From positions 1 through 48,101 of the IMG/VR virus record IMGVR_UViG_3300046457_000044: a stretch of 48,101 nt of DNA. One strand, written 5' to 3'. Positions 1 through 48,101 of the stretch are shown here, in pieces (position 1 is the first letter of the stretch; each line of letters begins with the position of its first letter). Below the pieces are notes generated by a model. The model did not search any database, had not been told where the DNA came from, and saw only the letters and a list, made by a program, of their open reading frames with translations. The stretch is from a virus. The position numbers and the translations under genes are program-made.

Positions 1-1554
1 GAGCGTGCACCAGAAGCGCCACAACAGGCTGCTGAGGCTGCACCTATACCCAAGTATGTCCCGAAGGTTGGAGACCGTGTACGGCTCGCATTCAAGCCCG
101 ATAATTTGAATGCTGCTCCGGGTTGGGTAGATCGTGTAATGGATAAGCTTCTCGATGAGCAAGTTGTTCTGACGATCAAGCGAATTATTCCGGGTAATGG
201 TTGGGTGAAGGTTGAAGAAGATGAAGATGATTTTTCATATCATCCTGCTTGGCTTGAGCTTGTTGCTCCTGTCCGTCCGTTTGCTGTTGGCGATTTAATT
301 AAACAAGTTGGAGAGCGTTTCCCGGATGTGTTTAAGGTGCTGGAGTTGCTAGACAACCATCGTATCTGCATCAGCACGGCACGGGACCATAACAAAGTTC
401 TCGGAACTTGGGATGAATATTTGTTCGAACTTGTGCGCCGTGGTAATGGCGAAGCTGTTGCAGCAAAGCCCGCTATCATCGCTCCCAAGATTGGCGAATA
501 CGTCAAGGTGGCGAAGAAGGTGGCAGGAGGCAAGGCTAAATGGCTACCCGAAATGGATGCCACGATTGGCAAGACATACAAAGTGGAACGCTTTGACGAC
601 TGGGCCAAAACCTATCAACTCTCTAACGGGTACAGCTATCTGGCTGAATGTCTTGAAATCGGCAAGAAAGAAGATGTAGAGAAGAAAAAGAAGGGACCCG
701 CGCTACGTGACCTGATTGCGCAGAGCCGTAAAGAGGATATTAAGAATGTTCGCGGTGTGTCCAGCTATGTCGTGTTCCTGAAGAACAAAAAGACTGGCGA
801 GATTACGCTTAACAAGCATCTTAGTGACGTGTGCCACGCTCGCCTTGCTGTGTATTACGGTGGACGTGATGATGTTAAGGAAGCCGTTGCTGTGATTGAT
901 TATCAGCAGGCACATGAGAAGCAAGCGCTTGCAGCAGGAAAGGGATACAAGACAAGCTATCGCAAGTTTGTCGATTACATCGTCAATCGCAGCCCTTGGG
1001 CCGTGGCATTCCAAGGCAAGACAGTAAAGAACGTATTGGAGAATGGCGTTCTCATGAACGTAGAAGCTCCGAGTGGTGCTGTAGCTGGTGCATGTCAAGC
1101 TCTGCGTTATCTGTCCGAGTTCAACGCACAAAACGCTGTGTGGAAGCTCATGATGGACAACGGCATTCAGGAAGATGCTGCATTCCTCACCACGTATGCA
1201 TTCATTGCAGAAGCCGATGGATACACCAAGCATCCGATGGGTGGCGGCCATCAGCCGATCAACGGGGAAATCTCAGCAGGCTCGCTCATTTCGTTCTTTG
1301 CCAATGGCTATGACGAGAAGTTTCTCAAGTCCACTCCCTACCGTGAACAGACGAGTTACCGTGTTCATGAGCATGTCGAGAAAGTTAAAGACGTGCTGAA
1401 GATGCCGGAACCGTATGACACTTTTGTCCTGAAGGCAACCGAATGGACGGACGTGAAAGCTAATTGGGCAGTGGTGAAGAAGGCTACTGAAGAACAAGTG
1501 ATTGCGTTTGCACGTAATCTGGAACAACTCATCAACAAGGCTCGTGCAGCATGA
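1..1554 (+). CDS. Large protein with SH3-like repeat modules, 5' end missing
   Basis: The frame is open from the first base and stops at 1554, so the N-terminus lies outside the window. A TTG at 106 is only an internal codon. The visible part starts with an Ala/Pro-rich linker, then has three related modules of about 60-70 residues. Each begins with a VGD or IGEY turn and carries an aromatic/MD element (WVDRVMDKLL near codon 40; WLPEMDATIGK in the third) and an end such as YHPAWLELV. These resemble the small SH3-like (MIB/HERC2-type) repeats found in assorted phage proteins, which probably bind a ligand or partner. The remaining 290 residues match no family I know. The stop overlaps the next start by ATGA, so it is co-translated with the amidotransferase and probably belongs to the amidoligase cluster. 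Function unknown. Confidence 0.8.
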   Translation, partial: ERAPEAPQQAAEAAPIPKYVPKVGDRVRLAFKPDNLNAAPGWVDRVMDKLLDEQVVLTIKRIIPGNGWVKVEEDEDDFSYHPAWLELVAPVRPFAVGDLIKQVGERFPDVFKVLELLDNHRICISTARDHNKVLGTWDEYLFELVRRGNGEAVAAKPAIIAPKIGEYVKVAKKVAGGKAKWLPEMDATIGKTYKVERFDDWAKTYQLSNGYSYLAECLEIGKKEDVEKKKKGPALRDLIAQSRKEDIKNVRGVSSYVVFLKNKKTGEITLNKHLSDVCHARLAVYYGGRDDVKEAVAVIDYQQAHEKQALAAGKGYKTSYRKFVDYIVNRSPWAVAFQGKTVKNVLENGVLMNVEAPSGAVAGACQALRYLSEFNAQNAVWKLMMDNGIQEDAAFLTTYAFIAEADGYTKHPMGGGHQPINGEISAGSLISFFANGYDEKFLKSTPYREQTSYRVHEHVEKVKDVLKMPEPYDTFVLKATEWTDVKANWAVVKKATEEQVIAFARNLEQLINKARAA

Positions 1555-2174
1555 AAAAGGTTTATATCGTAGGCGGCAATGGTCAGTATGCCAATCTGTT
1601 TGAAGGTCTTGGATTCTCCACTACCGGCAACATCGTAGGGGCAGATTTGGTGTGCTTCACTGGCGGGGCAGATGTTTCGCCCCACTTGTACGGGGATAAG
1701 AAACACCAGTACACAGGCAGTGACTATGCTCGTGATTCGTTTGAAATGCGTATCTTCGATCAGGCACGAGAAGCACAAATCCCGATGGTGGGTATCTGCC
1801 GTGGTGGGCAGTTCCTCAATGTCATGAGTGGTGGGCGCATGTATCAGCATGTCACCAAGCATGGCATTCACGGCACTCACGACATGATTGACGTGGAGAC
1901 AGGTGAACACATCCCTGTTACGTCCACTCATCATCAGATGTTCATGCCAAGCGATAACGCCATCATCGTTGCAATTGCTACGCTTGGCGGTGAACGTGAG
2001 TGGTATGACGGTGAAGTGTTCAAGCGGGATGTGAGCAATACGGACTACGAAGTGGTGTATTACGAAGCCACCAACAGCCTGTGTTTCCAACCCCATCCTG
2101 AATTCAATGGTGAAGGTCTTGAAGCAATGAAAGACTACTTCGCTCGTTGCCTTAACAAATACCTCGGAGTCTGA
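1551..2174 (+). CDS. Class I glutamine amidotransferase (peptidase C26-like)
   Basis: This 207-residue protein has the class I glutamine amidotransferase fold signature. The nucleophile elbow is GICRGGQ with Cys83, and the distal FQPHPEF supplies His182 and Glu184, giving a full Cys-His-Glu triad. An oxyanion-type FTGGADVSPHLYG segment lies near residues 36-47, as in gamma-glutamyl hydrolase and PuuD-like C26 enzymes. Such enzymes hydrolyse gamma-glutamyl amide bonds or release ammonia from glutamine. It overlaps the upstream gene by four bases and is followed by a small gene after one base. Its place beside two COOH-NH2 ligases and an ATP-grasp enzyme suggests it either supplies ammonia or trims gamma-glutamyl linkages made by the cluster. 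The family call is firm; the substrate is unknown. Confidence 0.9.
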   Translation: MKKVYIVGGNGQYANLFEGLGFSTTGNIVGADLVCFTGGADVSPHLYGDKKHQYTGSDYARDSFEMRIFDQAREAQIPMVGICRGGQFLNVMSGGRMYQHVTKHGIHGTHDMIDVETGEHIPVTSTHHQMFMPSDNAIIVAIATLGGEREWYDGEVFKRDVSNTDYEVVYYEATNSLCFQPHPEFNGEGLEAMKDYFARCLNKYLGV

Positions 2175-2175
2175 C

Positions 2176-2526
2176 ATGTCCCTTCTGGAAAAGCTGCTTG
2201 AGAAGCTTGGTATGTATCACTGGTGGGATGCATTCAGGAATGAAGATCATCTGCCGTGCTACATCAATCGTGCCACGGTGACGAATGACTTCAAGACCTA
2301 CTCCCACATTCGCAAGTACATCGAAGCTTGCAAGGAACAGAAGGAAGGGATGATTGGCATGCTGCTCTTTAGCGTTACAGAGCGGGATGCACACCACAAG
2401 AAGTGGCTGCATGTAGCAAAGAAGGATGGATACCAAGTTGTTCAAAGCCCAAGCATTCACGGCGATTATCAATGTTGGTCCATCTTTGTTCCGAATGACA
2501 AGCTTGGCGAAATGTACTACCGCTAA
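2176..2526 (+). CDS. Hypothetical protein, 116 aa
   Basis: Not a family I recognise. It starts at an ATG one base after the amidotransferase stop, with CGGAG just upstream as ribosome binding site. It has an amphipathic leucine-rich N-terminus (about residues 1-13) followed by a mixed charged/aromatic body with no signal peptide or membrane segment. Continuous spacing with the neighbours supports it as a real member of the amidoligase operon. Confidence 0.7.
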   Translation: MSLLEKLLEKLGMYHWWDAFRNEDHLPCYINRATVTNDFKTYSHIRKYIEACKEQKEGMIGMLLFSVTERDAHHKKWLHVAKKDGYQVVQSPSIHGDYQCWSIFVPNDKLGEMYYR

Positions 2527-2535
2527 GGGATTTGT

Positions 2536-2563
2536 CACGTCTGTACGTCTGACACTTTGTAAC
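2536..2563 (+). promoter_or_regulatory. 28-base intergenic element, copy 1 (contains GACACTTTGTAAC)
   Basis: This matches 3114-3141 at 24 of 28 positions, and both copies sit just before the ribosome binding site of the next gene. The last 13 bases (GACACTTTGTAAC, 2551-2563) recur exactly at 45177 and 47948, where they overlap the -35 box of strong promoters. No convincing -10 box follows here, so an operator, a regulatory RNA site or a relic promoter are all possible. Confidence 0.55.
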
Positions 2564-2573
2564 AGAGGATGGA

Positions 2574-2888
2574 ATGAAGAAGTACATTGCAAACCCCTAC
2601 GGCTCAGAAGTGTTCTTTACACAGGACGCCAACCTATTCAAAAGATTGGCGGGGTTTGCTGTGGAAGATGCTGCTGGTGTAACGCATTGGGATGAAAACG
2701 GAACAGCTATCATCATGTACGTTGGTGATGGATTGTTAGAGACATTGGTACATGAGTGTTGCCACGCAACTCTTTACATCTTACAGCGTGTAGGTATTGA
2801 TCCTGCATGCGGCAATGGTGAGCCGATGGCTTATTTGATTGATTCGATGTTTGCCTGTTTTAAAACTGAATTTAAGGAAACGAAATGA
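2574..2888 (+). CDS. Small putative zinc metallopeptidase (HECCH motif)
   Basis: A 104-residue protein with a zincin signature: His60-Glu61-Cys-Cys-His64 inside a hydrophobic helix (LETLVHECCHATLYIL), followed about 19 residues later by a Glu (E83, in GNGEPMAYLID) that could be the third metal ligand, as in gluzincins. Small one-domain HExxH proteins with this Glu are known in phages, but their substrates are unknown. AGAGGATGG lies upstream of the ATG. The stop overlaps the next start. Because it sits inside the amidoligase cluster, it may process or remove peptide products. That role is inferred from position only. Confidence 0.7.
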   Translation: MKKYIANPYGSEVFFTQDANLFKRLAGFAVEDAAGVTHWDENGTAIIMYVGDGLLETLVHECCHATLYILQRVGIDPACGNGEPMAYLIDSMFACFKTEFKETK

Positions 2889-3112
2889 TTAAGGTAGTGA
2901 ATTTGGCGAATGTGCCTACGGTATCGCGCGACCAAATGATTCCGGGGAAGGCATACAACAGAGAGAATGGTGCAGTTATTGTAGTAGGGCGAAATAGCGT
3001 TGTTGCTCTTTTCCGAGAGGACGGCTCTTTTGACACAGTGGATATGAAATATCTCGATTCACGTCAATGCTATAACGAAGTAAATTTGGAAGTGAAAGCA
3101 ACAAAGGCATAA
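2885..3112 (+). CDS. Hypothetical protein, 75 aa
   Basis: It starts at an ATG overlapping the upstream stop (ATGA arrangement, 2885-2888). Its predicted strands resemble a small beta barrel: MIPGKAYNR, GAVIVVGRNSVVALFRE, DGSFDTVDMKYL. I do not recognise a family. It is followed by the second copy of the 28-base intergenic element and then the class II amidotransferase. Confidence 0.65.
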   Translation: MIKVVNLANVPTVSRDQMIPGKAYNRENGAVIVVGRNSVVALFREDGSFDTVDMKYLDSRQCYNEVNLEVKATKA

Positions 3113-3113
3113 A

Positions 3114-3141
3114 CACGTCCATACATCGGACACTTTGTAAC
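3114..3141 (+). promoter_or_regulatory. 28-base intergenic element, copy 2 (contains GACACTTTGTAAC)
   Basis: Second copy of the element at 2536-2563, with four mismatches, all in the first 15 bases; the GACACTTTGTAAC half (3129-3141) is identical. It ends 17 bases before the ATG of the class II amidotransferase. A sigma-70 promoter is not convincing here because any -10 box would fall on the start codon. Confidence 0.55.
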
Positions 3142-3158
3142 TTAACAGGATAGAAACT

Positions 3159-4526
3159 ATGTGTGGCATCGTCGGGATAGCAGGTGAGCTGGATGCGAAA
3201 GCAGACAAGGTACTGAAGCATTTGTTGATTTTTGACACTGTACGTGGAGAAGATTCCACTGGTGTTGCCAGTGTTGGCCGCCACAATGAAGATGTTCTCG
3301 TGGCTAAGACGCTTGGTTGTCCGCATGAACTGTTCGAACATCGTTTGTACGGCAAGGCAATTACTGGGCGTCAGAACCGTGTTGTCATCGGCCATAACCG
3401 ATATGCCACATCTGGTGGTGTTAGCAAGGCAACAGCACACCCGTTCGAGTTTGACACGTTGGTAGGAGTCCATAACGGAACCCTGCACAACAAGCATGTG
3501 CTGGACAACGCTGGTGACTACAAGGTGGACTCGGAAAACCTGTATCACCACATTGAGAAGAATGGCTTGGATGCTGCAATCAAAATCATCCGTGGTGCTT
3601 GGGCTCTCGTGTGGTGGGACAAGGAAGATGAAACAATCAACTTCCTGCGTAACAAAGAACGGACGTTGTACTACTGCGTCAACGAAGCAGGCAATCAGTT
3701 GTACTGGGCATCTGAAGCATGGATGCTAGAGATTGCTCTGGGCCGTAACGATATCAAGCACAAGGGAATCCAGATTTTCGAAGAAGATTTCCTTCATTCG
3801 ATTCCTGTAGCTAAGGGCGGAAAGCTTGGCAAGCCAATGCTTCGAAAGATCGTGAACGATCCTGCTCCCGTAGTTGTTCATCAACAGGGGAGGGTATATG
3901 ACAATCGCCACTCTTTTACGAAGGGGACTACTACTGGTTCTAACGGCAGCGAGTCCCCTAAGAACAATGTGGCGAAGCTTGAGAAGCCTGCTAACGCAAA
4001 GATAGACAGCCGTAGCAAGGTTGATGCGGAGTTCATGCAGGCAAAAAAGCTGGTATTGGAAGCCGTAGTGGTGGTGCAGGAAAAGAGTGGAGCAGAGTAC
4101 GTGCTTTGCTTCTGTCCTGATAAGCCCTTCTACGAAATCCGGCTGTACGTTCATAGCAAGCACAAGGTTCAGCAGGATATTGGCTGTGAGTTCGAAGGGG
4201 ATATCAGTGGCTTCGTTCAGACAGAGAGCGAAGGCGTTGGGTATTACAAGGTGAGCCCGCATGGAATCGTCATCACAGCTACAGCAGATGCGAATGCATG
4301 TACGGCTGTTGGCACTGTTGGTGAGTACCTAACCCATGATGGCAAGTACCTCGGCAAGGCAGATTGGGAAGCAGCGTATGGCACCTGTGCCTTTTGTGGG
4401 GACAACATCGAAGCAGATGACATGCTGGACAAGGGCGCACGTCTTACCAAGACTGGTGATGCGCTGTGTGGTGGTTGTATGGAAGACCCTGAAATCAAAC
4501 AGTACGTTAACACGGTGGAAGTCTAA
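3159..4526 (+). CDS. Class II glutamine amidotransferase with C-terminal zinc ribbon
   Basis: The N-terminal ~200 residues are an Ntn-type glutaminase domain like those of PurF, GlmS and AsnB. Seen are MCGIVGIAG (catalytic Cys2 after Met removal), RGEDSTG (29-35), GHNRYAT (78-84), HPF (94-96), GVHNGT (103-108) and WASE (183-186). No phosphoribosyltransferase, SIS or synthetase domain follows. Instead comes a low-complexity linker (about 225-280), an unassigned region, and a four-cysteine zinc ribbon (C410, C413, C437, C440). The domain would release ammonia from glutamine for a separate acceptor enzyme, plausibly one of the neighbouring ligases. The ribosome binding site is AGGA, 11 bases before the ATG. 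Confidence 0.9.
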   Translation: MCGIVGIAGELDAKADKVLKHLLIFDTVRGEDSTGVASVGRHNEDVLVAKTLGCPHELFEHRLYGKAITGRQNRVVIGHNRYATSGGVSKATAHPFEFDTLVGVHNGTLHNKHVLDNAGDYKVDSENLYHHIEKNGLDAAIKIIRGAWALVWWDKEDETINFLRNKERTLYYCVNEAGNQLYWASEAWMLEIALGRNDIKHKGIQIFEEDFLHSIPVAKGGKLGKPMLRKIVNDPAPVVVHQQGRVYDNRHSFTKGTTTGSNGSESPKNNVAKLEKPANAKIDSRSKVDAEFMQAKKLVLEAVVVVQEKSGAEYVLCFCPDKPFYEIRLYVHSKHKVQQDIGCEFEGDISGFVQTESEGVGYYKVSPHGIVITATADANACTAVGTVGEYLTHDGKYLGKADWEAAYGTCAFCGDNIEADDMLDKGARLTKTGDALCGGCMEDPEIKQYVNTVEV

Positions 4527-4543
4527 TTTCTAAGGAGTAGTAC

Positions 4544-5338
4544 ATGACTAAAATTCTCGTAGGCTGCGATCCTGAAGTGTTTGTGAAGAAGGATGGCGTA
4601 TTCAAGTCGGCACATGGTCTTATCAAGGGGGATAAGAAGAACCCTCAGAAGATTCATCGTGGTGCTGTTCAAGTGGACGGTATGGCGTTGGAATTCAATA
4701 TTGACCCGGCTGCAAGCGAGGATGAATTCTGTCTCAATGTGCAAGACGTTTTCGCAGCAATGTGTGCAATGGTTCCGGGATATGAAGTGGTGGCAACTCC
4801 AGTGGCTCACTTCGATCCTGAGTACATGAAAGCCCAACCGGAAGAAGCAAAGGAGCTTGGCTGTGATCCTGACTTTAATGCATGGACTGGGATGGCTAAC
4901 CCGCGTCCTAATGGCGATCGTTCTTTCCGTACTGCTTCGGGCCACGTTCACATCGGTTGGACGGATGGGGTGGACGCAGCATCGGGAATTCATCTGGCGC
5001 AAGCTAATGCGGTTGTCAAGCAGATGGACTTTTACCTCGGCCTTCCGTCCTTGCTCTATGACCCGGATAGTGAGCGCCGCGAAATGTATGGCAAGGCTGG
5101 CGCATGCCGATACAAGAGCTACGGGGTGGAGTATCGCACTCTGTCGAATGCTTGGCTCAAGAGTGAAACGCTGATGCGTTGGGTGTTCCGTTCGGTTCAG
5201 CGAGGAATGCAAGACCTAATGAATGGCAAGGCTCTCGTTGACACGTTTGGTGACGTGCAGGAAGTTATCAACACGTCGAATGTCACGGAAGCGAAAGCTA
5301 TCATCAAACACGCAAAGTTGGAGGTTGCACATGCTTGA
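4544..5338 (+). CDS. phiEco32-like COOH-NH2 ligase, type 2 (glutamine-synthetase fold)
   Basis: This 264-residue protein matches the phage type-2 COOH-NH2 ligases. GCDPEVFV (Glu11) opens the sheet, VDGMALEFN (44-52) supplies a second acidic group, ASGHVHIGW (131-139) carries paired histidines, and CRYKSYGVEYRTLSNAW (188-204) carries Arg189, Glu196 and Arg198. By homology to gamma-glutamyl-cysteine ligases it would use ATP to join a carboxylate to an amine. AAGGAG precedes the ATG. The stop overlaps the next, very small gene. In phiEco32-like phages it occurs together with the type-1 ligase, an ATP-grasp enzyme and amidotransferases, as here. The natural substrate is not known. Confidence 0.88.
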   Translation: MTKILVGCDPEVFVKKDGVFKSAHGLIKGDKKNPQKIHRGAVQVDGMALEFNIDPAASEDEFCLNVQDVFAAMCAMVPGYEVVATPVAHFDPEYMKAQPEEAKELGCDPDFNAWTGMANPRPNGDRSFRTASGHVHIGWTDGVDAASGIHLAQANAVVKQMDFYLGLPSLLYDPDSERREMYGKAGACRYKSYGVEYRTLSNAWLKSETLMRWVFRSVQRGMQDLMNGKALVDTFGDVQEVINTSNVTEAKAIIKHAKLEVAHA

Positions 5339-5444
5339 AGCTGTTCTATTTTGGGGATTCCTTGTTCCGTGCTGTGTTGGTGTTTGGGGGCTTGCTATTG
5401 CCGCGTTGTTCTGCGTGTATAAGTTGTTTACGGAGGGCTTCTGA
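5331..5444 (+). CDS. Single-pass membrane peptide, 37 aa
   Basis: The ATG at 5331 overlaps the ligase stop and is preceded by a strong GGAGG (5320 region). The stop overlaps the next ATG (TGATG). Nearly the whole peptide is one hydrophobic segment, with two adjacent cysteines, a Glu near the N-terminus and KLFTEGF at the C-terminus. Translational coupling on both sides argues that it is real. It may place the cluster, or its product, at the inner membrane; that is inference. Confidence 0.7.
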   Translation: MLEAVLFWGFLVPCCVGVWGLAIAALFCVYKLFTEGF

Positions 5445-6037
5445 TGCCGCACGAAATGAGTATTGACGATATTCGGCAGAAGTTCGAAGGCTCTGTTGTG
5501 ATGTACCAGAAGAAGCCTGTGTTGTTCAAGAAGGTGGGCGGTGATTTCTCCTGCCGCATCTTCGATTTGATGGCACAGACGGAAGCACAGGTTGAATTCG
5601 ATATGAAGGCATTCCAACCGCCTCCTTCCCGAATCGGCTTTGTCAACATCAACGGCAGTGTGTTGTACGCAGTGCGTAATGCCATCCGTCGCTACAAGCT
5701 TGGAATCTCGAAAGAGAATTTCAATGTTCAGCAACTGCCTGTCCCGTACCCGGATGGACGTTCTGACGTGTATATCCGGCTCGTGGCGGGCTTGGAGAGG
5801 CGTGAGCTAGGGGAGGCTATCCTGAACAAGTATCCAACCCTCCAGCAGGCGATTCGTCGTGTCAGTCAGTTTGAAGGGGCTTGTGCTTTTGACAAGCAAT
5901 TCGCAATCGACCATCACCATCTTGTTTATTACAAGACTGCACAAGTAGGCCTTTTTATTGGTGGCGTCATTAAGTTTGACGAAGGCTTTGAACATCTTCA
6001 TCTTCTTCTGAACAAAGGCTATGAAAAAAGTAATTGA
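5444..6037 (+). CDS. Hypothetical protein between the two amidoligases, 197 aa
   Basis: Not recognised. It starts at the ATG overlapping the membrane peptide stop and ends 17 bases inside the type-1 ligase. The protein is soluble and mixed alpha/beta. It has a DGRSDVYIRLVAGLE segment near residues 104-118 and histidine pairs near the C-terminus (DHHHLVYY). Its position between the two ligases and its overlapping ends make it a likely functional partner in the cluster. Confidence 0.75.
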   Translation: MPHEMSIDDIRQKFEGSVVMYQKKPVLFKKVGGDFSCRIFDLMAQTEAQVEFDMKAFQPPPSRIGFVNINGSVLYAVRNAIRRYKLGISKENFNVQQLPVPYPDGRSDVYIRLVAGLERRELGEAILNKYPTLQQAIRRVSQFEGACAFDKQFAIDHHHLVYYKTAQVGLFIGGVIKFDEGFEHLHLLLNKGYEKSN

Positions 6038-7070
6038 GTTGTTGGGCTGCAAGAGCCAACGTGGTGACATTGGCATTGAGATTGAATGCGAAGGCGACAA
6101 CATGATTGCGCTAGATGAAGCTGTTTGGCGCAGTGAGGATGATGGGAGCTTGCGAGGACACTATCCTCAAACTCGTTGTGAGTACATCTTGGCGAAGCCG
6201 CTAAAGATTGAAGCTATCCCGGTAGCCCTTACTGAGTTGTCAAAACGGTTGAAAGAAGCAAATGCAGTGCTTGACTTCAGTCATCGATGCAGCGTGCATG
6301 TGCATGTGAATGTCCAGCAGCTTGAGTATCAACAGCTTCTGGCCTTCATGTACACCTACTACCTGCTCGAAGAACCGTTCATGACCTATTGCGGCAAGAG
6401 TCGTAAGGGAAACAACTTCTGTCTACGCCTTCAGGATGCCGAAGGGGTTCTTGAGGTTGTGAATGCGATGTTTGAGAACGGTGAAGAAGGCATTCACCAC
6501 ATCGGACAAGACCGACAACGCTATGCCGCAATGAACTTTGAAGCTCTACGGAAGTATGGCTCGCTGGAGTTCCGTGGCATGGAAGGCAACATGGACGTGA
6601 ATCGTATCAGTACGTGGTGCCAAGCATTGATCCGTATGCGTGATTTTGCAGTCAAGCTGGACAATCCGCAGAAGGTGTTTGACCTGTTCCAACAGCTTGA
6701 CCCCGTTGCATTCATTGATGCTGTGTTGGGAGACATTGCTAGTGAATTCCAGTATGCACGACTGATTAAAGATGTTCAGAAATCCTTCTCGATCAGTCTC
6801 GATCTTCCGTTCAAGTTTGCTGATTTCCTTAAGCGTCCGAAGGATGATGGGGAGTACAAGCTGGGGCAGCTTGTGTCGTATGACGTAGCTGTTCGTATTG
6901 CTCGTAAGGGGTATCAACTCGACTACGGCCCTGATGGAATGTACAAGATTGTGGTGCTTCCGCCTAGGAAGAAGGTTGCTATGCCTAAGGCTGCATTTGC
7001 TCCGGTTGGTGGTTGGGCTGTCCAACCGAACATTATTCACGATGAAGTAGAAGCGAACCCGGAGTGGTAA
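6021..7070 (+). CDS. Amidoligase, type 1 COOH-NH2 ligase (glutamine-synthetase fold)
   Basis: The 349-residue protein shows the amidoligase pattern in order: GIEIECEG (18-25, acidic metal/ATP site), DGSLRG (41-46), CEYILAKPL (53-61), SVHVHVNV (91-98, paired histidines), YAAMNFEAL (168-176) and GSLEFRGMEG (180-189, Glu-Arg pair). These correspond to the ATP-binding and catalytic strands of gamma-glutamate-cysteine-ligase-like enzymes, which form amide bonds with ATP. The start is inside the upstream gene, and its TAA overlaps the ATP-grasp ATG (TAATG). It pairs with the type-2 ligase at 4544 and is probably part of the same peptide- or conjugate-making pathway. Confidence 0.9.
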   Translation: MKKVIELLGCKSQRGDIGIEIECEGDNMIALDEAVWRSEDDGSLRGHYPQTRCEYILAKPLKIEAIPVALTELSKRLKEANAVLDFSHRCSVHVHVNVQQLEYQQLLAFMYTYYLLEEPFMTYCGKSRKGNNFCLRLQDAEGVLEVVNAMFENGEEGIHHIGQDRQRYAAMNFEALRKYGSLEFRGMEGNMDVNRISTWCQALIRMRDFAVKLDNPQKVFDLFQQLDPVAFIDAVLGDIASEFQYARLIKDVQKSFSISLDLPFKFADFLKRPKDDGEYKLGQLVSYDVAVRIARKGYQLDYGPDGMYKIVVLPPRKKVAMPKAAFAPVGGWAVQPNIIHDEVEANPEW

Positions 7071-7807
7071 TGAAAATCTATCCGTATATGAATGGCAGCA
7101 AGAGCGCTAAGGCGTTGGCTGAAGGCTTGGGTATCAAGGTTCTCTTGCGAGAGGGCAAAGCAATGCGCCGTCACAAGATCATCAACTGGGGTTGTTCCAA
7201 GATTCTTCGTGATGTTGGTGAAGATATTCTCAACCATCCGGGAGCAGTGGGACATGCCGCTAACAAGCTTGTCACGTTTGAATTGTTTCGGGATGCTGAA
7301 GTTCCTACGGTGGAGTGGACTACAGACTCTGCACAAGCAGAAGTGTGGCTGCATGAGCCTTCTAATGTAGTTGTTCGGCACAAGCTCACAGGTCATAGTG
7401 GAGAAGGTATTCAAATTCTCGAATGGGACAAGGGACATGAAGTTCCTCAAGCCCCTCTCTACACCAAGTACACAAAGAAGAAGGATGAGTACCGGATTCA
7501 TGTGTTCGGTGATGAAATCCTTTTCCAACAACGTAAGGCACGTCGAAAGGAAGTTCCTGATGACCAAGTTAATTGGCAAGTACGTAATCTTGCTGGTGGC
7601 TTCATCTTTGCAAATGATGGGGTTGAAGCTCCTGAAGCTGTCAAGCAAGCTGCCACCAAAGCTGTTGCAGCGCTTGGTTTGGATTTTGGTGCAGCGGATA
7701 TCGGCTTTAAGGACGGTGCTGCTGTCGTATATGAAGTGAACACGGCATGTGGCCTTCAAGGAAAAAATCTTGAAAGTTATGTCAATAAGTTCCGTGAATA
7801 CCTGTAA
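7070..7807 (+). CDS. ATP-grasp ligase of the amidoligase cluster
   Basis: I place the start at ATG 7070, which overlaps the upstream TAA and has GGAG six bases before it; an in-frame GTG at 7064 is less likely. The 245-residue protein carries ATP-grasp features: Lys66 near the linker, VVRHKLTGHSGEGI (101-114) as the flexible Gly-rich loop, KDEYRIHVFGDEI (138-150), and the metal-binding end AADIGFKDG...YEVNTACGL (Asp210, Glu222, Asn224). Such enzymes activate a carboxylate as acyl-phosphate and join it to an amine or thiol. It is the last of the five core enzymes of the cluster. Phage-type ATP-grasp is confident; the substrate is unknown. Confidence 0.9.
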   Translation: MKIYPYMNGSKSAKALAEGLGIKVLLREGKAMRRHKIINWGCSKILRDVGEDILNHPGAVGHAANKLVTFELFRDAEVPTVEWTTDSAQAEVWLHEPSNVVVRHKLTGHSGEGIQILEWDKGHEVPQAPLYTKYTKKKDEYRIHVFGDEILFQQRKARRKEVPDDQVNWQVRNLAGGFIFANDGVEAPEAVKQAATKAVAALGLDFGAADIGFKDGAAVVYEVNTACGLQGKNLESYVNKFREYL

Positions 7808-7817
7808 ATGAATTCTC

Positions 7818-8015
7818 ATGTACGGATTCGTGCTGGTCCTCCTCTTGTTCGGAACATCTGGGCAAGAGGAAACAATTTCATTGGATGGGTTTGAAAACCT
7901 AAACCAATGTCAAAACTTTCAGATGTTCTTCCAACAGCGTCCCTACATCGTGGGGGATGACAAAGTTGTATATAAGCTTGCCAGTGCATCTTGTATGAGA
8001 GAGCGGCAAGCATGA
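7818..8015 (+). CDS. Small exported protein, 65 aa
   Basis: The N-terminus is a short hydrophobic stretch (MYGFVLVLLLFGTSG) that looks like a signal peptide or anchor. The remainder is polar with two cysteines (in NQCQNF and ASCMRE) that could form a disulphide. Small proteins of this design, a leader plus a two-Cys domain, are common and unassigned in phages. The ribosome binding site is weak. The stop overlaps the next ATG. Confidence 0.6.
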   Translation: MYGFVLVLLLFGTSGQEETISLDGFENLNQCQNFQMFFQQRPYIVGDDKVVYKLASASCMRERQA

Positions 8016-8275
8016 CTACTTGTAAATGGATTCTCGAAGAATCTAAATGGTGTCGAACCCAACTAAAGGAAATGGGGTACGCAATGGACATTAAAGGTGC
8101 TTTGAAAGTTGCTGACTTGATGGAGGACGAGGGCGTTATCTCAACATGCGCTCTTGCTCTCCGCTGTCTTGCAAAGGAATACCGTGATGCAAAGCTGGAG
8201 CTTGAGGCTGTTGAATACGAACGCTCCAAACACATCCCCCAGTTGTTGAAAGACTTTAAGGGCAATCCAGAATAA
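8012..8275 (+). CDS. Hypothetical protein, 87 aa
   Basis: I choose ATG 8012, which overlaps the upstream stop by ATGA, over the in-frame TTG at 7991. It is mostly helical and charged, with a C-terminal stretch (about 48-75) rich in Glu, Lys and Leu that may form a coiled coil. Family not recognised. It ends nine bases before the primase-helicase start. Confidence 0.65.
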   Translation: MTTCKWILEESKWCRTQLKEMGYAMDIKGALKVADLMEDEGVISTCALALRCLAKEYRDAKLELEAVEYERSKHIPQLLKDFKGNPE

Positions 8276-8283
8276 GGAGAGGA

Positions 8284-9945
8284 ATGGCAGGGATTTGCGT
8301 AGAAAAAATTGCCCATGATGATCCTAAATGCGGGGCACATGCCCTACAGATTTTCATGGCAGAGGATGGGACGTACAACGGATTCTGTTTCTCGTGCGGA
8401 GCATATTCGGCTGATCCGTATAAGGACAAACCGAAGGACTATAAGCCTGTAGTTGTTCGAAAAACCCAAGAGCAGATCGATAAAGAGATTGCGGAAATCT
8501 ATGACTACCGTACTGTGGCTCTACCTGAGCGTAAACTTCGTGCTGACTCTCTTGAGTATTTTGGTATCAAGATCGGAGTTAGTGAAGAGGATGGCACTAC
8601 TCCAGTTTCTCATTACTATCCTTACTACCTTGATGGTGTGCTTGTTGGGTATAAAGCCCGTGTAATTCAAAACAAGCAGATGTGGAGCATTGGAGATTGC
8701 AAAGATGTTGACTTGTTCGGTTGGAATGAAGCGGTTGCAGCAGGTGGTAAAACCCTCTACATCACGGAAGGCGAATGTGATGCAGTTGCCCTCTACCAAA
8801 TCTTCAAGGACAAAGCGAGAGGCTCCCAGTACGCAGACCTTAACCCCGCCGTTGTATCTGTACCTCATGGGGCAGCAGCAGCAGCAAAGGACCTTACTAA
8901 ACTAAAGGCAAAGATTGATAGAGTCTTTAAGGAAGTTGTGTTCGTATTCGATACGGACAAAGCTGGTGAGGAGGCTGTTGAGAAGTGCATGGTTGTGTTC
9001 CCGAATGCTAAGAGTGCTGTTCTTCCCGGCAAGGATGTGAATGATTGCCTCATTAAAGGGAAAGGCATTGCGGCATTCAACGCTATCCGATTCAACGCCA
9101 CCAAGCCGAAGAACACACGTCTGGTATCGGTAGCCTCTGTTGTTGAAGCGGCCCGTAAGCCTGCTGAATGGGGGTTTAGTTATCCGTATCAGAAGCTTAC
9201 AGAAATTACTCGTGGTCAACGTCTTGGTGAAGTGACCTATTGGGGTGCTGGTGTGAAGATGGGCAAGAGTGAATTACTCAATGCCCTTGTAGCGCACAAC
9301 ATCACGGAGCATGGTTGGAGTTGCTTTGTTGCTAAGACAGAAGAAAGTAATGCCCGTACTTTGCAAGGCGTTGCAGGAAAGATTGTCAACAAGATTTTCC
9401 ATGATCCTAAGATTGAATTCGACTTCCCTGCATTCGATAGGGCAGTAGGGGTTATTGATGAAAGATTGTTGATGCTAAACCTGTACCAAGAGTTGGGATG
9501 GGAAGTCTTGAAGGATGATATTAAATCCGCGGTGGCTGAAGGGGCCAAGGCAATTTATGTTGACCCAATCACTACGTTCACAAACGGAGTGAATGCTGCT
9601 GATGCCAACACTATGCTTCAGAAGATTTGCCAAGAGCTTGCTTCTATGGCAGCCGATCTTGGATTTGCAGCAAACCTGTTTTGTCACCTTAAATCTCCAG
9701 ATGCAGGCTTGCCGCATGAACGTGGTGGGCAGGTTCAGTCCTATCAGTTTGCAGGCTCACGAGCAATGATGCGTTCGGCGCATTGCATGATTGGGATGGA
9801 AGGTAACAAAGACCCGGACCTTCCAGAGCTTGAACGCAATCTTCGTACTCTTGTTGTATTAGAGAATCGGTACACAGGACAGACAGGCAAGATACCTCTG
9901 TACTACGATGGCGCAACAGGAGCTTTTAACGAACTTAGGAATTAA
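8284..9945 (+). CDS. DNA primase-helicase (T7 gp4-like)
   Basis: The 553-residue protein combines both activities of the phage replisome. An N-terminal zinc-binding module (C5, C16, C35, C38, the last two in FSCGAY) should read primer sites. A TOPRIM primase domain follows, with TEGECDAVAL (Glu162) and VFDTDKAGEE (Asp223/Asp225). A DnaB/RecA-type helicase domain ends the protein, with Walker A GAGVKMGKSE (321-330), Walker B AIYVDP (Asp427) and a C-terminal FAGSRAMMRSAHCMIG segment. AAGGAGAGG precedes the ATG. It should unwind DNA ahead of the phage polymerase and make RNA primers. Size and order match T7 gp4 (566 residues). Confidence 0.95.
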   Translation: MAGICVEKIAHDDPKCGAHALQIFMAEDGTYNGFCFSCGAYSADPYKDKPKDYKPVVVRKTQEQIDKEIAEIYDYRTVALPERKLRADSLEYFGIKIGVSEEDGTTPVSHYYPYYLDGVLVGYKARVIQNKQMWSIGDCKDVDLFGWNEAVAAGGKTLYITEGECDAVALYQIFKDKARGSQYADLNPAVVSVPHGAAAAAKDLTKLKAKIDRVFKEVVFVFDTDKAGEEAVEKCMVVFPNAKSAVLPGKDVNDCLIKGKGIAAFNAIRFNATKPKNTRLVSVASVVEAARKPAEWGFSYPYQKLTEITRGQRLGEVTYWGAGVKMGKSELLNALVAHNITEHGWSCFVAKTEESNARTLQGVAGKIVNKIFHDPKIEFDFPAFDRAVGVIDERLLMLNLYQELGWEVLKDDIKSAVAEGAKAIYVDPITTFTNGVNAADANTMLQKICQELASMAADLGFAANLFCHLKSPDAGLPHERGGQVQSYQFAGSRAMMRSAHCMIGMEGNKDPDLPELERNLRTLVVLENRYTGQTGKIPLYYDGATGAFNELRN

Positions 9946-10007
9946 ATGTAATAAGTGACTTTACGAAACCGCAGAAGAAGCTAACACAGCTATCATCAAA
10001 ATCCGCA

Positions 10008-10190
10008 ATGAGCATTTTGGAGAATTTGCACGACATGTCGCACACCTACCGAATCAATCCTGAAACCTACGAAGAAGAAGTAGAACGGCGATACCTAGAC
10101 CACAAGAAGCGGAAGAAAGAGCGTGATGAACGGCTGAAGCTTAAGGAAGCCGCGCTTCTTGAGGAGGAAAATGACGAATCAAGTAATTGA
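10008..10190 (+). CDS. Small charged coiled-coil protein
   Basis: The frame from ATG 10008 gives 60 residues, nearly all of them charged and helical (a long Glu/Lys/Arg run in the second half), so it probably forms a coiled coil or binds a partner. An alternative ATG at 10035, with GGAGA ten bases upstream, would give 51 residues. The end overlaps the sigma factor by 20 bases. The 62-base gap before it contains one copy of GCTATCATCA (9989-9998), a motif repeated in the early intergenic regions. Confidence 0.55.
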   Translation: MSILENLHDMSHTYRINPETYEEEVERRYLDHKKRKKERDERLKLKEAALLEEENDESSN

Positions 10191-10656
10191 AGAGTTCTAT
10201 GCAAAGAATTTTAACAACCTTGTCAAGAAGCTCACCTTCCGTGCAGGAACACCTTGGGATGCTGAAGATGCAATTCATGATGCGTTTGAGCGAGCAATCA
10301 AGTATTTTGCTTCCTTCGATCCAGACAAATCTACCTTTCCTATGTGGTTTAATCGCATCCTTGTCAATGCGATAAAGGACCATTACAACCGTAACCAAGG
10401 GCGCAATGATGTTGAGTTCGAAGAAGATATGGTTGATGGGATTCCTTGTGGGCATTATGCGGATAAAGTTGTTGCTGAAATCCGTGAACGAATCACAACC
10501 CGTAAGCCCCACATTGCCGAAATCCTGCATCTATTCTTCGAGAAAGGATATGGAGCAAAGGACATTTCACGCATGGTTGAAAGCTCCCATATTGCAGTTA
10601 ATCAAACCATCTTCCGTTTCAGGGAAGAACTACGGAGGGACTACCTCAACGAGTGA
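10171..10656 (+). CDS. ECF-type RNA polymerase sigma factor
   Basis: I choose ATG 10171 because GAGGAGG lies four bases before it. The 161-residue product has the two-domain layout of group 4 (ECF) sigma factors. Region 2 is residues 6-75, with WDAEDAIHDAFERAI (29-43) contacting core polymerase and WFNRILVNAIKDHYNR (59-74) forming the -10 recognition helix. A short acidic linker follows. Region 4 is residues 110-157, with a helix-turn-helix of the form GYGAKDISRMVESS...QTIFRFREELR. By analogy with phiEco32 gp36 it should direct host RNA polymerase to late phage promoters. No phage RNA polymerase is present, which makes this role more likely. The stop overlaps the polymerase GTG. Confidence 0.85.
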   Translation: MTNQVIEEFYAKNFNNLVKKLTFRAGTPWDAEDAIHDAFERAIKYFASFDPDKSTFPMWFNRILVNAIKDHYNRNQGRNDVEFEEDMVDGIPCGHYADKVVAEIRERITTRKPHIAEILHLFFEKGYGAKDISRMVESSHIAVNQTIFRFREELRRDYLNE

Positions 10657-12551
10657 AAGTCCGAATATTCGATACTGAGGCTAACAACCTATACCCTGCT
10701 GTAGATAAGATTCATTGCGGCGTATTCACAAGCCTTGACGGCAAGGAAGTAGATAAATTCAGTCCAGACACACATGATGCGTTCACCCCTTGGCAAGATG
10801 CCATGTGTGCCTTCATGGACTCCTGCGATGTTCTGATTGGTCACAACGTCATTGGGTATGACTTCCCGATGATGAAGAAGGTGCTTGGATATGTGTACAA
10901 GGGGAAGGTGGTTGATACCCTGCTCATGTCTCGTGCACTCAACCCTAAACGTTTTCTTCCTCCACATGCGAAAGATCGTAGAGCAGGTCCTCACAGCATT
11001 TATGCTTGGGGCGTTAGAGTTGGGGTTGATAAGCCCGAACACGAAGATTGGGAGAACTATTCTCCTGAAATGCTTCACCGATGTACAGAAGATGTAGAAA
11101 TCAACCGACTCACCTACCACGCCTTGATGAAGGAGGCGGCTGAGTCTGGTGGGAAGTGGAGGGACGCATTCCTCCTGACGTTCAAGCTTTTCCAGAATCT
11201 CCAAGAGCAAGAGGAGTATGGCTGGTACGTGGACAAGCAGAAAATGCTTGACAACATCGTTGAACTTGAGCAGCTTATGCAAGAGATTGATGATGAAGTG
11301 ATTCCTCAACTGCCTAACATCCTTGAGATTTTGGAGGTAAAGAAAGATGGACAAGTCAACTGGGTACGGAAGCCGTTCCTCAAAAGCGGCAAGCCTTCTG
11401 AATCGACTAGCAAACATTTTGGATTGGACGGGAGTGCTTGCGTTGGTGGCCCCTATAGTCGTATTGCTTTTCGCCCTGTTGATCTAAACAGCCGTAACGA
11501 GGTTGTTGAGTATCTTCTTAAGGAGGGTTGGGAACCCCTAGAATGGAACTACAACGATGATGGAGAAAGAACGTCGCCTAAGCTTTCTAAGGATGATCCA
11601 TTCGAAGGCGTGGAAGGCGAGGTTGGAAAGCTTGTTTCCAAACGAGTGCAGTGTAGGCATCGAAAATCTCTCGTTGAAGGCTTACTTGAGCTTGTGCGAG
11701 ACGATGGACGTATACCAAGCAGCATTGCCGGGATGGCTGTTACCGGACGAATGCAGCACAGAAACATTGTCAACATCCCCGCTGCAAAGAGTTTCTTCGG
11801 AAAGCAACTCCGAGAAATGTTCTCCTGTCCACCCGGAAAGGTACTCGTATCTACTGATTCCGATGGAAACCAACTAAGACAACTAGCAGCCCGGATGAAT
11901 GATCCGGCTTACATTGAGGCATTGTGTAATGGAGACAAAGACAAAGGAACTGACCTCCATTCGGTCAATCAACAGGCAGCTAATCTCCCTGATCGTGACT
12001 CTGCCAAGACATTCATTTACGGATTCTTGTTTGGAGCCGGAGATGCGAAGATTGGAAAGATTGTTAAAGGAAACGCTGCAAGAGGTAAGCAACTTAAGGA
12101 ACAATTCCTCAGAGGCCTTCCAGCATTGGGAGCACTCCTAGACAGGCTCAAAGCGGAATGGCGTAGCACAGCACGAAAGAAGTTCAATTCGAAATACGGA
12201 CGTGTAGAGTATTTCGACGGCATCATCACTGGCTTGGACGGTCGTCCTATCAAGGTCAGTTCAGAGCATCAAATCCTTGTGTATCTTCTCCAGTCAGACG
12301 AAGCAATTCAAATGTCTGCTGCGTACAACTACGCCATTGCAAAACTTAAACGAAAGTATCGTTACGGAGAACAGGTGCATGTTATCTGTTTCTACCACGA
12401 TGAATTCACGTTTGAATGCGATGAAGATATTGCAGAGGATGTAAAGAAAATCACAGAGGACGCTATTGCTTGGGCAGGGCGTTTCTACAACATCGCTTGT
12501 CCTCACGTAGGTCAGGGCAAGATTGGTAAAAACTGGTACGAGGTTCACTAA
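10653..12551 (+). CDS. Family A DNA polymerase with 3'-5' exonuclease (T7-like)
   Basis: It starts at GTG 10653, overlapping the sigma stop (GTGA). The 632-residue protein has proofreading motifs IFDTEANNL (Asp7, Glu9), GHNVIGYDFPMM and CTEDVEINRLTYH. Polymerase motif A is STDSDGNQLRQL (Asp402), motif B is RDSAKTFIYGFLFGAG (Lys452, Tyr456), and motif C is FYHDEFTFE (His582-Asp583-Glu584). It copies phage DNA with the primase-helicase. It is about 70 residues shorter than T7 gp5, so an equivalent of the thioredoxin-binding loop may be reduced or absent. Tyr456 corresponds to the T7 residue that gives low discrimination against dideoxynucleotides. Confidence 0.97.
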   Translation: MKVRIFDTEANNLYPAVDKIHCGVFTSLDGKEVDKFSPDTHDAFTPWQDAMCAFMDSCDVLIGHNVIGYDFPMMKKVLGYVYKGKVVDTLLMSRALNPKRFLPPHAKDRRAGPHSIYAWGVRVGVDKPEHEDWENYSPEMLHRCTEDVEINRLTYHALMKEAAESGGKWRDAFLLTFKLFQNLQEQEEYGWYVDKQKMLDNIVELEQLMQEIDDEVIPQLPNILEILEVKKDGQVNWVRKPFLKSGKPSESTSKHFGLDGSACVGGPYSRIAFRPVDLNSRNEVVEYLLKEGWEPLEWNYNDDGERTSPKLSKDDPFEGVEGEVGKLVSKRVQCRHRKSLVEGLLELVRDDGRIPSSIAGMAVTGRMQHRNIVNIPAAKSFFGKQLREMFSCPPGKVLVSTDSDGNQLRQLAARMNDPAYIEALCNGDKDKGTDLHSVNQQAANLPDRDSAKTFIYGFLFGAGDAKIGKIVKGNAARGKQLKEQFLRGLPALGALLDRLKAEWRSTARKKFNSKYGRVEYFDGIITGLDGRPIKVSSEHQILVYLLQSDEAIQMSAAYNYAIAKLKRKYRYGEQVHVICFYHDEFTFECDEDIAEDVKKITEDAIAWAGRFYNIACPHVGQGKIGKNWYEVH

Positions 12552-12682
12552 TGACAAACGCAGAACTGATTGAGAAGCTACAGAAGCTTCCACAAGATGT
12601 TGAGGTATTTGTGCTATGCAGTGATTCAGCACCTGTTAGCGCAATGTATGACCATGAAGAAAACTATATCGTAATCGAATAA
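12551..12682 (+). CDS. Small conserved phage-type protein, 43 aa
   Basis: The ATG overlaps the polymerase stop (TAATG). It begins MTNAELIEKLQKLPQDVEVFV, cut here to its first part: an amphipathic helix, the turn LPQD, then a strand. Tiny proteins with this TxxELIEKLxxLPxDxEV pattern are common in phages and plasmids, with no assigned function. It ends 15 bases before the next gene. Confidence 0.7.
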   Translation: MTNAELIEKLQKLPQDVEVFVLCSDSAPVSAMYDHEENYIVIE

Positions 12683-12697
12683 GGAAAAATAATAAAT

Positions 12698-13402
12698 ATG
12701 GGTTTGAACGCATCGAAGGTAAAAGGCGGTAACGCAAATAAAGTAGAACAGCCGGTGATGGAAGCAGGCACTTATCCTGCACGTTTGGTTCAAGTGATTG
12801 ACTTTGGACTTCAGCCACAGCGAGCTTTCAAGGGTGATCCTAAGCCACCTGCACATGAAATCTCCACCACGTATGAATTCGTTGATTGCTTCATGGTGGA
12901 TGAGAAGGGCAATGATGTTGAGGACAAGCCACGTTGGGTGAGTGAGACTTTCCCACTCCGTAACATCATGGCTGAGCTTGCAACGAGTACTAAGCGAGCT
13001 AAGGCACTCGATCCTGAAGGTGTTCATAACGGCGATTGGCCTGCAATGCTTGGTAGTCCTGTGAACGTAACTGTGGTGATTAATGAGAGCAAGGGGAAGT
13101 TCTATACGAACATTGCCTCCACTGCCACCATGCGTGCCAAGGATGCTGCCAAGTGTCCTGAACTGAAGAACGATACCAAGTTCTTCGATTTGAGCGAGCC
13201 TGATTTGGAAGTGTTTAACAGCCTTCCTGAATGGATTCGAGAGAAGATTAAGGGGAATCTTAATTTTGCAGGAAGCAAGCTTGAAGCTCTCCTCGGGGGT
13301 GATTCCGTACCACGAGTGGAAAAGAAGGAAGAAGCTAAGGAAGCAGATGCAAAAGCAGAGGCTCCACCGGCTGAAGCTGGTGAGGAAGATGCGCCTTGGT
13401 AA
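12698..13402 (+). CDS. Probable single-stranded DNA-binding protein
   Basis: The 234-residue protein sits between the polymerase and the exonuclease, where T7-type phages carry their SSB. The body has several beta strands (GTYPARLVQVIDFG, SPVNVTVVINESKGKFYTNIA) fitting an OB-like domain. The last ~30 residues are a Lys/Glu/Ala-rich, then acidic tail ending EEDAPW. A disordered acidic tail with a terminal aromatic residue is typical of phage SSBs such as T7 gp2.5. No sequence motif proves the fold, so the call rests on tail, size and position. Confidence 0.6.
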   Translation: MGLNASKVKGGNANKVEQPVMEAGTYPARLVQVIDFGLQPQRAFKGDPKPPAHEISTTYEFVDCFMVDEKGNDVEDKPRWVSETFPLRNIMAELATSTKRAKALDPEGVHNGDWPAMLGSPVNVTVVINESKGKFYTNIASTATMRAKDAAKCPELKNDTKFFDLSEPDLEVFNSLPEWIREKIKGNLNFAGSKLEALLGGDSVPRVEKKEEAKEADAKAEAPPAEAGEEDAPW

Positions 13403-14202
13403 GACAGTGTTTGATTGACGCTGATGTTCTTCTTTACGAGATAGGTTTTGCAGCGGAGACGGCATGGAAACATGCCTCTCCCAACTCAGACGATCCTCCC
13501 CCTTGGGACTTCGTTGAGGAGTTATTGCATAGGCGTATTGCAGACATTGAATTTGTATGTGAATCAACTCTCCCTTCTCTTTTCTTCCTGACAGGTAATG
13601 GCAACTTCCGCAATCAACTGGCTAAACGCGTTCCTTATAAAACCCGTCCAAGCCACAAGCCCTACCACTACCAAAACATCAAAGCCTTCATTAAAGGCAC
13701 GATGGAATGCCGAATACAAGACGGCCTTGAAGCAGACGATCTTATGTCGATTGAACAAACTGTTCGAGGGGACGAAACCATTATCTGCACTAGAGACAAA
13801 GACTTGCGCAGTGTGGATGGATGGCATTATGGATGGGAACTCGGAGAGCAGCCTTCGTTCGGACCTTTCCGAGTGGATGGTTATGGAGCTATTTTTCTTA
13901 GTGATGACCGAAAGAAACTCACAGGGTATGGGCTCAAGTTCTTCCTCTCGCAATGTCTAACTGGTGACAGGGTAGACAGCATTCCCGGATTGCCCAAATG
14001 CGGGCCTGTAGCGGCCTTCGAGAAGTTGGTTGACACCAACACATATGCTGAGGGTCGGCAAGCCGTCCTAGAGGCTTATAGCGAGCGCTATGGGGATGAT
14101 GACGTGTACGAGCTTGAGGAGCAGGGCAGGTTGCTCTGGATGACTCGCAAGCTTAACGAGGATGGTACGCCTGTCCTATGGGATGTGCATGCCACGTACT
14201 GA
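13396..14202 (+). CDS. 5'-3' exonuclease (FEN/PIN-like, T7 gp6-type)
   Basis: The start is uncertain. TTG 13396 has GAGGAAG seven bases upstream and overlaps the SSB stop; TTG 13411 is an alternative. No usable ATG exists. Numbering from 13396, conserved acidic groups are LIDADV (Asp8, Asp10), LEADDL (Glu112, Asp114, Asp115), CTRDKDL (Asp134, Asp136) and LTGDRVDSIPGLPKCGP (Asp191, Asp194, the helix-3-turn-helix). These make the two-metal site of FEN-family 5' nucleases. It should remove RNA primers and help recombination or host DNA breakdown. It is close to 268 residues, within the usual range. Confidence 0.9.
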   Translation: MVRQCLIDADVLLYEIGFAAETAWKHASPNSDDPPPWDFVEELLHRRIADIEFVCESTLPSLFFLTGNGNFRNQLAKRVPYKTRPSHKPYHYQNIKAFIKGTMECRIQDGLEADDLMSIEQTVRGDETIICTRDKDLRSVDGWHYGWELGEQPSFGPFRVDGYGAIFLSDDRKKLTGYGLKFFLSQCLTGDRVDSIPGLPKCGPVAAFEKLVDTNTYAEGRQAVLEAYSERYGDDDVYELEEQGRLLWMTRKLNEDGTPVLWDVHATY

Positions 14203-14288
14203 ATTCAATGGAGGCAAATGGACAGAAGCAAATGTAATTATTTCGCTCGATTCGAAGTAAATATGAGTATGTCCACTTGGAGATATTC

Positions 14289-14777
14289 ATGATTACACAA
14301 ATCGAATTGAAAGAACTGCTGTCCTACGATCCAGAAACGGGAATATTCAAATGGCTCCCACGACCCCGAAGCTCTCGTATCAAATACGAAGCAGGGCACA
14401 AGATGACGAATGGGTACATCACCATTCGAATCAAGAACAAACAATACCTAGCACATCGGCTGGCATTTCTCTATATGACTGGAAAGTTTCCTGACAAATG
14501 TGTCGATCATATCGACAGAGTTCGTGACAATAATCGTTGGGACAATCTTCGTGAAGTTACGCCTCAAGAGAATAGTTTCAATCGCCGCAGCATTCGTGAA
14601 ATCCCATTGGGAATTTACATGACGGCTAGGCAAGGTCGTCCCGGTGTTTGGTATCAGACCAAAATCCAAAAGGATGGTAAACAACAAAGCTCATACTTCA
14701 GGAATCTTATTGATGCCATTGAATGGCGACAAAGAAAAGAACGAGAACTGTTCGGAACGTTTGTACAACAACGGTAA
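14289..14777 (+). CDS. HNH endonuclease with AP2-like DNA-binding domain
   Basis: The start is ATG 14289, with GGAG six bases upstream. The HNH core reads AHRLAFLYMTG (His56), VDHIDRVRDNNRWDNLR (Asp73-His74, Asn81, Asn86). The C-terminal part (LGIYMTARQGRPGVWYQ onward) is an AP2-type domain ending DAIEWRQRKERELFG. This is the common layout of free-standing phage homing endonucleases. It is probably a selfish gene inserted in the replication region. Its last 65 bases overlap the next endonuclease in another frame. Confidence 0.88.
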   Translation: MITQIELKELLSYDPETGIFKWLPRPRSSRIKYEAGHKMTNGYITIRIKNKQYLAHRLAFLYMTGKFPDKCVDHIDRVRDNNRWDNLREVTPQENSFNRRSIREIPLGIYMTARQGRPGVWYQTKIQKDGKQQSSYFRNLIDAIEWRQRKERELFGTFVQQR

Positions 14778-15150
14778 GTGGACAAGTTCCAAGTTCCACT
14801 CCTTCGTCAAATCGGCTCTACGGGCTGCTTCTCGCAAATGGCCCCCGAAGTACGAAACAATAAACGATGCGTATGTCGGAACCCAAATCAATGTCTCCAG
14901 TGGTCGCCTAGCAAAGCACTTCCGGTGTGCAGCTTGTGCAGACTTATTCACCAGCACGAACATTCAGGTTGACCACATCAACGCTATCATCGATCCGAAA
15001 GTTGGCTTCACCAATTGGGACGATGTAGTGGATGCAATGTTCTGTGAGAAAGAAAATCTTCAATGTCTCTGCAAGGGATGCCATAAATTAAAAACAGCCG
15101 AGGAAAGAAAACAAGCCAGTGAGTCGCGCAAAGCCAAACGAGTGGATTGA
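14713..15150 (+). CDS. HNH endonuclease, zinc-binding type
   Basis: I choose ATG 14713, inside the previous gene. Numbering from it, the motifs are FRCAAC (C72, C75), VDHI (Asp87-His88) and CLCKGCHKLKT (C120, C123, His124), the Cys4-HNH arrangement of McrA-like nucleases. The segment FVKSALRAASRKWPPKY (31-47) matches the conserved N-terminal part of small phage HNH proteins. A second ATG at 14723, in another frame, reads MATKKRTRTVRN, which looks more like a normal start for this family, so an old frameshift near 14760 is possible. The end overlaps the next gene by 32 bases. Confidence 0.8.
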   Translation: MPLNGDKEKNENCSERLYNNGKWTSSKFHSFVKSALRAASRKWPPKYETINDAYVGTQINVSSGRLAKHFRCAACADLFTSTNIQVDHINAIIDPKVGFTNWDDVVDAMFCEKENLQCLCKGCHKLKTAEERKQASESRKAKRVD

Positions 15151-15562
15151 GTACGGGTTCACTGAAGAAGAGTGGAAATCCTTCCATAAAAGTAAGAGAT
15201 GGCGGATAAGGAATCCGGGAGCGCAAGCAATAGCAACTGCAAACTGGGTAAGGAATAATCCAGAACAACGTAGAATTTCTTCTAGACGTTGCCAACTGAA
15301 AATGCAGTACGGGATTACTCCTGAACAGTATGACGAGATGCTGATTGCTCAAGACGGCAAATGTGAAATCTGCAAAACAGATAAACCCACTGGGAAGTGG
15401 AAAGTATTTGCCGTAGATCACTGCCATAAGACTGGCAATATTCGTGGCCTTCTGTGCAACGAATGTAATCGAGGTATGGGACTTCTACGTGATGATCCCG
15501 AACTTCTGATTAAAGCAGCAGAATACCTAAATAAAAATATAAAGGAATCAAAGAATGGATAA
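15119..15562 (+). CDS. Recombination endonuclease VII-like nuclease
   Basis: It starts at GTG 15119 inside the previous gene, with GAGGAAAG upstream. Motifs are GKCEICK (C82, C85), VDHCHKTGNIRGLLCNECN (Asp100, His101, His103, C113, C116, Asn117), which is the His-Me finger plus zinc knuckle of T4 endonuclease VII relatives. The N-terminal half is basic and may bind DNA. Such enzymes cut branched DNA, but many phage copies are mobile homing nucleases. As third in a row of nucleases it could be either. The end overlaps the next gene by eight bases. Confidence 0.85.
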   Translation: MSRAKPNEWIEYGFTEEEWKSFHKSKRWRIRNPGAQAIATANWVRNNPEQRRISSRRCQLKMQYGITPEQYDEMLIAQDGKCEICKTDKPTGKWKVFAVDHCHKTGNIRGLLCNECNRGMGLLRDDPELLIKAAEYLNKNIKESKNG

Positions 15563-15800
15563 CTACAAAGGCTTCTCCCTGTTCAACGATGTTGAAGATG
15601 AATCGCTTCAGGCATTCAATCGTGGCCGTGTAATGGCTAACATCTTCCAAGACCATATGCGGGATGGTCGTGTGAACATCAAGGGCTCTGCACTCGTTCT
15701 AGGCTATTTCAAAGAGATTCCTGAACCTGAACGTCTCCCTGCTCAGATGCAATTCAAGAGTTTGATGGAGAAGGAAGGCTTTGCATTGGTGGCTCGATAA
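15555..15800 (+). CDS. Hypothetical protein, 81 aa
   Basis: Not recognised with certainty. It begins at an ATG inside the endonuclease VII end and stops at the base where the next ATG begins (TAATG). The sequence is acidic at the N-terminus (FNDVEDESLQAFNR) and mostly helical. The dense overlaps and location in the nucleotide-metabolism operon support it as real. Confidence 0.65.
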   Translation: MDNYKGFSLFNDVEDESLQAFNRGRVMANIFQDHMRDGRVNIKGSALVLGYFKEIPEPERLPAQMQFKSLMEKEGFALVAR

Positions 15801-16003
15801 TGGGAGCGAATGAGAAGCAGGTTGCTGGCTCGCACTACCAAGGTGCGATTCAGACTTGGGATTATATCGTAGCCAACGATCTTGGTTATCTTGAAGGCAA
15901 CGTAATCAAATACGTTAGCCGATATAAGAAAAAGAATGGCAAACAAGACCTAGAGAAAGCAAAGCACTACTTGGAGAAGCTGATTGAAACTGTCGGAGAT
16001 TAA
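15800..16003 (+). CDS. DUF3310 family protein
   Basis: The 67-residue protein has the full DUF3310 pattern: GSHYQ at the start, TWDYIVANDLGYLEGNVIKY, then SRYKKKNGKQDLEKAKHYLEKL. The family is very common in phages and is often listed as SaV-like or nucleotide kinase-associated, but no function is proven. It couples by TAATG to the gene before and overlaps ThyX by 20 bases, in keeping with a link to nucleotide metabolism. Confidence 0.88.
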   Translation: MGANEKQVAGSHYQGAIQTWDYIVANDLGYLEGNVIKYVSRYKKKNGKQDLEKAKHYLEKLIETVGD

Positions 16004-16619
16004 TGTTGAATACCTTGGTGGGTACGGATGCGACACAACAGTTGTTAATGCAGCACGAGTGTCCTTCGCAAAGCAAGCAACAGAAATCGGAGAAGGAGAT
16101 ACGAGACTCATTCACTACCTTGCTCGCCACAAGCACCATTCGCCTTTTAACCACGCGTTTCTCTCTTTCCGAGTATCAGCGCCTATTTTCGTTGCCCGTC
16201 AACTCGTCAAGCACAAGTTCCTTCCGTGGAATGAAGTTTCACGACGATATGTGGACAGTGAGCCAGAAATCTACTTCCGTAAGTTCCACGGTAGAGCAGC
16301 CGATGTTAAGCAAGGTTGCGATGAAACAGCGATCCTTAAACTCGATTACGCAAAATACGCAAAGACAATTCGAGCGCAAATCGAAAATTATCAAGAAGCT
16401 CTCGATTGTGGATCGGCTCCTGAAGATGCACGAATGCTCCTCCCCCTGAACCTGATGACGGAATGGATTTGGAGTGGAACCCTTGGCGCATTCCTTGACA
16501 TGCTTGTTCTTCGTCTTGATCCGCACACCCAGTTTGACAGCCGTATCGTGGCAAAGCTTATTGCCAAAGAGGTTGAGGAGCGATTCCCAATCTCGTATAG
16601 CGCCTACATAAAAGGATAA
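15984..16619 (+). CDS. thyX: Flavin-dependent thymidylate synthase ThyX
   Basis: It starts at TTG 15984 within the DUF3310 gene, with GGAG upstream; no ATG fits the conserved N-terminus. The 211-residue protein has NAARVSF (22-28), HSPFNHAFLSFRVSAPIFVARQ, and the signature in the form KHKFLPWNEVSRRY (76-89). In classical ThyX this is RHRxxSxNExSxRY, so both outer arginines are lysine and the first serine is proline. NE, S and RY are kept. RMLLPLNLMTEW and FLDMLVLRLDPHTQ near the C-terminus also match. It makes dTMP from dUMP using FAD and methylene-tetrahydrofolate, complementing the nearby ribonucleotide reductase. Confidence 0.93.
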   Translation: MKLSEINVEYLGGYGCDTTVVNAARVSFAKQATEIGEGDTRLIHYLARHKHHSPFNHAFLSFRVSAPIFVARQLVKHKFLPWNEVSRRYVDSEPEIYFRKFHGRAADVKQGCDETAILKLDYAKYAKTIRAQIENYQEALDCGSAPEDARMLLPLNLMTEWIWSGTLGAFLDMLVLRLDPHTQFDSRIVAKLIAKEVEERFPISYSAYIKG

Positions 16620-16622
16620 TAA

Positions 16623-16799
16623 ATGGCCCAAAACTTCAATAAAGAACGGACACTTCTAGTGGCGTTCATGAACGGTTCGTATAAAAAGATGACCGTTGTC
16701 GAGTATGACCATAAAGAATGGATTATTGCCAAGAAGAAAGACGGTTCTCAAGTATACATCAACACTTCCAATGTGAAGTGGATTGAGGAGGTCAAGTAA
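16623..16799 (+). CDS. Small hypothetical protein, 58 aa
   Basis: The ATG at 16623 follows AAGGA and lies four bases after the ThyX stop; its own stop overlaps the next ATG (TAATG at 16797-16801). The product is basic and strand-rich (LLVAFMNGSYKKMTVVEYD, EWIIAKKKDGSQVYI), resembling a small SH3-like barrel. Function unknown. Confidence 0.7.
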   Translation: MAQNFNKERTLLVAFMNGSYKKMTVVEYDHKEWIIAKKKDGSQVYINTSNVKWIEEVK

Positions 16800-17557
16800 T
16801 GACACGAATCGTTGTAATTCCTGATACTCAAGTTCATGCTGGTGTTGATATCTCGTATCTCAATCACATCAGCCAATACATCTGTGAGAAGAAGCCGGAT
16901 TATGTTGTACACATTGGCGACCATTGGGACATGCCTAGTCTGTCCAGTTATGATTTCGGGAAACGTCAGTTTGAAGGTCGTCGGTATCGCACTGATGTTG
17001 ATGCTGGCAACTACGGTATGGACGTTCTCACTCAACCCATTGTAGACGAGGTAGCACGCCTTGAACGTAATAAGAAGAAGCGTTGGAATCCTAAGCTGCA
17101 TTTCCTCTTGGGCAATCACGAGAATCGTATCTCCCGCGCAGTGGATAACGATGCAAAGCTTGAGGGTGCTATTGGCCTACATGATCTTAGCCTTAATGGG
17201 TGGACTGTTAATACTTTCCTTGATCCTCTCTTTCTCCACGGTGTTGCATTCAATCACTACTTCACAACTGGATTGGCTGGGCGACCGGCTTCAACCGCTT
17301 CTGCTCAGCTTAACAAGCAGCACATGAGTTGCATTGCAGGGCATCAACAAGGTTTGCAGATTGCCACTGGCAAGCGTGCCGATGGTGCTCTCCTAACTTC
17401 GGTGATTGCAGGCTCTGGCTACCCGCATGAAGAAGCCTATCTAGGTGCACAAGGGAACAAGCATTGGCGTGGAATCCTTGTCCTGAATGATGTGCATGAT
17501 GGTGAATTTGATTTGATGCCTGTCTCGCTAAAGTATCTGGAAAAGAAATATAACTAA
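16799..17557 (+). CDS. Calcineurin-like metallophosphoesterase
   Basis: A strong GAGGAGG stands before the ATG. The 252-residue protein contains the metallophosphoesterase series: VIPDTQVH (Asp9, His13), HIGDHWD (GDxxD), LLGNHENR (GNHE), LFLHG and AGHQQG (final GH). These bind two metals and cleave phosphomono- or diesters. Phages carry such enzymes in nucleotide or DNA metabolism, but the substrate cannot be told from sequence. It lies directly before the ribonucleotide reductase large subunit and overlaps its start by one base. Confidence 0.88.
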   Translation: MTRIVVIPDTQVHAGVDISYLNHISQYICEKKPDYVVHIGDHWDMPSLSSYDFGKRQFEGRRYRTDVDAGNYGMDVLTQPIVDEVARLERNKKKRWNPKLHFLLGNHENRISRAVDNDAKLEGAIGLHDLSLNGWTVNTFLDPLFLHGVAFNHYFTTGLAGRPASTASAQLNKQHMSCIAGHQQGLQIATGKRADGALLTSVIAGSGYPHEEAYLGAQGNKHWRGILVLNDVHDGEFDLMPVSLKYLEKKYN

Positions 17558-19398
17558 TGATTAATATTGATATTAAACGGGATGACAACTTCAATGAACA
17601 AGGACGCACGCTACTTTCGAAATATTATTCGGATGGCCGAGAGGGAATCCAGAAAGCCATTGCTCGTGCAGCCAACTGCTTTAGCTATGGGGATGAAGCC
17701 CTTGCTCAGCGTATCTATGACGCTGCCTCTAAGCATTGGTTCTTCTATAGCTCGCCAGTGCTTAGCAATGCTGTGGAAGGACATTGGATTACGCCTGAAG
17801 AAGTAGGAAAGAACTACTGGAAGATGCCTTGGTTTTGGGAGCAAGGCTTTGACCGTAAGCAATTCTGGAATGGAGAGCTTCCTAAAGCCATGCCCATTGC
17901 CTGCTTCGGTGGCTATGTACCTGACACTATTCAAGGACAGATTGATGTTAGTAGCGAGCTTGCTTTGCTTAGCGTTATGGGTGGTGGCACTGCCCTTCAT
18001 TCCGGCATTAGAGCCGTATCGGAGAAAGCTCCGGGACCGATTCCCTTCTTTAAAACGGTGGATGGGATCATGGGGTATTACCGTCAAGGTCGTACTAGAC
18101 GCGGTAGCACTGCTTTATATCTTGACATTTCTCACCCTGACATTGTGGAGTTTATCAATATCCGTAAGCCCAGTGGGGGAGACATTGCCCGTAAAATCAA
18201 CAACCGTCCCGGTGTGCATAACGCGGTAAACATCACAGACGCTTTCAAGGAAGCTGTAGACCAAGACGCAGATTGGGAATTGATTTGCCCACACACGAAG
18301 AAAGTACACCACACCCTCAAGGCTCGTGAGCTTTGGGAACAACTACTAGAAACAAGGGAACTAACTGGTGAGCCTTACCTGTATTTCATTGATGTTGCTA
18401 ACCGTGCTTTGCCTGTATCTCAGCGTGCTCTCGGCCTTACGAACAAAGGTAGTAATCTTTGTAGTGAGATTACGCTCGCTACTGACAATCTTCGCACTTT
18501 TGTTTGCTGTCTTAGCAGCCTTAATCTAGAGAAATATGATGAGTGGAAAGACACAAATCTTGTGGCTGATTTGGTTCGCTTTCTTGACAATGTTGTTCAA
18601 TGGTTTATCGATTACGCTCCTAACGGCCTCCATCGTGCTATTTATAGCGCAAGTAGGGAGCGCGCCCTAGGCATCGGTGCTATGGGGTTTCACAACTACC
18701 TAATGTCTAAAGGCATCCCCTTTGAATCTGGAGGCTTTAACAGTGCTGCTCAACACAACCATACAATCTTTAAGCACATCAATAGTCAAGGAATTGACGC
18801 TTCTATCCGGCTTGGTGGGGAGCGTGGGGAAGCTCCCGACATGGAAGGCACTGGTCGTCGTAACTCTCACGTTTTCGCTATTGCTCCTAATAGTAATTCC
18901 AGTGTCCTTTGTAATACGAGCCCTAGTATTGAGCCTATTGCTAGTAACGCGTACACTCAGAAAACTCGTGCAGGCATTTACCTCGTAAAGAACAAATGGC
19001 TTGAGCCAGTGTTGGAGAAGTATGGAATCAATACCGAGGAAACTTGGCAGTCTATTGTTCGTAACAACGGAAGCGTCCAGCATATCGAAGCACTTCCAGT
19101 TGAAGAAAGGAACGTCTTTAAAACTGCATGGGAAATCGATCAACACTGGGTTATTGAACATGCTGGCAACCGTCAACAATTCGTCTGCCAAGCACAGTCT
19201 CTCAATGTATTTTTCCTTCCCGGCTCAAATCGAGAATATATTAATTCTGTGCACCTGAAGGCAATGAGGGAAGGGAAGATTAAGAGCATGTACTACTTCC
19301 GTACAGGAGCCGCTAGTAAGGCTGATACGGTTAAAACAATTCAACGTGTTGTGCTGAATCAAGAGAGCGCAACAGCATGTCTATCCTGTGAGGGCTAA
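17557..19398 (+). CDS. nrdA: Class I ribonucleotide reductase, large (alpha) subunit
   Basis: The 613-residue protein has the catalytic set of a class I alpha subunit. The NLCSE motif gives Asn300, thiyl Cys302 and Glu304. The redox pair is Cys116 (PIACFGG) and Cys317 or Cys318 (FVCCLSS). The radical-transfer tyrosine pair lies in SMYYFRT near the C-terminus, and a CLSC tail (Cys608, Cys611) would re-reduce the active site. E. coli NrdA is 761 residues; the shortening is at the N-terminus, which starts close to the catalytic barrel with no recognisable ATP cone. Allosteric activity control by dATP may therefore be missing, useful for a phage needing many dNTPs. It works with NrdB at 19719. 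Confidence 0.96.
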   Translation: MINIDIKRDDNFNEQGRTLLSKYYSDGREGIQKAIARAANCFSYGDEALAQRIYDAASKHWFFYSSPVLSNAVEGHWITPEEVGKNYWKMPWFWEQGFDRKQFWNGELPKAMPIACFGGYVPDTIQGQIDVSSELALLSVMGGGTALHSGIRAVSEKAPGPIPFFKTVDGIMGYYRQGRTRRGSTALYLDISHPDIVEFINIRKPSGGDIARKINNRPGVHNAVNITDAFKEAVDQDADWELICPHTKKVHHTLKARELWEQLLETRELTGEPYLYFIDVANRALPVSQRALGLTNKGSNLCSEITLATDNLRTFVCCLSSLNLEKYDEWKDTNLVADLVRFLDNVVQWFIDYAPNGLHRAIYSASRERALGIGAMGFHNYLMSKGIPFESGGFNSAAQHNHTIFKHINSQGIDASIRLGGERGEAPDMEGTGRRNSHVFAIAPNSNSSVLCNTSPSIEPIASNAYTQKTRAGIYLVKNKWLEPVLEKYGINTEETWQSIVRNNGSVQHIEALPVEERNVFKTAWEIDQHWVIEHAGNRQQFVCQAQSLNVFFLPGSNREYINSVHLKAMREGKIKSMYYFRTGAASKADTVKTIQRVVLNQESATACLSCEG

Positions 19399-19605
19399 AT
19401 GCGAATCGAGTATAACGAAAAGACCATGACATTTGATGTATATGATTCGGACGATCTACTTGATGGCTCGTTCATGTCAGAGGATGTAGCACGAGACTAC
19501 ATCGCTCGGTATGGAGAGTGGGACTGGGAATCAGAGCGTACTTGCTCTTATCCATGTGCTGAGTGTGGTGAATCTTGGGAGGATGAAGATGATTCCGATG
19601 AGTAA
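19399..19605 (+). CDS. Acidic hypothetical protein, 68 aa
   Basis: It starts directly after the NrdA stop with GAGGG in front. It is very acidic, with a C-terminal cysteine cluster (RTCSYPCAECGESW) that could bind zinc or act in redox chemistry. Its position between the reductase subunits would suit a glutaredoxin-like role, but there is no CPYC-type glutaredoxin motif or fold that I can see. Function unknown. Confidence 0.65.
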   Translation: MRIEYNEKTMTFDVYDSDDLLDGSFMSEDVARDYIARYGEWDWESERTCSYPCAECGESWEDEDDSDE

Positions 19606-19729
19606 CCTGTATATCGAGAAAGCGCATGATGGTGACGAGGAGTTGTTCCTTGTCACTAACGCGTATGGTGAGATTGTGTTTGAGTCGTACAATCGTTTGG
19701 CATGTGAGGAATTCATTAATGCTGCTTGA
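19589..19729 (+). CDS. Small hypothetical protein, 46 aa
   Basis: GGGAGG (19577-19582) lies six bases before ATG 19589, in a different frame from the overlapping upstream gene. ATGs at 19583 and 19598 are alternatives. The product (with DGDEELFLVTNAYGEIVFES) looks like a small beta-sheet protein and ends ten bases inside nrdB. Such a tiny gene wedged between the reductase genes is plausible but not proven. Confidence 0.55.
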   Translation: MIPMSNLYIEKAHDGDEELFLVTNAYGEIVFESYNRLACEEFINAA

Positions 19730-20666
19730 GGTATCAAAGAGCTACGTACCGATCTATCCGCAGTTTGTAGAGATTACGAAAGAACACGAAGAAGCCCACT
19801 GGCACGAAGGGGAAGCAAAGCTTCAACAGGATGTAGAGCAGTGGAAAACAGGCGTCATTACTGAGCAAGAGAAATACTTTGTCAACAGCATCTTACGACT
19901 ATTCACCCAATCAGATGTTGCGGTTGGAAGTGATTATTACGACAATCTTATCCCGGTCATCCGAAATAACGAGGCAAGAAATATGCTCGGTTCTTTCGCA
20001 GGACGAGAAGGAGTACATCAACGGGCTTACGCTCTCCTCAACGACACTCTCGGATTCGGAGAAGAGTTCTATACAGAGTTTCTTGAATACGGGGAAATGA
20101 AGGAAAAGCTTGAGTTCATGCTTGATGTTAAGAACACTAACCCGCAGGAGATTGCTAAAGGGATTGCAAAGCAAGTCTTGGTGGAGGGTGTTTGTCTGTT
20201 CGCTTCTTTTGCTATGCTTCTTAATTTCCAGCGTCAAGGAAAGCTTATGGGCATGGGTGATGTAAACCAATGGAGTATCCGTGACGAATCAATTCACGTC
20301 AAAGGATTGTCTGCCTTGTTCAGGCAGTTCCTCAAAGAACACCCTGAAGTCATCAATGATGGATTCAAGCGAGAAATCTACAGCACAGCAAGGGAATGTG
20401 TCAGGCTCGAAGATTCGTTTATCTCTCTCGCGTTTGCCAAAGGTGGACAAGAAGGAATTACAGAGGAGGGCACGAAGCAGTATGTGCGGAGTGTATGTGA
20501 CTACCGAATGACGCAGCTAGGATTTAAGCCTGAGTATAACGTTGAGAATCCCTTTAACTGGCTTGACTGGCTCACAAGTAGCTCAACTATTGAAAACTTT
20601 TTCGAAGCGAATACAACCGGGTACAGCAAGAATTCTATGACTGGTTCATACCAAGGAGGGTATTAA
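19719..20666 (+). CDS. nrdB: Class I ribonucleotide reductase, small (beta) subunit
   Basis: I choose ATG 19719 with GAGGA eight bases upstream; the open frame from 19626 adds residues that do not fit the family. The 315-residue protein has the diiron ligands Asp66 (QSDVAV), Glu97 and His100 (REGVHQRAY), Glu156 (VEGVCLF), Glu190 and His193 (RDESIH). Tyr104, four residues after His100, matches the radical tyrosine Y122 of E. coli. The C-terminus is a flexible tail, ending SYQGGY, likely to dock on NrdA. It makes the radical that drives nucleotide reduction. Confidence 0.96.
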   Translation: MLLEVSKSYVPIYPQFVEITKEHEEAHWHEGEAKLQQDVEQWKTGVITEQEKYFVNSILRLFTQSDVAVGSDYYDNLIPVIRNNEARNMLGSFAGREGVHQRAYALLNDTLGFGEEFYTEFLEYGEMKEKLEFMLDVKNTNPQEIAKGIAKQVLVEGVCLFASFAMLLNFQRQGKLMGMGDVNQWSIRDESIHVKGLSALFRQFLKEHPEVINDGFKREIYSTARECVRLEDSFISLAFAKGGQEGITEEGTKQYVRSVCDYRMTQLGFKPEYNVENPFNWLDWLTSSSTIENFFEANTTGYSKNSMTGSYQGGY

Positions 20667-20836
20667 TGCTAAGTCTTGAGCGTTTGTCTTGGTCGCATTG
20701 TTATGACTATGACACATACGTATTTCACGGAGGCTTGTTGTCCCTGAGTGAATATTACGAACGATGCGCCCGATGGGATGAAGAACACGAACAGTGGGCA
20801 GAGGAGGCGTGGAAGAATGAGCACAGTTCGGATTGA
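20666..20836 (+). CDS. Small acidic aromatic-rich protein, 56 aa
   Basis: AGGAGG precedes the ATG, which overlaps the nrdB stop. The product is rich in Trp, Tyr, Glu and Asp (SHCYDYDTY, YYERCARWDEEHEQWAEEAW), suggesting a small helical protein or a protein mimicking DNA charge. It is not recognised. It overlaps the next gene by 20 bases. Confidence 0.65.
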   Translation: MLSLERLSWSHCYDYDTYVFHGGLLSLSEYYERCARWDEEHEQWAEEAWKNEHSSD

Positions 20837-21068
20837 AGCAGGCTGTACACAAAGCATGAGTACGGGGAAGTGGACATACATCTATGCAGATACGGATGGT
20901 GTCCATATGGTTGACTTCACAGCAGCGCAACGCCCTGTGATTGGAGACACGATTGAGAACGGTGTGTTGGTTCCTAAGAGCGGATACATCATCAACAACG
21001 ATCCGGGATTCCAGAAGAAGAAATTCTTCCAGCCCCGTACATGGCCGATTGAAGGACAGGACAGCTAG
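20817..21068 (+). CDS. Hypothetical protein, 83 aa, last rightward gene
   Basis: I choose ATG 20817, after GAGGAGG (20801-20807); the frame is open further upstream. The body is strand-rich (KWTYIYADTDGVHMVDFTA) with IGDTIENGVLVPKSGYIINN, compatible with a small beta barrel. No family recognised. It is the last gene before the convergent terminator region. Confidence 0.65.
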   Translation: MSTVRIEAGCTQSMSTGKWTYIYADTDGVHMVDFTAAQRPVIGDTIENGVLVPKSGYIINNDPGFQKKKFFQPRTWPIEGQDS

Positions 21069-21082
21069 TCCTTCTCTTAACC

Positions 21083-21120
21083 AAAAAAAAAGCCCCTCTT
21101 GGATTTCTCCTTGAGGGGCT
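21083..21120 (-). terminator. Rho-independent terminator of the leftward late operon
   Basis: An eight-base-pair stem (AGCCCCTC at 21091-21098 with GAGGGGCT at 21113-21120) is followed on the minus strand by nine consecutive U. It lies just after the last leftward gene and would stop late transcripts before they run into the opposing operon. On the plus strand no U tract follows the stem. Confidence 0.9.
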
Positions 21121-21136
21121 AACACACTTGAGGTTT

Positions 21137-21155
21137 GCTCCGCAACGGAGCGTTT
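21137..21155 (+). terminator. Possible weak rightward terminator hairpin
   Basis: GCTCCG and CGGAGC form a six-base stem with a three-base loop, followed on the plus strand by a short CGTTT. The U tract is poor, so it may be a weak rightward terminator or a pausing site facing the convergent operon. Confidence 0.4.
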
Positions 21156-21165
21156 GGATTCTACC

Positions 21166-21447
21166 TCACTTTTTCCTACCGTGATCTTTTAGATGATGTT
21201 TATTCTTCTTTCGGTTAGCATTAACGGAGATAGCATGCAGATTCTTGCTGCTGTTGTCGGCAGTGTTCATATTTTTATGGTCCACGTCGCGGCCATCCCC
21301 CTTCTTCACCTTGCCTTCTTTCTCCAGCTTCCTACGTGCTGCGTTACGCTGTGCCCTGCGTTCCTTTTGCAGAGGACTGGAGTTGTACGCCCGTTGCCGT
21401 TTGCTATCCGCTGTAGCATTGGCTTTTAACTGCCCTTTAGCTGCCAT
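21166..21447 (-). CDS. Basic protein with HNH-like C-terminal motif, 93 aa
   Basis: The N-terminal two thirds are Lys/Arg/Ala-rich. The C-terminus reads DGRDVDHKNMNTADNSSKNL followed by HAISVNANRKK, the DVDHKN...NL..... N pattern seen in small HNH-related phage proteins often coded at the end of the virion module. Whether it cuts DNA is doubtful because the fold is very short. The start couples to the upstream stop (TAATG). Confidence 0.7.
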   Translation of the reverse strand: MAAKGQLKANATADSKRQRAYNSSPLQKERRAQRNAARRKLEKEGKVKKGDGRDVDHKNMNTADNSSKNLHAISVNANRKKNKHHLKDHGRKK

Positions 21448-21617
21448 TATTTCTTCTTATTCCCTTTCCACCGATTCCCATGCCCAGTGGTGTCTTTGCC
21501 ATTGTGTGTCTTAGTAGCCCAAGCCAAAATCCCCTTAGCCTGTTTGACGCTCATCCCTTCCTTCTTAGCCATGCTCTTTGCAGCAGCGCCTTTGCTCATG
21601 TGTTTCTTGGTAGCCAT
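21447..21617 (-). CDS. Small basic protein, 56 aa
   Basis: The frame runs from ATG at 21617 to a TAA overlapping the next ATG. The upstream transglycosylase stop also overlaps this ATG. The product is Lys/Ala/Gly-rich (MATKKHMSKG, KEGMSVKQAKGILAWATK) and very basic, suggesting binding to DNA or RNA, or packaging in the virion. Double translational coupling supports it as a real gene. Not recognised. Confidence 0.7.
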   Translation of the reverse strand: MATKKHMSKGAAAKSMAKKEGMSVKQAKGILAWATKTHNGKDTTGHGNRWKGNKKK

Positions 21618-22270
21618 TAAGTCCCCAGTATCTTCTTGATGTATTGTCGTGTCTCACTAGGGATGTAAAGCTTCCAATCCCCACCAGTGCGTTGAGCCCT
21701 ATCAACTGCTTTCTGAATCCTAGCTGGTCCTGCGTTATAGGCAGCTACGGCCTGTTCCGAATTCCCATGAAAGTTCTTCATCATTGCATTCAGATAGTCC
21801 TTACCGAAGCGTAGGTATTCATCAGGGCTGTTGTTCTGAATCGGAGTAACACCGTATCCGGGATCGCCCCCAGTCTTAGGCATCACCTGCGTAATCCCCT
21901 TGGCACCAGCAGAGCTAGTGAGTAGGTTGCCGCTATCATCCAAGTGCTTGCCACCACTCTCAGTGTTCACCAGCTTTGCGAATAGCCCACCAAGGCTCAT
22001 AGGAGCCACAGGAGCGGCTTGCTGTGCAGGGTCAATAGGTTGGGGTGCAGGAGGCTTGTTGGACGTCACAGAGGCCAATTCTGGCCCTGCCATTTCCCAC
22101 GGCATCTTTATGTGTGTCAGTTGGTCAATCGTTTCCTTCACAGGCTGAGCAACATCACTAATGACATTGCCTGCTGCCTTGGTTAGCGATTGCCAACCCA
22201 TACTCCAAGGACCATCATCAGGGAGAGCATCCGAAGATGCCCCCTGAGTTGCGCTAGTAGTCTCAGCCAT
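21617..22270 (-). CDS. Virion-associated lytic transglycosylase (SLT family)
   Basis: I choose ATG 22270, which overlaps the upstream stop; the open frame extends further to 22450 without need. The N-terminal ~95 residues are a Pro/Ala-rich spacer. The SLT domain follows, with NTESGGKH (catalytic Glu104), SSAGAKGITQVMP (119-131) and AVAAYNAGPARIQKAV. It should cleave peptidoglycan glycan strands locally during DNA entry, like the N-terminal domain of T7 gp16, but here it is a separate gene beside the ejection proteins. Confidence 0.88.
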   Translation of the reverse strand: MAETTSATQGASSDALPDDGPWSMGWQSLTKAAGNVISDVAQPVKETIDQLTHIKMPWEMAGPELASVTSNKPPAPQPIDPAQQAAPVAPMSLGGLFAKLVNTESGGKHLDDSGNLLTSSAGAKGITQVMPKTGGDPGYGVTPIQNNSPDEYLRFGKDYLNAMMKNFHGNSEQAVAAYNAGPARIQKAVDRAQRTGGDWKLYIPSETRQYIKKILGT

Positions 22271-24092
22271 TTCCACCAACCTTCTTCCATGTGGACTTGT
22301 CACGATAATCCCCAGTACCAGACCACTTAAAGCCATTAACCACTTGGCCCGGTTTAACAGGGAATGCTTGCGGCAAGATGTAATATTTATTGTCATCCCA
22401 ATACTTCTGATAATCAGTGGTGCCTTCCATGTGTGCACCCATACGCACAACAGTATTCAAACCCTGAGCAGCCGTTTTCAATCCATCAACAGCAATACCC
22501 GCTTGTTGAGAGTCAGCCGCACTCAATCCCTTCTTCGGAGTGAACTGGACACCAGCACCAGTGAAATTAACATCCACTGCATCATTGATGCTCTTAGGGT
22601 GCCCAGTAATCAAAGTGCTAAGCGATTCCTGAGTCTTAGGGAAGTCAGCCTGAAGCTTCGTTCCAATAGCATTGGTGACAGCAGGGGTGTAAATCATCTG
22701 GAAGGTTTTCTTAGCAGCCTGTGCAGCAGTGGCGTCAATCTGTCCATGCTGAACCATGTACGCATACTGGGAGCTACTGAAGAAGTCTGCCAAGTCCTTG
22801 AGCTTGTCAGGTGTTGCACCTTGGTTAAGAAGGTTGCCAGTTTGTGACAACAAGTTATTCACTGCGTTAGAGCCTTCAGCATTACCCGCCATTCCGTCTG
22901 CCACTTTGCCACCACGCAATGTATCAATGCCGCTCTTAAGAGCCTTCAGGGCATCGGCTTCCACTTCTGGATTGCCTGCAATCTGAGGGACATACGTACC
23001 CGGCAATCCGTTCTGTGTGGGAGTCTTACCCGCCATTGCCATAGCCTTCATCGTGGCTTCCGCATTCGTAGCCATCAACAAGGAGTTATTGGTGTTCAAC
23101 ATCTGGCTAGTCGCCACCAGAGTTTTCAGCTTAGGATCGTTGGTGAGAGCATCAATCTTCGCCCTAGTAATCGTGCCCTTGTACTGAGCATCTAGTTCAT
23201 CGCTCGCCTTAGTAGGATCAAGACGCTGCAAACCAAGTTGATACTTGCTCTCAAAGATCGATCGATATGGCGTAGCCAGTTCTGGATTCTTACCCGCAAT
23301 AGATTGAATGACACCAGAGATATTGCCAAACTGAGATTGCAGCGTTGCACGAGCTTGGTCAGGCGTCATCTTGTTAGCCTTAACTTGGTCAGCAAGATTC
23401 TGAACAGTGGCATCAAATGCATCCATGTTCTTTCCTGCCATATCCGCAATGAGGCCAATCGAAGTCTCTTTCATCTTACGATCAGCCTGTTCCTGACTGT
23501 AAACATTCTGATCTTTCTGGAAATTGAACTGGGCCTGTTGCTGTGCAAGCACACGTTGAGCAGTGGTGTTGGTTTCTGCTGCGGTAACAATCACCCCTCG
23601 CTGTGCCTCTGACATATCCGGGCTAAGATGATAACCTTGAGAGATAGCCATTTGAGTCTGTTGGTCACGAATCTTCTGAGCTTCGTCCTGCTTTTGCTTA
23701 ACGAGATTGTCTGTATCACCAGTTTGCGTAGTGGCTTTGAACGCTGCATTCAGCCCCTGAATGTCACTAGCCAACTGAGGATAGGCAGCAAGGCTCTTGT
23801 TGTAGATAGCCATAGAACGCACATGGGCTTCCTGTGTATCCATCTGCCCTGAAGCCACTGCATCATTAATAGCGCTCTGCTGCTGTCCAATCTGACCAAG
23901 AATCCCATTACGGGCCTTAATCATCTGTACGTTGTAGTAGTTGTCCACTCCCTTACCAAGCATGTCCGCAATGCCACTGAGAGCTTGCGGAAGCGTACTT
24001 GCCGGTACAGGAGTTTTCTGAGTTACAACAGGGGAGTCTCCCGCCCCCGAAGGGGCAGAGAGGCTCGCTGATTGTGCACTGAAATCTGCCAT
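22263..24092 (-). CDS. Internal virion / DNA ejection protein, 609 aa
   Basis: A 609-residue protein rich in Ala, Gln and Thr and mostly helical, with a disordered Ser/Pro-rich start and no membrane segment. It lies between the transglycosylase and the giant 1656-residue protein, and its ATG overlaps the stop of the latter (TAATG). This matches the place of T7 gp15 in the 14-15-16 ejection set. No motif proves the role. The C-terminus (GTGDYRDKSTWKKVGG) is typical of ejection proteins ending in a polar tail. Confidence 0.7.
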   Translation of the reverse strand: MADFSAQSASLSAPSGAGDSPVVTQKTPVPASTLPQALSGIADMLGKGVDNYYNVQMIKARNGILGQIGQQQSAINDAVASGQMDTQEAHVRSMAIYNKSLAAYPQLASDIQGLNAAFKATTQTGDTDNLVKQKQDEAQKIRDQQTQMAISQGYHLSPDMSEAQRGVIVTAAETNTTAQRVLAQQQAQFNFQKDQNVYSQEQADRKMKETSIGLIADMAGKNMDAFDATVQNLADQVKANKMTPDQARATLQSQFGNISGVIQSIAGKNPELATPYRSIFESKYQLGLQRLDPTKASDELDAQYKGTITRAKIDALTNDPKLKTLVATSQMLNTNNSLLMATNAEATMKAMAMAGKTPTQNGLPGTYVPQIAGNPEVEADALKALKSGIDTLRGGKVADGMAGNAEGSNAVNNLLSQTGNLLNQGATPDKLKDLADFFSSSQYAYMVQHGQIDATAAQAAKKTFQMIYTPAVTNAIGTKLQADFPKTQESLSTLITGHPKSINDAVDVNFTGAGVQFTPKKGLSAADSQQAGIAVDGLKTAAQGLNTVVRMGAHMEGTTDYQKYWDDNKYYILPQAFPVKPGQVVNGFKWSGTGDYRDKSTWKKVGGNG

Positions 24093-27000
24093 TACTTATT
24101 TTCCTTAGTGTATTTATCCAACTCAGCTTGAGCGTTCTTTGCGTAATCAAGAGCAGCATTCATCTGCTTCTTGGTATTGTCATCAACACTCAGATTGGCA
24201 ATACGGGTACGATAATCAGTCATTCCCGGAAGATTGAAGGAATTGAACATTTGCTTGGTCAGGTTGGCATCAGTACCAACCGAATCCCGCTCCCATTGTT
24301 GTTGAATAATCTTCATTGCAACAGGATCGTTAGCGTAATACTGCATAGCTGCACCAGTGATATCCGTCATGAACTTAATATCCGGGTTCTCATTCTGGTA
24401 GTAGTGCTGTGCGTAAAACTTTTTAATATCCTTATATACCTGCAAAACTTCCTTTTTATGACTGTTTGTATCTTGTCGCATCTGGTTTGCCAAGTCATAG
24501 TTCTGCGTCTGCGCCTGCGAAGTGAAGCCAAATGCCTGAGCGATGGTGTCACCAGTAGTGGTGTTGCTGTCGATCAACTGACCGTATTGGTCACGTCGTT
24601 CTCCAAACTTCTGCACGAGATAAGCCTTGTGAGCGTTGGAGAATCCCGATGACAAATCCGCAGTAGAAGTGAGTAAGTCAACAAACTTCTCAGGTGTCTG
24701 ACGGTCATCGAACGGCTTAGGATTGAAGAACGAAGCCATGTTCTTAGCTACGTTAGAGAATCGAGAACCGATCAAACCAGCAGAAGGGCTGTTCATCACG
24801 GTCTGATACACACCCTGCCCAGTCAGGCTATGCCACAGCTTCAACCATCCATCCAATCCATATGGGCTCAGAGCAGAGAAATCAGCCTTGTGAGTACCTT
24901 CAAACATCGCATTAAGAGCATGGTTGTACAGAGTAGACACAACCCCATCCCTCAATACCTCTGAAGTCGTAGAGCCGTCATCCGGCAAGAAGTCGAAATT
25001 CAAAGCATTCGACAAGCCATCAAGAGCAGTTCCCCACAAGATCAAATCCCCAACAGCCATACGAGCCCTGACAGCAGGATCAATCCCACGATTGGTGTAG
25101 AACAGCATAGCCTTATGCGGCATCTGCATAAACTGAAGCATGGCAGCAGCAGCCCCTTGGTTATAGGGCATGTCGCCAGCAGCATTCATGTTGTATGTCA
25201 GGTGACGAATCTCAGCCTGCATCTGTTCCATCACAGTGCGATCTTTCACATCCCGACCAAGTGCCTTATAACGGTCATACACAGCCGCGCTATGCGCCAC
25301 CATGTTAGCAAGTTCACCTGAGTCAAAGCCCACACGGCGAAGCGTTTGCGTAACAGCAGATACACCCTTGGAAAGAATGTTCTGTTGATCGGCCAAGGAT
25401 GTAAGCGAGGAAGCAATCAGATTGTGATGTTTCACAGCTTCAGTGAATCCGCTACGATCCATGAACTTCACGAAGTCAGAAGCAACAGAACCAAAAGCAT
25501 GATTGCCGTAGAACTCATTGATGAGCTTAGGAATACGTCCGCTGATGATTCCAATAGGATTGTACGAAGTGATACGCCAAGCCTGTGCCGACTGAGTGAT
25601 AATCTGACGAAGTGGATTGGTTGCCAGATACGCTGCAAACACAGTTTTCTTCATCATGGAAAGAGGTTCTTTCTCACCAACAGCACGCAATGCACGTTCT
25701 GTAGTGGCGAAGCCTTTCTCCCCAACTTCATCTGCCATGACATTGAAGACTGCTTTCATGCCATCGCTCAAGGAGTTGATGTAGCCATTACGCAAGTAGT
25801 TGAGATATTCCCAAGTAGTACGGGCATCTGCTACACGCTTGCTAGTTGTTTCTCCAAGACGGCCAATGTCATTAGCTGACTGAGGGAAGCGAGCTTCACC
25901 CCAAGCATTCTTAGGCAACACTTCTTCGTATTGCTTCATGAAGCGCTCTGATGCAGTGTCCAGCATGTTACGCATCACAGTACGTCCACTAATGCTCTTA
26001 GCAGCCCGTTCAGCGCTCTTGGCAGGGCTATCGATATACTTGGTATCCCCAATATGGCTAGGGGCACTGGCATCCTCTAGAAGCTGTCCACGTTGACGCT
26101 GATTGATACGCCCACCAGCACTGTTAATGTCCCAATGCTCATCCGAGTTAAACCGGAAGTTGCGGCTATCGTTACGAAGGCTGTACGCCTTGGAAGGATC
26201 ATTAGCCACCATACGCTTGATGAAAGCCTTAGCCTCATTCGTATCACCCGCTACAGCTACAGTACGAATCTTGTTACCAGCACCGTCCACTTCATCAATG
26301 AATTTGGCACCGTTATAAGAAATCGAGTAGTAGCCTTTACGCTTGTTCAGCACACGGTCACTATCCTTCAACGCACGAGAATACTCTGTAGGACTTTGAC
26401 GGATAATCATATGCTCAACAGTTTCACCAGACAGCGTAGCAGGACGGCGAAGCTTAGCAATCGTCCCGCCATTGTTATACAAATCGTCTAACTCACCGGG
26501 AGCAAAACTGCGTACAGCATCGGTAGCAGGATCGTAAAATCGAGTGACATTGCGAGCGGGACCAATCGGACGTGCAAAAAGTTCTGCATTCGAATTCTTA
26601 AAGTATTCATACCCTTGGTTCCTCAGTGAACGAACAACATCAAGGTTTTCCAGATAGTGATGATCGTCCCAAAAATCACGCCACTTACGGATAGCACCAA
26701 CTTCGGCATTATTAAATCCGCGAGCAGCCAAGTCAGCTTGGTCAAAATCAATACCCTTAAAGTTCGCTTCCCGAATATAGTCATTGATCTTCGCCTGTCT
26801 TGCTTCGGGGAATGAACGGAAATCCTTTGCGAAGTCCTCTGCCTTGCCCACAAATGCTTTCTCAAACCGTGCGCCATAATCTTTAGCAATGGCAGCCGGG
26901 CCAGTGATGTGTTTATCGAGCATGCTCGCAGCGTCTAGTGCATAGCGCTGTAGGGAAGCCCGATCCCCAAAGTTGGTGCCTGCAAATCGGTCAAGAGGAT

Positions 27001-29062
27001 TGCGCTTGACAGTCAATGCACTCATTTCATCAAACCAAGAAGGATTGACTTCAGGATTGCTTTTCACCTGAATCTTGTAATCGCCTTCAAGACTACGAAC
27101 GCTTTCAGCATCTACAGGTACGTGATTAACACCTTGCTTCTCAAGAATGGTAATGTCATCATCAGTAACTCCGTAATGACGCAAGGCATACTTGGCCTGT
27201 TCCAAAGCATCTTCCGCCTTGGAGAAAGAACCACCCGGCACTTCATACACTTGATTGATGATAGCGCGATTGCCTTCCCACTTGAACGAAGTCATTGCAT
27301 CGTTAGCAACCAGCCCAGTGGCATTGCCGAAGTCATTCACCATACGTGCACGAGCTTGCGCTTGTTCAGCAGGAGTGAGTGCATTAACGCTAGTGTCATT
27401 CACCAAGTCAACCAACTTGGGATCAACTGAGTTTTCAATCCGTGCGTTGCGATCAATGTCATTCACACGAGAGAACACCACACCTGTATCCGAAGTCTGA
27501 GGCATCACGTTATTAACGATTGCCTGTTCCTTGTCTACCCCAGTGAGGGCATCCGACATTTCATCTGTGCCCTTGATAACTGCCTCATGGAATCCACGAG
27601 CAGAATCGGGATTGGCATTCTGTGCAATCTCCATCGGGCTATTCGGATTAATGTCATGCGTAACCGACTGCTTAGCCATGCGTGCCATAAGCTGTGCAAG
27701 GTTCTCTTTCGGTGCAGCTTGAACAGCCTTCGGCAGCAACAGGGCGGGAATCTTTGCTGCTGTTGCAGCTTCCTTAACCCCAGTGCCTCCTAGAAGGGCA
27801 GCAGTGCCACTAGGAGCGGCTCCTGTAGCTTCCTGAGCCACACCCATTGACCTAGGGGTGAGAAGGGCTCCTACGTCTTTCTGAGCAGCCTGTACAGCCT
27901 GTCCGTCTCCACCAAGTAATGAACCTACATTCTTCGGCTGGTTCACAGGTGTCTTGATACCTTCCTGAACAATCGAAGGCTCTGCAACATCATTCACCAC
28001 AGGGCCAGTACCTACAGTGCCTTCCTGCCGTACATTAGATGGAGTGTTGGCATTAGCTTTGGCAAACTGTAGCGACTCCTCATGCGTGAGTGCGCCTTCG
28101 CCACCCTTGACCATACGGGCCACATTCTTGCCCATCAAGCCAATGTCTTTGATCTGACTACCGGCAAACGCTAGGTCAGCAATACCACCAAGGTTGTCCA
28201 GAAACTCACTACCCATCCCATAGGATTCGGTATTGAAAATCTTATTGAACTGTTCGAATGCTTCGTGCTGATTGTCATTGCCGTACAGGAAGCCTGAATG
28301 GTTCTGCACAGAATTGAACATGGCTTTAGCCACAGCCAATTGCTGTTGAGGAGGAAGCGTTTGTACATAACCTTGCAGGTCACGAGCAGCCGTACCGGGA
28401 CGCACATACGTAGTAAAGTTCTCCCACCACTTACGGGGTACGCCTGTCTGTGCAGCTAGGTCGTTATAAACCTTGTTCTCAGTGATTGCGTTCTTAAACG
28501 GAATCAGGTTAGAAGCATGATCGAAGAACGTACTGACGGCACTTTCAGTGTCTTTAGGTTTTAGGTGATTCGACAACACCTGAATACCCGCACGAGCCGT
28601 TGCCATTTCATTCAGCGTATCAGCCGTAGAGATACGAGCGTTCTCCGAGTCAACCGTTTCACCAGCCGAAGGCTTAGAAAGAAGATTGGTTTGGAGAATC
28701 GTAGACGTATCCGTCATTACCGGATTCAGATGGAAATTACTAACTGCCTGTTGCTTCTGTTCGATAGGGGTCTTAGGATCAGCGAGAATGCCCATCAGGC
28801 TCTTTTGATCCTGTTCCTTGATGCCTGCCTGTGCCTGCTGCTTGAGAAGCTTCTGAGTGGTATCCTGCCCTTGCTGTGCCTCTCCCATAATCGTGTTATA
28901 CGAATCCTGAGATTGGAACGGATTGGCAATAAGAGAAGTGATTGTTGCTTGGTTACGGGTAGCAGCCAGAGGGGGAGGAGACGACGGCAGCGGAGAAGTC
29001 GTCACCAAATCATCAATTGCCACTGGAGAGCTAACTGCTCCACTGTCGTCAAGAATATCCAT
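24092..29062 (-). CDS. Giant internal virion / DNA ejection protein, 1656 aa
   Basis: The largest gene in the window. The first ~80 residues are Ser/Pro-rich and probably disordered, then come long helical stretches. A region near residues 330-480 contains repeated LLGGxG / ALL elements with Ala, Gly and Gln, suggesting low-complexity spacers. I see no transglycosylase, peptidase or polymerase motif; the muralytic activity is coded separately at 21617. By size and neighbours it corresponds to T7 gp16-like or P22/N4-like proteins that leave the head and form the conduit for DNA. It couples to the next gene by TAATG. Confidence 0.75.
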   Translation of the reverse strand: MDILDDSGAVSSPVAIDDLVTTSPLPSSPPPLAATRNQATITSLIANPFQSQDSYNTIMGEAQQGQDTTQKLLKQQAQAGIKEQDQKSLMGILADPKTPIEQKQQAVSNFHLNPVMTDTSTILQTNLLSKPSAGETVDSENARISTADTLNEMATARAGIQVLSNHLKPKDTESAVSTFFDHASNLIPFKNAITENKVYNDLAAQTGVPRKWWENFTTYVRPGTAARDLQGYVQTLPPQQQLAVAKAMFNSVQNHSGFLYGNDNQHEAFEQFNKIFNTESYGMGSEFLDNLGGIADLAFAGSQIKDIGLMGKNVARMVKGGEGALTHEESLQFAKANANTPSNVRQEGTVGTGPVVNDVAEPSIVQEGIKTPVNQPKNVGSLLGGDGQAVQAAQKDVGALLTPRSMGVAQEATGAAPSGTAALLGGTGVKEAATAAKIPALLLPKAVQAAPKENLAQLMARMAKQSVTHDINPNSPMEIAQNANPDSARGFHEAVIKGTDEMSDALTGVDKEQAIVNNVMPQTSDTGVVFSRVNDIDRNARIENSVDPKLVDLVNDTSVNALTPAEQAQARARMVNDFGNATGLVANDAMTSFKWEGNRAIINQVYEVPGGSFSKAEDALEQAKYALRHYGVTDDDITILEKQGVNHVPVDAESVRSLEGDYKIQVKSNPEVNPSWFDEMSALTVKRNPLDRFAGTNFGDRASLQRYALDAASMLDKHITGPAAIAKDYGARFEKAFVGKAEDFAKDFRSFPEARQAKINDYIREANFKGIDFDQADLAARGFNNAEVGAIRKWRDFWDDHHYLENLDVVRSLRNQGYEYFKNSNAELFARPIGPARNVTRFYDPATDAVRSFAPGELDDLYNNGGTIAKLRRPATLSGETVEHMIIRQSPTEYSRALKDSDRVLNKRKGYYSISYNGAKFIDEVDGAGNKIRTVAVAGDTNEAKAFIKRMVANDPSKAYSLRNDSRNFRFNSDEHWDINSAGGRINQRQRGQLLEDASAPSHIGDTKYIDSPAKSAERAAKSISGRTVMRNMLDTASERFMKQYEEVLPKNAWGEARFPQSANDIGRLGETTSKRVADARTTWEYLNYLRNGYINSLSDGMKAVFNVMADEVGEKGFATTERALRAVGEKEPLSMMKKTVFAAYLATNPLRQIITQSAQAWRITSYNPIGIISGRIPKLINEFYGNHAFGSVASDFVKFMDRSGFTEAVKHHNLIASSLTSLADQQNILSKGVSAVTQTLRRVGFDSGELANMVAHSAAVYDRYKALGRDVKDRTVMEQMQAEIRHLTYNMNAAGDMPYNQGAAAAMLQFMQMPHKAMLFYTNRGIDPAVRARMAVGDLILWGTALDGLSNALNFDFLPDDGSTTSEVLRDGVVSTLYNHALNAMFEGTHKADFSALSPYGLDGWLKLWHSLTGQGVYQTVMNSPSAGLIGSRFSNVAKNMASFFNPKPFDDRQTPEKFVDLLTSTADLSSGFSNAHKAYLVQKFGERRDQYGQLIDSNTTTGDTIAQAFGFTSQAQTQNYDLANQMRQDTNSHKKEVLQVYKDIKKFYAQHYYQNENPDIKFMTDITGAAMQYYANDPVAMKIIQQQWERDSVGTDANLTKQMFNSFNLPGMTDYRTRIANLSVDDNTKKQMNAALDYAKNAQAELDKYTKENK

Positions 29063-29073
29063 TTAATTCCTTG

Positions 29074-29583
29074 TTATTGTTGTGCTGTGGTTCCGGGAAT
29101 CTTTGCCGATTTCGCGTATGAACCATATCCCATAGAAGCAACACTGCTAATGGTAGAGAAGATAGAAGCAAGACCTTGCATCTGACCGGCTTTCTGTTGT
29201 GCATCAAATAAGGTTTGATTCGCAGCAGACAGGTCATTACCAATTCGAACACCACGGTCATAGTTGCCTTGCATCATGCCTTGGTTGCTTGAGTATAGAG
29301 TTTGCAAACTGCCTAACGCCCCAATCTCACCTGAGCCATTCTCTACTCCAGAATTCTCCGCAGACTGCATCACTCTCGCACGATTGATACGATCTTGTCG
29401 GTATTGGTCTCGTGCGGCTGCCGCTGCCTGTTGTGCATTACCTGCCCGCTGTTCACTAGCCGCTTGTTCTTGCAGGTCTTGCGCATGCCTTCCCGCAGCT
29501 CTTTGTTGATTACCGGAAATGATTGTTGTTGCAGTTGAAGCCACTGCTGCCGCAATGGCAACAACGGCTAATGCTACTGGCAT
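29074..29583 (-). CDS. Internal virion protein, T7 gp14-like
   Basis: The 169-residue protein begins with a hydrophobic Ala/Val-rich segment (about 3-24), then a long Gln/Ala/Arg helix likely to form a coiled coil, and a Gly/Ser-rich end. This is the layout of T7 gp14, the ejection protein that inserts in the outer membrane. It is first of the three ejection genes, starting one base after the GNAT gene, so the order gp14-gp16-gp15-SLT agrees with an ejection module. Confidence 0.75.
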   Translation of the reverse strand: MPVALAVVAIAAAVASTATTIISGNQQRAAGRHAQDLQEQAASEQRAGNAQQAAAAARDQYRQDRINRARVMQSAENSGVENGSGEIGALGSLQTLYSSNQGMMQGNYDRGVRIGNDLSAANQTLFDAQQKAGQMQGLASIFSTISSVASMGYGSYAKSAKIPGTTAQQ

Positions 29584-29584
29584 A

Positions 29585-30031
29585 TTAAATCTCCTTGACT
29601 AGAACAACCTCCAGAGGGGCATAGCCAAGACGTTCAAGAATCTTACGCAGAGGAGAAGTGAGAGGAGAGTTCCATGCCATCAGGTCTGCTCCTGTTACTT
29701 TTGCGTGCTCTACAGTTTTCTTGATAAGTCTTATTCCCAATGGGGTATCTCTAAATAAAGGATCAACGTATAGGGCATCGTTGTTGCAAGTGACATGTCC
29801 TTTGGAATGTACGTTGGGAGCTATAACATTCACGGAATAGCCAACGATCAATCCATCATAGAACGCAAACAATCCGAAAGCGGCATTGCTTTGTTCCATC
29901 TGTCCATACACTGCAAAATCAATGTCTACCTTCCGCTGAGTCTGTCCATACACTTCTTCCCAGTGCTGTTCGAACAAGTCTTTCAGTGTGTAGAGCGTAG
30001 GCAGGAGAGGTAGTTGTTTGATTTCAACCAT
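29585..30031 (-). CDS. GNAT-family acetyltransferase
   Basis: A 148-residue protein with GNAT layout: FGLFAFYDGLIVGYSVN (strands 2-4), NNDALYVDPLFRDTPLGIRLIKKTVEHAK (the acetyl-CoA loop in the variant form RDTPLGIRLI instead of the usual Q/RxxGxG/A, then helix 3), and LGYAPLEVVLVKEI (last strand). AGGAATCG precedes the ATG. Small GNAT proteins appear in many phage tail or ejection gene blocks, perhaps acting on a virion or host protein. A possible late promoter lies directly upstream. Confidence 0.8.
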   Translation of the reverse strand: MVEIKQLPLLPTLYTLKDLFEQHWEEVYGQTQRKVDIDFAVYGQMEQSNAAFGLFAFYDGLIVGYSVNVIAPNVHSKGHVTCNNDALYVDPLFRDTPLGIRLIKKTVEHAKVTGADLMAWNSPLTSPLRKILERLGYAPLEVVLVKEI

Positions 30032-30056
30032 TTCGATTCCTAGTCAGTAAATACTT

Positions 30057-30086
30057 TATTTACCTATTTAATTGTTGAATTGTTAC
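30057..30086 (-). promoter_or_regulatory. Candidate phage-sigma late promoter, site B
   Basis: On the minus strand GTAAC (30086-30082) is followed after exactly 19 bases by TAAATA (30062-30057), 26 bases before the GNAT ATG. The same pair with the same spacing occurs at 36460-36489 and 44762-44791. The GTAAC here also lies in one arm of the hairpin at 30083-30110, so its identity could be partly due to that stem. Confidence 0.5.
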
Positions 30087-30110
30087 GTAAGAGCCTAAGC
30101 CCTTACGCAA
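30083..30110 (-). terminator. Strong hairpin after the tail tube B gene
   Basis: A 12-base-pair stem (TTGCGTAAGGGC paired with GCTCTTACGTAA, two G-U pairs) with loop TTAG covers the stop codon of the 765-residue tail gene. No U tract follows on either strand, so it may slow ribosomes, protect the mRNA or act as a processing site rather than as a classical terminator. Confidence 0.5.
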
Positions 30111-32400
30111 CCTGATTGACATTGACTGAGATATTCCATCCTAGAATCTGGCAATCCTTTCCTTCTTCTGTCTCGAAGTAGAGTGCAATAGCCTTTCCAC
30201 GGCCACGCAGTTTGTTCTTGCTTGTGATTGCGTAGAACCCGGTGTTGAATGGATCACTCGTACTTACTACGAACCTTGGCATCCTATAGCGGTACGCCTG
30301 AACCAGAGGACTCCACTTATTGCTCTCAATCTGATTTGCGTAGTTCCATTGCGAGCGAACCATACAGCCCGACTGACTTGCTGGTGTGAAGTCAGAATTT
30401 ACTCCGCTCTCAGTCCTCACAAAAGTCATGAACAGATAGGGAGTTTGTTTGTCGATTGACGAATCACCCCCAGTTGCTGCACCTGTCAAGCAATACGCCT
30501 TAGCATCTACACCAACATTGTCAACCGTGTACCAGTCCTTGAAGTTGGTGTTGTAGTAGTAGGAGATCGTGACGTACAACGATCCACCAACATTCACCAT
30601 CACGAAGTATCGAAGGTATTGTTGAGAATCAACTCGTGATGAGCCAGTGCTTAGCACTTCATCAGTACCAGCGAATACAGGCTCACCAGCAGAGAACACT
30701 TGCGAGGATGTATCAGAAGTAATGGAGGTTTGGGACTGGAACATGCCGCTAATTTCAGCTACGTTGTTCGGTGCGTTGAAGATCGTATTGCACGTAAACA
30801 CACCTAACGCTGAATCGAAGATAAGTTCCTTGGTTGTAGAGGACTCAGTGAAGAAATCTCCCTGTTTGTAAATCCACCGAATCTTCTTGTTGATGATATC
30901 GTAGCCACCAAAAGCCTTCTGCTTAGAGAGACTTGGAATAGCTTGGTAGAACGTCTGGATTGTAGTAAGAGTCAAACTCGCTACTGTCAAATCCCCAAAC
31001 TGATTCTTACCAATCTTGTAGATACCATCGTTGGCCCAGTAGTAACAAACATCCCCTTCAAGAACAATCGAATGAGCAGACGTGCCACCAAACGAAGAAA
31101 TCCTATCGAGTTTGTAGCTGGTGGCTGTGAAGCCTGACGATTGTGTTCCACCAGTAAGCGCCCATACCCCGTTCTCAGCAATGATGACAAGGCTGATGCC
31201 CATTGAGTACATGCCAATGATGTTCTGTGCACCGGCAACCTTCACAAAGCCACCATCCGTATCTACGATATCTGAAGCATCCCGTGAAGTCGGGTCTCCA
31301 TCTTGGTAGCACTTATTAATGTCTTGCTTGTTCTTAATAAGCTGCGAGAAGAACACGTAGTTGGCATAGTTGGGAGAGCGCTTATCTCCATTGATAACTT
31401 CACCACGGAAGCCAGAGAAGAACACTCGCCCTGCAAACTGAGCCACACAGGTTGGGCCATAGGGAGTGTAATCAGCAGGGAATTCAATTGGAATCCCCAT
31501 CATTGGATACTTGGCTGCATTCTGCGTCAGCGCATTAGCTCTACCATATCCACGCTGTAGCGCATCAATGATGAAATAACCCTTGGCTGAACTGAACTTA
31601 GCTCCCAACACTTCATCGTACATGTTGGTGTACATGCGCTCAAAAGGCTGTTGGCTGCTTGCTACCGATTGGAATTCCAAGCCTGCCCACACCTGTTCAG
31701 CGTTGCTAGGGAACTTACCTAGGTCTCCATTGAAGTATTCATACGGGCTTTGGTTAATCCCATTAGAGCCCTTACGAGGGATACCCCAGCTCTGATTCTG
31801 TAGGTTGTATCGATGCTGTGCTGTGTCATTCCCACGGTATGTAGGATCAGTCTCATACAGGGGTTGCGTGGTTTCCTCAATACCCCAAAGGTCACGAACC
31901 ATGATCCGTTCGTATGAGAGGGAGAAGGTACTAGTAGCAGAGTCAAACTGAATAACTGCAAAGCTCTCCGTACCAGAAGCCACAACCAAAATACCTTCCA
32001 CATCTGTCAGAGAGAAGTTGGTTGCTGTAGGAAACTGGGAGATAGTCACCTGTCCTGCAATACCGCTACCTGTAACTGCCACTTGATCTACATTGAAGAA
32101 CAGCAGGTTATTGCTAATCTGTAATACTGCAAAGTTGGCATCAGGATTACCACCTGCTGCTGTCCATTTGTATGCCGTGTATCCAACGCTACCAAGCTGA
32201 GTGAAATCCAGCCCGGTAGGAATCAGTTGGTATCCCGGTTCATAGTCCATTCCCAAGCGGCGCTTACGACTGCCATTGCGGAACAGTTCAAAATTAACTT
32301 CGTCTGCCGATGAATTCGGTGGGAAGTTTAATGGACTTGCTTCAGTGATAAGCCCGCCAACGAAGTTATTAACCTCACCTCTTTGGCTTTGCTTCGGCAT
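30103..32400 (-). CDS. Tail tubular protein B / tail nozzle protein
   Basis: The 765-residue protein begins with RGEVNNFVGGLITEASPLNF and continues PPNSSADEVNFELFRNGSRKRRLGM, a start typical of podovirus tail-tube B proteins (proteins of the T7 gp12 type), which form the nozzle below the tail tube A ring. The rest is beta-rich with many Tyr, Asn and Thr. It is coded after tail tube A and a small gene, as expected. The small upstream gene couples by TAATG. Confidence 0.75.
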   Translation of the reverse strand: MPKQSQRGEVNNFVGGLITEASPLNFPPNSSADEVNFELFRNGSRKRRLGMDYEPGYQLIPTGLDFTQLGSVGYTAYKWTAAGGNPDANFAVLQISNNLLFFNVDQVAVTGSGIAGQVTISQFPTATNFSLTDVEGILVVASGTESFAVIQFDSATSTFSLSYERIMVRDLWGIEETTQPLYETDPTYRGNDTAQHRYNLQNQSWGIPRKGSNGINQSPYEYFNGDLGKFPSNAEQVWAGLEFQSVASSQQPFERMYTNMYDEVLGAKFSSAKGYFIIDALQRGYGRANALTQNAAKYPMMGIPIEFPADYTPYGPTCVAQFAGRVFFSGFRGEVINGDKRSPNYANYVFFSQLIKNKQDINKCYQDGDPTSRDASDIVDTDGGFVKVAGAQNIIGMYSMGISLVIIAENGVWALTGGTQSSGFTATSYKLDRISSFGGTSAHSIVLEGDVCYYWANDGIYKIGKNQFGDLTVASLTLTTIQTFYQAIPSLSKQKAFGGYDIINKKIRWIYKQGDFFTESSTTKELIFDSALGVFTCNTIFNAPNNVAEISGMFQSQTSITSDTSSQVFSAGEPVFAGTDEVLSTGSSRVDSQQYLRYFVMVNVGGSLYVTISYYYNTNFKDWYTVDNVGVDAKAYCLTGAATGGDSSIDKQTPYLFMTFVRTESGVNSDFTPASQSGCMVRSQWNYANQIESNKWSPLVQAYRYRMPRFVVSTSDPFNTGFYAITSKNKLRGRGKAIALYFETEEGKDCQILGWNISVNVNQVA

Positions 32401-32570
32401 TACACCACCTTGGAATCAGTGTACATATCGATAAGAGTCATTGCAGTACCACGATCCGTAAACAATCCTTCAAGCAACTTAGGAATCTTTCCTGCCTTGC
32501 CATGATGGACAATGATTAGAGTACGTGGATTGCCCTTTTGCGGGATAATATCAAAACCCTTGTAAGTCAT
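32400..32570 (-). CDS. Small hypothetical protein, 56 aa, in tail module
   Basis: The frame runs from ATG at 32570 (overlapping the upstream TGA as ATGA) to a TAA that overlaps the tail tube B ATG. It codes for a basic 56-residue protein (FDIIPQKGNPRTLIIVHHGK, GLFTDRGTAMTLIDMY). Coupling at both ends supports expression. It may be a small tail or assembly factor; not recognised. Confidence 0.7.
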   Translation of the reverse strand: MTYKGFDIIPQKGNPRTLIIVHHGKAGKIPKLLEGLFTDRGTAMTLIDMYTDSKVV

Positions 32571-33322
32571 TTAGAACTCCTGCGTCCATAGTTCTCATAG
32601 CGGACACCACCATGAGTGCGCCAAGCTTTACGTGAAAGCCAGCGTTGTTGTCGTTGAGACTTTGCTTCTGCCTTCTGATTTGCCATCTGCTTCACCACTA
32701 GGAATGCAGTGCTCTTGGCTTCTTCCAGAAGGGCAGGGAAGGCTTCAGAGGGGAGGTCTGGTACTGCCCTATCCTGATGCACCCAAGCGGGGTCCATATA
32801 GGCCAATACCTGCGTCTTTGACGATTGTAGAGTGTCATCAACCTCTGAATCATATGAGTCACAAACAATGTAGTCATCATCAAACGAAGTCCAGAAGCTA
32901 GGGGCTACGTTGTTCTTGATGAGCAAGGTGATTCCACTTACATCTTTAATCTGAATCGTATTAACGTCTGTGCTGTTACGTCCAGATGTATAGCGAAGAA
33001 ACTCATCTGGATACAGATACTTCACATCGCCATACTGAAGCTGTGGATTATCCCTACTAGACTTTTCATAACGGAACAGTTCAAGTTCCTTGATGTTCTC
33101 AGGGATACGAAGATGCGTAGGGCGTTCAAGCGTTGTGGACGAATCGAGAGAAATCATCTTGCGAAGGTGAGGCCAATTCCGATTCGCAATCATTTCCTCA
33201 TAGCACTGCCGGATGATGTTCGCTACCTGCTGCGATTCAACCGTGTCATCAATGCTATTAACTTCGTCCGAATCCATGTCATTCAGGATATCCTGAGTGA
33301 GGGAGAGGAGGGACTTTTTCAT
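32567..33322 (-). CDS. Tail tubular protein A / head-tail adaptor
   Basis: The 251-residue protein resembles podovirus tail-tube A adaptors: a helical N-terminus with QVANIIRQCYEEMIANRNWPHLR, a central beta part with LRIPENIKELELFRYE, then YLYPDEFLRYTSGRN, and a final helical part with Lys/Arg. These form a ring between portal and nozzle. It is directly downstream of the head fibre gene, with which it overlaps by one base, and upstream of tail tube B. Confidence 0.8.
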   Translation of the reverse strand: MKKSLLSLTQDILNDMDSDEVNSIDDTVESQQVANIIRQCYEEMIANRNWPHLRKMISLDSSTTLERPTHLRIPENIKELELFRYEKSSRDNPQLQYGDVKYLYPDEFLRYTSGRNSTDVNTIQIKDVSGITLLIKNNVAPSFWTSFDDDYIVCDSYDSEVDDTLQSSKTQVLAYMDPAWVHQDRAVPDLPSEAFPALLEEAKSTAFLVVKQMANQKAEAKSQRQQRWLSRKAWRTHGGVRYENYGRRSSK

Positions 33323-33999
33323 TAGCTTGCCTTAATCAAATTGAGATTGAGTTGTGCATCTGAAATAGTCAGAGAGCCGGCGGAAGTTGATGCAACATAA
33401 ACCTGCACCGTATTACCAGCAGTAAGAGACACAAAGCAACTCATGCTCATAGTGCCAGCACTCGTAGTGGCTGCTCCAGTCATAGTTGCATGGCGTGCAC
33501 TGAATGTAGAAGCGTTTACTCGATACTTCATTGCTACCTTTGCACCAGCAGCAGGAAAGCCAGTAATACCCATCCACAAATCAAGTCGGTACAAGCCAGT
33601 GGTGTTTGCTGTAAGCTGATTGGATGCGTAGGTTACATCCAACAGAAGGTCAGAAGCCCAAGGCGCACCAGTACCCGATACAAGCTGGTAATCGGCATTG
33701 GTATTAAGCGAAGCATCTGTTGCTGCTGTGAGTGCCATGCTATTTGTATTGGCCGTAATAGCCATTGAGCCATATGCAGCATCCCGCTTAAGGGTAAAGC
33801 CACCTCCGCCATTTGTTATCAGACGAAGGTTGGAATCTGTACCGGGGTCTGTAACTCCACTCAGGGCAACGGGATTAACCTTGGACCATGTACCCGATCC
33901 AGAGCCATTTGCCAGATACAACGTATTGGCTGAAGCAGACACAACACCTTTGGGTTCATGCAATTGGGCATCGGGAATATCACGATGTTGTACAGTCAT
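33322..33999 (-). CDS. Head fibre / decoration-type protein
   Basis: The N-terminus RDIPDAQLHEPKGVVSASAN followed by TLYLANGSGSGTW is a motif seen in several podovirus proteins coded near the capsid gene, probably an anchor to the head. The C-terminal ~120 residues are small-residue-rich beta strands (TTGLYRLDLWMGITG, VKVAMKYRVNAS-like, GNTVQVYVASTSAGSLTI) that look like a jelly-roll, TNF/C1q-like knob. A role as head fibre or decoration is inferred. TAAGGATATTAA precedes the ATG, and a terminator-like hairpin lies just upstream. Confidence 0.65.
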   Translation of the reverse strand: MTVQHRDIPDAQLHEPKGVVSASANTLYLANGSGSGTWSKVNPVALSGVTDPGTDSNLRLITNGGGGFTLKRDAAYGSMAITANTNSMALTAATDASLNTNADYQLVSGTGAPWASDLLLDVTYASNQLTANTTGLYRLDLWMGITGFPAAGAKVAMKYRVNASTFSARHATMTGAATTSAGTMSMSCFVSLTAGNTVQVYVASTSAGSLTISDAQLNLNLIKAS

Positions 34000-34011
34000 T
34001 TAATATCCTTA

Positions 34012-34053
34012 GATAAAAAGAAAGGGGCGAGAAGCTTTTGGCCTCTGCCCCTT
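34012..34053 (-). terminator. Terminator-like hairpin between decoration and head fibre genes
   Basis: On the minus strand AAGGGGC (34053-34047) and GCCCCTT (34028-34022) close a stem extended by GAGG/CTTCTC-type pairing, followed by TTCTTTTT. This is a good intrinsic terminator, yet the late operon continues beyond it. It is probably leaky, keeping expression of capsid and decoration protein higher than that of the genes that follow. Confidence 0.75.
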
Positions 34054-34058
34054 GTCTA

Positions 34059-34559
34059 TTAATTCACTGCGCCAAGCGTACGATTCTTGTAGATGTAGCT
34101 AATGACGAGAGAAGCCTTGCCAACACCCGAAGTAACTGCCGGGGTCGTGCCAGTCAGTGCAACCGTAACCTTTTCAGCAGCAGTCGTACCAGTTGCGGAG
34201 GCCGTAGCCCACGTACCAGCAAGAGCCGAACTAACATCGATCGATTGAACCGAGCCGAGGTTCGCAGCCGTGAGAGCTACACCGTTCGTTGCCGGAGCCG
34301 TGCCACCAACTGCAAGGCCCGGAGTCGTACCCGTAAGCGTGAAAGCTTCATGCACAACCAGCGTTGCACGAACAAACTTTGCACCCTTCGGAACAACATA
34401 CGGAGGCAAGAACAAACTGTCCGCGAGAGACGTACCGGAGAACTCAAGCGAGAGTTCATGCGAAGCGTTTTGCGAATGGTCCGTACCAACCGTGTTACCA
34501 GTGCTACGCGCACCGTACTGGTTGGACACGCCAATACCTGCTTGATTAACGTAAGGCAT
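34059..34559 (-). CDS. Probable capsid decoration protein
   Basis: A 166-residue beta-rich protein with many Ala, Gly, Thr and Val, coded directly after the major capsid gene (12-base gap) and before a terminator-like hairpin, so it should be made in high amounts. Segments such as KFVRATLVVHEAFTLTG and KASLVISYIYKNRTLG suggest a jelly-roll or Ig-like domain. No motif identifies it; the call rests on position and composition. Confidence 0.6.
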   Translation of the reverse strand: MPYVNQAGIGVSNQYGARSTGNTVGTDHSQNASHELSLEFSGTSLADSLFLPPYVVPKGAKFVRATLVVHEAFTLTGTTPGLAVGGTAPATNGVALTAANLGSVQSIDVSSALAGTWATASATGTTAAEKVTVALTGTTPAVTSGVGKASLVISYIYKNRTLGAVN

Positions 34560-34571
34560 TAATTATTTTCC

Positions 34572-35516
34572 TTATTTGTAGTTCACAGCCGAGGTAATCA
34601 GCACACCCAACGTATCAACACGTTGCGTACCAAAGCCCCAACGGCACGAGGTAACGAATTCATCACGGCGAAGGTCTTTATTGCGTTCACCTTCCACCTT
34701 GGGCATACGACGCCATGCAGCCATAATCGGCTTCGTGTTGTCATCGGCAAGCGACATGAAGATGTTTGCAACACCATTCGTGACCGAAGTCGTACCATCC
34801 GAGAACGAACCCTTAGGCAGACGATTCGAAGTGATGATGTTCCAACCGTACAGGTTCATGAGGAATTCATGATCCTTGCTGAAACCATTCTCAAGAATCT
34901 GGTCTGCAAAATCCGTTACGTTCGAAGTAATCGTCACCAGACCCGACAACGTGCTTGCAATCAGCGGATCACAGATGAAGATGCGACCTTGTGCAGGAAC
35001 GTTAGCCTTATCGAATGCAAGCTTCATTGCAATCAGATGGTCAAGCTGGAAGATGTTGTTAGTAGCTGCCGAAGCAATACGATGTGCGAAGCCGTTAACC
35101 AAGTTTGCATTGGCATTCGTTTGTGCCGAATTACACTTAGCGAGGAAACGCGTTTCAAACACTTCCTGAATAGCGCGGGTCGATTCCTGCGAACGGGCAG
35201 ACATAAGTGCTTCCACTTGTGCGCCATCTTCACGCAGTTCATCCGTGACATACCATGCATCACCAACATAGTCGGTAATCGTCAGAGTCACTTCACCCGA
35301 TTCAATCGGCGTGTAATCGAACGGAACTTCTTCAGCACCATCCTGAATCGTAACCGTACCAACCGTTTTGATATGCAGCGTACTACCCGAACCGAAGTCC
35401 GATACATTGCGGAAATACGATTCCGGCAACAGACCGTCATGCAGGTTACGGAGAATAAACGCCGAATACTGTTCGCTTTCAATGAAAGCAGTAGAGTTAA
35501 AGCGATTTTGGGACAT
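34572..35516 (-). CDS. Major capsid protein
   Basis: The 314-residue protein follows the scaffold gene and shows HK97-type features seen in phage capsids. There is an N-terminal arm, an E-loop-like segment (TVTIQDGAEEVPFDYTP), GEVTLTITDYVGDAWYVTDE, a spine-helix region (QVEALMSARSQESTRAIQEVFE) and a P-domain with FICDPLIASTLSG. The end reads CRWGFGTQRVDTLGVLI. No protease gene lies nearby, so cleavage of the N-terminal arm is not indicated. AAGGAAAATA precedes the downstream ATG; the gene itself follows the scaffold by 14 bases. Confidence 0.88.
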   Translation of the reverse strand: MSQNRFNSTAFIESEQYSAFILRNLHDGLLPESYFRNVSDFGSGSTLHIKTVGTVTIQDGAEEVPFDYTPIESGEVTLTITDYVGDAWYVTDELREDGAQVEALMSARSQESTRAIQEVFETRFLAKCNSAQTNANANLVNGFAHRIASAATNNIFQLDHLIAMKLAFDKANVPAQGRIFICDPLIASTLSGLVTITSNVTDFADQILENGFSKDHEFLMNLYGWNIITSNRLPKGSFSDGTTSVTNGVANIFMSLADDNTKPIMAAWRRMPKVEGERNKDLRRDEFVTSCRWGFGTQRVDTLGVLITSAVNYK

Positions 35517-35530
35517 TTATTGTTGTTTTC

Positions 35531-36349
35531 CTATTTTCCAAAATACTTGAAATAGACCTTGGGGTCAGTGAGGTCATGAACGGATGCACCTGCTGCATGA
35601 ATTTCATCAACCATTGCGCGTGCACGAGCAGCTTCCTGATTGAGTTCACGAGTGGTAGCGCCAATCCGGGACTTCTCTTTGTTACGACCGATCAAGGTTT
35701 CTTGGTGTGGCTGAAAGGCAGCCGTATTGACAGCACTCGGAGCAGGAGCAAATGTATTCGGCTTAGGAGCCGGTTGCTCTGAAACACCCAACGCTTTCAA
35801 AACTGCTTTAGGTGACTTAGCTGCGAATTCATTCATTTCAGCAACAGTAAGTCCAAGCTCTTGCGCAGCAGCCGTATATTTGGCTTCTGCCTCTGCACCA
35901 AATTTAGAGAGCAGTTGGGTAACTACTTCCTTCTGATTGGCTTGGGCACGCTCAGCCGCAGTACGCTGTTCAAGAGTCTTATTCACTAGTTCCGCAATCG
36001 CATTCGGGTCTACAGCAGGAGCAGCAGGGTTAGCTGGTGCAGTGCTTGGTTGACGCGAAAGGAGTTCTTGTACCGTACGTTCGAGTTCAGCTTGCTTATT
36101 CACGTCCACTTGCACCGATTGCACCTTATTTTCTAGTTCGGCTTTCTCAGCCTTGAGTTGTGCGATATACGATTGTGCATGTGCGACGCTTTTAAGAGCG
36201 TCCTCAACCGAGTTGTACTTTTGAACACCTTGCTCATTAACAATCATCCCAAGCAGGTTGGCATAGGGATTATTGGCCTGAGGATTTGCAGGAGGATTAC
36301 CGGGGTTTGCCGGTTGATTCTGTTCACCAAAGATTGTGGGGTCGCTCAC
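35531..36349 (-). CDS. Capsid scaffolding protein
   Basis: The 272-residue protein is coded just before the capsid gene. It has an Asn/Pro/Gln-rich start, a coiled-coil region (YIAQLKAEKAELENKVQSVQ, about 60-80), Ala/Pro linkers, and a basic, helical C-terminus with RNKEKSRIGATTRELNQEAARA that could bind the capsid. Acidic/Ala/Gln-rich composition with coiled coil is typical of phage scaffolds. A candidate late promoter lies 110 bases upstream. Confidence 0.85.
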   Translation of the reverse strand: MSDPTIFGEQNQPANPGNPPANPQANNPYANLLGMIVNEQGVQKYNSVEDALKSVAHAQSYIAQLKAEKAELENKVQSVQVDVNKQAELERTVQELLSRQPSTAPANPAAPAVDPNAIAELVNKTLEQRTAAERAQANQKEVVTQLLSKFGAEAEAKYTAAAQELGLTVAEMNEFAAKSPKAVLKALGVSEQPAPKPNTFAPAPSAVNTAAFQPHQETLIGRNKEKSRIGATTRELNQEAARARAMVDEIHAAGASVHDLTDPKVYFKYFGK

Positions 36350-36459
36350 ATCTTTCCTTATTGTTATTATTCTTATGGAGTTACTTCTATATAATTAAGC
36401 AGTGCTTTGATCGCACCCGCTTCGTTACATACTGCATACTCGTAACTCGCTCTTGCTTG

Positions 36460-36489
36460 TATTTATCCCTTGAGAGAGCAAAAAGTTAC
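36460..36489 (-). promoter_or_regulatory. Candidate phage-sigma late promoter, site A
   Basis: In the 182-base gap (36350-36531) between the AT-hook protein gene and the scaffold gene, the minus strand has GTAAC (36489-36485), 19 bases, then TAAATA (36465-36460). The same arrangement occurs at two other leftward gaps. It would give an extra start for scaffold and capsid, which are needed in largest amounts. The rest of the gap is AT-rich with no gene. Confidence 0.6.
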
Positions 36490-36531
36490 GAAAATATTTA
36501 AAATAAATTTTGTAGTAAATTCTGACGGAAG

Positions 36532-36873
36532 TTAGGTAGGGGTAGGCACCTTCGGTGGGCGTCCCCTACGTTTAGGATTGGACGCGGACAGAGACTCAGC
36601 GACGTTGGTCGCTTCGCTTTCTGCCGTTGATTCATGCGTCAGAAGGCTTATAACTTCGGTCATAGCTCTTTCATACCCTACTGCGTCAGCTTGTAGGAAT
36701 GCCCAATTGGCAATGCCGTAGGCGTCCTTACTGCGTACCTGCCTGTTACTTGCGTTGATCTTCTCATTGAGGATCGTGATTAACTGACTGCGGAGAAAAG
36801 CGGCATGAACAAATGTCTGCCGCATTTCATCCTTCTGTTGGTCAGTTAGGTTCTTCATCAAGATTGTTTTCAT
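36532..36873 (-). CDS. Small protein with AT-hook-like C-terminus, 113 aa
   Basis: A helical protein (residues 5-80) ending in a disordered tail with NPKRRGRPPKVPTP, which matches the AT-hook core RGRP flanked by basic residues. AT-hooks bind the minor groove of AT-rich DNA. It overlaps the portal stop by one base. A role in packaging, in promoter control or in tethering DNA to the portal are possible; none is shown. The gap downstream is AT-rich and carries a candidate promoter. Confidence 0.7.
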   Translation of the reverse strand: MKTILMKNLTDQQKDEMRQTFVHAAFLRSQLITILNEKINASNRQVRSKDAYGIANWAFLQADAVGYERAMTEVISLLTHESTAESEATNVAESLSASNPKRRGRPPKVPTPT

Positions 36874-38744
36874 TACATCTGTTTAGCGTTCGCTCTGGTT
36901 TGATCGACGCTCATGCGGGCCACTACGTTATCTGGTCCAGTAGGTCCACCTGAGGCTACAGGCTGTTGTTGCTGTTGCGTACCCATCTGAGCAGCCATGT
37001 TCTGTTCCGTACCCAAGTTCTCCTGAAGCTGGTTAACGAGACGTTGCTGTTCAGCTTGTTCAAACAGAGCCTTGTACGGGCTATACAACTGGAATCGATT
37101 CAGACCCAGTACATCCTCCACCAGACGGCTTAGTGACACCGAGCTAAGGTGTGGGGCAATAGTCTGTCCGATAGGGCTGTTAAAGACCCCTGTGAGGTTC
37201 TGGAGAAGCTGTGCTTGGGCTGCGAAGTGACGTGCCCCGATAGGGCGAAGAACACCATTAGCAGTAATGTCGTCTTTGGTAATCTTAACGAACTGGGTTA
37301 CACCCAAATCATTATCCATCACACGAACCACATCCTCTGCATCCAGATTTCGACGTGCTGTTTCCAACATTGCATTCAGGAGAGGTTCAAGCATTTCGAT
37401 TTCGAAGGTGTTGATTTTCTCTTGGAAAATACGGCCAGCAGCGTTCTCAAGTTGTTGCACTTCAAAGGCAGTCTTTTCACCGGGAGTACGAACCCCCATA
37501 GCCTCACGAGGAGCCCCCGCATACTGTTCCATACGCTGTTCTAATAGCTGGATAGCATTGTCAGCTTGGATGACCCACTGAGCGTTCTTAGCAAGCTCTG
37601 TAACGGTTCCGCCTTCGTCAAGGTGAATCTCTGCACCCGGAGAGTAGACAAACTCCTCAACCTCACCAGAAATCACCAGAGGAGGGAGAACAGCCAAGTC
37701 CATAGCATCGGCCTTCAGATTTTCCAGATGGTCAATGCGGTACTGCATGCCTACCAGATTGTCCAGCGGACCCATAGCCCAAATGTTGTCACTACGGCCA
37801 CGCCAACCCACATGGTAGATAGGAGCGCCACCAAACCACGTAGGAAGCGGCTCATTCTGGATAACCCACATACGGTCAATCACAGTCACCACTCGGCCCT
37901 GCTCAAGTTGCCCAGTCACTTCGTTGTAGATATCCCCATAGAACTGAAGGAACTCAACGTAGTTGCTACCAAGGTATTCAGAGTAGTTACCAAAGCCGTC
38001 CATCAGGAAGCCTTCAGCCTTGTCCGCTTCCTCAATCCCATACGCATTCATATGGGCCTTCATCAGGTCACGATTCGCTAGAGCCTGTTTTAGATACGCA
38101 TTGTCAGGCTCATTCTCTGCCATTGCCGCTAGCTCACCCACATTGCGAAGGCTTCTAACAATCTTCCAAGAGTCGGAAAATGAATTAGCAAGTGGATTAA
38201 AGACAATATCAAGAGGACTAATTCTTCGCGCTTTAGGTCCGACATAATTAATCACCTTCATGTCGTTAATATCAGTCCGATAGGAGGCTTCATAATCAAC
38301 CGTAGCGAATACATTGCCATAGTCAATGAAGTCCAACAGGAGCTTGCTCATTTCAGTACGAAAGTGTCCCTCACGAGTCTTGTTACTCATGTAGCTCTCG
38401 ATAGCCATACGCTTAGCCTTGGTGGCATCGTCCTGCGTATAGGCTTCCCAACGTAGCCAGTCATCATTAGGGAATAGGGCACTCAGATAGTTTGAATGCA
38501 GGTTATCCCGAATCTGACAGAGCTTGGGAAGGGTAGTGGAGTTCTTCCAAGGGAGAGCGCTGTTTGACGTGGTTTTAGTATCTGTAGCGAAGATATAGTT
38601 GCGAAGCTCTTTCCACTCCTGAATCTTCGGATACATCTGTGTGTGATGGCGAAACCACGTCATAGCAATATACTTCGCCATACTGTCTTGTTTGAACGCT
38701 TCAGTGATATTTACATCACCTACGTTAAGAACTTTCTTAGCCAT
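36873..38744 (-). CDS. Portal protein (head-tail connector)
   Basis: The 623-residue protein lies between the large terminase and the scaffold gene, where the portal is expected. Typical features are the N-terminal helical part with MTWFRHHTQMYPKIQEWKEL, a wing region with GPKARRISPLDIVFNP (about 165-180), a stem-like region with AMGPLDNLVGMQYRIDHLEN, and GAPREAMGVRTPGEKTAFEV before the crown. The C-terminus is Gln-rich and disordered. It forms the 12-fold ring through which DNA is packed and ejected. Confidence 0.87.
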   Translation of the reverse strand: MAKKVLNVGDVNITEAFKQDSMAKYIAMTWFRHHTQMYPKIQEWKELRNYIFATDTKTTSNSALPWKNSTTLPKLCQIRDNLHSNYLSALFPNDDWLRWEAYTQDDATKAKRMAIESYMSNKTREGHFRTEMSKLLLDFIDYGNVFATVDYEASYRTDINDMKVINYVGPKARRISPLDIVFNPLANSFSDSWKIVRSLRNVGELAAMAENEPDNAYLKQALANRDLMKAHMNAYGIEEADKAEGFLMDGFGNYSEYLGSNYVEFLQFYGDIYNEVTGQLEQGRVVTVIDRMWVIQNEPLPTWFGGAPIYHVGWRGRSDNIWAMGPLDNLVGMQYRIDHLENLKADAMDLAVLPPLVISGEVEEFVYSPGAEIHLDEGGTVTELAKNAQWVIQADNAIQLLEQRMEQYAGAPREAMGVRTPGEKTAFEVQQLENAAGRIFQEKINTFEIEMLEPLLNAMLETARRNLDAEDVVRVMDNDLGVTQFVKITKDDITANGVLRPIGARHFAAQAQLLQNLTGVFNSPIGQTIAPHLSSVSLSRLVEDVLGLNRFQLYSPYKALFEQAEQQRLVNQLQENLGTEQNMAAQMGTQQQQQPVASGGPTGPDNVVARMSVDQTRANAKQM

Positions 38745-38746
38745 GT

Positions 38747-40351
38747 CTACCTAAAAGAGATTCCGCCGAAGCGAGAATGTATTGGAATAATGTTATCTCT
38801 CGATTTGTTAAGCCCACCACGACTCTTGGGCTTAACGGCAATCATTACAGCCGATGCAAGGGCATCCTTAATGTCGTCATGGGCCGGACGTGCCTGAATC
38901 AATTGCTCCTCTAGAACGTCCGTATAACCGCCCTTGAAGTGCCAGATATGCCCGTTCTCATAGCGATGCTCAAGGGCAGAAGCAATGCGCTCCTCCTTTG
39001 TGCCTTCTGAACGGTTAGGGCGATACTCGTCAATTGAGAGGGACAACCCTTGTTCGCGTAGCTTGTCTTTCAAGTCACGAACAATCACGGTTTGAGCAAC
39101 CGTTACTTCCGCCCTGAGTTTTCTAAACTCCCACTTGCTGTGGAGGCGTGCAATCTCGTCAAAGTACTTGGAGATTTTGTCAGTCTGGAATACACTGATA
39201 TCTAGGAGATAGATGAAATTGTCTGCGTCTACACCAATAACAACGATTGCTGTGTCATCACTTCGCTTACCAATGGAGAATGCAAAGTCAATTGAGGCAA
39301 AGACATTGAGACGGTTTCCTTTGAAGTACCAGTTTCCGTCTGATTGTTTGAGAAACTTACGCTCATAGTATTGGAACTTGTCTGCGGAGATTCGATTGCT
39401 TCCGGGGTCATTGGGATCATTGTAGTATTGAGAATAGAACTGGGTGCGATCCGAGTATTCAGCGCGGATACGCGAGAGAACTTGCTGGTCAAACCCGAAA
39501 GCTTTCCCGTCCTTGGGGCGAATTGTCCTAGGCCAGATAAAGATTCCATCAGTTTCAACGACATGCTCCTTAATCTCCCATACCTTCCTGCGTTCAACAA
39601 TCAAGCCTTCCTTGTCGTACACGTCATACTCTTGGGCCTTCCAAGTGGCGTACACGTCATTAGGATGGTATCGAGTACCACAAGCGAGGGTGAAGCCACC
39701 AGCATTACGGATAGAGGTGAACTGACTACTCTTCTTGGAAACACTCTCCCGCCCATCTTCAGTGTAGGCATTCTCAGGAACCACCAAGTCATCTGCAATA
39801 ACAATGTCTGCGTGCCAACCAGTTGTATTGGTTGTTAGGCCAGCCGTATCAATCGTGGCATCACGAATGCCTTCAATCTTCCGCTTCTCATGGTCAATGG
39901 AGATTGTGGTGTTGCTCCACTTCTCCCGCTTGCCTTCTTGAGGGTCAAGGTATTCAGGGAAGTAACGATTGAAAACTGAGGAGGAGAGGATGTTCTTGAT
40001 CGCGTAGAGCTGCGTTTCTGCCAAGCCTGATGTAGCTGAGACATACAGGATGGTTACTTCCGGATGACGTACAATAATCCAAGCTGCCCATGTCGCCACC
40101 ATATGAGACTTCAGGTGGGCACGAGGGAGCATTATGAGCTTGTTAGCCGTTAGCTGATCATCCAGCCCGAACAGACTGTAATCCTGCATCCATTTGAAAC
40201 AGTCCTTGTGAACGTCGCCATATACGTATCCGGGATTCATCAACTGGGCAAAGACATACAAATCGTCTATAGCTAGTTGCCTGAGTGCTTTGGCATCTTC
40301 AGGCATCTTCTCCAGTTTTCGTTTGGCTTCAATCAACCACTGCTCAGCCAT
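38747..40351 (-). CDS. terL: Terminase large subunit
   Basis: The 534-residue protein has the ATPase-nuclease layout of TerL. The Walker A region reads LPRAHLKSHM, a degenerate form, followed by ATWAAWIIVRHPEVTILYVSA. Walker B is DIVIADDLV. The RNase H-like nuclease domain has FASIDFAFSIGKRSDDTAIV (first Asp) and HDDIKDALASAV (last Asp). It drives DNA into the head and cuts concatemers. It overlaps the small subunit by eight bases and precedes the portal by two. Confidence 0.93.
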   Translation of the reverse strand: MAEQWLIEAKRKLEKMPEDAKALRQLAIDDLYVFAQLMNPGYVYGDVHKDCFKWMQDYSLFGLDDQLTANKLIMLPRAHLKSHMVATWAAWIIVRHPEVTILYVSATSGLAETQLYAIKNILSSSVFNRYFPEYLDPQEGKREKWSNTTISIDHEKRKIEGIRDATIDTAGLTTNTTGWHADIVIADDLVVPENAYTEDGRESVSKKSSQFTSIRNAGGFTLACGTRYHPNDVYATWKAQEYDVYDKEGLIVERRKVWEIKEHVVETDGIFIWPRTIRPKDGKAFGFDQQVLSRIRAEYSDRTQFYSQYYNDPNDPGSNRISADKFQYYERKFLKQSDGNWYFKGNRLNVFASIDFAFSIGKRSDDTAIVVIGVDADNFIYLLDISVFQTDKISKYFDEIARLHSKWEFRKLRAEVTVAQTVIVRDLKDKLREQGLSLSIDEYRPNRSEGTKEERIASALEHRYENGHIWHFKGGYTDVLEEQLIQARPAHDDIKDALASAVMIAVKPKSRGGLNKSRDNIIPIHSRFGGISFR

Positions 40352-40886
40352 TCTTCAACAGCCGTACAACATCGGCACTGAATTCATTACTGGCACGGGA
40401 CTGGAATTCCTTTTCCCGTTGAACTTCTTCCTTGCTAGGACGGCCAGCACCACGAGTATCCCAACCCCTATCTGCTAACCACTTTGCAGCTTGGAAATTC
40501 CCAGTAGTTCCCTGAGCGATAAGCGCTTTGATCCCGGAGCAGCGAAGCTTATACTCAAGTTCGCTACGCCATTCATCGATATGTTTGCGGATAGCCTTGT
40601 TATCGCAAATCTTTTGCCAATGCTTCCAGCCCGAAAAAGCAGCATTTGCGAATTCGTATTCCGTAGGGTCTGCCATTTCAAGATAAATTCTCTTGATGGA
40701 ATAATAAACTCGCCCGTTGTGGAAGTGGTCTTGTTCTTTAAGCGAGTATATTGCATCTTCGTTATAGGCAAATTCAAGGAACAGACTTTGCGTTAGATAC
40801 CGACCCATTGAGTCCAGCATCAGGCTCTTGTCCACTGAGAAGCTTTCTGGCTGCTTCATATCGTCCGTAGTAGTAGTCTCTTTCAA
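40344..40886 (-). CDS. Terminase small subunit (probable)
   Basis: The start is probably TTG 40886, with AAGGAG seven bases before it; ATG 40859 is an alternative. The 180-residue protein is helical, with ALIAQGTTGNFQAAKWLADR continuing GWDTRGAGRPSKEEV, a pattern seen in small terminase subunits of podoviruses. Directly before terL. It should recognise the packaging site. Its N-terminal coding part overlaps the end of the i-spanin gene by 113 bases in another frame. Confidence 0.72.
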   Translation of the reverse strand: MKETTTTDDMKQPESFSVDKSLMLDSMGRYLTQSLFLEFAYNEDAIYSLKEQDHFHNGRVYYSIKRIYLEMADPTEYEFANAAFSGWKHWQKICDNKAIRKHIDEWRSELEYKLRCSGIKALIAQGTTGNFQAAKWLADRGWDTRGAGRPSKEEVQREKEFQSRASNEFSADVVRLLKNG

Positions 40887-41292
40887 TTCTCACTCCTTCT
40901 GCTTGCTGAGCGTACCCTGCAAGAAATTCTGCATCGTCTCGATAAAGTTGGGCACCTGTGCAGGAGCCGATAGTTCCGGCAATTGCACTTGATCCTGCTT
41001 GACTAGCTTCGGCTCGCGTGGCGCGCTTACGCAGGCTGCTAACGAGAGTGCTATACTGAGTATCAAGGTTTTTGATTTCATTCTGTTTCTCCAAGTCTGC
41101 TTGGGTCTTTTGCAAGGCCAAACGGCTCTCAGCAGCAAGCTTTCCTGCTTGTGCTACAGCAACTTGGTCTTCGTAGGTTTTAACAACTGCTGCATGTTCA
41201 ATACTTACTGCCCGCTTGACTGCTGCATAATGAACTGCATACAGCGCAGCAAGAATGGCAAGCACAGCAACAACCTTTTCAATTAACGACAC
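40774..41292 (-). CDS. Inner-membrane spanin (Rz-like)
   Basis: I choose GTG 41292 (read as MSLIEKVV) because GGAG lies seven bases upstream and the transmembrane segment then begins at once (VVAVLAILAALYAVHYAAV). The periplasmic part is a long Ala/Glu/Gln coiled coil (about 40-95), as in Rz proteins, and ends with a Tyr-rich helix. The product is 172 residues. It contains the whole o-spanin gene in another frame and runs on into the small terminase gene. With the o-spanin it would fuse inner and outer membranes in the last step of lysis. Confidence 0.82.
   Translation of the reverse strand: MSLIEKVVAVLAILAALYAVHYAAVKRAVSIEHAAVVKTYEDQVAVAQAGKLAAESRLALQKTQADLEKQNEIKNLDTQYSTLVSSLRKRATRAEASQAGSSAIAGTIGSCTGAQLYRDDAEFLAGYAQQAEGVRIERDYYYGRYEAARKLLSGQEPDAGLNGSVSNAKSVP
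40890..41081 (-). CDS. Outer-membrane spanin lipoprotein (Rz1-like), nested
   Basis: From ATG 41081 the 63-residue product starts MKSKTLILSIALSLAAC, a lipoprotein signal with lipobox LAAC and acylated Cys17. The mature part is short and Pro-rich (LPELSAPAQVPNF). This is the Rz1 pattern, fully nested in the i-spanin gene in a different frame. The open frame extends upstream to 41138 but the added residues do not fit. Its end contains the AAGGAG used by the small terminase. Confidence 0.85.
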   Translation of the reverse strand: MKSKTLILSIALSLAACVSAPREPKLVKQDQVQLPELSAPAQVPNFIETMQNFLQGTLSKQKE

Positions 41293-41755
41293 TATAATCT
41301 CCGTCGAAAATATGGGCTTCTTTAACGCGACGTTTATACAAGCCTTTGCTATATTTACCGTTAACGTAAACCCATTTGTACATCCCATTACGGGCGTCTG
41401 CATATCTCCCCTCATTAAGAGGTTTTAGGACGCTGTTGGACTTGCAGAAGGCCCCTACACCTACATTGAAAGCAAAGAGGGTGAGGGCGTTATACTGGTC
41501 AACCGTTAGTGGAACATTCACACATTCCAGTACACCAGTGCCATGCTTCACAAGGTCTTTCTTCAGTTGGTCCTTGCACATCTGAGGAGTCCAAGGCTTA
41601 CCCATCACAACATCTTTTCCAGTGTGCCCAGTGCACACAGTTGGAATTCCACCGGTATCTTTGTAAGGGTCCGTAGTTGTCCCTTCTAAGGCAACAGCCC
41701 CCGCGATTAGTGCGGGAGCCGTTATACCAAGTAGCCATTTATTGGCCTTATTCAA
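41279..41755 (-). CDS. SAR endolysin (GH24 lysozyme family)
   Basis: The 158-residue protein starts with a weakly hydrophobic N-terminal segment rich in Ala and Gly (WLLGITAPALIAGAVAL, 8-24), typical of a signal-anchor-release domain, so export by Sec and activation on release from the membrane are likely. The catalytic triad fits GH24: Glu24, Asp33 and Thr39 with the T4/P21 spacing. It hydrolyses the glycan strands of peptidoglycan. A Cys in the neighbourhood (PTVCTG, Cys41) might take part in redox control, as in other SAR lysozymes. It starts one base before the tail spike stop ends and overlaps the i-spanin start by 14 bases. Confidence 0.9.
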   Translation of the reverse strand: MNKANKWLLGITAPALIAGAVALEGTTTDPYKDTGGIPTVCTGHTGKDVVMGKPWTPQMCKDQLKKDLVKHGTGVLECVNVPLTVDQYNALTLFAFNVGVGAFCKSNSVLKPLNEGRYADARNGMYKWVYVNGKYSKGLYKRRVKEAHIFDGDYSVVN

Positions 41756-43483
41756 TTAAGCGCTACCTCCTCCAACCGTGTTGTTGGTTCCAAGATTGCT
41801 AACGGTAGTTGTGTTATTCCAGTAGGTATTCGACTGAACGTTGGTACGTTGAGAACCTGCCTTCAAAGTAATAGCCGTAGTAAGCTGGATAAACGAGTTA
41901 CCTGTAATCACACCACCAGCACCAAGGTAGGTATCAATCGTAATGCCGTTCTGATTCGTTGCTGGAAGTGCAGCAGGGTTGAACACATTACCAAAAAGCG
42001 AGTAGTCATACGCGTTATTGATGTAGATACCGTTGCTGTTGTTCTGCACTAGGAAGAAACTATTAGTACAGGTGAAAGCACCTACAGGCGAATTCAAGCC
42101 AATGCTTGCAATGGCATTGTTGAACTGGCTACCCGTAATGCTCAATTGGTCAAGGTTCACCAACCCCGATGCTGCAAACACACCATAGTTGTTACCAGTG
42201 AAGTTGCACATGGTGATTGAGACACCCTGTACGTTTGCACCGTAATTGATGGACGTGTTCCAGCCAACGAACGAGCAATTGAGGAAGTTGAATACGCAAG
42301 GAATAACAGCAGACGTAGTGCTAAACATAATCACTGCATCGCCGTTCGGATACATCCCTGCGAAATGGCAGTCTGTGAAATAGATGTTAGACATGCCATT
42401 GATTCGAACGCCTTGCTGCCAGTAGTTTGATACAATGAATCCATCGCTTCCACGGAACACGATATCTTCGATATACGAAGGAGCCGTATTAGCTGGATTA
42501 GGAATGCTGGTAGACAACTGGGTAAGCAACATGCCATAACAGGTAGTCGGACCTTGCCCAGTAGTGAGCATGTCGAAACCTTTGTAATGCACTGTATGGA
42601 ATGAGCCGTTGTGATTGGTGGCGATACCAATTACTGATGCTGCAAACAGCAAGCTAGTAATGCCGCTCCCACTACCTTCAATCTTGAAGCTTTGAATGGT
42701 GTTGTTAGCACCGAAGTTGTGTGTAATGGTATTGGTGAAATACCACTTACCCGGACCAATCTTGATATGGATTCGAGCGGAGTCAGGGGCAGCATTCTTC
42801 AGTGCTAGGAAGGCAGACAGGTTATCCGTAATCCCATCAGGCTTGCCACCGAACTGAGCCAACGTCCAAGGGTACGCGTCAGCAATCTTCCATCGGCCGC
42901 CATCAGAGGCGACAATGACGCTACCCCCATTGTCCGCAGAAGTAGAGTCATTGATATCGAGATAGTAGCGACTACCTCCTTTATCCCCTGCGGCATAGTA
43001 GCCACGAGTAACTACATACGCATGAGCCGTCTTGCTAACGGTACGAAGCTCTGCAATGTTGTTGACAGGGTACGCAAGAGGGACAATGCTGCTTCCCAAC
43101 AGGGAATCTGCTGAAGCACGATTAGTTGCCTCATTGGAAGCTTCTGTACTCAGTTCAACCAGTGCCGATTGAACATCCGTAGAAACGATTCCACCTACTG
43201 GATTAACAAGAATCTGCGAAGCAGAGGTAGGCACTTGTCCGGTAGTAGCAACATCAACCAAGTCCTGAAGCCGTGCAGGTTCTGAAAGACCAACCGGCTT
43301 AGGGAGATTGACAATACGGTTGCTGTTCATGTCCAGAGTGTTTAGCATCTGGTTGGGTTCCCCTACGGGGTTGTCCCGATACAGCACCTTGTTATTCAGT
43401 TCATCCTGAATGCGTTCAAAGTTGTCATTGATAATTGCGAGGTTATATCCGCTAACGGCATCGCCTAGTACAATTTTTGTCAT
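41756..43483 (-). CDS. Tail spike with parallel beta-helix (host-binding)
   Basis: The N-terminal ~75 residues (YNLAIINDNFERIQDELNN, then VLYRDNPVGEPNQMLNTLDM, RIVNLPKPV) match those of the next gene and form a virion anchor. The rest shows a pectate-lyase-type start (YPWTLAQFGGKPDGITDNL) and repeated Asn/Gly/Ile/Phe-rich coils typical of right-handed beta helices. Such spikes bind, and often cut, surface polysaccharides. I cannot name the active site. TAAGGATAATA precedes the ATG. Confidence 0.85.
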   Translation of the reverse strand: MTKIVLGDAVSGYNLAIINDNFERIQDELNNKVLYRDNPVGEPNQMLNTLDMNSNRIVNLPKPVGLSEPARLQDLVDVATTGQVPTSASQILVNPVGGIVSTDVQSALVELSTEASNEATNRASADSLLGSSIVPLAYPVNNIAELRTVSKTAHAYVVTRGYYAAGDKGGSRYYLDINDSTSADNGGSVIVASDGGRWKIADAYPWTLAQFGGKPDGITDNLSAFLALKNAAPDSARIHIKIGPGKWYFTNTITHNFGANNTIQSFKIEGSGSGITSLLFAASVIGIATNHNGSFHTVHYKGFDMLTTGQGPTTCYGMLLTQLSTSIPNPANTAPSYIEDIVFRGSDGFIVSNYWQQGVRINGMSNIYFTDCHFAGMYPNGDAVIMFSTTSAVIPCVFNFLNCSFVGWNTSINYGANVQGVSITMCNFTGNNYGVFAASGLVNLDQLSITGSQFNNAIASIGLNSPVGAFTCTNSFFLVQNNSNGIYINNAYDYSLFGNVFNPAALPATNQNGITIDTYLGAGGVITGNSFIQLTTAITLKAGSQRTNVQSNTYWNNTTTVSNLGTNNTVGGGSA

Positions 43484-43494
43484 TATTATCCTTA

Positions 43495-44505
43495 TTAGAT
43501 TCGACGTGCCCGAATATAGCCAGTAGCCGTACAGGTGCTAACTGCGAAGCCAATTGCCGCAGTGAGATAAATCGTAGTGGAGGTAGACACCGTAATACGC
43601 TTATTCGGAACAGGAAGCGAAGTGCCTTGTCCTGCCGGTACATTCACTTGGAGAAGAACGAGGTCCGCTCCAGAAGCTTGTCCTGCCGAAGTAAGAGTAA
43701 AGCCAGTGTTGATGGCGTTGACAGTAGTAGTGCCTGCTGGTGTAATCCCACAGGTTCCGTACACTTCCCAATCACCTGCTGTGAGGGTGAGGGAGCCAAT
43801 GTTGGCTAGGGTGTTGCTTGTCAACCCTACAGCCGAAGGGGTATTCTTAAGCTCCTCACCACTGCTTCCAGCCGATACAAGGCTTCCTGTTACATTGCCC
43901 TTAACACCTGATGGGAACGCAGGAGTGATGAGCCCTGAAGCCGTCAATGCCTGTACATTCGTTGTGCCAGTGAGCGAAGCATTGTTAATCGGTGCCTTCA
44001 GACCAAGATTGGTGATGGTGGCATACGTACTAGCTGCATTGGCTTGTGTGAGATAGGTACTTGCCGCATTAACCTGAGACAGGTACGTAGACGCAGCCAA
44101 TGCCGCATCCAGCTTCAGAGCAAGAGCTGCTGCCTGTGCCGTACTGACTGGCTTGTTAGCATCCGAAGTGTTATCTACGTTCCCAAGCCCAAGATTGGTA
44201 CGAGCCGTAGAAGCGCTTGCTACATCGCTCAGGTTGTTTGCAATCTTCAAGCTATTAGCAATTGCTACATCCGTAGGCTCAATAGGCACACCATTCAGTG
44301 TTACGCTCTTGTACGAAGCTGCGTTCCCATTGAGGATGTTGAACCCATTCATGTCCATATCGTTGAACATCTGATTAGGCTCCCCTGTTGGGTTCTGCCT
44401 GTACAGCACTGCATTGTTCAACGCATCTGCAATTGCTTGAAAATTGTTATTGATGTTCGAGATATTCTGCCCACTCGTCACCGTAGCTAATGTAATCTTA
44501 CTCAA
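43495..44505 (-). CDS. Tail fibre sharing its anchor with the tail spike
   Basis: The first ~65 residues (ISNINNNFQAIADALNN, then VLYRQNPTGEPNQMFNDMDM) align with the tail spike at 41756. Then come Ala/Ser/Thr repeats (three similar ASTYLTQ/ASTYLSQ units, about 140-170) that may form a trimeric shaft, and a beta-rich knob (TLTAGDWEVYGTCGITPAG, TTIYLTAAIGFAVST). It probably is a second receptor-binding fibre. It overlaps the holin end by four bases. Confidence 0.82.
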   Translation of the reverse strand: MSKITLATVTSGQNISNINNNFQAIADALNNAVLYRQNPTGEPNQMFNDMDMNGFNILNGNAASYKSVTLNGVPIEPTDVAIANSLKIANNLSDVASASTARTNLGLGNVDNTSDANKPVSTAQAAALALKLDAALAASTYLSQVNAASTYLTQANAASTYATITNLGLKAPINNASLTGTTNVQALTASGLITPAFPSGVKGNVTGSLVSAGSSGEELKNTPSAVGLTSNTLANIGSLTLTAGDWEVYGTCGITPAGTTTVNAINTGFTLTSAGQASGADLVLLQVNVPAGQGTSLPVPNKRITVSTSTTIYLTAAIGFAVSTCTATGYIRARRI

Positions 44506-44714
44506 GGCAGTTCATCCTTATCTTGTATTTGTTGTTTGCCTTTCCATTCCCTATACCACACCCAAGCCTTATGCCCAATCAACATAGAAAGATAAAGGGC
44601 TGTAGCTACATTGATGAAGATGGGAAGCATGGCTATTAGATTTGCTCCAGTGACGCCTGCGGCAATAGGAACTGCTACAGATGGACTAGCGGCAATATCT
44701 GTTATTACACTCAT
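44502..44714 (-). CDS. Holin-like membrane protein, 70 aa
   Basis: AGGAGG precedes the ATG. The protein has one or two hydrophobic segments (about 12-27 and 28-50, LIAMLPIFINVATALYLSML) and a charged C-terminus (KGKQQIQDKDELP), the usual design of small phage holins. It is the first gene of the leftward late operon and belongs with the SAR endolysin and spanins. A SAR endolysin needs only small pinholes, so it could be a pinholin. Confidence 0.75.
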   Translation of the reverse strand: MSVITDIAASPSVAVPIAAGVTGANLIAMLPIFINVATALYLSMLIGHKAWVWYREWKGKQQIQDKDELP

Positions 44715-44761
44715 GTAAATCCTCCTCTTTGTTTACATAAGCATTTATCGGCCATAAGACA

Positions 44762-44791
44762 TATTTATTACTTAGGGAGCCATTTGTTTAC
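44762..44791 (-). promoter_or_regulatory. Candidate phage-sigma late promoter, site C (holin side)
   Basis: On the minus strand GTAAA (44791-44787), 19 bases, then TAAATA (44767-44762), 48 bases before the holin ATG. It has the same two boxes and spacing as sites A (36460-36489) and B (30057-30086), with A for C at the last base of the first box. It is well placed to drive the whole leftward late operon. Confidence 0.6.
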
Positions 44792-44936
44792 ATTTCTCTG
44801 AGAAAAATTGAAGGTGGAGTGCACATAGGATCAAGACCCCCAATCCCCCGGGGTGGGGTTTGTGGTAGAGAAAGAACGTCCTGCGGACAGTTGATAATTT
44901 GCATTATGTCAAATTGGAGCTTAAGTGAGTATGCAC

Positions 44937-45158
44937 ACTAGGTGTAAACACTAATTGACAAGCACGCCACGGTGTGGCATGTAGGTTGCCTATGTTTGGG
45001 GTACAATGTCTCTCCCATGCAATATTCATTGGTATAGAGAGAGCATCATTCTGGCTGTGAGCTAGGTGTGATAAGGCTTTGACGCCTTCGGCATGTATTA
45101 AAAACACGCCTTCGGCATTGCTAGTATGTGTTGCCGGTAAACAACTAGGTATAAACAC
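44937..45158 (+). repeat. Direct repeat pair ACTAGGTRTAAACAC
   Basis: The 15-base copies are at 44937-44951 and 45144-45158, with one mismatch; CTAGGTGT occurs again at 45062. The second copy extends into AGGTATAAACACCT, which is nearly palindromic. Each full copy stands a short way before a TTGACA (44955 and 45175), so a regulator binding upstream of promoters is possible. Confidence 0.55.
45082..45118 (+). repeat. Direct repeat ACGCCTTCGGCAT, two copies
   Basis: Identical 13-base copies start 24 bases apart (45082-45094 and 45106-45118), each containing the small inverted repeat GCC-TTC-GGC. They lie in the leader region upstream of the early promoter. Confidence 0.6.
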
Positions 45159-45174
45159 CTATAGTAGCTATTGC

Positions 45175-45203
45175 TTGACACTTTGTAACTGAGTGTGTAT
45201 TGT
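45175..45203 (+). promoter_or_regulatory. Host sigma-70 promoter of the early gene block
   Basis: TTGACA (45175-45180), 17 bases, TATTGT (45198-45203). The -35 box is perfect and the -10 box has four of six consensus bases. It lies 55 bases before the first early gene. GACACTTTGTAAC (45177-45189) overlaps the -35 and spacer. Confidence 0.75.
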
Positions 45204-45257
45204 GCAATCTAGTGCTGCGAAACAGCACGACCTACTAACTAACAAGGGGCAACAATC

Positions 45258-45776
45258 ATGGCAAAGAGCAAAGCAGAATTCTTTTCGATGGGTCAATCTG
45301 ACTTCATTGGTGCGTACAAGAACAACAACAGATATGCCATTGCACGCCGTGAATACTTCTTCGCTCGTGAGTCATGGCAAGCCCTAGCCTACTTTGAAGG
45401 TTATCAAGCTGGCGGGCGTGCGTATTGGGCAGCACTAGGACAGATGTGTGAAGAACTGAAGGCGGGCAAGCCCATAACTGAGTGTGTCAACCTAGAACAG
45501 GTAGATGCAGCTATCGAATCAAACAACGCTATCATCAATCACGCTGCCCCTGTAATGGTTGACGGCAAGATGCCCGTACATGCAACACGTAAGCAATTGC
45601 TAGGCATGTTCAAAGCACGCAAGGTAATGAAGGCCGATTACGTCAATCGTAACAACACGTTGAGCATGCGCCTTGCTGCTAAGAATGCATACGCTGAGCT
45701 ATGCTCTCGTATGCGTTGCGAGCTAGTTAATGGTGCGCGCACTCGTGTCGTGCCGTTCGGATGGGACAAGGTATGA
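45258..45776 (+). CDS. Early hypothetical protein, 172 aa
   Basis: First gene after the 45175 promoter, with AAGGGGC before the ATG. The soluble, helical protein is rich in Ala, Arg and Tyr (YAIARREYFFARESWQALAY, near 26-45) and ends in a basic part. I do not recognise it. Position as first early gene suggests a role in host takeover. It overlaps the next gene by four bases. Confidence 0.75.
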   Translation: MAKSKAEFFSMGQSDFIGAYKNNNRYAIARREYFFARESWQALAYFEGYQAGGRAYWAALGQMCEELKAGKPITECVNLEQVDAAIESNNAIINHAAPVMVDGKMPVHATRKQLLGMFKARKVMKADYVNRNNTLSMRLAAKNAYAELCSRMRCELVNGARTRVVPFGWDKV

Positions 45777-45907
45777 TCGTTCGTAAAACATCGTTCATTG
45801 CACGTATCGCAATGGTCCTTCCCTTTCGATTCTATTTTGTAGAGTCGTGCCGTGTTGGGCAAGATTGCACAACGTTTGTTCGTATCGAACTAATCAAAGG
45901 GGAATAA
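45773..45907 (+). CDS. Early small protein, 44 aa
   Basis: The ATG overlaps the upstream stop (ATGA), and the TAA is one base before the next ATG. The product is basic and hydrophobic at the start (KTSFIARIAMVLPFRFYFVE) with two cysteines (SCRVGQDC). It might attach to the membrane. Coupling supports that it is translated. Function unknown. Confidence 0.65.
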   Translation: MIVRKTSFIARIAMVLPFRFYFVESCRVGQDCTTFVRIELIKGE

Positions 45908-45908
45908 C

Positions 45909-46160
45909 ATGATCCGCAATCAAACAGCACGCAAGCTTATGCAGGACTGGCACGATGGGCAATCAAGCGCAATGTATGCAGCAGCATCTAGTGGATTGGT
46001 TGAATCATTCGTGATGTTGGCTAACGAAGTGCTAACGATTGACAATCCGAAAGATCGGCAAGCGTTGCTAAACTGGGTGCAACACAAGCAAACGCGTGTG
46101 TCGTATGTCTATATCAAAGACAGAAACTACGGCGTGTTGCCTTGGGTTAGCAAGGCTTAA
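45909..46160 (+). CDS. Early hypothetical protein, 83 aa
   Basis: AAAGGGG stands upstream of the ATG. It is a mainly helical small protein (ARKLMQDWHDGQSSAMYAAA, then FVMLANEVLTIDNPKDRQALLNWV split by short turns) with a strand-rich end. Not recognised. A GCTATCATCA motif follows its stop. Confidence 0.7.
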   Translation: MIRNQTARKLMQDWHDGQSSAMYAAASSGLVESFVMLANEVLTIDNPKDRQALLNWVQHKQTRVSYVYIKDRNYGVLPWVSKA

Positions 46161-46161
46161 C

Positions 46162-46171
46162 GCTATCATCA
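46162..46171 (+). promoter_or_regulatory. Repeated early intergenic motif GCTATCATCA
   Basis: One of a family of sites in gaps before rightward genes: 46162, 47071, 47663 and 9989 exact, 46480 with one change. TATCAT inside the motif resembles a -10 box, but no constant -35 precedes it. Possibly a middle promoter or a regulator site. Confidence 0.45.
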
Positions 46172-46190
46172 TTAACTAAGGGATTTGACA

Positions 46191-46451
46191 ATGGTAAAGG
46201 TTACTTTCGTTATCAAGAATAAGTCTTCCTTATTCTTTGATGAACTACACGCCGCGTCTGTTCAACATCGCTTCAATATCCTTAAAGAGTTGCACCGTGA
46301 TAAGATGAATGTCACCATGCAATATGGCAATCAAAACGACATTGCCACAGGTGTTGAACTGAACAGGCTATTGAAGATTGAGAATCAATTGTTCGTGTAT
46401 GAACTAGGTGAGCGAAAGGGGTACAAGCTCGCAACGTTCTATATCGGCTAA
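46191..46451 (+). CDS. Early hypothetical protein, 86 aa
   Basis: I choose ATG 46191 with AAGGGA seven bases upstream; TTG 46185 is less likely. It is a mixed alpha/beta protein (VKVTFVIKNKSSLFFDELHA, near 2-21) ending in strands (QLFVYELGERKGYKLATFYI). Not recognised. Confidence 0.7.
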   Translation: MVKVTFVIKNKSSLFFDELHAASVQHRFNILKELHRDKMNVTMQYGNQNDIATGVELNRLLKIENQLFVYELGERKGYKLATFYIG

Positions 46452-46479
46452 CGCTATGCACTGGAGCTTAGGCAACAGT

Positions 46480-46489
46480 GTTATCATCA
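46480..46489 (+). promoter_or_regulatory. Repeated early intergenic motif, variant GTTATCATCA
   Basis: This variant lies in the 80-base gap before the 46532 gene, with its first base 52 bases before the ATG. The motif at 47071 has the same 52-base distance to its gene. Confidence 0.4.
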
Positions 46490-46531
46490 GCGCATAACAA
46501 TTAAATAAATACGGGGTTGTGTGAGGCCATT

Positions 46532-46699
46532 ATGTTAATGTGGGCACTTAAAGACTACTGGGTTGGAGTGTTTGTCGATGGTGAGAAACACATGCTTGTC
46601 GTCCAAGCAATGAATGAGAATGAAGCGGAGCAAGAAGCATTGCTACGCTTTGAGGCGTCAGGTGAGATTTACTTCTGTGAATTAGCTAAGGGGTTTTGA
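46532..46699 (+). CDS. Early small protein, 55 aa
   Basis: ATG 46532 is preceded by GAGG; the open frame from TTG 46517 is less likely, and ATG 46538 is an alternative. The product begins MLMWALKDYWVGVFVDGEK, continuing as a strand-helix-strand protein with an acidic middle (NENEAEQEALLRFE). This resembles small phage proteins that fold like a beta-grasp or KTSC-type domain, though I cannot assign it. Confidence 0.65.
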   Translation: MLMWALKDYWVGVFVDGEKHMLVVQAMNENEAEQEALLRFEASGEIYFCELAKGF

Positions 46700-46700
46700 C

Positions 46701-47027
46701 ATGACAATCAAATACAACCGTGCGGCATACATGAACAATGAATGCTCACATGATGTTTATTACGATCAATTCGTGACTGATGGATTGGTTCGTGCTGTTG
46801 GTCGTATTATTGGTGTTGCGCGGATCAAGGCATCTATTGACGAAAGCTTTAACGATATACCATTGCGGGAATGGGATGCACTTTGGCCTATTGTGGAAAG
46901 TTATTTCGGGGCAGCACTCGCAGATAGTAACGCGAGTACATCAGGTGGAGTTAGATCAATCAGCCTCAGTGATACAATATGTGTAGCCAAGGCAGCAGCA
47001 AAGCGAATAGCAAACACCCTGCCCTAA
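46701..47027 (+). CDS. Early hypothetical protein, 108 aa
   Basis: AAGGGG stands before the ATG, one base after the upstream stop. It is helical and soluble, with a middle part DIPLREWDALWPIVESYFGA and a Ser/Ala-rich end. Not recognised. It is followed directly by a strong terminator. Confidence 0.7.
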   Translation: MTIKYNRAAYMNNECSHDVYYDQFVTDGLVRAVGRIIGVARIKASIDESFNDIPLREWDALWPIVESYFGAALADSNASTSGGVRSISLSDTICVAKAAAKRIANTLP

Positions 47028-47029
47028 CC

Positions 47030-47060
47030 AAAGCCCGCACTTAGCGGGCTTTGTCTTTTG
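47030..47060 (+). terminator. Rho-independent terminator after the first early genes
   Basis: AAAGCCCGC and GCGGGCTTT form a nine-base stem with a five-base loop, followed by GTCTTTTG. It ends the early block 45258-47027 and separates it from the H-NS-like gene. Confidence 0.92.
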
Positions 47061-47070
47061 TATAGCATGC

Positions 47071-47080
47071 GCTATCATCA
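47071..47080 (+). promoter_or_regulatory. Repeated early intergenic motif GCTATCATCA before the H-NS-like gene
   Basis: It lies 52 bases before the H-NS-like ATG and just after the terminator at 47030-47060, where a new promoter is needed. TTGTCT (47051-47056) is 16 bases before TATCAT and could serve as a weak -35. Confidence 0.5.
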
Positions 47081-47122
47081 ACATACGCAACACGCGTACA
47101 TACATACATAGGAGCGTGACAT

Positions 47123-47470
47123 ATGGCTGAATCATTGAAGGCACTACTGAAGCAGCAGGAAGAACTAGCGGCAAAGATTGAAGCCGTGAGAGCAGAAGGC
47201 AAAGCCAAGGGCATAGAGCAGATTAAATCCATCATGGATGAACTAGGCATTGGTGCTAGTGACTTGGGATTCTATGATGTAGCTACCCTACCCCATGGCA
47301 AGCAAGGCCCGCGTACATTCAAGCAACGCAAGGCAATGGCACCGATCGAGCCTAAGTATCGTGATCCAGCTACAGGAAACACATGGAGCGGGCGTGGTAA
47401 ACCTCCTCGTTGGTTGCAAGGCAATCGGGACGATTTCCTGATAGGAAAAGACCAAGCAAAAGCGGCATAG
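47123..47470 (+). CDS. H-NS-family nucleoid-associated protein
   Basis: The 115-residue protein has the two-part design of H-NS: an N-terminal coiled-coil oligomerisation region (about 3-40, LKALLKQQEELAAKIEAVRA) and, after a flexible linker, a C-terminal DNA-binding domain with KYRDPATGNTWSGRGKPPRW (78-97). The TWSGRGKxPxW form of the motif is typical of the H-NS family found in beta-proteobacteria (Bv3F-like) and xanthomonads. AGGAG precedes the ATG. It has its own transcription unit between two terminators. It could silence host or rival genes, act as a decoy for host H-NS, or help phage DNA escape silencing. Confidence 0.9.
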   Translation: MAESLKALLKQQEELAAKIEAVRAEGKAKGIEQIKSIMDELGIGASDLGFYDVATLPHGKQGPRTFKQRKAMAPIEPKYRDPATGNTWSGRGKPPRWLQGNRDDFLIGKDQAKAA

Positions 47471-47512
47471 CTCTGCTATTCTTAATACGTAAAAACAACT
47501 TCGGGGTTAGCT

Positions 47513-47593
47513 ATGGAGAGCTATGTAGTAATAGGCTATGTCGTTGCCCTACTCGTTCTAGGGTTTGCAGGACAGTACGCCGCAGTGTTGTAA
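47513..47593 (+). CDS. Possible membrane peptide, 26 aa
   Basis: The short frame ATG 47513 to TAA 47593 codes for one hydrophobic segment (YVVIGYVVALLVLGFAG). The GGGG upstream is a weak ribosome binding site. It lies between the H-NS-like gene and a terminator, which makes expression likely. Whether it is a true gene is uncertain. Confidence 0.45.
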   Translation: MESYVVIGYVVALLVLGFAGQYAAVL

Positions 47594-47600
47594 ATAGAGA

Positions 47601-47626
47601 GCCCGCCTTGTGCGGGTTTTCTTTTG
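47601..47626 (+). terminator. Rho-independent terminator after the H-NS-like unit
   Basis: CCCGC and GCGGG form a stem with a five-base loop, followed by TTTTCTTTT. It ends the transcript that carries the H-NS-like gene and the mini-membrane peptide. Confidence 0.88.
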
Positions 47627-47735
47627 CCTGTATGTGTGTATATGCACTATGTGTAGCCCACAGCTATCATCATTTGTCAATGTGTAATCCCTACCTGTTA
47701 GGGTTTGTCATATGTAACATACTTGTTTCAAAGTG

Positions 47736-47765
47736 TTGACAACCCCTCATATCGTATGGTGTAAT
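47736..47765 (+). promoter_or_regulatory. Host sigma-70 promoter
   Basis: TTGACA (47736-47741), 18 bases, TGTAAT (47760-47765, five of six consensus bases). An imperfect inverted copy of the operator-like core (GTTTCAAAGTG, 47725-47735) touches its -35. Confidence 0.65.
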
Positions 47766-47813
47766 GGTTGCCGTTGAGACAGCAAGCGCAACGAAGTGTC
47801 AAGTAGATTGTGC

Positions 47814-47843
47814 TTGACACACGGTTACAAAGTGTGCGATACT
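47814..47843 (+). promoter_or_regulatory. Host sigma-70 promoter
   Basis: TTGACA (47814-47819), 18 bases, GATACT (47838-47843, four of six consensus bases). The inverted core GTTACAAAGTG (47824-47834) fills most of the spacer, a classical repressor position. Confidence 0.65.
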
Positions 47844-47945
47844 GCACACACTGATTGATGAACGAGAACTGCGGAACGCGACAGCGTACGATGTGGTAAG
47901 GGATTCAGGCAGTAAGCAGCAAGTGTGCCAGTCGTAACAAAACGC

Positions 47946-47974
47946 TTGACACTTTGTAACGAACGTTTTACAAT
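47946..47974 (+). promoter_or_regulatory. Strong host sigma-70 promoter
   Basis: TTGACA (47946-47951), 17 bases, TACAAT (47969-47974, five of six consensus bases). This is the best promoter seen in the window. GACACTTTGTAAC (47948-47960) overlaps the -35 box and the spacer. Confidence 0.85.
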
Positions 47975-47983
47975 GCTTCACAT

Positions 47984-48076
47984 GATGTAACGGCAACAAG
48001 ATGTAACGATGTAAGGTAGAAGTTACCCGCTCCGCACTGTGTAATAGATTGTGTGAGAGTGTTTCAAGATGTAACG
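47984..48076 (+). repeat. Iteron-like repeats GATGTAACG
   Basis: Exact copies at 47984-47992, 48000-48008 and 48068-48076, plus a variant GATGTAAGG at 48008-48016 that shares its first base with the second copy. An inverted GTTAC is at 48023. They begin ten bases after the -10 box of the 47946 promoter. They could be binding sites of a replication or regulatory protein, or mark an origin. Confidence 0.5.
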
Positions 48077-48101
48077 GGTGATAATTTATCTTATGTTATA
48101 T

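Follow-up and report, generated by a model that had tools for sequence, protein, structure and literature searches.

The virus record analysed here, referred to throughout as the window, is 48,101 bases long and carries near its left end five enzyme genes within positions 1551-7807, all on the plus strand and either overlapping or separated by short gaps. The features of this region are listed below, with the seven core genes labelled U, A, B, 2, X, 1 and G.

1-1554, plus strand: U, conserved upstream gene with its start lost at the record start; core at about residues 226-517, N-terminal part variable
1551-2174, plus strand: A, class I / Peptidase C26 enzyme, predicted PuuD-like gamma-glutamyl hydrolase (PF07722, 5.7e-21; phrog_7218, 2e-53)
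2176-2526, plus strand: 116-residue protein, not core (12 hits among 169 loci)
2551-2563, plus strand: repeat GACACTTTGTAAC, possible regulatory site before the mini-zincin gene
2574-2888, plus strand: 104-residue HExxH mini-zincin-like protein, not core (SprT-like, 0.0029; phrog_1365, 7e-21)
2885-3112, plus strand: 75-residue protein, not core (no relatives in 169 loci)
3129-3141, plus strand: repeat GACACTTTGTAAC, possible regulatory site before the class II gene
3159-4526, plus strand: B, class II (Ntn) glutamine amidotransferase with a C-terminal zinc ribbon (PF13522, GATase_6, 8e-17; phrog_4736, 2e-75)
4544-5338, plus strand: 2, COOH-NH2 ligase type 2 (PF14395, 2.6e-8; phrog_3815, 3.5e-91)
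5331-5444, plus strand: 37-residue membrane peptide, not core (look-alike in one of five neighbours checked)
5444-6037, plus strand: X, 197-residue core protein with a predicted N-terminal Tudor/SH3-like barrel (between the ligases in 131 of 138 cassettes)
6021-7070, plus strand: 1, Amidoligase_2 family COOH-NH2 ligase (PF12224, 1.7e-10)
7070-7807, plus strand: G, RimK-like ATP-grasp ligase (phrog_2599, 4e-81; TIGR00768, 1.4e-9)

A preliminary description of this DNA had placed five amidoligase-pathway enzymes with intact motifs in one operon at 1551-7807, and both family profiles and conserved residues agree with that placement. Profile searches assign all five enzymes to their families, including both ligases to COOH-NH2 ligase families (PF14395 and PF12224), and in alignments of 135 to 212 relatives the catalytic residues of all five are conserved at 93-100%. 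The extent given for the operon needs revision at one end, since the cassette begins earlier, with the overlooked gene U.

Protein A matches PF07722 at 75.7 bits against a cut-off of 20.5 and has the Cys-His-Glu triad (C83, H182 and E184, kept in 98-100% of relatives), along with an S125-HHQ motif. Its nearest solved structures are Lin1909, SpuA-type proteins (we take structure 7d4r, entitled probable glutamine amidotransferase, to be SpuA) and E. coli PuuD, and its best NCBIfam models, both matched far below cut-off, are gamma-glutamyl-GABA hydrolase and gamma-glutamyl-CDP-amidate hydrolase. These relatives and models favour the cutting of gamma-glutamyl bonds over the supply of ammonia, which the class II enzyme can provide, and A is thus likely to be a gamma-glutamyl cutter. 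Alternatively, the C26 enzyme could be a glutaminase, or C26 and gamma-glutamyl cyclotransferase (GGCT) enzymes could serve in amino-acid recycling. Protein B scores above the PF13522 cut-off and carries the N-terminal Cys and glutamine-site residues of class II enzymes (C2, R81, N106, G107 and D124); these and the ribbon cysteines C410, C413, C437 and C440 are present in 94-100% of relatives, and the CxxC-CxxC ribbon at the C-terminal end is kept in 94-98%. Its nearest solved structure is PurF, and it is the likely ammonia source. The earlier suggestion that one amidotransferase gives ammonia and the other cuts gamma-glutamyl bonds can thus be made specific, with the class II enzyme probably in the first role and the PuuD/SpuA/Lin1909-like class I enzyme probably in the second.

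Ligase 2 matches PF14395 at 33.8 bits (cut-off 25) and shows conserved catalytic residues D9, E11, E50 and H134xH136 in the alignment of relatives. Ligase 1 matches PF12224 at 41.6 bits (cut-off 22) with ExE and HxH motifs in place; E20xE22xE24 (ExExE), E54, H93xH95 (HxH), R128 and E183xR185 are found in 98-100% of its relatives. No convincing solved relative of either ligase emerged from sequence searches. The start of G is most likely the ATG at 7070, the listed 7064 being an upstream GTG. This protein has the conserved ATP-grasp catalytic residues for metal and ATP (E141xR143, D211 and E223xN225), and its nearest solved structures are RimK alpha-L-glutamate ligases (8e-9), with which it shares the fold family and those catalytic residues. 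Its score against the RimK family TIGR00768, 37.7 bits, is far below the curated cut-off of 143.4, so it is RimK-like and not a RimK family member by the curated rule. Long versions of B, G and ligase 1 were searched for fused domains that might hint at a substrate, and no extra Pfam domain was found in them.

The relatives nearest to the record by DNA and protein searches are Zobellviridae podophages such as Pseudomonas phages O4 and TC6 and Klebsiella phage Klyazma. In relatives of this type, and likewise in the window, the cassette stands directly before genes for primase/helicase, sigma factor and DNA polymerase. O4, TC6/PA11 and Klyazma share with the window the order U-A-B-2-X-1-G, although their ligases and C26 enzyme are well under 60% identical to those of the window and different small genes occupy the slot between A and B. 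To place the cassette more widely, loci were retrieved with window-type queries and with phiEco32-/LUZ24-type queries, all open frames were called, and iterated profile searches were run. The same core order recurred in the first set of 169 loci, and since more than 100 distinct contigs show the cassette genes in a constant order, the arrangement is far from chance. The type 2 ligase is encoded in 316 phage records, so that similar cassettes occur in hundreds, including those of Pseudomonas aeruginosa and E. coli phages. Only 9 contigs among GTDB genomes matched the cassette, all with titles marking them as MAG or uncultured, and the cassette looks phage-specific. The seven core proteins gave no match to PADLOC defence models at E<=0.01.

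The main sample comprised 138 cassettes, all of them distinct and complete and with flanking sequence available; they were selected by their ligases, near relatives cluster among them, and their C26/GGCT state tracks lineage. Gene X adjoins the ligases in 131 of these. In two of the seven others an unassigned frame occupies the expected position and could be a diverged X; the other five differ in architecture and yielded no X. These five (L239, L253, L256, L257 and L184) combine ATP-grasp, C26, ligase 2, class II and ligase 1 genes in varying order, and in the first four the ligase 1 frames run to about 580 to 615 codons. A profile of X built without the sequences concerned matched phiEco32 phi32_85 (6e-9), RIO-1_12 (3e-7) and, weakly, LUZ24 gp17 (1e-4), and X was also matched by profile in Vp_R1, LAh_8, Privateer and Rhizobium phage RHph_N3_19. 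The AlphaFold model of X is of high confidence (pLDDT 90.4); its resemblance to known structures is confined to the N-terminal part and to Tudor, PWWP and SH3-like barrels, at low scores (best Z 5.6). X probably presents substrate to its two flanking ligases.

The preliminary description had also proposed that the extra genes of the cluster complete the pathway. Of these genes, the 197-residue protein, now called X, alone accompanies the cluster and belongs to its core, and the remaining small genes were rejected as pathway members because they are not conserved across loci. In the comparison of 169 loci the mini-zincin had 2 matches (both in one contig), the 116-residue protein 12 and the 75-residue protein 0, so that they do not travel with the cluster. 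The look-alike of the membrane peptide was found in L001 and was absent from L002, L009 and L013.

In most zobellvirid-type loci the gene immediately before C26 is U. A sequence search finds it with 82 of the 138 cassettes, so it is common, though by this search not universal. The record starts partway through U and lacks end repeats, so it is probably incomplete there, and a continuation of U across joined record ends is ruled out. Two residues of U are invariant, C278 in 102 of 102 aligned sequences and R369 in 106 of 106. Its core of about 290 residues is modelled by AlphaFold at pLDDT 94.5, with no Foldseek match in the PDB at E<=0.001. The corresponding search of BFVD (E up to 0.001) returned 13 viral proteins, and all of those with readable names come from phages, among them the cassette carriers CW02 and RIO-1. 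Profile comparison relates U to phi32_88 (96%) and RHph_N3_19 031 (93%) and, less surely, to phi32_87; it gave no support for a relation to LUZ24 gp14/gp15, nor for either X or U as a hidden GS-fold or ATP-grasp paralogue. Glutamine synthetases do top the structural list for U, but the match is low (Z 3.7, rmsd 4.5 over 130 residues) and may be meaningless. U is probably a further dedicated catalyst, a role that rests on the two invariant residues because the model has no known fold match. The window has a single U gene, whereas Privateer (093 and 094; L179) and LAh_8 (4 and 5; L178) have a tandem pair from the U family, and in each member a Cys-Phe motif lies close to the N-terminus.

Every one of the 138 complete cassettes is accompanied by a predicted gamma-glutamyl-cutting enzyme, C26 or GGCT or both. 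Within the retrieved stretches the tally was 84 with C26 only, 28 with GGCT only, 21 with both and 5 with neither. Whole-record searches then found GGCT elsewhere in the genome, and no C26, for all five of the last group, which completes the 138 and gives a final tally of 84 with C26 only, 33 with GGCT only and 21 with both. Either enzyme is rare in the background of 50,697 phage records, where tblastn gave 66 matches for A and 143 for the LUZ24 GGCT, and among the matches listed for C26 and GGCT most are from phages of cassette-bearing groups. The two enzymes appear to exchange for one another, with a Fisher p of 2e-11 from the counts preceding resolution of the five cassettes, a value that is not independent evidence because only 3 independent pairs lie on well-supported branches; the sign test on the exchange was not significant. 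On a FastTree phylogeny of the type 2 ligase the three states (C26, GGCT or both) require 16 changes. Because the choice between C26 and GGCT tracks phage lineage, the negative association alone is weak. The presence of at least one cutter in every case does not rest on that test. Comparison shows the gene set, its order, the intact catalytic residues and the constant company of a predicted cutter, and it supports a gamma-glutamyl removal step.

The cassette is a real, well conserved and previously described gene set, now found in another phage. What the present analysis adds is two under-described core proteins and a gamma-glutamyl-cutting step that every complete cassette seems to need. We know of no established product for the cassette, none is reported in the literature that we found, and that literature held nothing direct on the cassette in the genetics of these phages. 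The preliminary description had likewise stated that no product is established; the cassette itself is better known than it implied. A seven-gene peptidoglycan modification cassette was described in RIO-1-like podoviruses (PMC5498523, citing Hardies 2013 and an Iyer paper) and said there to be common to phiEco32, PA11, tf, MR299-2, LUZ24, PaP3 and CW02. The label of a peptidoglycan modification module is used in that paper and in PMC11945000, and the cell-wall and superinfection idea is restated in PMC11945000 and PMC10580990. When Pseudomonas phage FJK, which encodes the type 2 ligase, was put through directed evolution, missense changes arose in its genes for the amidoligase and the class II glutaminase (PMC11450229), which hints at an effect of the cassette on infection.

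The description of the window cassette as complete and phiEco32-like is borne out as kinship and fails as identity. The phiEco32, LUZ24 and RIO-1 cassettes share with the window two COOH-NH2 ligases flanking X, a class II glutaminase, a RimK-like ATP-grasp protein and a nearby primase/helicase, and the window has the type 2 ligase, Amidoligase_2, ATP-grasp and class II GATase together. Those three phages have GGCT, after or before the set, and no annotated C26, whereas the window has C26 in place of GGCT as its gamma-glutamyl enzyme. In phiEco32 and LUZ24 the class I enzyme is absent, GGCT is present (PF06094 at 3.6e-20 in LUZ24), and the class II gene follows the ligases, unlike its position in the window. 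A search of the whole window record gave no PF06094 match and confirmed C26, so the cassette is a Zobellviridae-type variant and no copy of that in phiEco32.

Our preferred reading, to which we give a probability of about one half, is that the phage uses the cassette as a biosynthetic module for an amide-linked product, assembled on a gamma-glutamyl handle that C26 or GGCT then removes. Precedents are PuuA-PuuD in putrescine metabolism and BtrJ-BtrG in formation of the butirosin side chain, where an ATP-dependent gamma-glutamylation is followed by removal of the group by a C26 or GGCT-type enzyme; unlike the cassette, these systems have one ligase per handle and known substrates. Protection, coupling and deprotection would be the simplest scheme to use all of the parts; the direction of the chemistry and the roles of X and U are inferred. 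The class II glutaminase B would supply ammonia, and a gamma-glutamyl group would be added to an amine by one of the ligases, whether the RimK-like ATP-grasp enzyme or a COOH-NH2 ligase of the GS fold. The remaining ligases would make further amide bonds, with ammonia or an amine, while X presented the substrate to the ligases on either side of it and U acted as another dedicated catalyst. The PuuD-like A would then hydrolyse the gamma-glutamyl amide, much as PuuD follows PuuA and the GGCT-type BtrG follows BtrJ, and in phages of the phiEco32 and LUZ24 types GGCT would perform this step. The 21 cassettes with both C26 and GGCT and the five of other architecture without X count against this model. 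A bolder version is tentative and on balance doubtful: U would represent a novel kind of Cys-dependent enzyme, its fold absent from the PDB, and together with X it would complete a seven-gene pathway to a previously unknown gamma-glutamyl-derived conjugate in infected bacteria, C26 and GGCT being interchangeable as the final enzyme. The rule of C26 or GGCT points mass spectrometry at a gamma-glutamyl intermediate, which would be expected to pile up once that enzyme is removed, and together with the overlooked partners X and U it offers a testable route to the product.

Peptidoglycan modification, in which the ligases would give the stem peptide in the wall of the host unusual peptide linkages and thereby block superinfection or prepare lysis, seems to us unlikely. 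It is the proposal already published for the same cassette, as cited above, and it gains from hosts in the hit lists that are mostly Gram-negative bacteria and from the gamma-linked glutamate of stem peptides. Known GGCT chemistry, however, needs a gamma-glutamyl group with a free alpha-amine, and the stem D-Glu is N-acylated, which argues against stem D-Glu as the substrate though not against other wall targets. Furthermore, the searches run with the seven core proteins returned no family concerned with wall targeting or transport.

A second alternative, which we also consider improbable, is protein tagging. Glutamate, an amide or short peptides would be attached to some protein of the host or the phage by the RimK-like ligase together with the amidoligases; X and B would bind the target, through the Tudor/SH3-like barrel and the zinc ribbon respectively, and C26 or GGCT would trim the tag. 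RimK glutamylates ribosomal protein S6, and it is to solved RimK enzymes that G is nearest; the Tudor-like barrel of X and the conserved CxxC-CxxC ribbon of B would fit such a role, and protein modification has been proposed for the R2K-type ATP-grasp ligases of phages (PMC4431377). No target is tied to the cassette, however, and both barrel and ribbon could bind nucleic acid or be structural. A supply of nitrogen or amino acids, with auxiliary metabolic genes releasing ammonia and glutamate for the infected cell, was preferred for a planctomycete phage that encodes these enzyme types and raised growth on nitrate or ammonium (PMC10945688). Here it is very unlikely, as three separate ATP-dependent ligases, accompanied by X and U in a constant order, are ill-suited to simple salvage and the cassette looks phage-specific.

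Between positions 1400 and 8400 of the window no terminator-like site was found in the cassette, against about 6 expected by chance from shuffles, and promoter-like sites are few, which fits a single long transcript. The repeat GACACTTTGTAAC has four exact plus-strand copies, two in intergenic gaps of the cassette (2551-2563 and 3129-3141) and two that fall within promoter-like TTGACA sites towards its right end (45177-45189 and 47948-47960). With up to 2 mismatches there are 6 matches against 2.0 expected, a total of 6 being reached in 2 of 100 shuffles, and the copies may serve as a common regulatory site. ORF32-48 of PaP3, which is LUZ24-like, belong to the middle genes and peak in activity at 10-30 minutes (PMC4707531); its amidoligase is orf46 and its GGCT is orf41/42, so expression of the cassette probably starts along with DNA replication. 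In many relatives a second, distant ATP-grasp gene lies between the C26 gene and the class II gene, replacing some of the small genes of the window (L002:4141-4884, L006:5967-6656, L008:5834-6625, L009:5431-6180 and L013:5017-5754).

Follow-up and report, generated by a model that had tools for sequence, protein, structure and literature searches.

A phage-encoded ECF-type sigma factor and its candidate late promoters in a virus with Zobellviridae traits

Introduction

How does a phage that carries no RNA polymerase of its own switch on its structural genes? The question is raised by the window analyzed here, the whole 48,101-base stretch of an IMG/VR virus record, in which a sigma factor gene lies within the replication operon. 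For the Zobellviridae, it has been noted that transcription must be regulated differently in the absence of a phage RNA polymerase; phiEco32 was cited in this regard, and the late switch was left open (PMC9960094). In the literature that we searched, we found no paper mapping promoters in this family.

Results

Genome organization

Replication and metabolic genes of the window are carried on the plus strand and structural genes on the minus strand. The genes relevant here are the following:

1551–7807, plus strand: phiEco32-like amidoligase cluster (Pfam and PHROGs), upstream of the sigma gene
1551–2174, plus strand: C26 peptidase/GATase, amidoligase cluster member
3159–4526, plus strand: GATase, amidoligase cluster member
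4544–5338, plus strand: COOH-NH2 ligase, amidoligase cluster member
6021–7070, plus strand: amidoligase, amidoligase cluster member
7064–7807, plus strand: ATP-grasp protein, amidoligase cluster member
8284–9945, plus strand: primase/helicase (phrog_239, E=4e-152), upstream of the sigma gene
10008–10190, plus strand: small ORF between primase/helicase and sigma gene, overlapping the start of the latter
10171–10656, plus strand: predicted ECF-type sigma factor, 161 aa (Pfam, TIGR02937, PHROGs, AlphaFold2)
10653–12551, plus strand: family A DNA polymerase, whose first bases overlap the 3′ end of the sigma gene

The amidoligase cluster is matched by PF14395, PF12224, and glutamine amidotransferase profiles, and by phrog_3815/7469/2599/4736. 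A search for a single-subunit T7-type RNA polymerase (PF00940) came up empty in the window and in 17 other records, whereas it detected the T7 positive control; likewise, no RNA polymerase was found in the relatives G1, G2, and G3. Gene order and the PF00940 search therefore bear out the original prediction, made from the sequence of the window, that a sigma gene sits in a replication operon of a phage without its own RNA polymerase. The phiEco32-like amidoligase cluster in a smaller genome (48 kb versus 77.6 kb), which it had also proposed, was found as well. The window displays the gene order, the split of replication and late blocks between the two strands, the family A polymerase, and the lack of an RNA polymerase that are traits of Zobellviridae. 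Its start truncates the first ORF, and G2 and G3 hold ~3.5 kb extra, with only short ORFs, between the positions equivalent to its two ends; the record is thus probably incomplete at positions 1 and 48101.

The sigma factor

ORF 10171–10656 gives a stop-free translation of 161 aa, and a strong ribosome-binding site, GAGGAGGAAA, lies immediately 5′ of its ATG. According to the original prediction, the protein has sigma regions 2 and 4 joined by a short linker and should be recognized by profiles of both. Region 2 is matched by PF04542 (Pfam, E=1.9e-11, over the cut-off), the TIGR02937 “sigma70-ECF” profile covers residues 8–156 (E=3e-14, exceeding the curated cut-off), and phrog_1740, “RNA polymerase sigma factor” in PHROGs, also matches (E=6.5e-16). 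Region 4 taken alone has no significant Pfam match in the window protein, and its match is marginal in the homologs of Vibrio phage 1.253.O and CW02; the profile search thus succeeded for region 2 and for the ECF architecture as a whole, but not for region 4 by itself.

The AlphaFold2 model, built on 46 aligned relatives, contains confident helical domains at residues 1–75 (sigma2) and 98–159 (sigma4) and a disordered linker at 78–93. Its top Foldseek matches are almost all ECF sigma factors, among them Mycobacterium tuberculosis SigH, Escherichia coli sigmaE, AlgU, and SigW. The predicted sigma4 domain superimposes on the solved SigD sigma4 at 2.1 Å, and the predicted sigma2 domain on the solved E. 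coli sigmaE sigma2 bound to a −10 element at 2.3 Å. TM-scores of the whole model are low because it leaves the relative placement of the domains unfixed. Profiles and model together agree with the proposed domain architecture: regions 2 and 4 are present and are separated only by a short linker, without region 1.1 or region 3, as in ECF (group 4) factors. On sequence and predicted structure, therefore, the window protein is an ECF-type (group 4) sigma factor.

Distribution of the sigma gene and its association with amidoligases

The original prediction also held that few phages encode such a factor. We retrieved sigma homologs from 34 GenBank phage records (tblastn) and matched 50 IMG/VR loci, in addition to 24 records with a split form; the collection scan was seeded with a 6-member sigma alignment, since a 16-member alignment was too diverse as a seed. 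The order amidoligase cluster, primase/helicase, sigma, DNA polymerase is common in Zobellviridae (CW02, PA11, Klyazma, CVT22, GP100, and oyster-associated genomes) and is often already annotated. The presumed rarity is unsupported, because many Zobellviridae typically show this arrangement and several records have it annotated. The sigma gene and its position are thus already known in this family; the new element is the predicted promoter map, or regulon.

It had further been suggested that the sigma and amidoligase modules may travel together. They do co-occur in most genomes checked, and a ligase lies upstream of sigma in nearly all IMG/VR loci with sufficient upstream flank. Yet either can occur alone: the sigma gene is present and the COOH-NH2 ligase absent in Vibrio phages 1.253.O and PS32B.1, and Vibrio phage 1.208.B has the ligase but no detectable sigma, while VpV262 and SIO1 have neither. 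Since each is found without the other, they do not form one travelling module, and their co-occurrence looks like inheritance within the family plus loss.

The 24 split-form records, nearly all from vibriophages (the PS32B group, 1.264.O, VPMCC5, and T4S1-k141_776450), encode the sigma2 and sigma4 halves in two overlapping ORFs, an organization conserved down to ~50–63% identity. In PS32B.1 (L081:2764-3323, or 17263–17822 of the record), the halves are joined by an ATGA overlap, and the same phage has several copies of a (C/T)GAGGG-17-ACTATAT site. The split gene is a candidate two-subunit phage sigma.

Candidate promoters in the window

Three candidate late promoters were predicted:

44743–44772, minus strand: PL1, AGTAAT-17-GATAAAT, immediately 5′ of the first late gene (44502–44714, minus strand)
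36461–36490, minus strand: PL2, CGTAAC-17-GATAAAT, in a gap of ~180 nt upstream of the scaffold and major capsid genes
30058–30087, minus strand: PL3, CGTAAC-17-GGTAAAT, between a tail appendage gene and ORF 29585–30031, which is followed downstream by the ejection-protein genes

Each lies on the late strand, within a gap, where a late gene group begins. The pattern NGTAAY-17-GRTAAAT was taken from the scaffold site and relaxed once conserved copies were known; it occurs three times in the window versus an expectation of 0.03, which is somewhat optimistic given this relaxation, and none of 100 dinucleotide shuffles reached three. The elements of PL1 are kept in G1, G2, and G3 with a varying spacer, and PL2 and PL3 are conserved in G1 and G2, which hardly differ from each other at the scaffold site and therefore count as one there. 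In relatives at ~70–85% nucleotide identity, both blocks are kept and the spacer drifts. Most sigma-encoding relatives use the same position as PL2. Long ungapped similarity to the sequence upstream of the window scaffold gene was not significant for the window, G1, or G2; only the bipartite form is. Upstream of the helicase-sigma-polymerase genes, a search for a middle promoter in the window clade returned only weak or unconserved candidates.

Host-type promoters are candidates for the early genes:

47946–47974, plus strand: sigma70-like early promoter candidate, TTGACA-17-TACAAT, conserved in G3
47814–47843, plus strand: sigma70-like early promoter candidate, TTGACA-18-GATACT
45175–45203, plus strand: sigma70-like early promoter candidate, TTGACA-17-TATTGT, divergent from PL1

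The total of sigma70-like matches in the window is no higher than in shuffles. Positions 47470–48101 form an extended non-coding region for early control that holds sigma70-like promoter candidates in tandem and is strongly conserved in G3. Clustered TGTAAC/GATGTAAC repeats occur there, accounting for 6 of the 19 TGTAAC of the window, and are possible operator sites for some regulator. A direct repeat, TGACACTTTGTAAC, is found at 2550–2576, within the amidoligase cluster, and at 45176–45202, in an early promoter candidate.

Sites in other sigma-encoding genomes

Most sigma-encoding genomes have a gap of ~130–180 bp upstream of scaffold that holds a two-part motif. Its spacer is 17 nt in nearly all and its −10 element is near RGTATAT, whereas the −35 element varies between lineages (TGTAGG, TGTAGA, TGACCC, TGACAC, TGAAAC, TGTGAC, GTAAC, GGTAAG, and TTGTAC). 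In a 40-nt copy test, the scaffold site recurred within its own genome far above shuffled queries (p≤0.01) in nine genomes: T2S2 (32/40), CVT22 (34 and 33), KZY1_1027853 (33), Vibrio 1.253.O (33), T4S1_462158 (31), GP100 (29), Klyazma (28), CW02 (27), and Pecta (26). This crude test alone was not significant for the window, PA11, or KZY1_1938105. The second copies sit in gaps and at comparable places between genomes. The commonest lies within the early block, antisense to the early genes and directed at the late block; in Vibrio 1.253.O, a copy at 465 precedes the late block. In six relatives, a sense copy stands before primase/helicase-sigma-polymerase or before small genes ahead of them. The positions are as follows:

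Antisense early-block copies: CW02, 46119; T2S2, 3691; GP100, 5503; KZY1_1027853, 5830; CVT22, 44146; Klyazma, 45539; Pecta, ~46173; T4S1_462158, 5629
Sense copies: CW02, 7086; T2S2, 12055; GP100, 14302; KZY1_1938105, 13981; T4S1_462158, 12265; Vibrio 1.253.O, 34858

CVT22 has a third strong copy of the motif (L011:23237-23278, minus strand), between the 3′ ends of two gene blocks and directed antisense into the late block.

An automated search of 11 further genomes found repeats in G004, G005, G006, G008, PS32B.1, and G013; the last seemingly duplicates T4S1_462158, so that 5 of 10 independent further genomes were positive. The same search yielded nothing in G007, G009, G010, G011, and G012, in some cases owing to AT repeats, a mis-set gap, or tRNA genes. 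No repeat clearly over the null was seen in three relatives lacking a detectable sigma; the best repeat of sigma-less SIO1 was marginal and precedes the capsid gene by 818 bases.

Discussion

A phage sigma as the probable late switch

The scenario that we consider probable is that host core polymerase carrying the phage sigma transcribes the late genes from PL1, PL2, and PL3, without a phage RNA polymerase. Early genes would be transcribed by the host sigma70 holoenzyme, from the candidates at 45175, 47814, and 47946, and the sigma factor would be produced along with the replication operon. It would then bind host core RNA polymerase and steer it to bipartite promoters specific to the phage; in this way, the genes for structure, packaging, and ejection would come on after those for replication. 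Both the phage sigma as the reader of these sites and their late timing are what we infer. Across 17 genomes, a Mantel test gave no significant correlation between divergence of sigma region 4 and that of the −35 element (r=0.12, p=0.15); the attribution of the sites to the sigma thus draws on co-occurrence, position, and precedent.

Alternatively, the bipartite sites may be promoters read by a host holoenzyme, with sigma70 or a host ECF sigma and maybe a phage activator at the −35 element, while the phage sigma acts elsewhere. A −10 element near GTATAT/TATATA and a 17-nt spacer would suit sigma70 too, the −35 element TGACAC of Vibrio 1.253.O is near TTGACA, and the Pecta sites (GAAACTT-15-GTCTAT) look like E. 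coli sigmaE promoters. Yet the −35 element is near-constant within a genome and strongly different between genomes (TGTAGG, TGACCC, CGTAAC, TGAAAC, CGAGGG), a difference for which a conserved host sigma70 would offer no explanation, and the repeats were seen in sigma-encoding genomes but not in the three sigma-less relatives. We regard a host holoenzyme as an unlikely reader.

It is quite improbable that the sigma serves mainly replication-operon or autoregulatory (middle) transcription, with late genes only partly dependent on it. The sense copies of the six relatives fit such a role, but the copies shared by most genomes lie upstream of scaffold and before, or directed at, the late block, and no middle copy was found in the window. 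That the repeats are other conserved elements, serving packaging, replication, or RNA structure, is hardly credible: they do sit in AT-rich gaps, some of which hold other repeats or tRNA genes, but they keep a fixed orientation to genes at the scaffold site, a mostly constant 17-nt spacing, and two separate conserved blocks around a drifting spacer, and they lie not far upstream of the start codons of late genes.

Returning to transcription of the late genes by the phage sigma, a broader and more tentative proposal, which we find somewhat doubtful, is that Zobellviridae sigmas and their promoters have co-diversified into lineage-specific late codes with a near-constant 17-nt spacer; through the promoter often found within the early block and directed against it, the onset of late transcription may also silence early genes by antisense transcription, and a promoter ahead of the sigma operon may provide positive feedback. 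With the three exact candidate sites, and the lineage-specific ones of cultured relatives, late switching can be tested using purified E. coli core polymerase. Should late switching by the phage sigma be confirmed, Zobellviridae would provide a series of diverged sigma-promoter pairs that are possibly orthogonal.

Comparison with known systems

The closest counterparts are the sigmas of other Zobellviridae, namely, CW02 gp21, PA11 gp012, CVT22 gp45, and Klyazma orf044, from phages of Salinivibrio, Pseudomonas, Citrobacter, and Klebsiella, respectively. They are homologous to the window sigma, similar in length, and found in the same setting, with an upstream amidoligase cluster, late genes on the opposite strand, and no phage RNA polymerase; however, identity to the window protein is only ~22–38%, and the −35 element is lineage specific. 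Bacterial ECF sigmas (E. coli sigmaE, M. tuberculosis SigH, and BldN) share the two-domain sigma2/sigma4 fold and are the best structural and profile matches, but the window sigma is phage encoded and shorter, and no anti-sigma partner was identified for it.

The phiEco32 gp36 protein, with which the original prediction had compared the window sigma, is an apt reference: it belongs to phrog_1740 (E=1.9e-45), as does the window sigma, and gp36 and gp47 of Salmonella phage 7-11 drive late genes with host polymerase (PMC8948821). Like the window, phiEco32 has an amidoligase cluster and no T7-type polymerase, although its gene order differs. A profile of 16 Zobellviridae sigmas missed gp36 at E≤0.01; the two are thus only remotely related. 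Moreover, gp36 reportedly has no region 4 homology and reads a single-element promoter, tAATGTAtA (PMC8948821), whereas the window sigma has region 4 and its predicted sites are bipartite with a 17-nt spacer. In 7-11, host core polymerase with gp47 uses bipartite late promoters, GTAAtg-16-aCTA (PMC8948821). GTAA is the −35 core there and in the predicted sites of the window, while spacer, −10 element, and phage group differ. Judged by predicted promoter form, 7-11 gp47 is therefore a closer functional analog of the window sigma than gp36.

Follow-up and report, generated by a model that had tools for sequence, protein, structure and literature searches.

A full-length H-NS homologue with an extended linker encoded in several types of phage genome

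The locus at positions 47123–47470 raises the question of what a phage does with an H-NS of its own. Known phage proteins directed at the H-NS system of the host, such as T7 gp5.5, T4 Arn and LUZ24 gp4, inhibit or remodel H-NS complexes and are not H-NS themselves (available text of PMC8501957), whereas the protein studied here carries its own H-NS DNA-binding domain. A full-length phage H-NS has already been published. Gp43 of EBPR podovirus 1 (EPV1; JF412294) was the first to be reported (Skennerton et al. 2011, PMC3097231); in a 2020 review it stands as the phage-encoded H-NS homologue, for which experimental evidence is said to be lacking (PMC7074111), and a 2021 article restates the case and describes the antagonists (PMC8501957). 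In the available text of PMC7074111 and PMC8501957, no full-length phage H-NS other than EPV1 gp43 is mentioned. The gene described here lies in the window, the whole stretch of 48,101 bases that was analysed, which is an IMG/VR virus record classed as linear.

The H-NS gene and its transcription unit

The open reading frame at 47123–47470 (+ strand, stop codon included) begins with ATG and encodes a 115-residue H-NS homologue. The first-pass annotation had described a full-length H-NS of the beta-proteobacterial type and had named a failed profile search for the H-NS DNA-binding domain as its possible refutation; the search finds the domain, and the protein is of the type seen in Burkholderiales. 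PF00816, the C-terminal DNA-binding domain of H-NS, matches residues 77–107 (E 1.6e-12; 47.4 bits against a Pfam cut-off of 25.6), and the unnamed family PHROG 10171 covers residues 1–108 (E 1.8e-23). Among solved structures, the best match is 2l92, which represents a C-terminal H-NS domain (E 1.4e-9), and the annotated TWSGRGKPPRW motif is found in the protein. The N-terminal model PF22470 scores 20.7 bits over residues 2–49, under its Pfam cut-off of 24.5. A chance reading frame or a fragment is ruled out at 47123–47470 by the Pfam domain match, and the full-length H-NS of the window is real and far above chance.

An AlphaFold2 model built from 13 sequences consists of a helix (residues 2–41), a linker modelled at low confidence and a small C-terminal domain, with moderate confidence overall (mean pLDDT 70.3, pTM 0.30). 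The annotated coiled coil is compatible with the single predicted helix, and the model is no proof of one. The linker carries a net charge of +3 over residues 49–77 and forms the low-confidence stretch between the domains, as expected for the flexible basic linker of the H-NS family. The features of the locus are as follows.

47029–47053, + strand: intrinsic terminator upstream of H-NS (fold −18.6 kcal/mol, z −5.4; T-rich tract after the hairpin)
47071–47080, + strand: GCTATCATCA element, 42 nt before the H-NS ATG, with further intergenic copies in this phage group
47110–47114, + strand: Shine-Dalgarno AGGAG, read in the sequence, 8 nt ahead of the H-NS ATG
47126–47245, + strand: N-terminal helix (residues 2–41), presumed dimerization region (AlphaFold2, pLDDT about 70–77; PF22470 below cut-off)
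47267–47350, + strand: extended linker (residues 49–76) with T65-F66 at 47315–47320 (alignment A4; signature count)
47351–47443, + strand: predicted H-NS C-terminal DNA-binding domain (residues 77–107), placed identically by a six-frame search
47596–47622, + strand: intrinsic terminator downstream of H-NS (fold −17.0 kcal/mol, z −5.1; T-rich tract after the hairpin)
47623–48101, + strand: conserved noncoding block adjoining H-NS, with two sigma-70-like sites (47736–47765 and 47946–47974) and TGTAACG repeats

The gene had been annotated as a transcription unit of its own between two terminators, and this description holds: both hairpins fold strongly, and AGGAG precedes the start codon. A terminator pattern scan lists 47029–47053 on the + strand and, at 47596–47622, only a − strand hairpin. 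A hydrophobic 26-residue reading frame at 47513–47593, downstream of the H-NS gene, was ruled out as a member of a conserved H-NS operon; this stretch is absent from the related records G002, G003 and G004.

The noncoding block at 47623–48101 is a neighbour of H-NS whose role in H-NS function is putative. The block possibly serves as a promoter region for early genes and also contains an operator or origin. Its two promoter-like sites are of the TTGACA type, and the TGTAACG repeats occur in both orientations.

A directional element, GCTATCATC(A/G), recurs in the intergenic spaces of the + strand gene cluster, often between a terminator and a gene. It is present at positions 46162, 46480, 47071 and 47663 of the window and in intergenic spaces of the related records G001, G002, G003 and G004. 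With up to one mismatch allowed, 14 matches are found in the window against 3.6 expected, many of which code for Ala-Ile-Ile. Visual inspection of these sites revealed no constant −35 box.

The carrier phage and conservation of the locus

The carrier is a Zobellviridae-like podovirus by its terminase and DNA polymerase, an assignment made here by gene comparison rather than by formal classification. Its terminase shares 73.6% identity with the one encoded in PQ867841, a Zobellviridae record, and its DNA polymerase up to 55% with those of named phages. A family A polymerase, a primase-helicase and a ribonucleotide reductase are encoded on the + strand, and the structural module lies on the − strand. 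The window genome is incomplete. In the related record G003, the sequence continues past the end of the window (window 48101 corresponds to G003 position 3359, and window 421 to G003 7327), so a few kilobases that would connect the two ends of the window are missing from it. The G003 map therefore places H-NS in a cluster of small + strand genes, adjoining the noncoding block ahead of the replication genes. ARAGORN predicts a tRNA-Ile (GAT) shortly past this block, in the part missing from the window, in G003 (L047, 3953–4031) and in G002 (L048, 19618–19696).

H-NS occupies the same locus in G001, G002, G003 and G004, with 100, 85, 83 and 73% identity to the window protein, respectively. The locus is thus retained in five divergent records, window included, whereas several adjacent genes come and go; since H-NS itself was the only route to G001 and G002, this five-of-five count is a biased one rather than a frequency. 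Among relatives found through the polymerase and checked with an anchor gene, G003 and G004 contain H-NS, and the more distant G013 spans the locus without it. By the same anchor gene, G008, G010 and G017 stop short of the locus, and the absence of H-NS from them is uninformative. Across the relative set, H-NS is present in 6 of 21 records, a count that includes shorter records irrespective of whether they span the locus. The upstream reading frames at 45258, 45909 and 46185 are confined to the window and G001, that at 46517 occurs in four records and that at 46701 in three, in a comparison that used G001, G002 and G003 only in part or as fragments.

The H-NS gene is under purifying selection. 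Pairwise dN/dS values are 0.06–0.13 over the gene and fall to 0.02–0.05 for the C-terminal part in the pairs window–G003 and G003–G002. Because of these values and the synteny in divergent relatives, recent capture of a host gene that has no function in the phage is rejected. A host origin was also proposed for the EPV1 H-NS (available text of PMC3097231); for the window gene, such a capture is very improbable, being largely refuted by selection and by its unchanged place in divergent relatives, and no close cellular homologue was found.

Cellular H-NS proteins of Burkholderiales, whether chromosomal or plasmid-borne (e.g. 2l92), have the two-domain plan and the TWSGRG..P.W motif in common with the window protein. 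The nearest of them are only about 40–50% identical to it; their linker is shorter and lacks Thr-Phe, and their tail is usually one residue longer. In three trees (63, 105 and 66 rows) computed from 96–100 columns, with many unresolved forks, the window protein belongs to a supported clade of four that lies inside no cellular H-NS lineage. Duplicates and over-long reading frames were removed before tree building, followed by long-branch rows for the 105-row tree and by most viral and long-branch rows for the 66-row tree. The claim that this protein gives the best clue to the host fails on these results, and its phylogeny was rejected as a strong host indicator. The clue appears to reach the order Burkholderiales only and is a poor one; the host of the carrier is probably a member of that order. 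A polymerase related to that of the window was found in none of 399 Burkholderiales genomes, in a search that had no positive control.

The long-linker form of H-NS

A search with alignment A3 detects H-NS relatives at 64 IMG/VR loci, prophages and possible host flanks included, and H-NS genes are therefore not rare in this collection. In six contigs (L134, L135, L136, L137, L140 and L152; 40–98 kb), the encoded H-NS aligns with that of the window and has an extended linker with an invariant T65-F66. The long-linker form is defined here by the linker Thr-Phe together with the pattern W-x-x-G-x-R-D-x-(Y/F)-L-I; the window protein has both features. Compared with most cellular proteins, the G-x-R-D-x-(Y/F)-L-I tail lacks one residue. 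Both features together are found in 12 of 59 distinct viral sequences and in none of 69 cellular ones; the viral fraction is no prevalence, as one search pattern was itself part of the tail signature, and the cellular set was drawn from searches with the window protein and alignment A4 and predates the locus L261. Neither feature occurs without the other among the 59 viral sequences, and two of the 69 cellular sequences have a Thr/Ser-Phe elsewhere ahead of the domain. The signature patterns miss some members, namely L135 and the second copy in L204.

The carriers of the long-linker form are unrelated phages, including Achromobacter JWF-like phages of about 82 kb and a 44-kb prophage, and their GC content is about 47% (window) and about 60%. 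G799, G800 and G803 agree in the type of their portal and their terminase (PHROGs 3753 and 675), and the terminases of G799 and Achromobacter phage JWF share 63% identity. G805 has a PHROG 15 terminase, a PHROG 21 portal and two tandem H-NS genes, and G807 carries a different portal (PHROG 12). In a collection of annotated phages, neither the window H-NS nor that of L134 has a close match. The tandem pair in L204 (1131–1466 and 1463–1798) lies near the end of the 44-kb prophage contig of an isolate genome.

Cellular genomes were searched with a profile of alignment A4 in draws that overlap in part. The best score is 90 bits for 399 Burkholderiales genomes, 82 bits for 369 genomes from the class, and 106 bits for 378 from the family to which G031 belongs; phage members outside the alignment score 120, 141 and 159 bits, and the second copy of G805 scores 92.7. 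The 106-bit match (G1111:C5:270602-270931) has a Thr-Phe linker. Phage genes lie ∼7 kb away on one side of it, and host metabolic genes flank it on the other. The phage genes on this bacterial contig (L271, 4947–12643, and L272) encode a PhiKZ-type major capsid protein, a divergent DnaB and a PHROG 2943 polymerase. This context places the sole cellular long-linker carrier found at the edge of a phage-like, phiKZ-like element and suggests that G1111:C5 holds an integrated element of this type. As a separate observation, proteins called at 678–827 residues in L190, L191, L192 and L193 end in an H-NS-type DNA-binding domain, and their N-terminal parts appear ParB-like by eye.

A mosaic origin of the window protein is possible, judged from comparison of its two halves. 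The best scores of the N-terminal 48 residues outside the window clade are to L059 and L006, and bootstrap trees on shared columns join the window clade to this pair, which has a similar N-terminal half. For the C-terminal part, the top scores belong to six long-linker phage proteins, narrowly ahead of the rest (161 to 154, next 151). None of 200 bootstrap trees on the shared columns groups the 13 long-linker rows in one clade, and a single long-linker clade is not rejected by an AU test (p 0.296). The source of the window gene may be a phage and not the present host, because its linker and tail are common to the H-NS of other phages. A broader proposal is put forward tentatively, at clearly less than an even chance: an H-NS lineage with a conserved linker would circulate among unrelated Burkholderiales phages (podoviruses, JWF-like phages, 44-kb prophages and phiKZ-like elements) and serve them as a portable module for host takeover, in which the linker motif would set how the protein mixes with or overrides host H-NS.

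The extended linker with the short tail is what appears new in this phage H-NS. EPV1 gp43 is likewise a full-length protein with a helix region and a DNA-binding domain from a betaproteobacterial podovirus, where it lies among the early genes (available text of PMC3097231), but it comes from a different phage type, is about 32% identical over 79% of the query and has neither the Thr-Phe linker nor the GxRDx(Y/F)LI tail. No description of the long-linker form was found in the literature searched, which left most subscription journals outside its range. Within the available text, the only mention of H-NS with Zobellviridae is a citation of the EPV1 article (PMC10386132), the main text of an OM43 Zobellviridae paper contains no H-NS, nucleoid or histone (PMC10580990), and H-NS with Achromobacter phage appears only as a citation (PMC9959647). 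A conserved phage-borne H-NS with a linker signature in several phage types, including relatives of the cultured Achromobacter phage JWF, would make it testable whether phages use H-NS itself, rather than inhibitors, on host silencing and defence.

Possible roles of the phage H-NS

Control of host silencing by phage H-NS homologues, as the first-pass annotation suggested, is plausible on the domain content of the protein. The best explanation, given about an even chance, is a working H-NS paralogue that is made early, joins or replaces host H-NS filaments and keeps AT-rich host genes silent. The protein would be expressed from its own unit, probably early in infection, as its map position suggests. 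Its N-terminal helix would dimerize and mix with host H-NS into hetero-oligomers, and its intact C-terminal domain would bind AT-rich DNA. The joint or replaced filament could then silence AT-rich host genes, presumably defence, prophage and other acquired genes, with possible side effects on the AT-rich promoters of the phage itself. The EPV1 authors put forward the same role for their phage H-NS, as a proposal made on grounds of position and domain (available text of PMC3097231). Sfh and Hfp/H-NSB, encoded by plasmids or islands, are also mobile full-length H-NS homologues; unlike the window gene, they are non-phage genes whose functions were studied in enterobacteria, and a review table gives Sfh and Hfp as interacting with host H-NS (PMC7074111, available text). 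Long-linker carriers exist at both GC contents given above, which makes it less likely that the protein serves solely to shield AT-rich phage DNA.

Since the DNA-binding domain is intact and selected, a working H-NS is preferred over a pure inhibitor. This point bears on the quite unlikely alternative of an antagonist, whose hetero-oligomers with host H-NS would break bridged filaments and free silenced phage genes, an effect that T7 gp5.5 and LUZ24 gp4 achieve by other means. Phage proteins that counter H-NS are known (available text of PMC8501957), a phage at 47% GC would be AT-rich beside a GC-rich Burkholderiales host, and the unusual linker could alter bridging. The known antagonists, however, lack an H-NS DNA-binding domain, and carriers with about 60% GC exist.

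Self-regulation is another reading, considered unlikely, in which H-NS binds the AT-rich promoter regions that flank its locus (44711–44815, ahead of the − strand structural module, and 48041–48101) and times early and late transcription. These regions are two of the 13 AT-rich patches in the window, and the other 11 lie elsewhere. The noncoding block after the gene is better conserved than the gene itself, with 86–89% DNA identity to G003 and G002 against 77–80% for the H-NS stretch, but at 43.6% GC against 47.5% for the genome it is not strongly AT-rich overall. A search of the window found no single-subunit RNA polymerase, which would fit self-regulation, and the control search likewise gave no match. 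The same protein form is found in unrelated phages with other promoters, which speaks against self-regulation.
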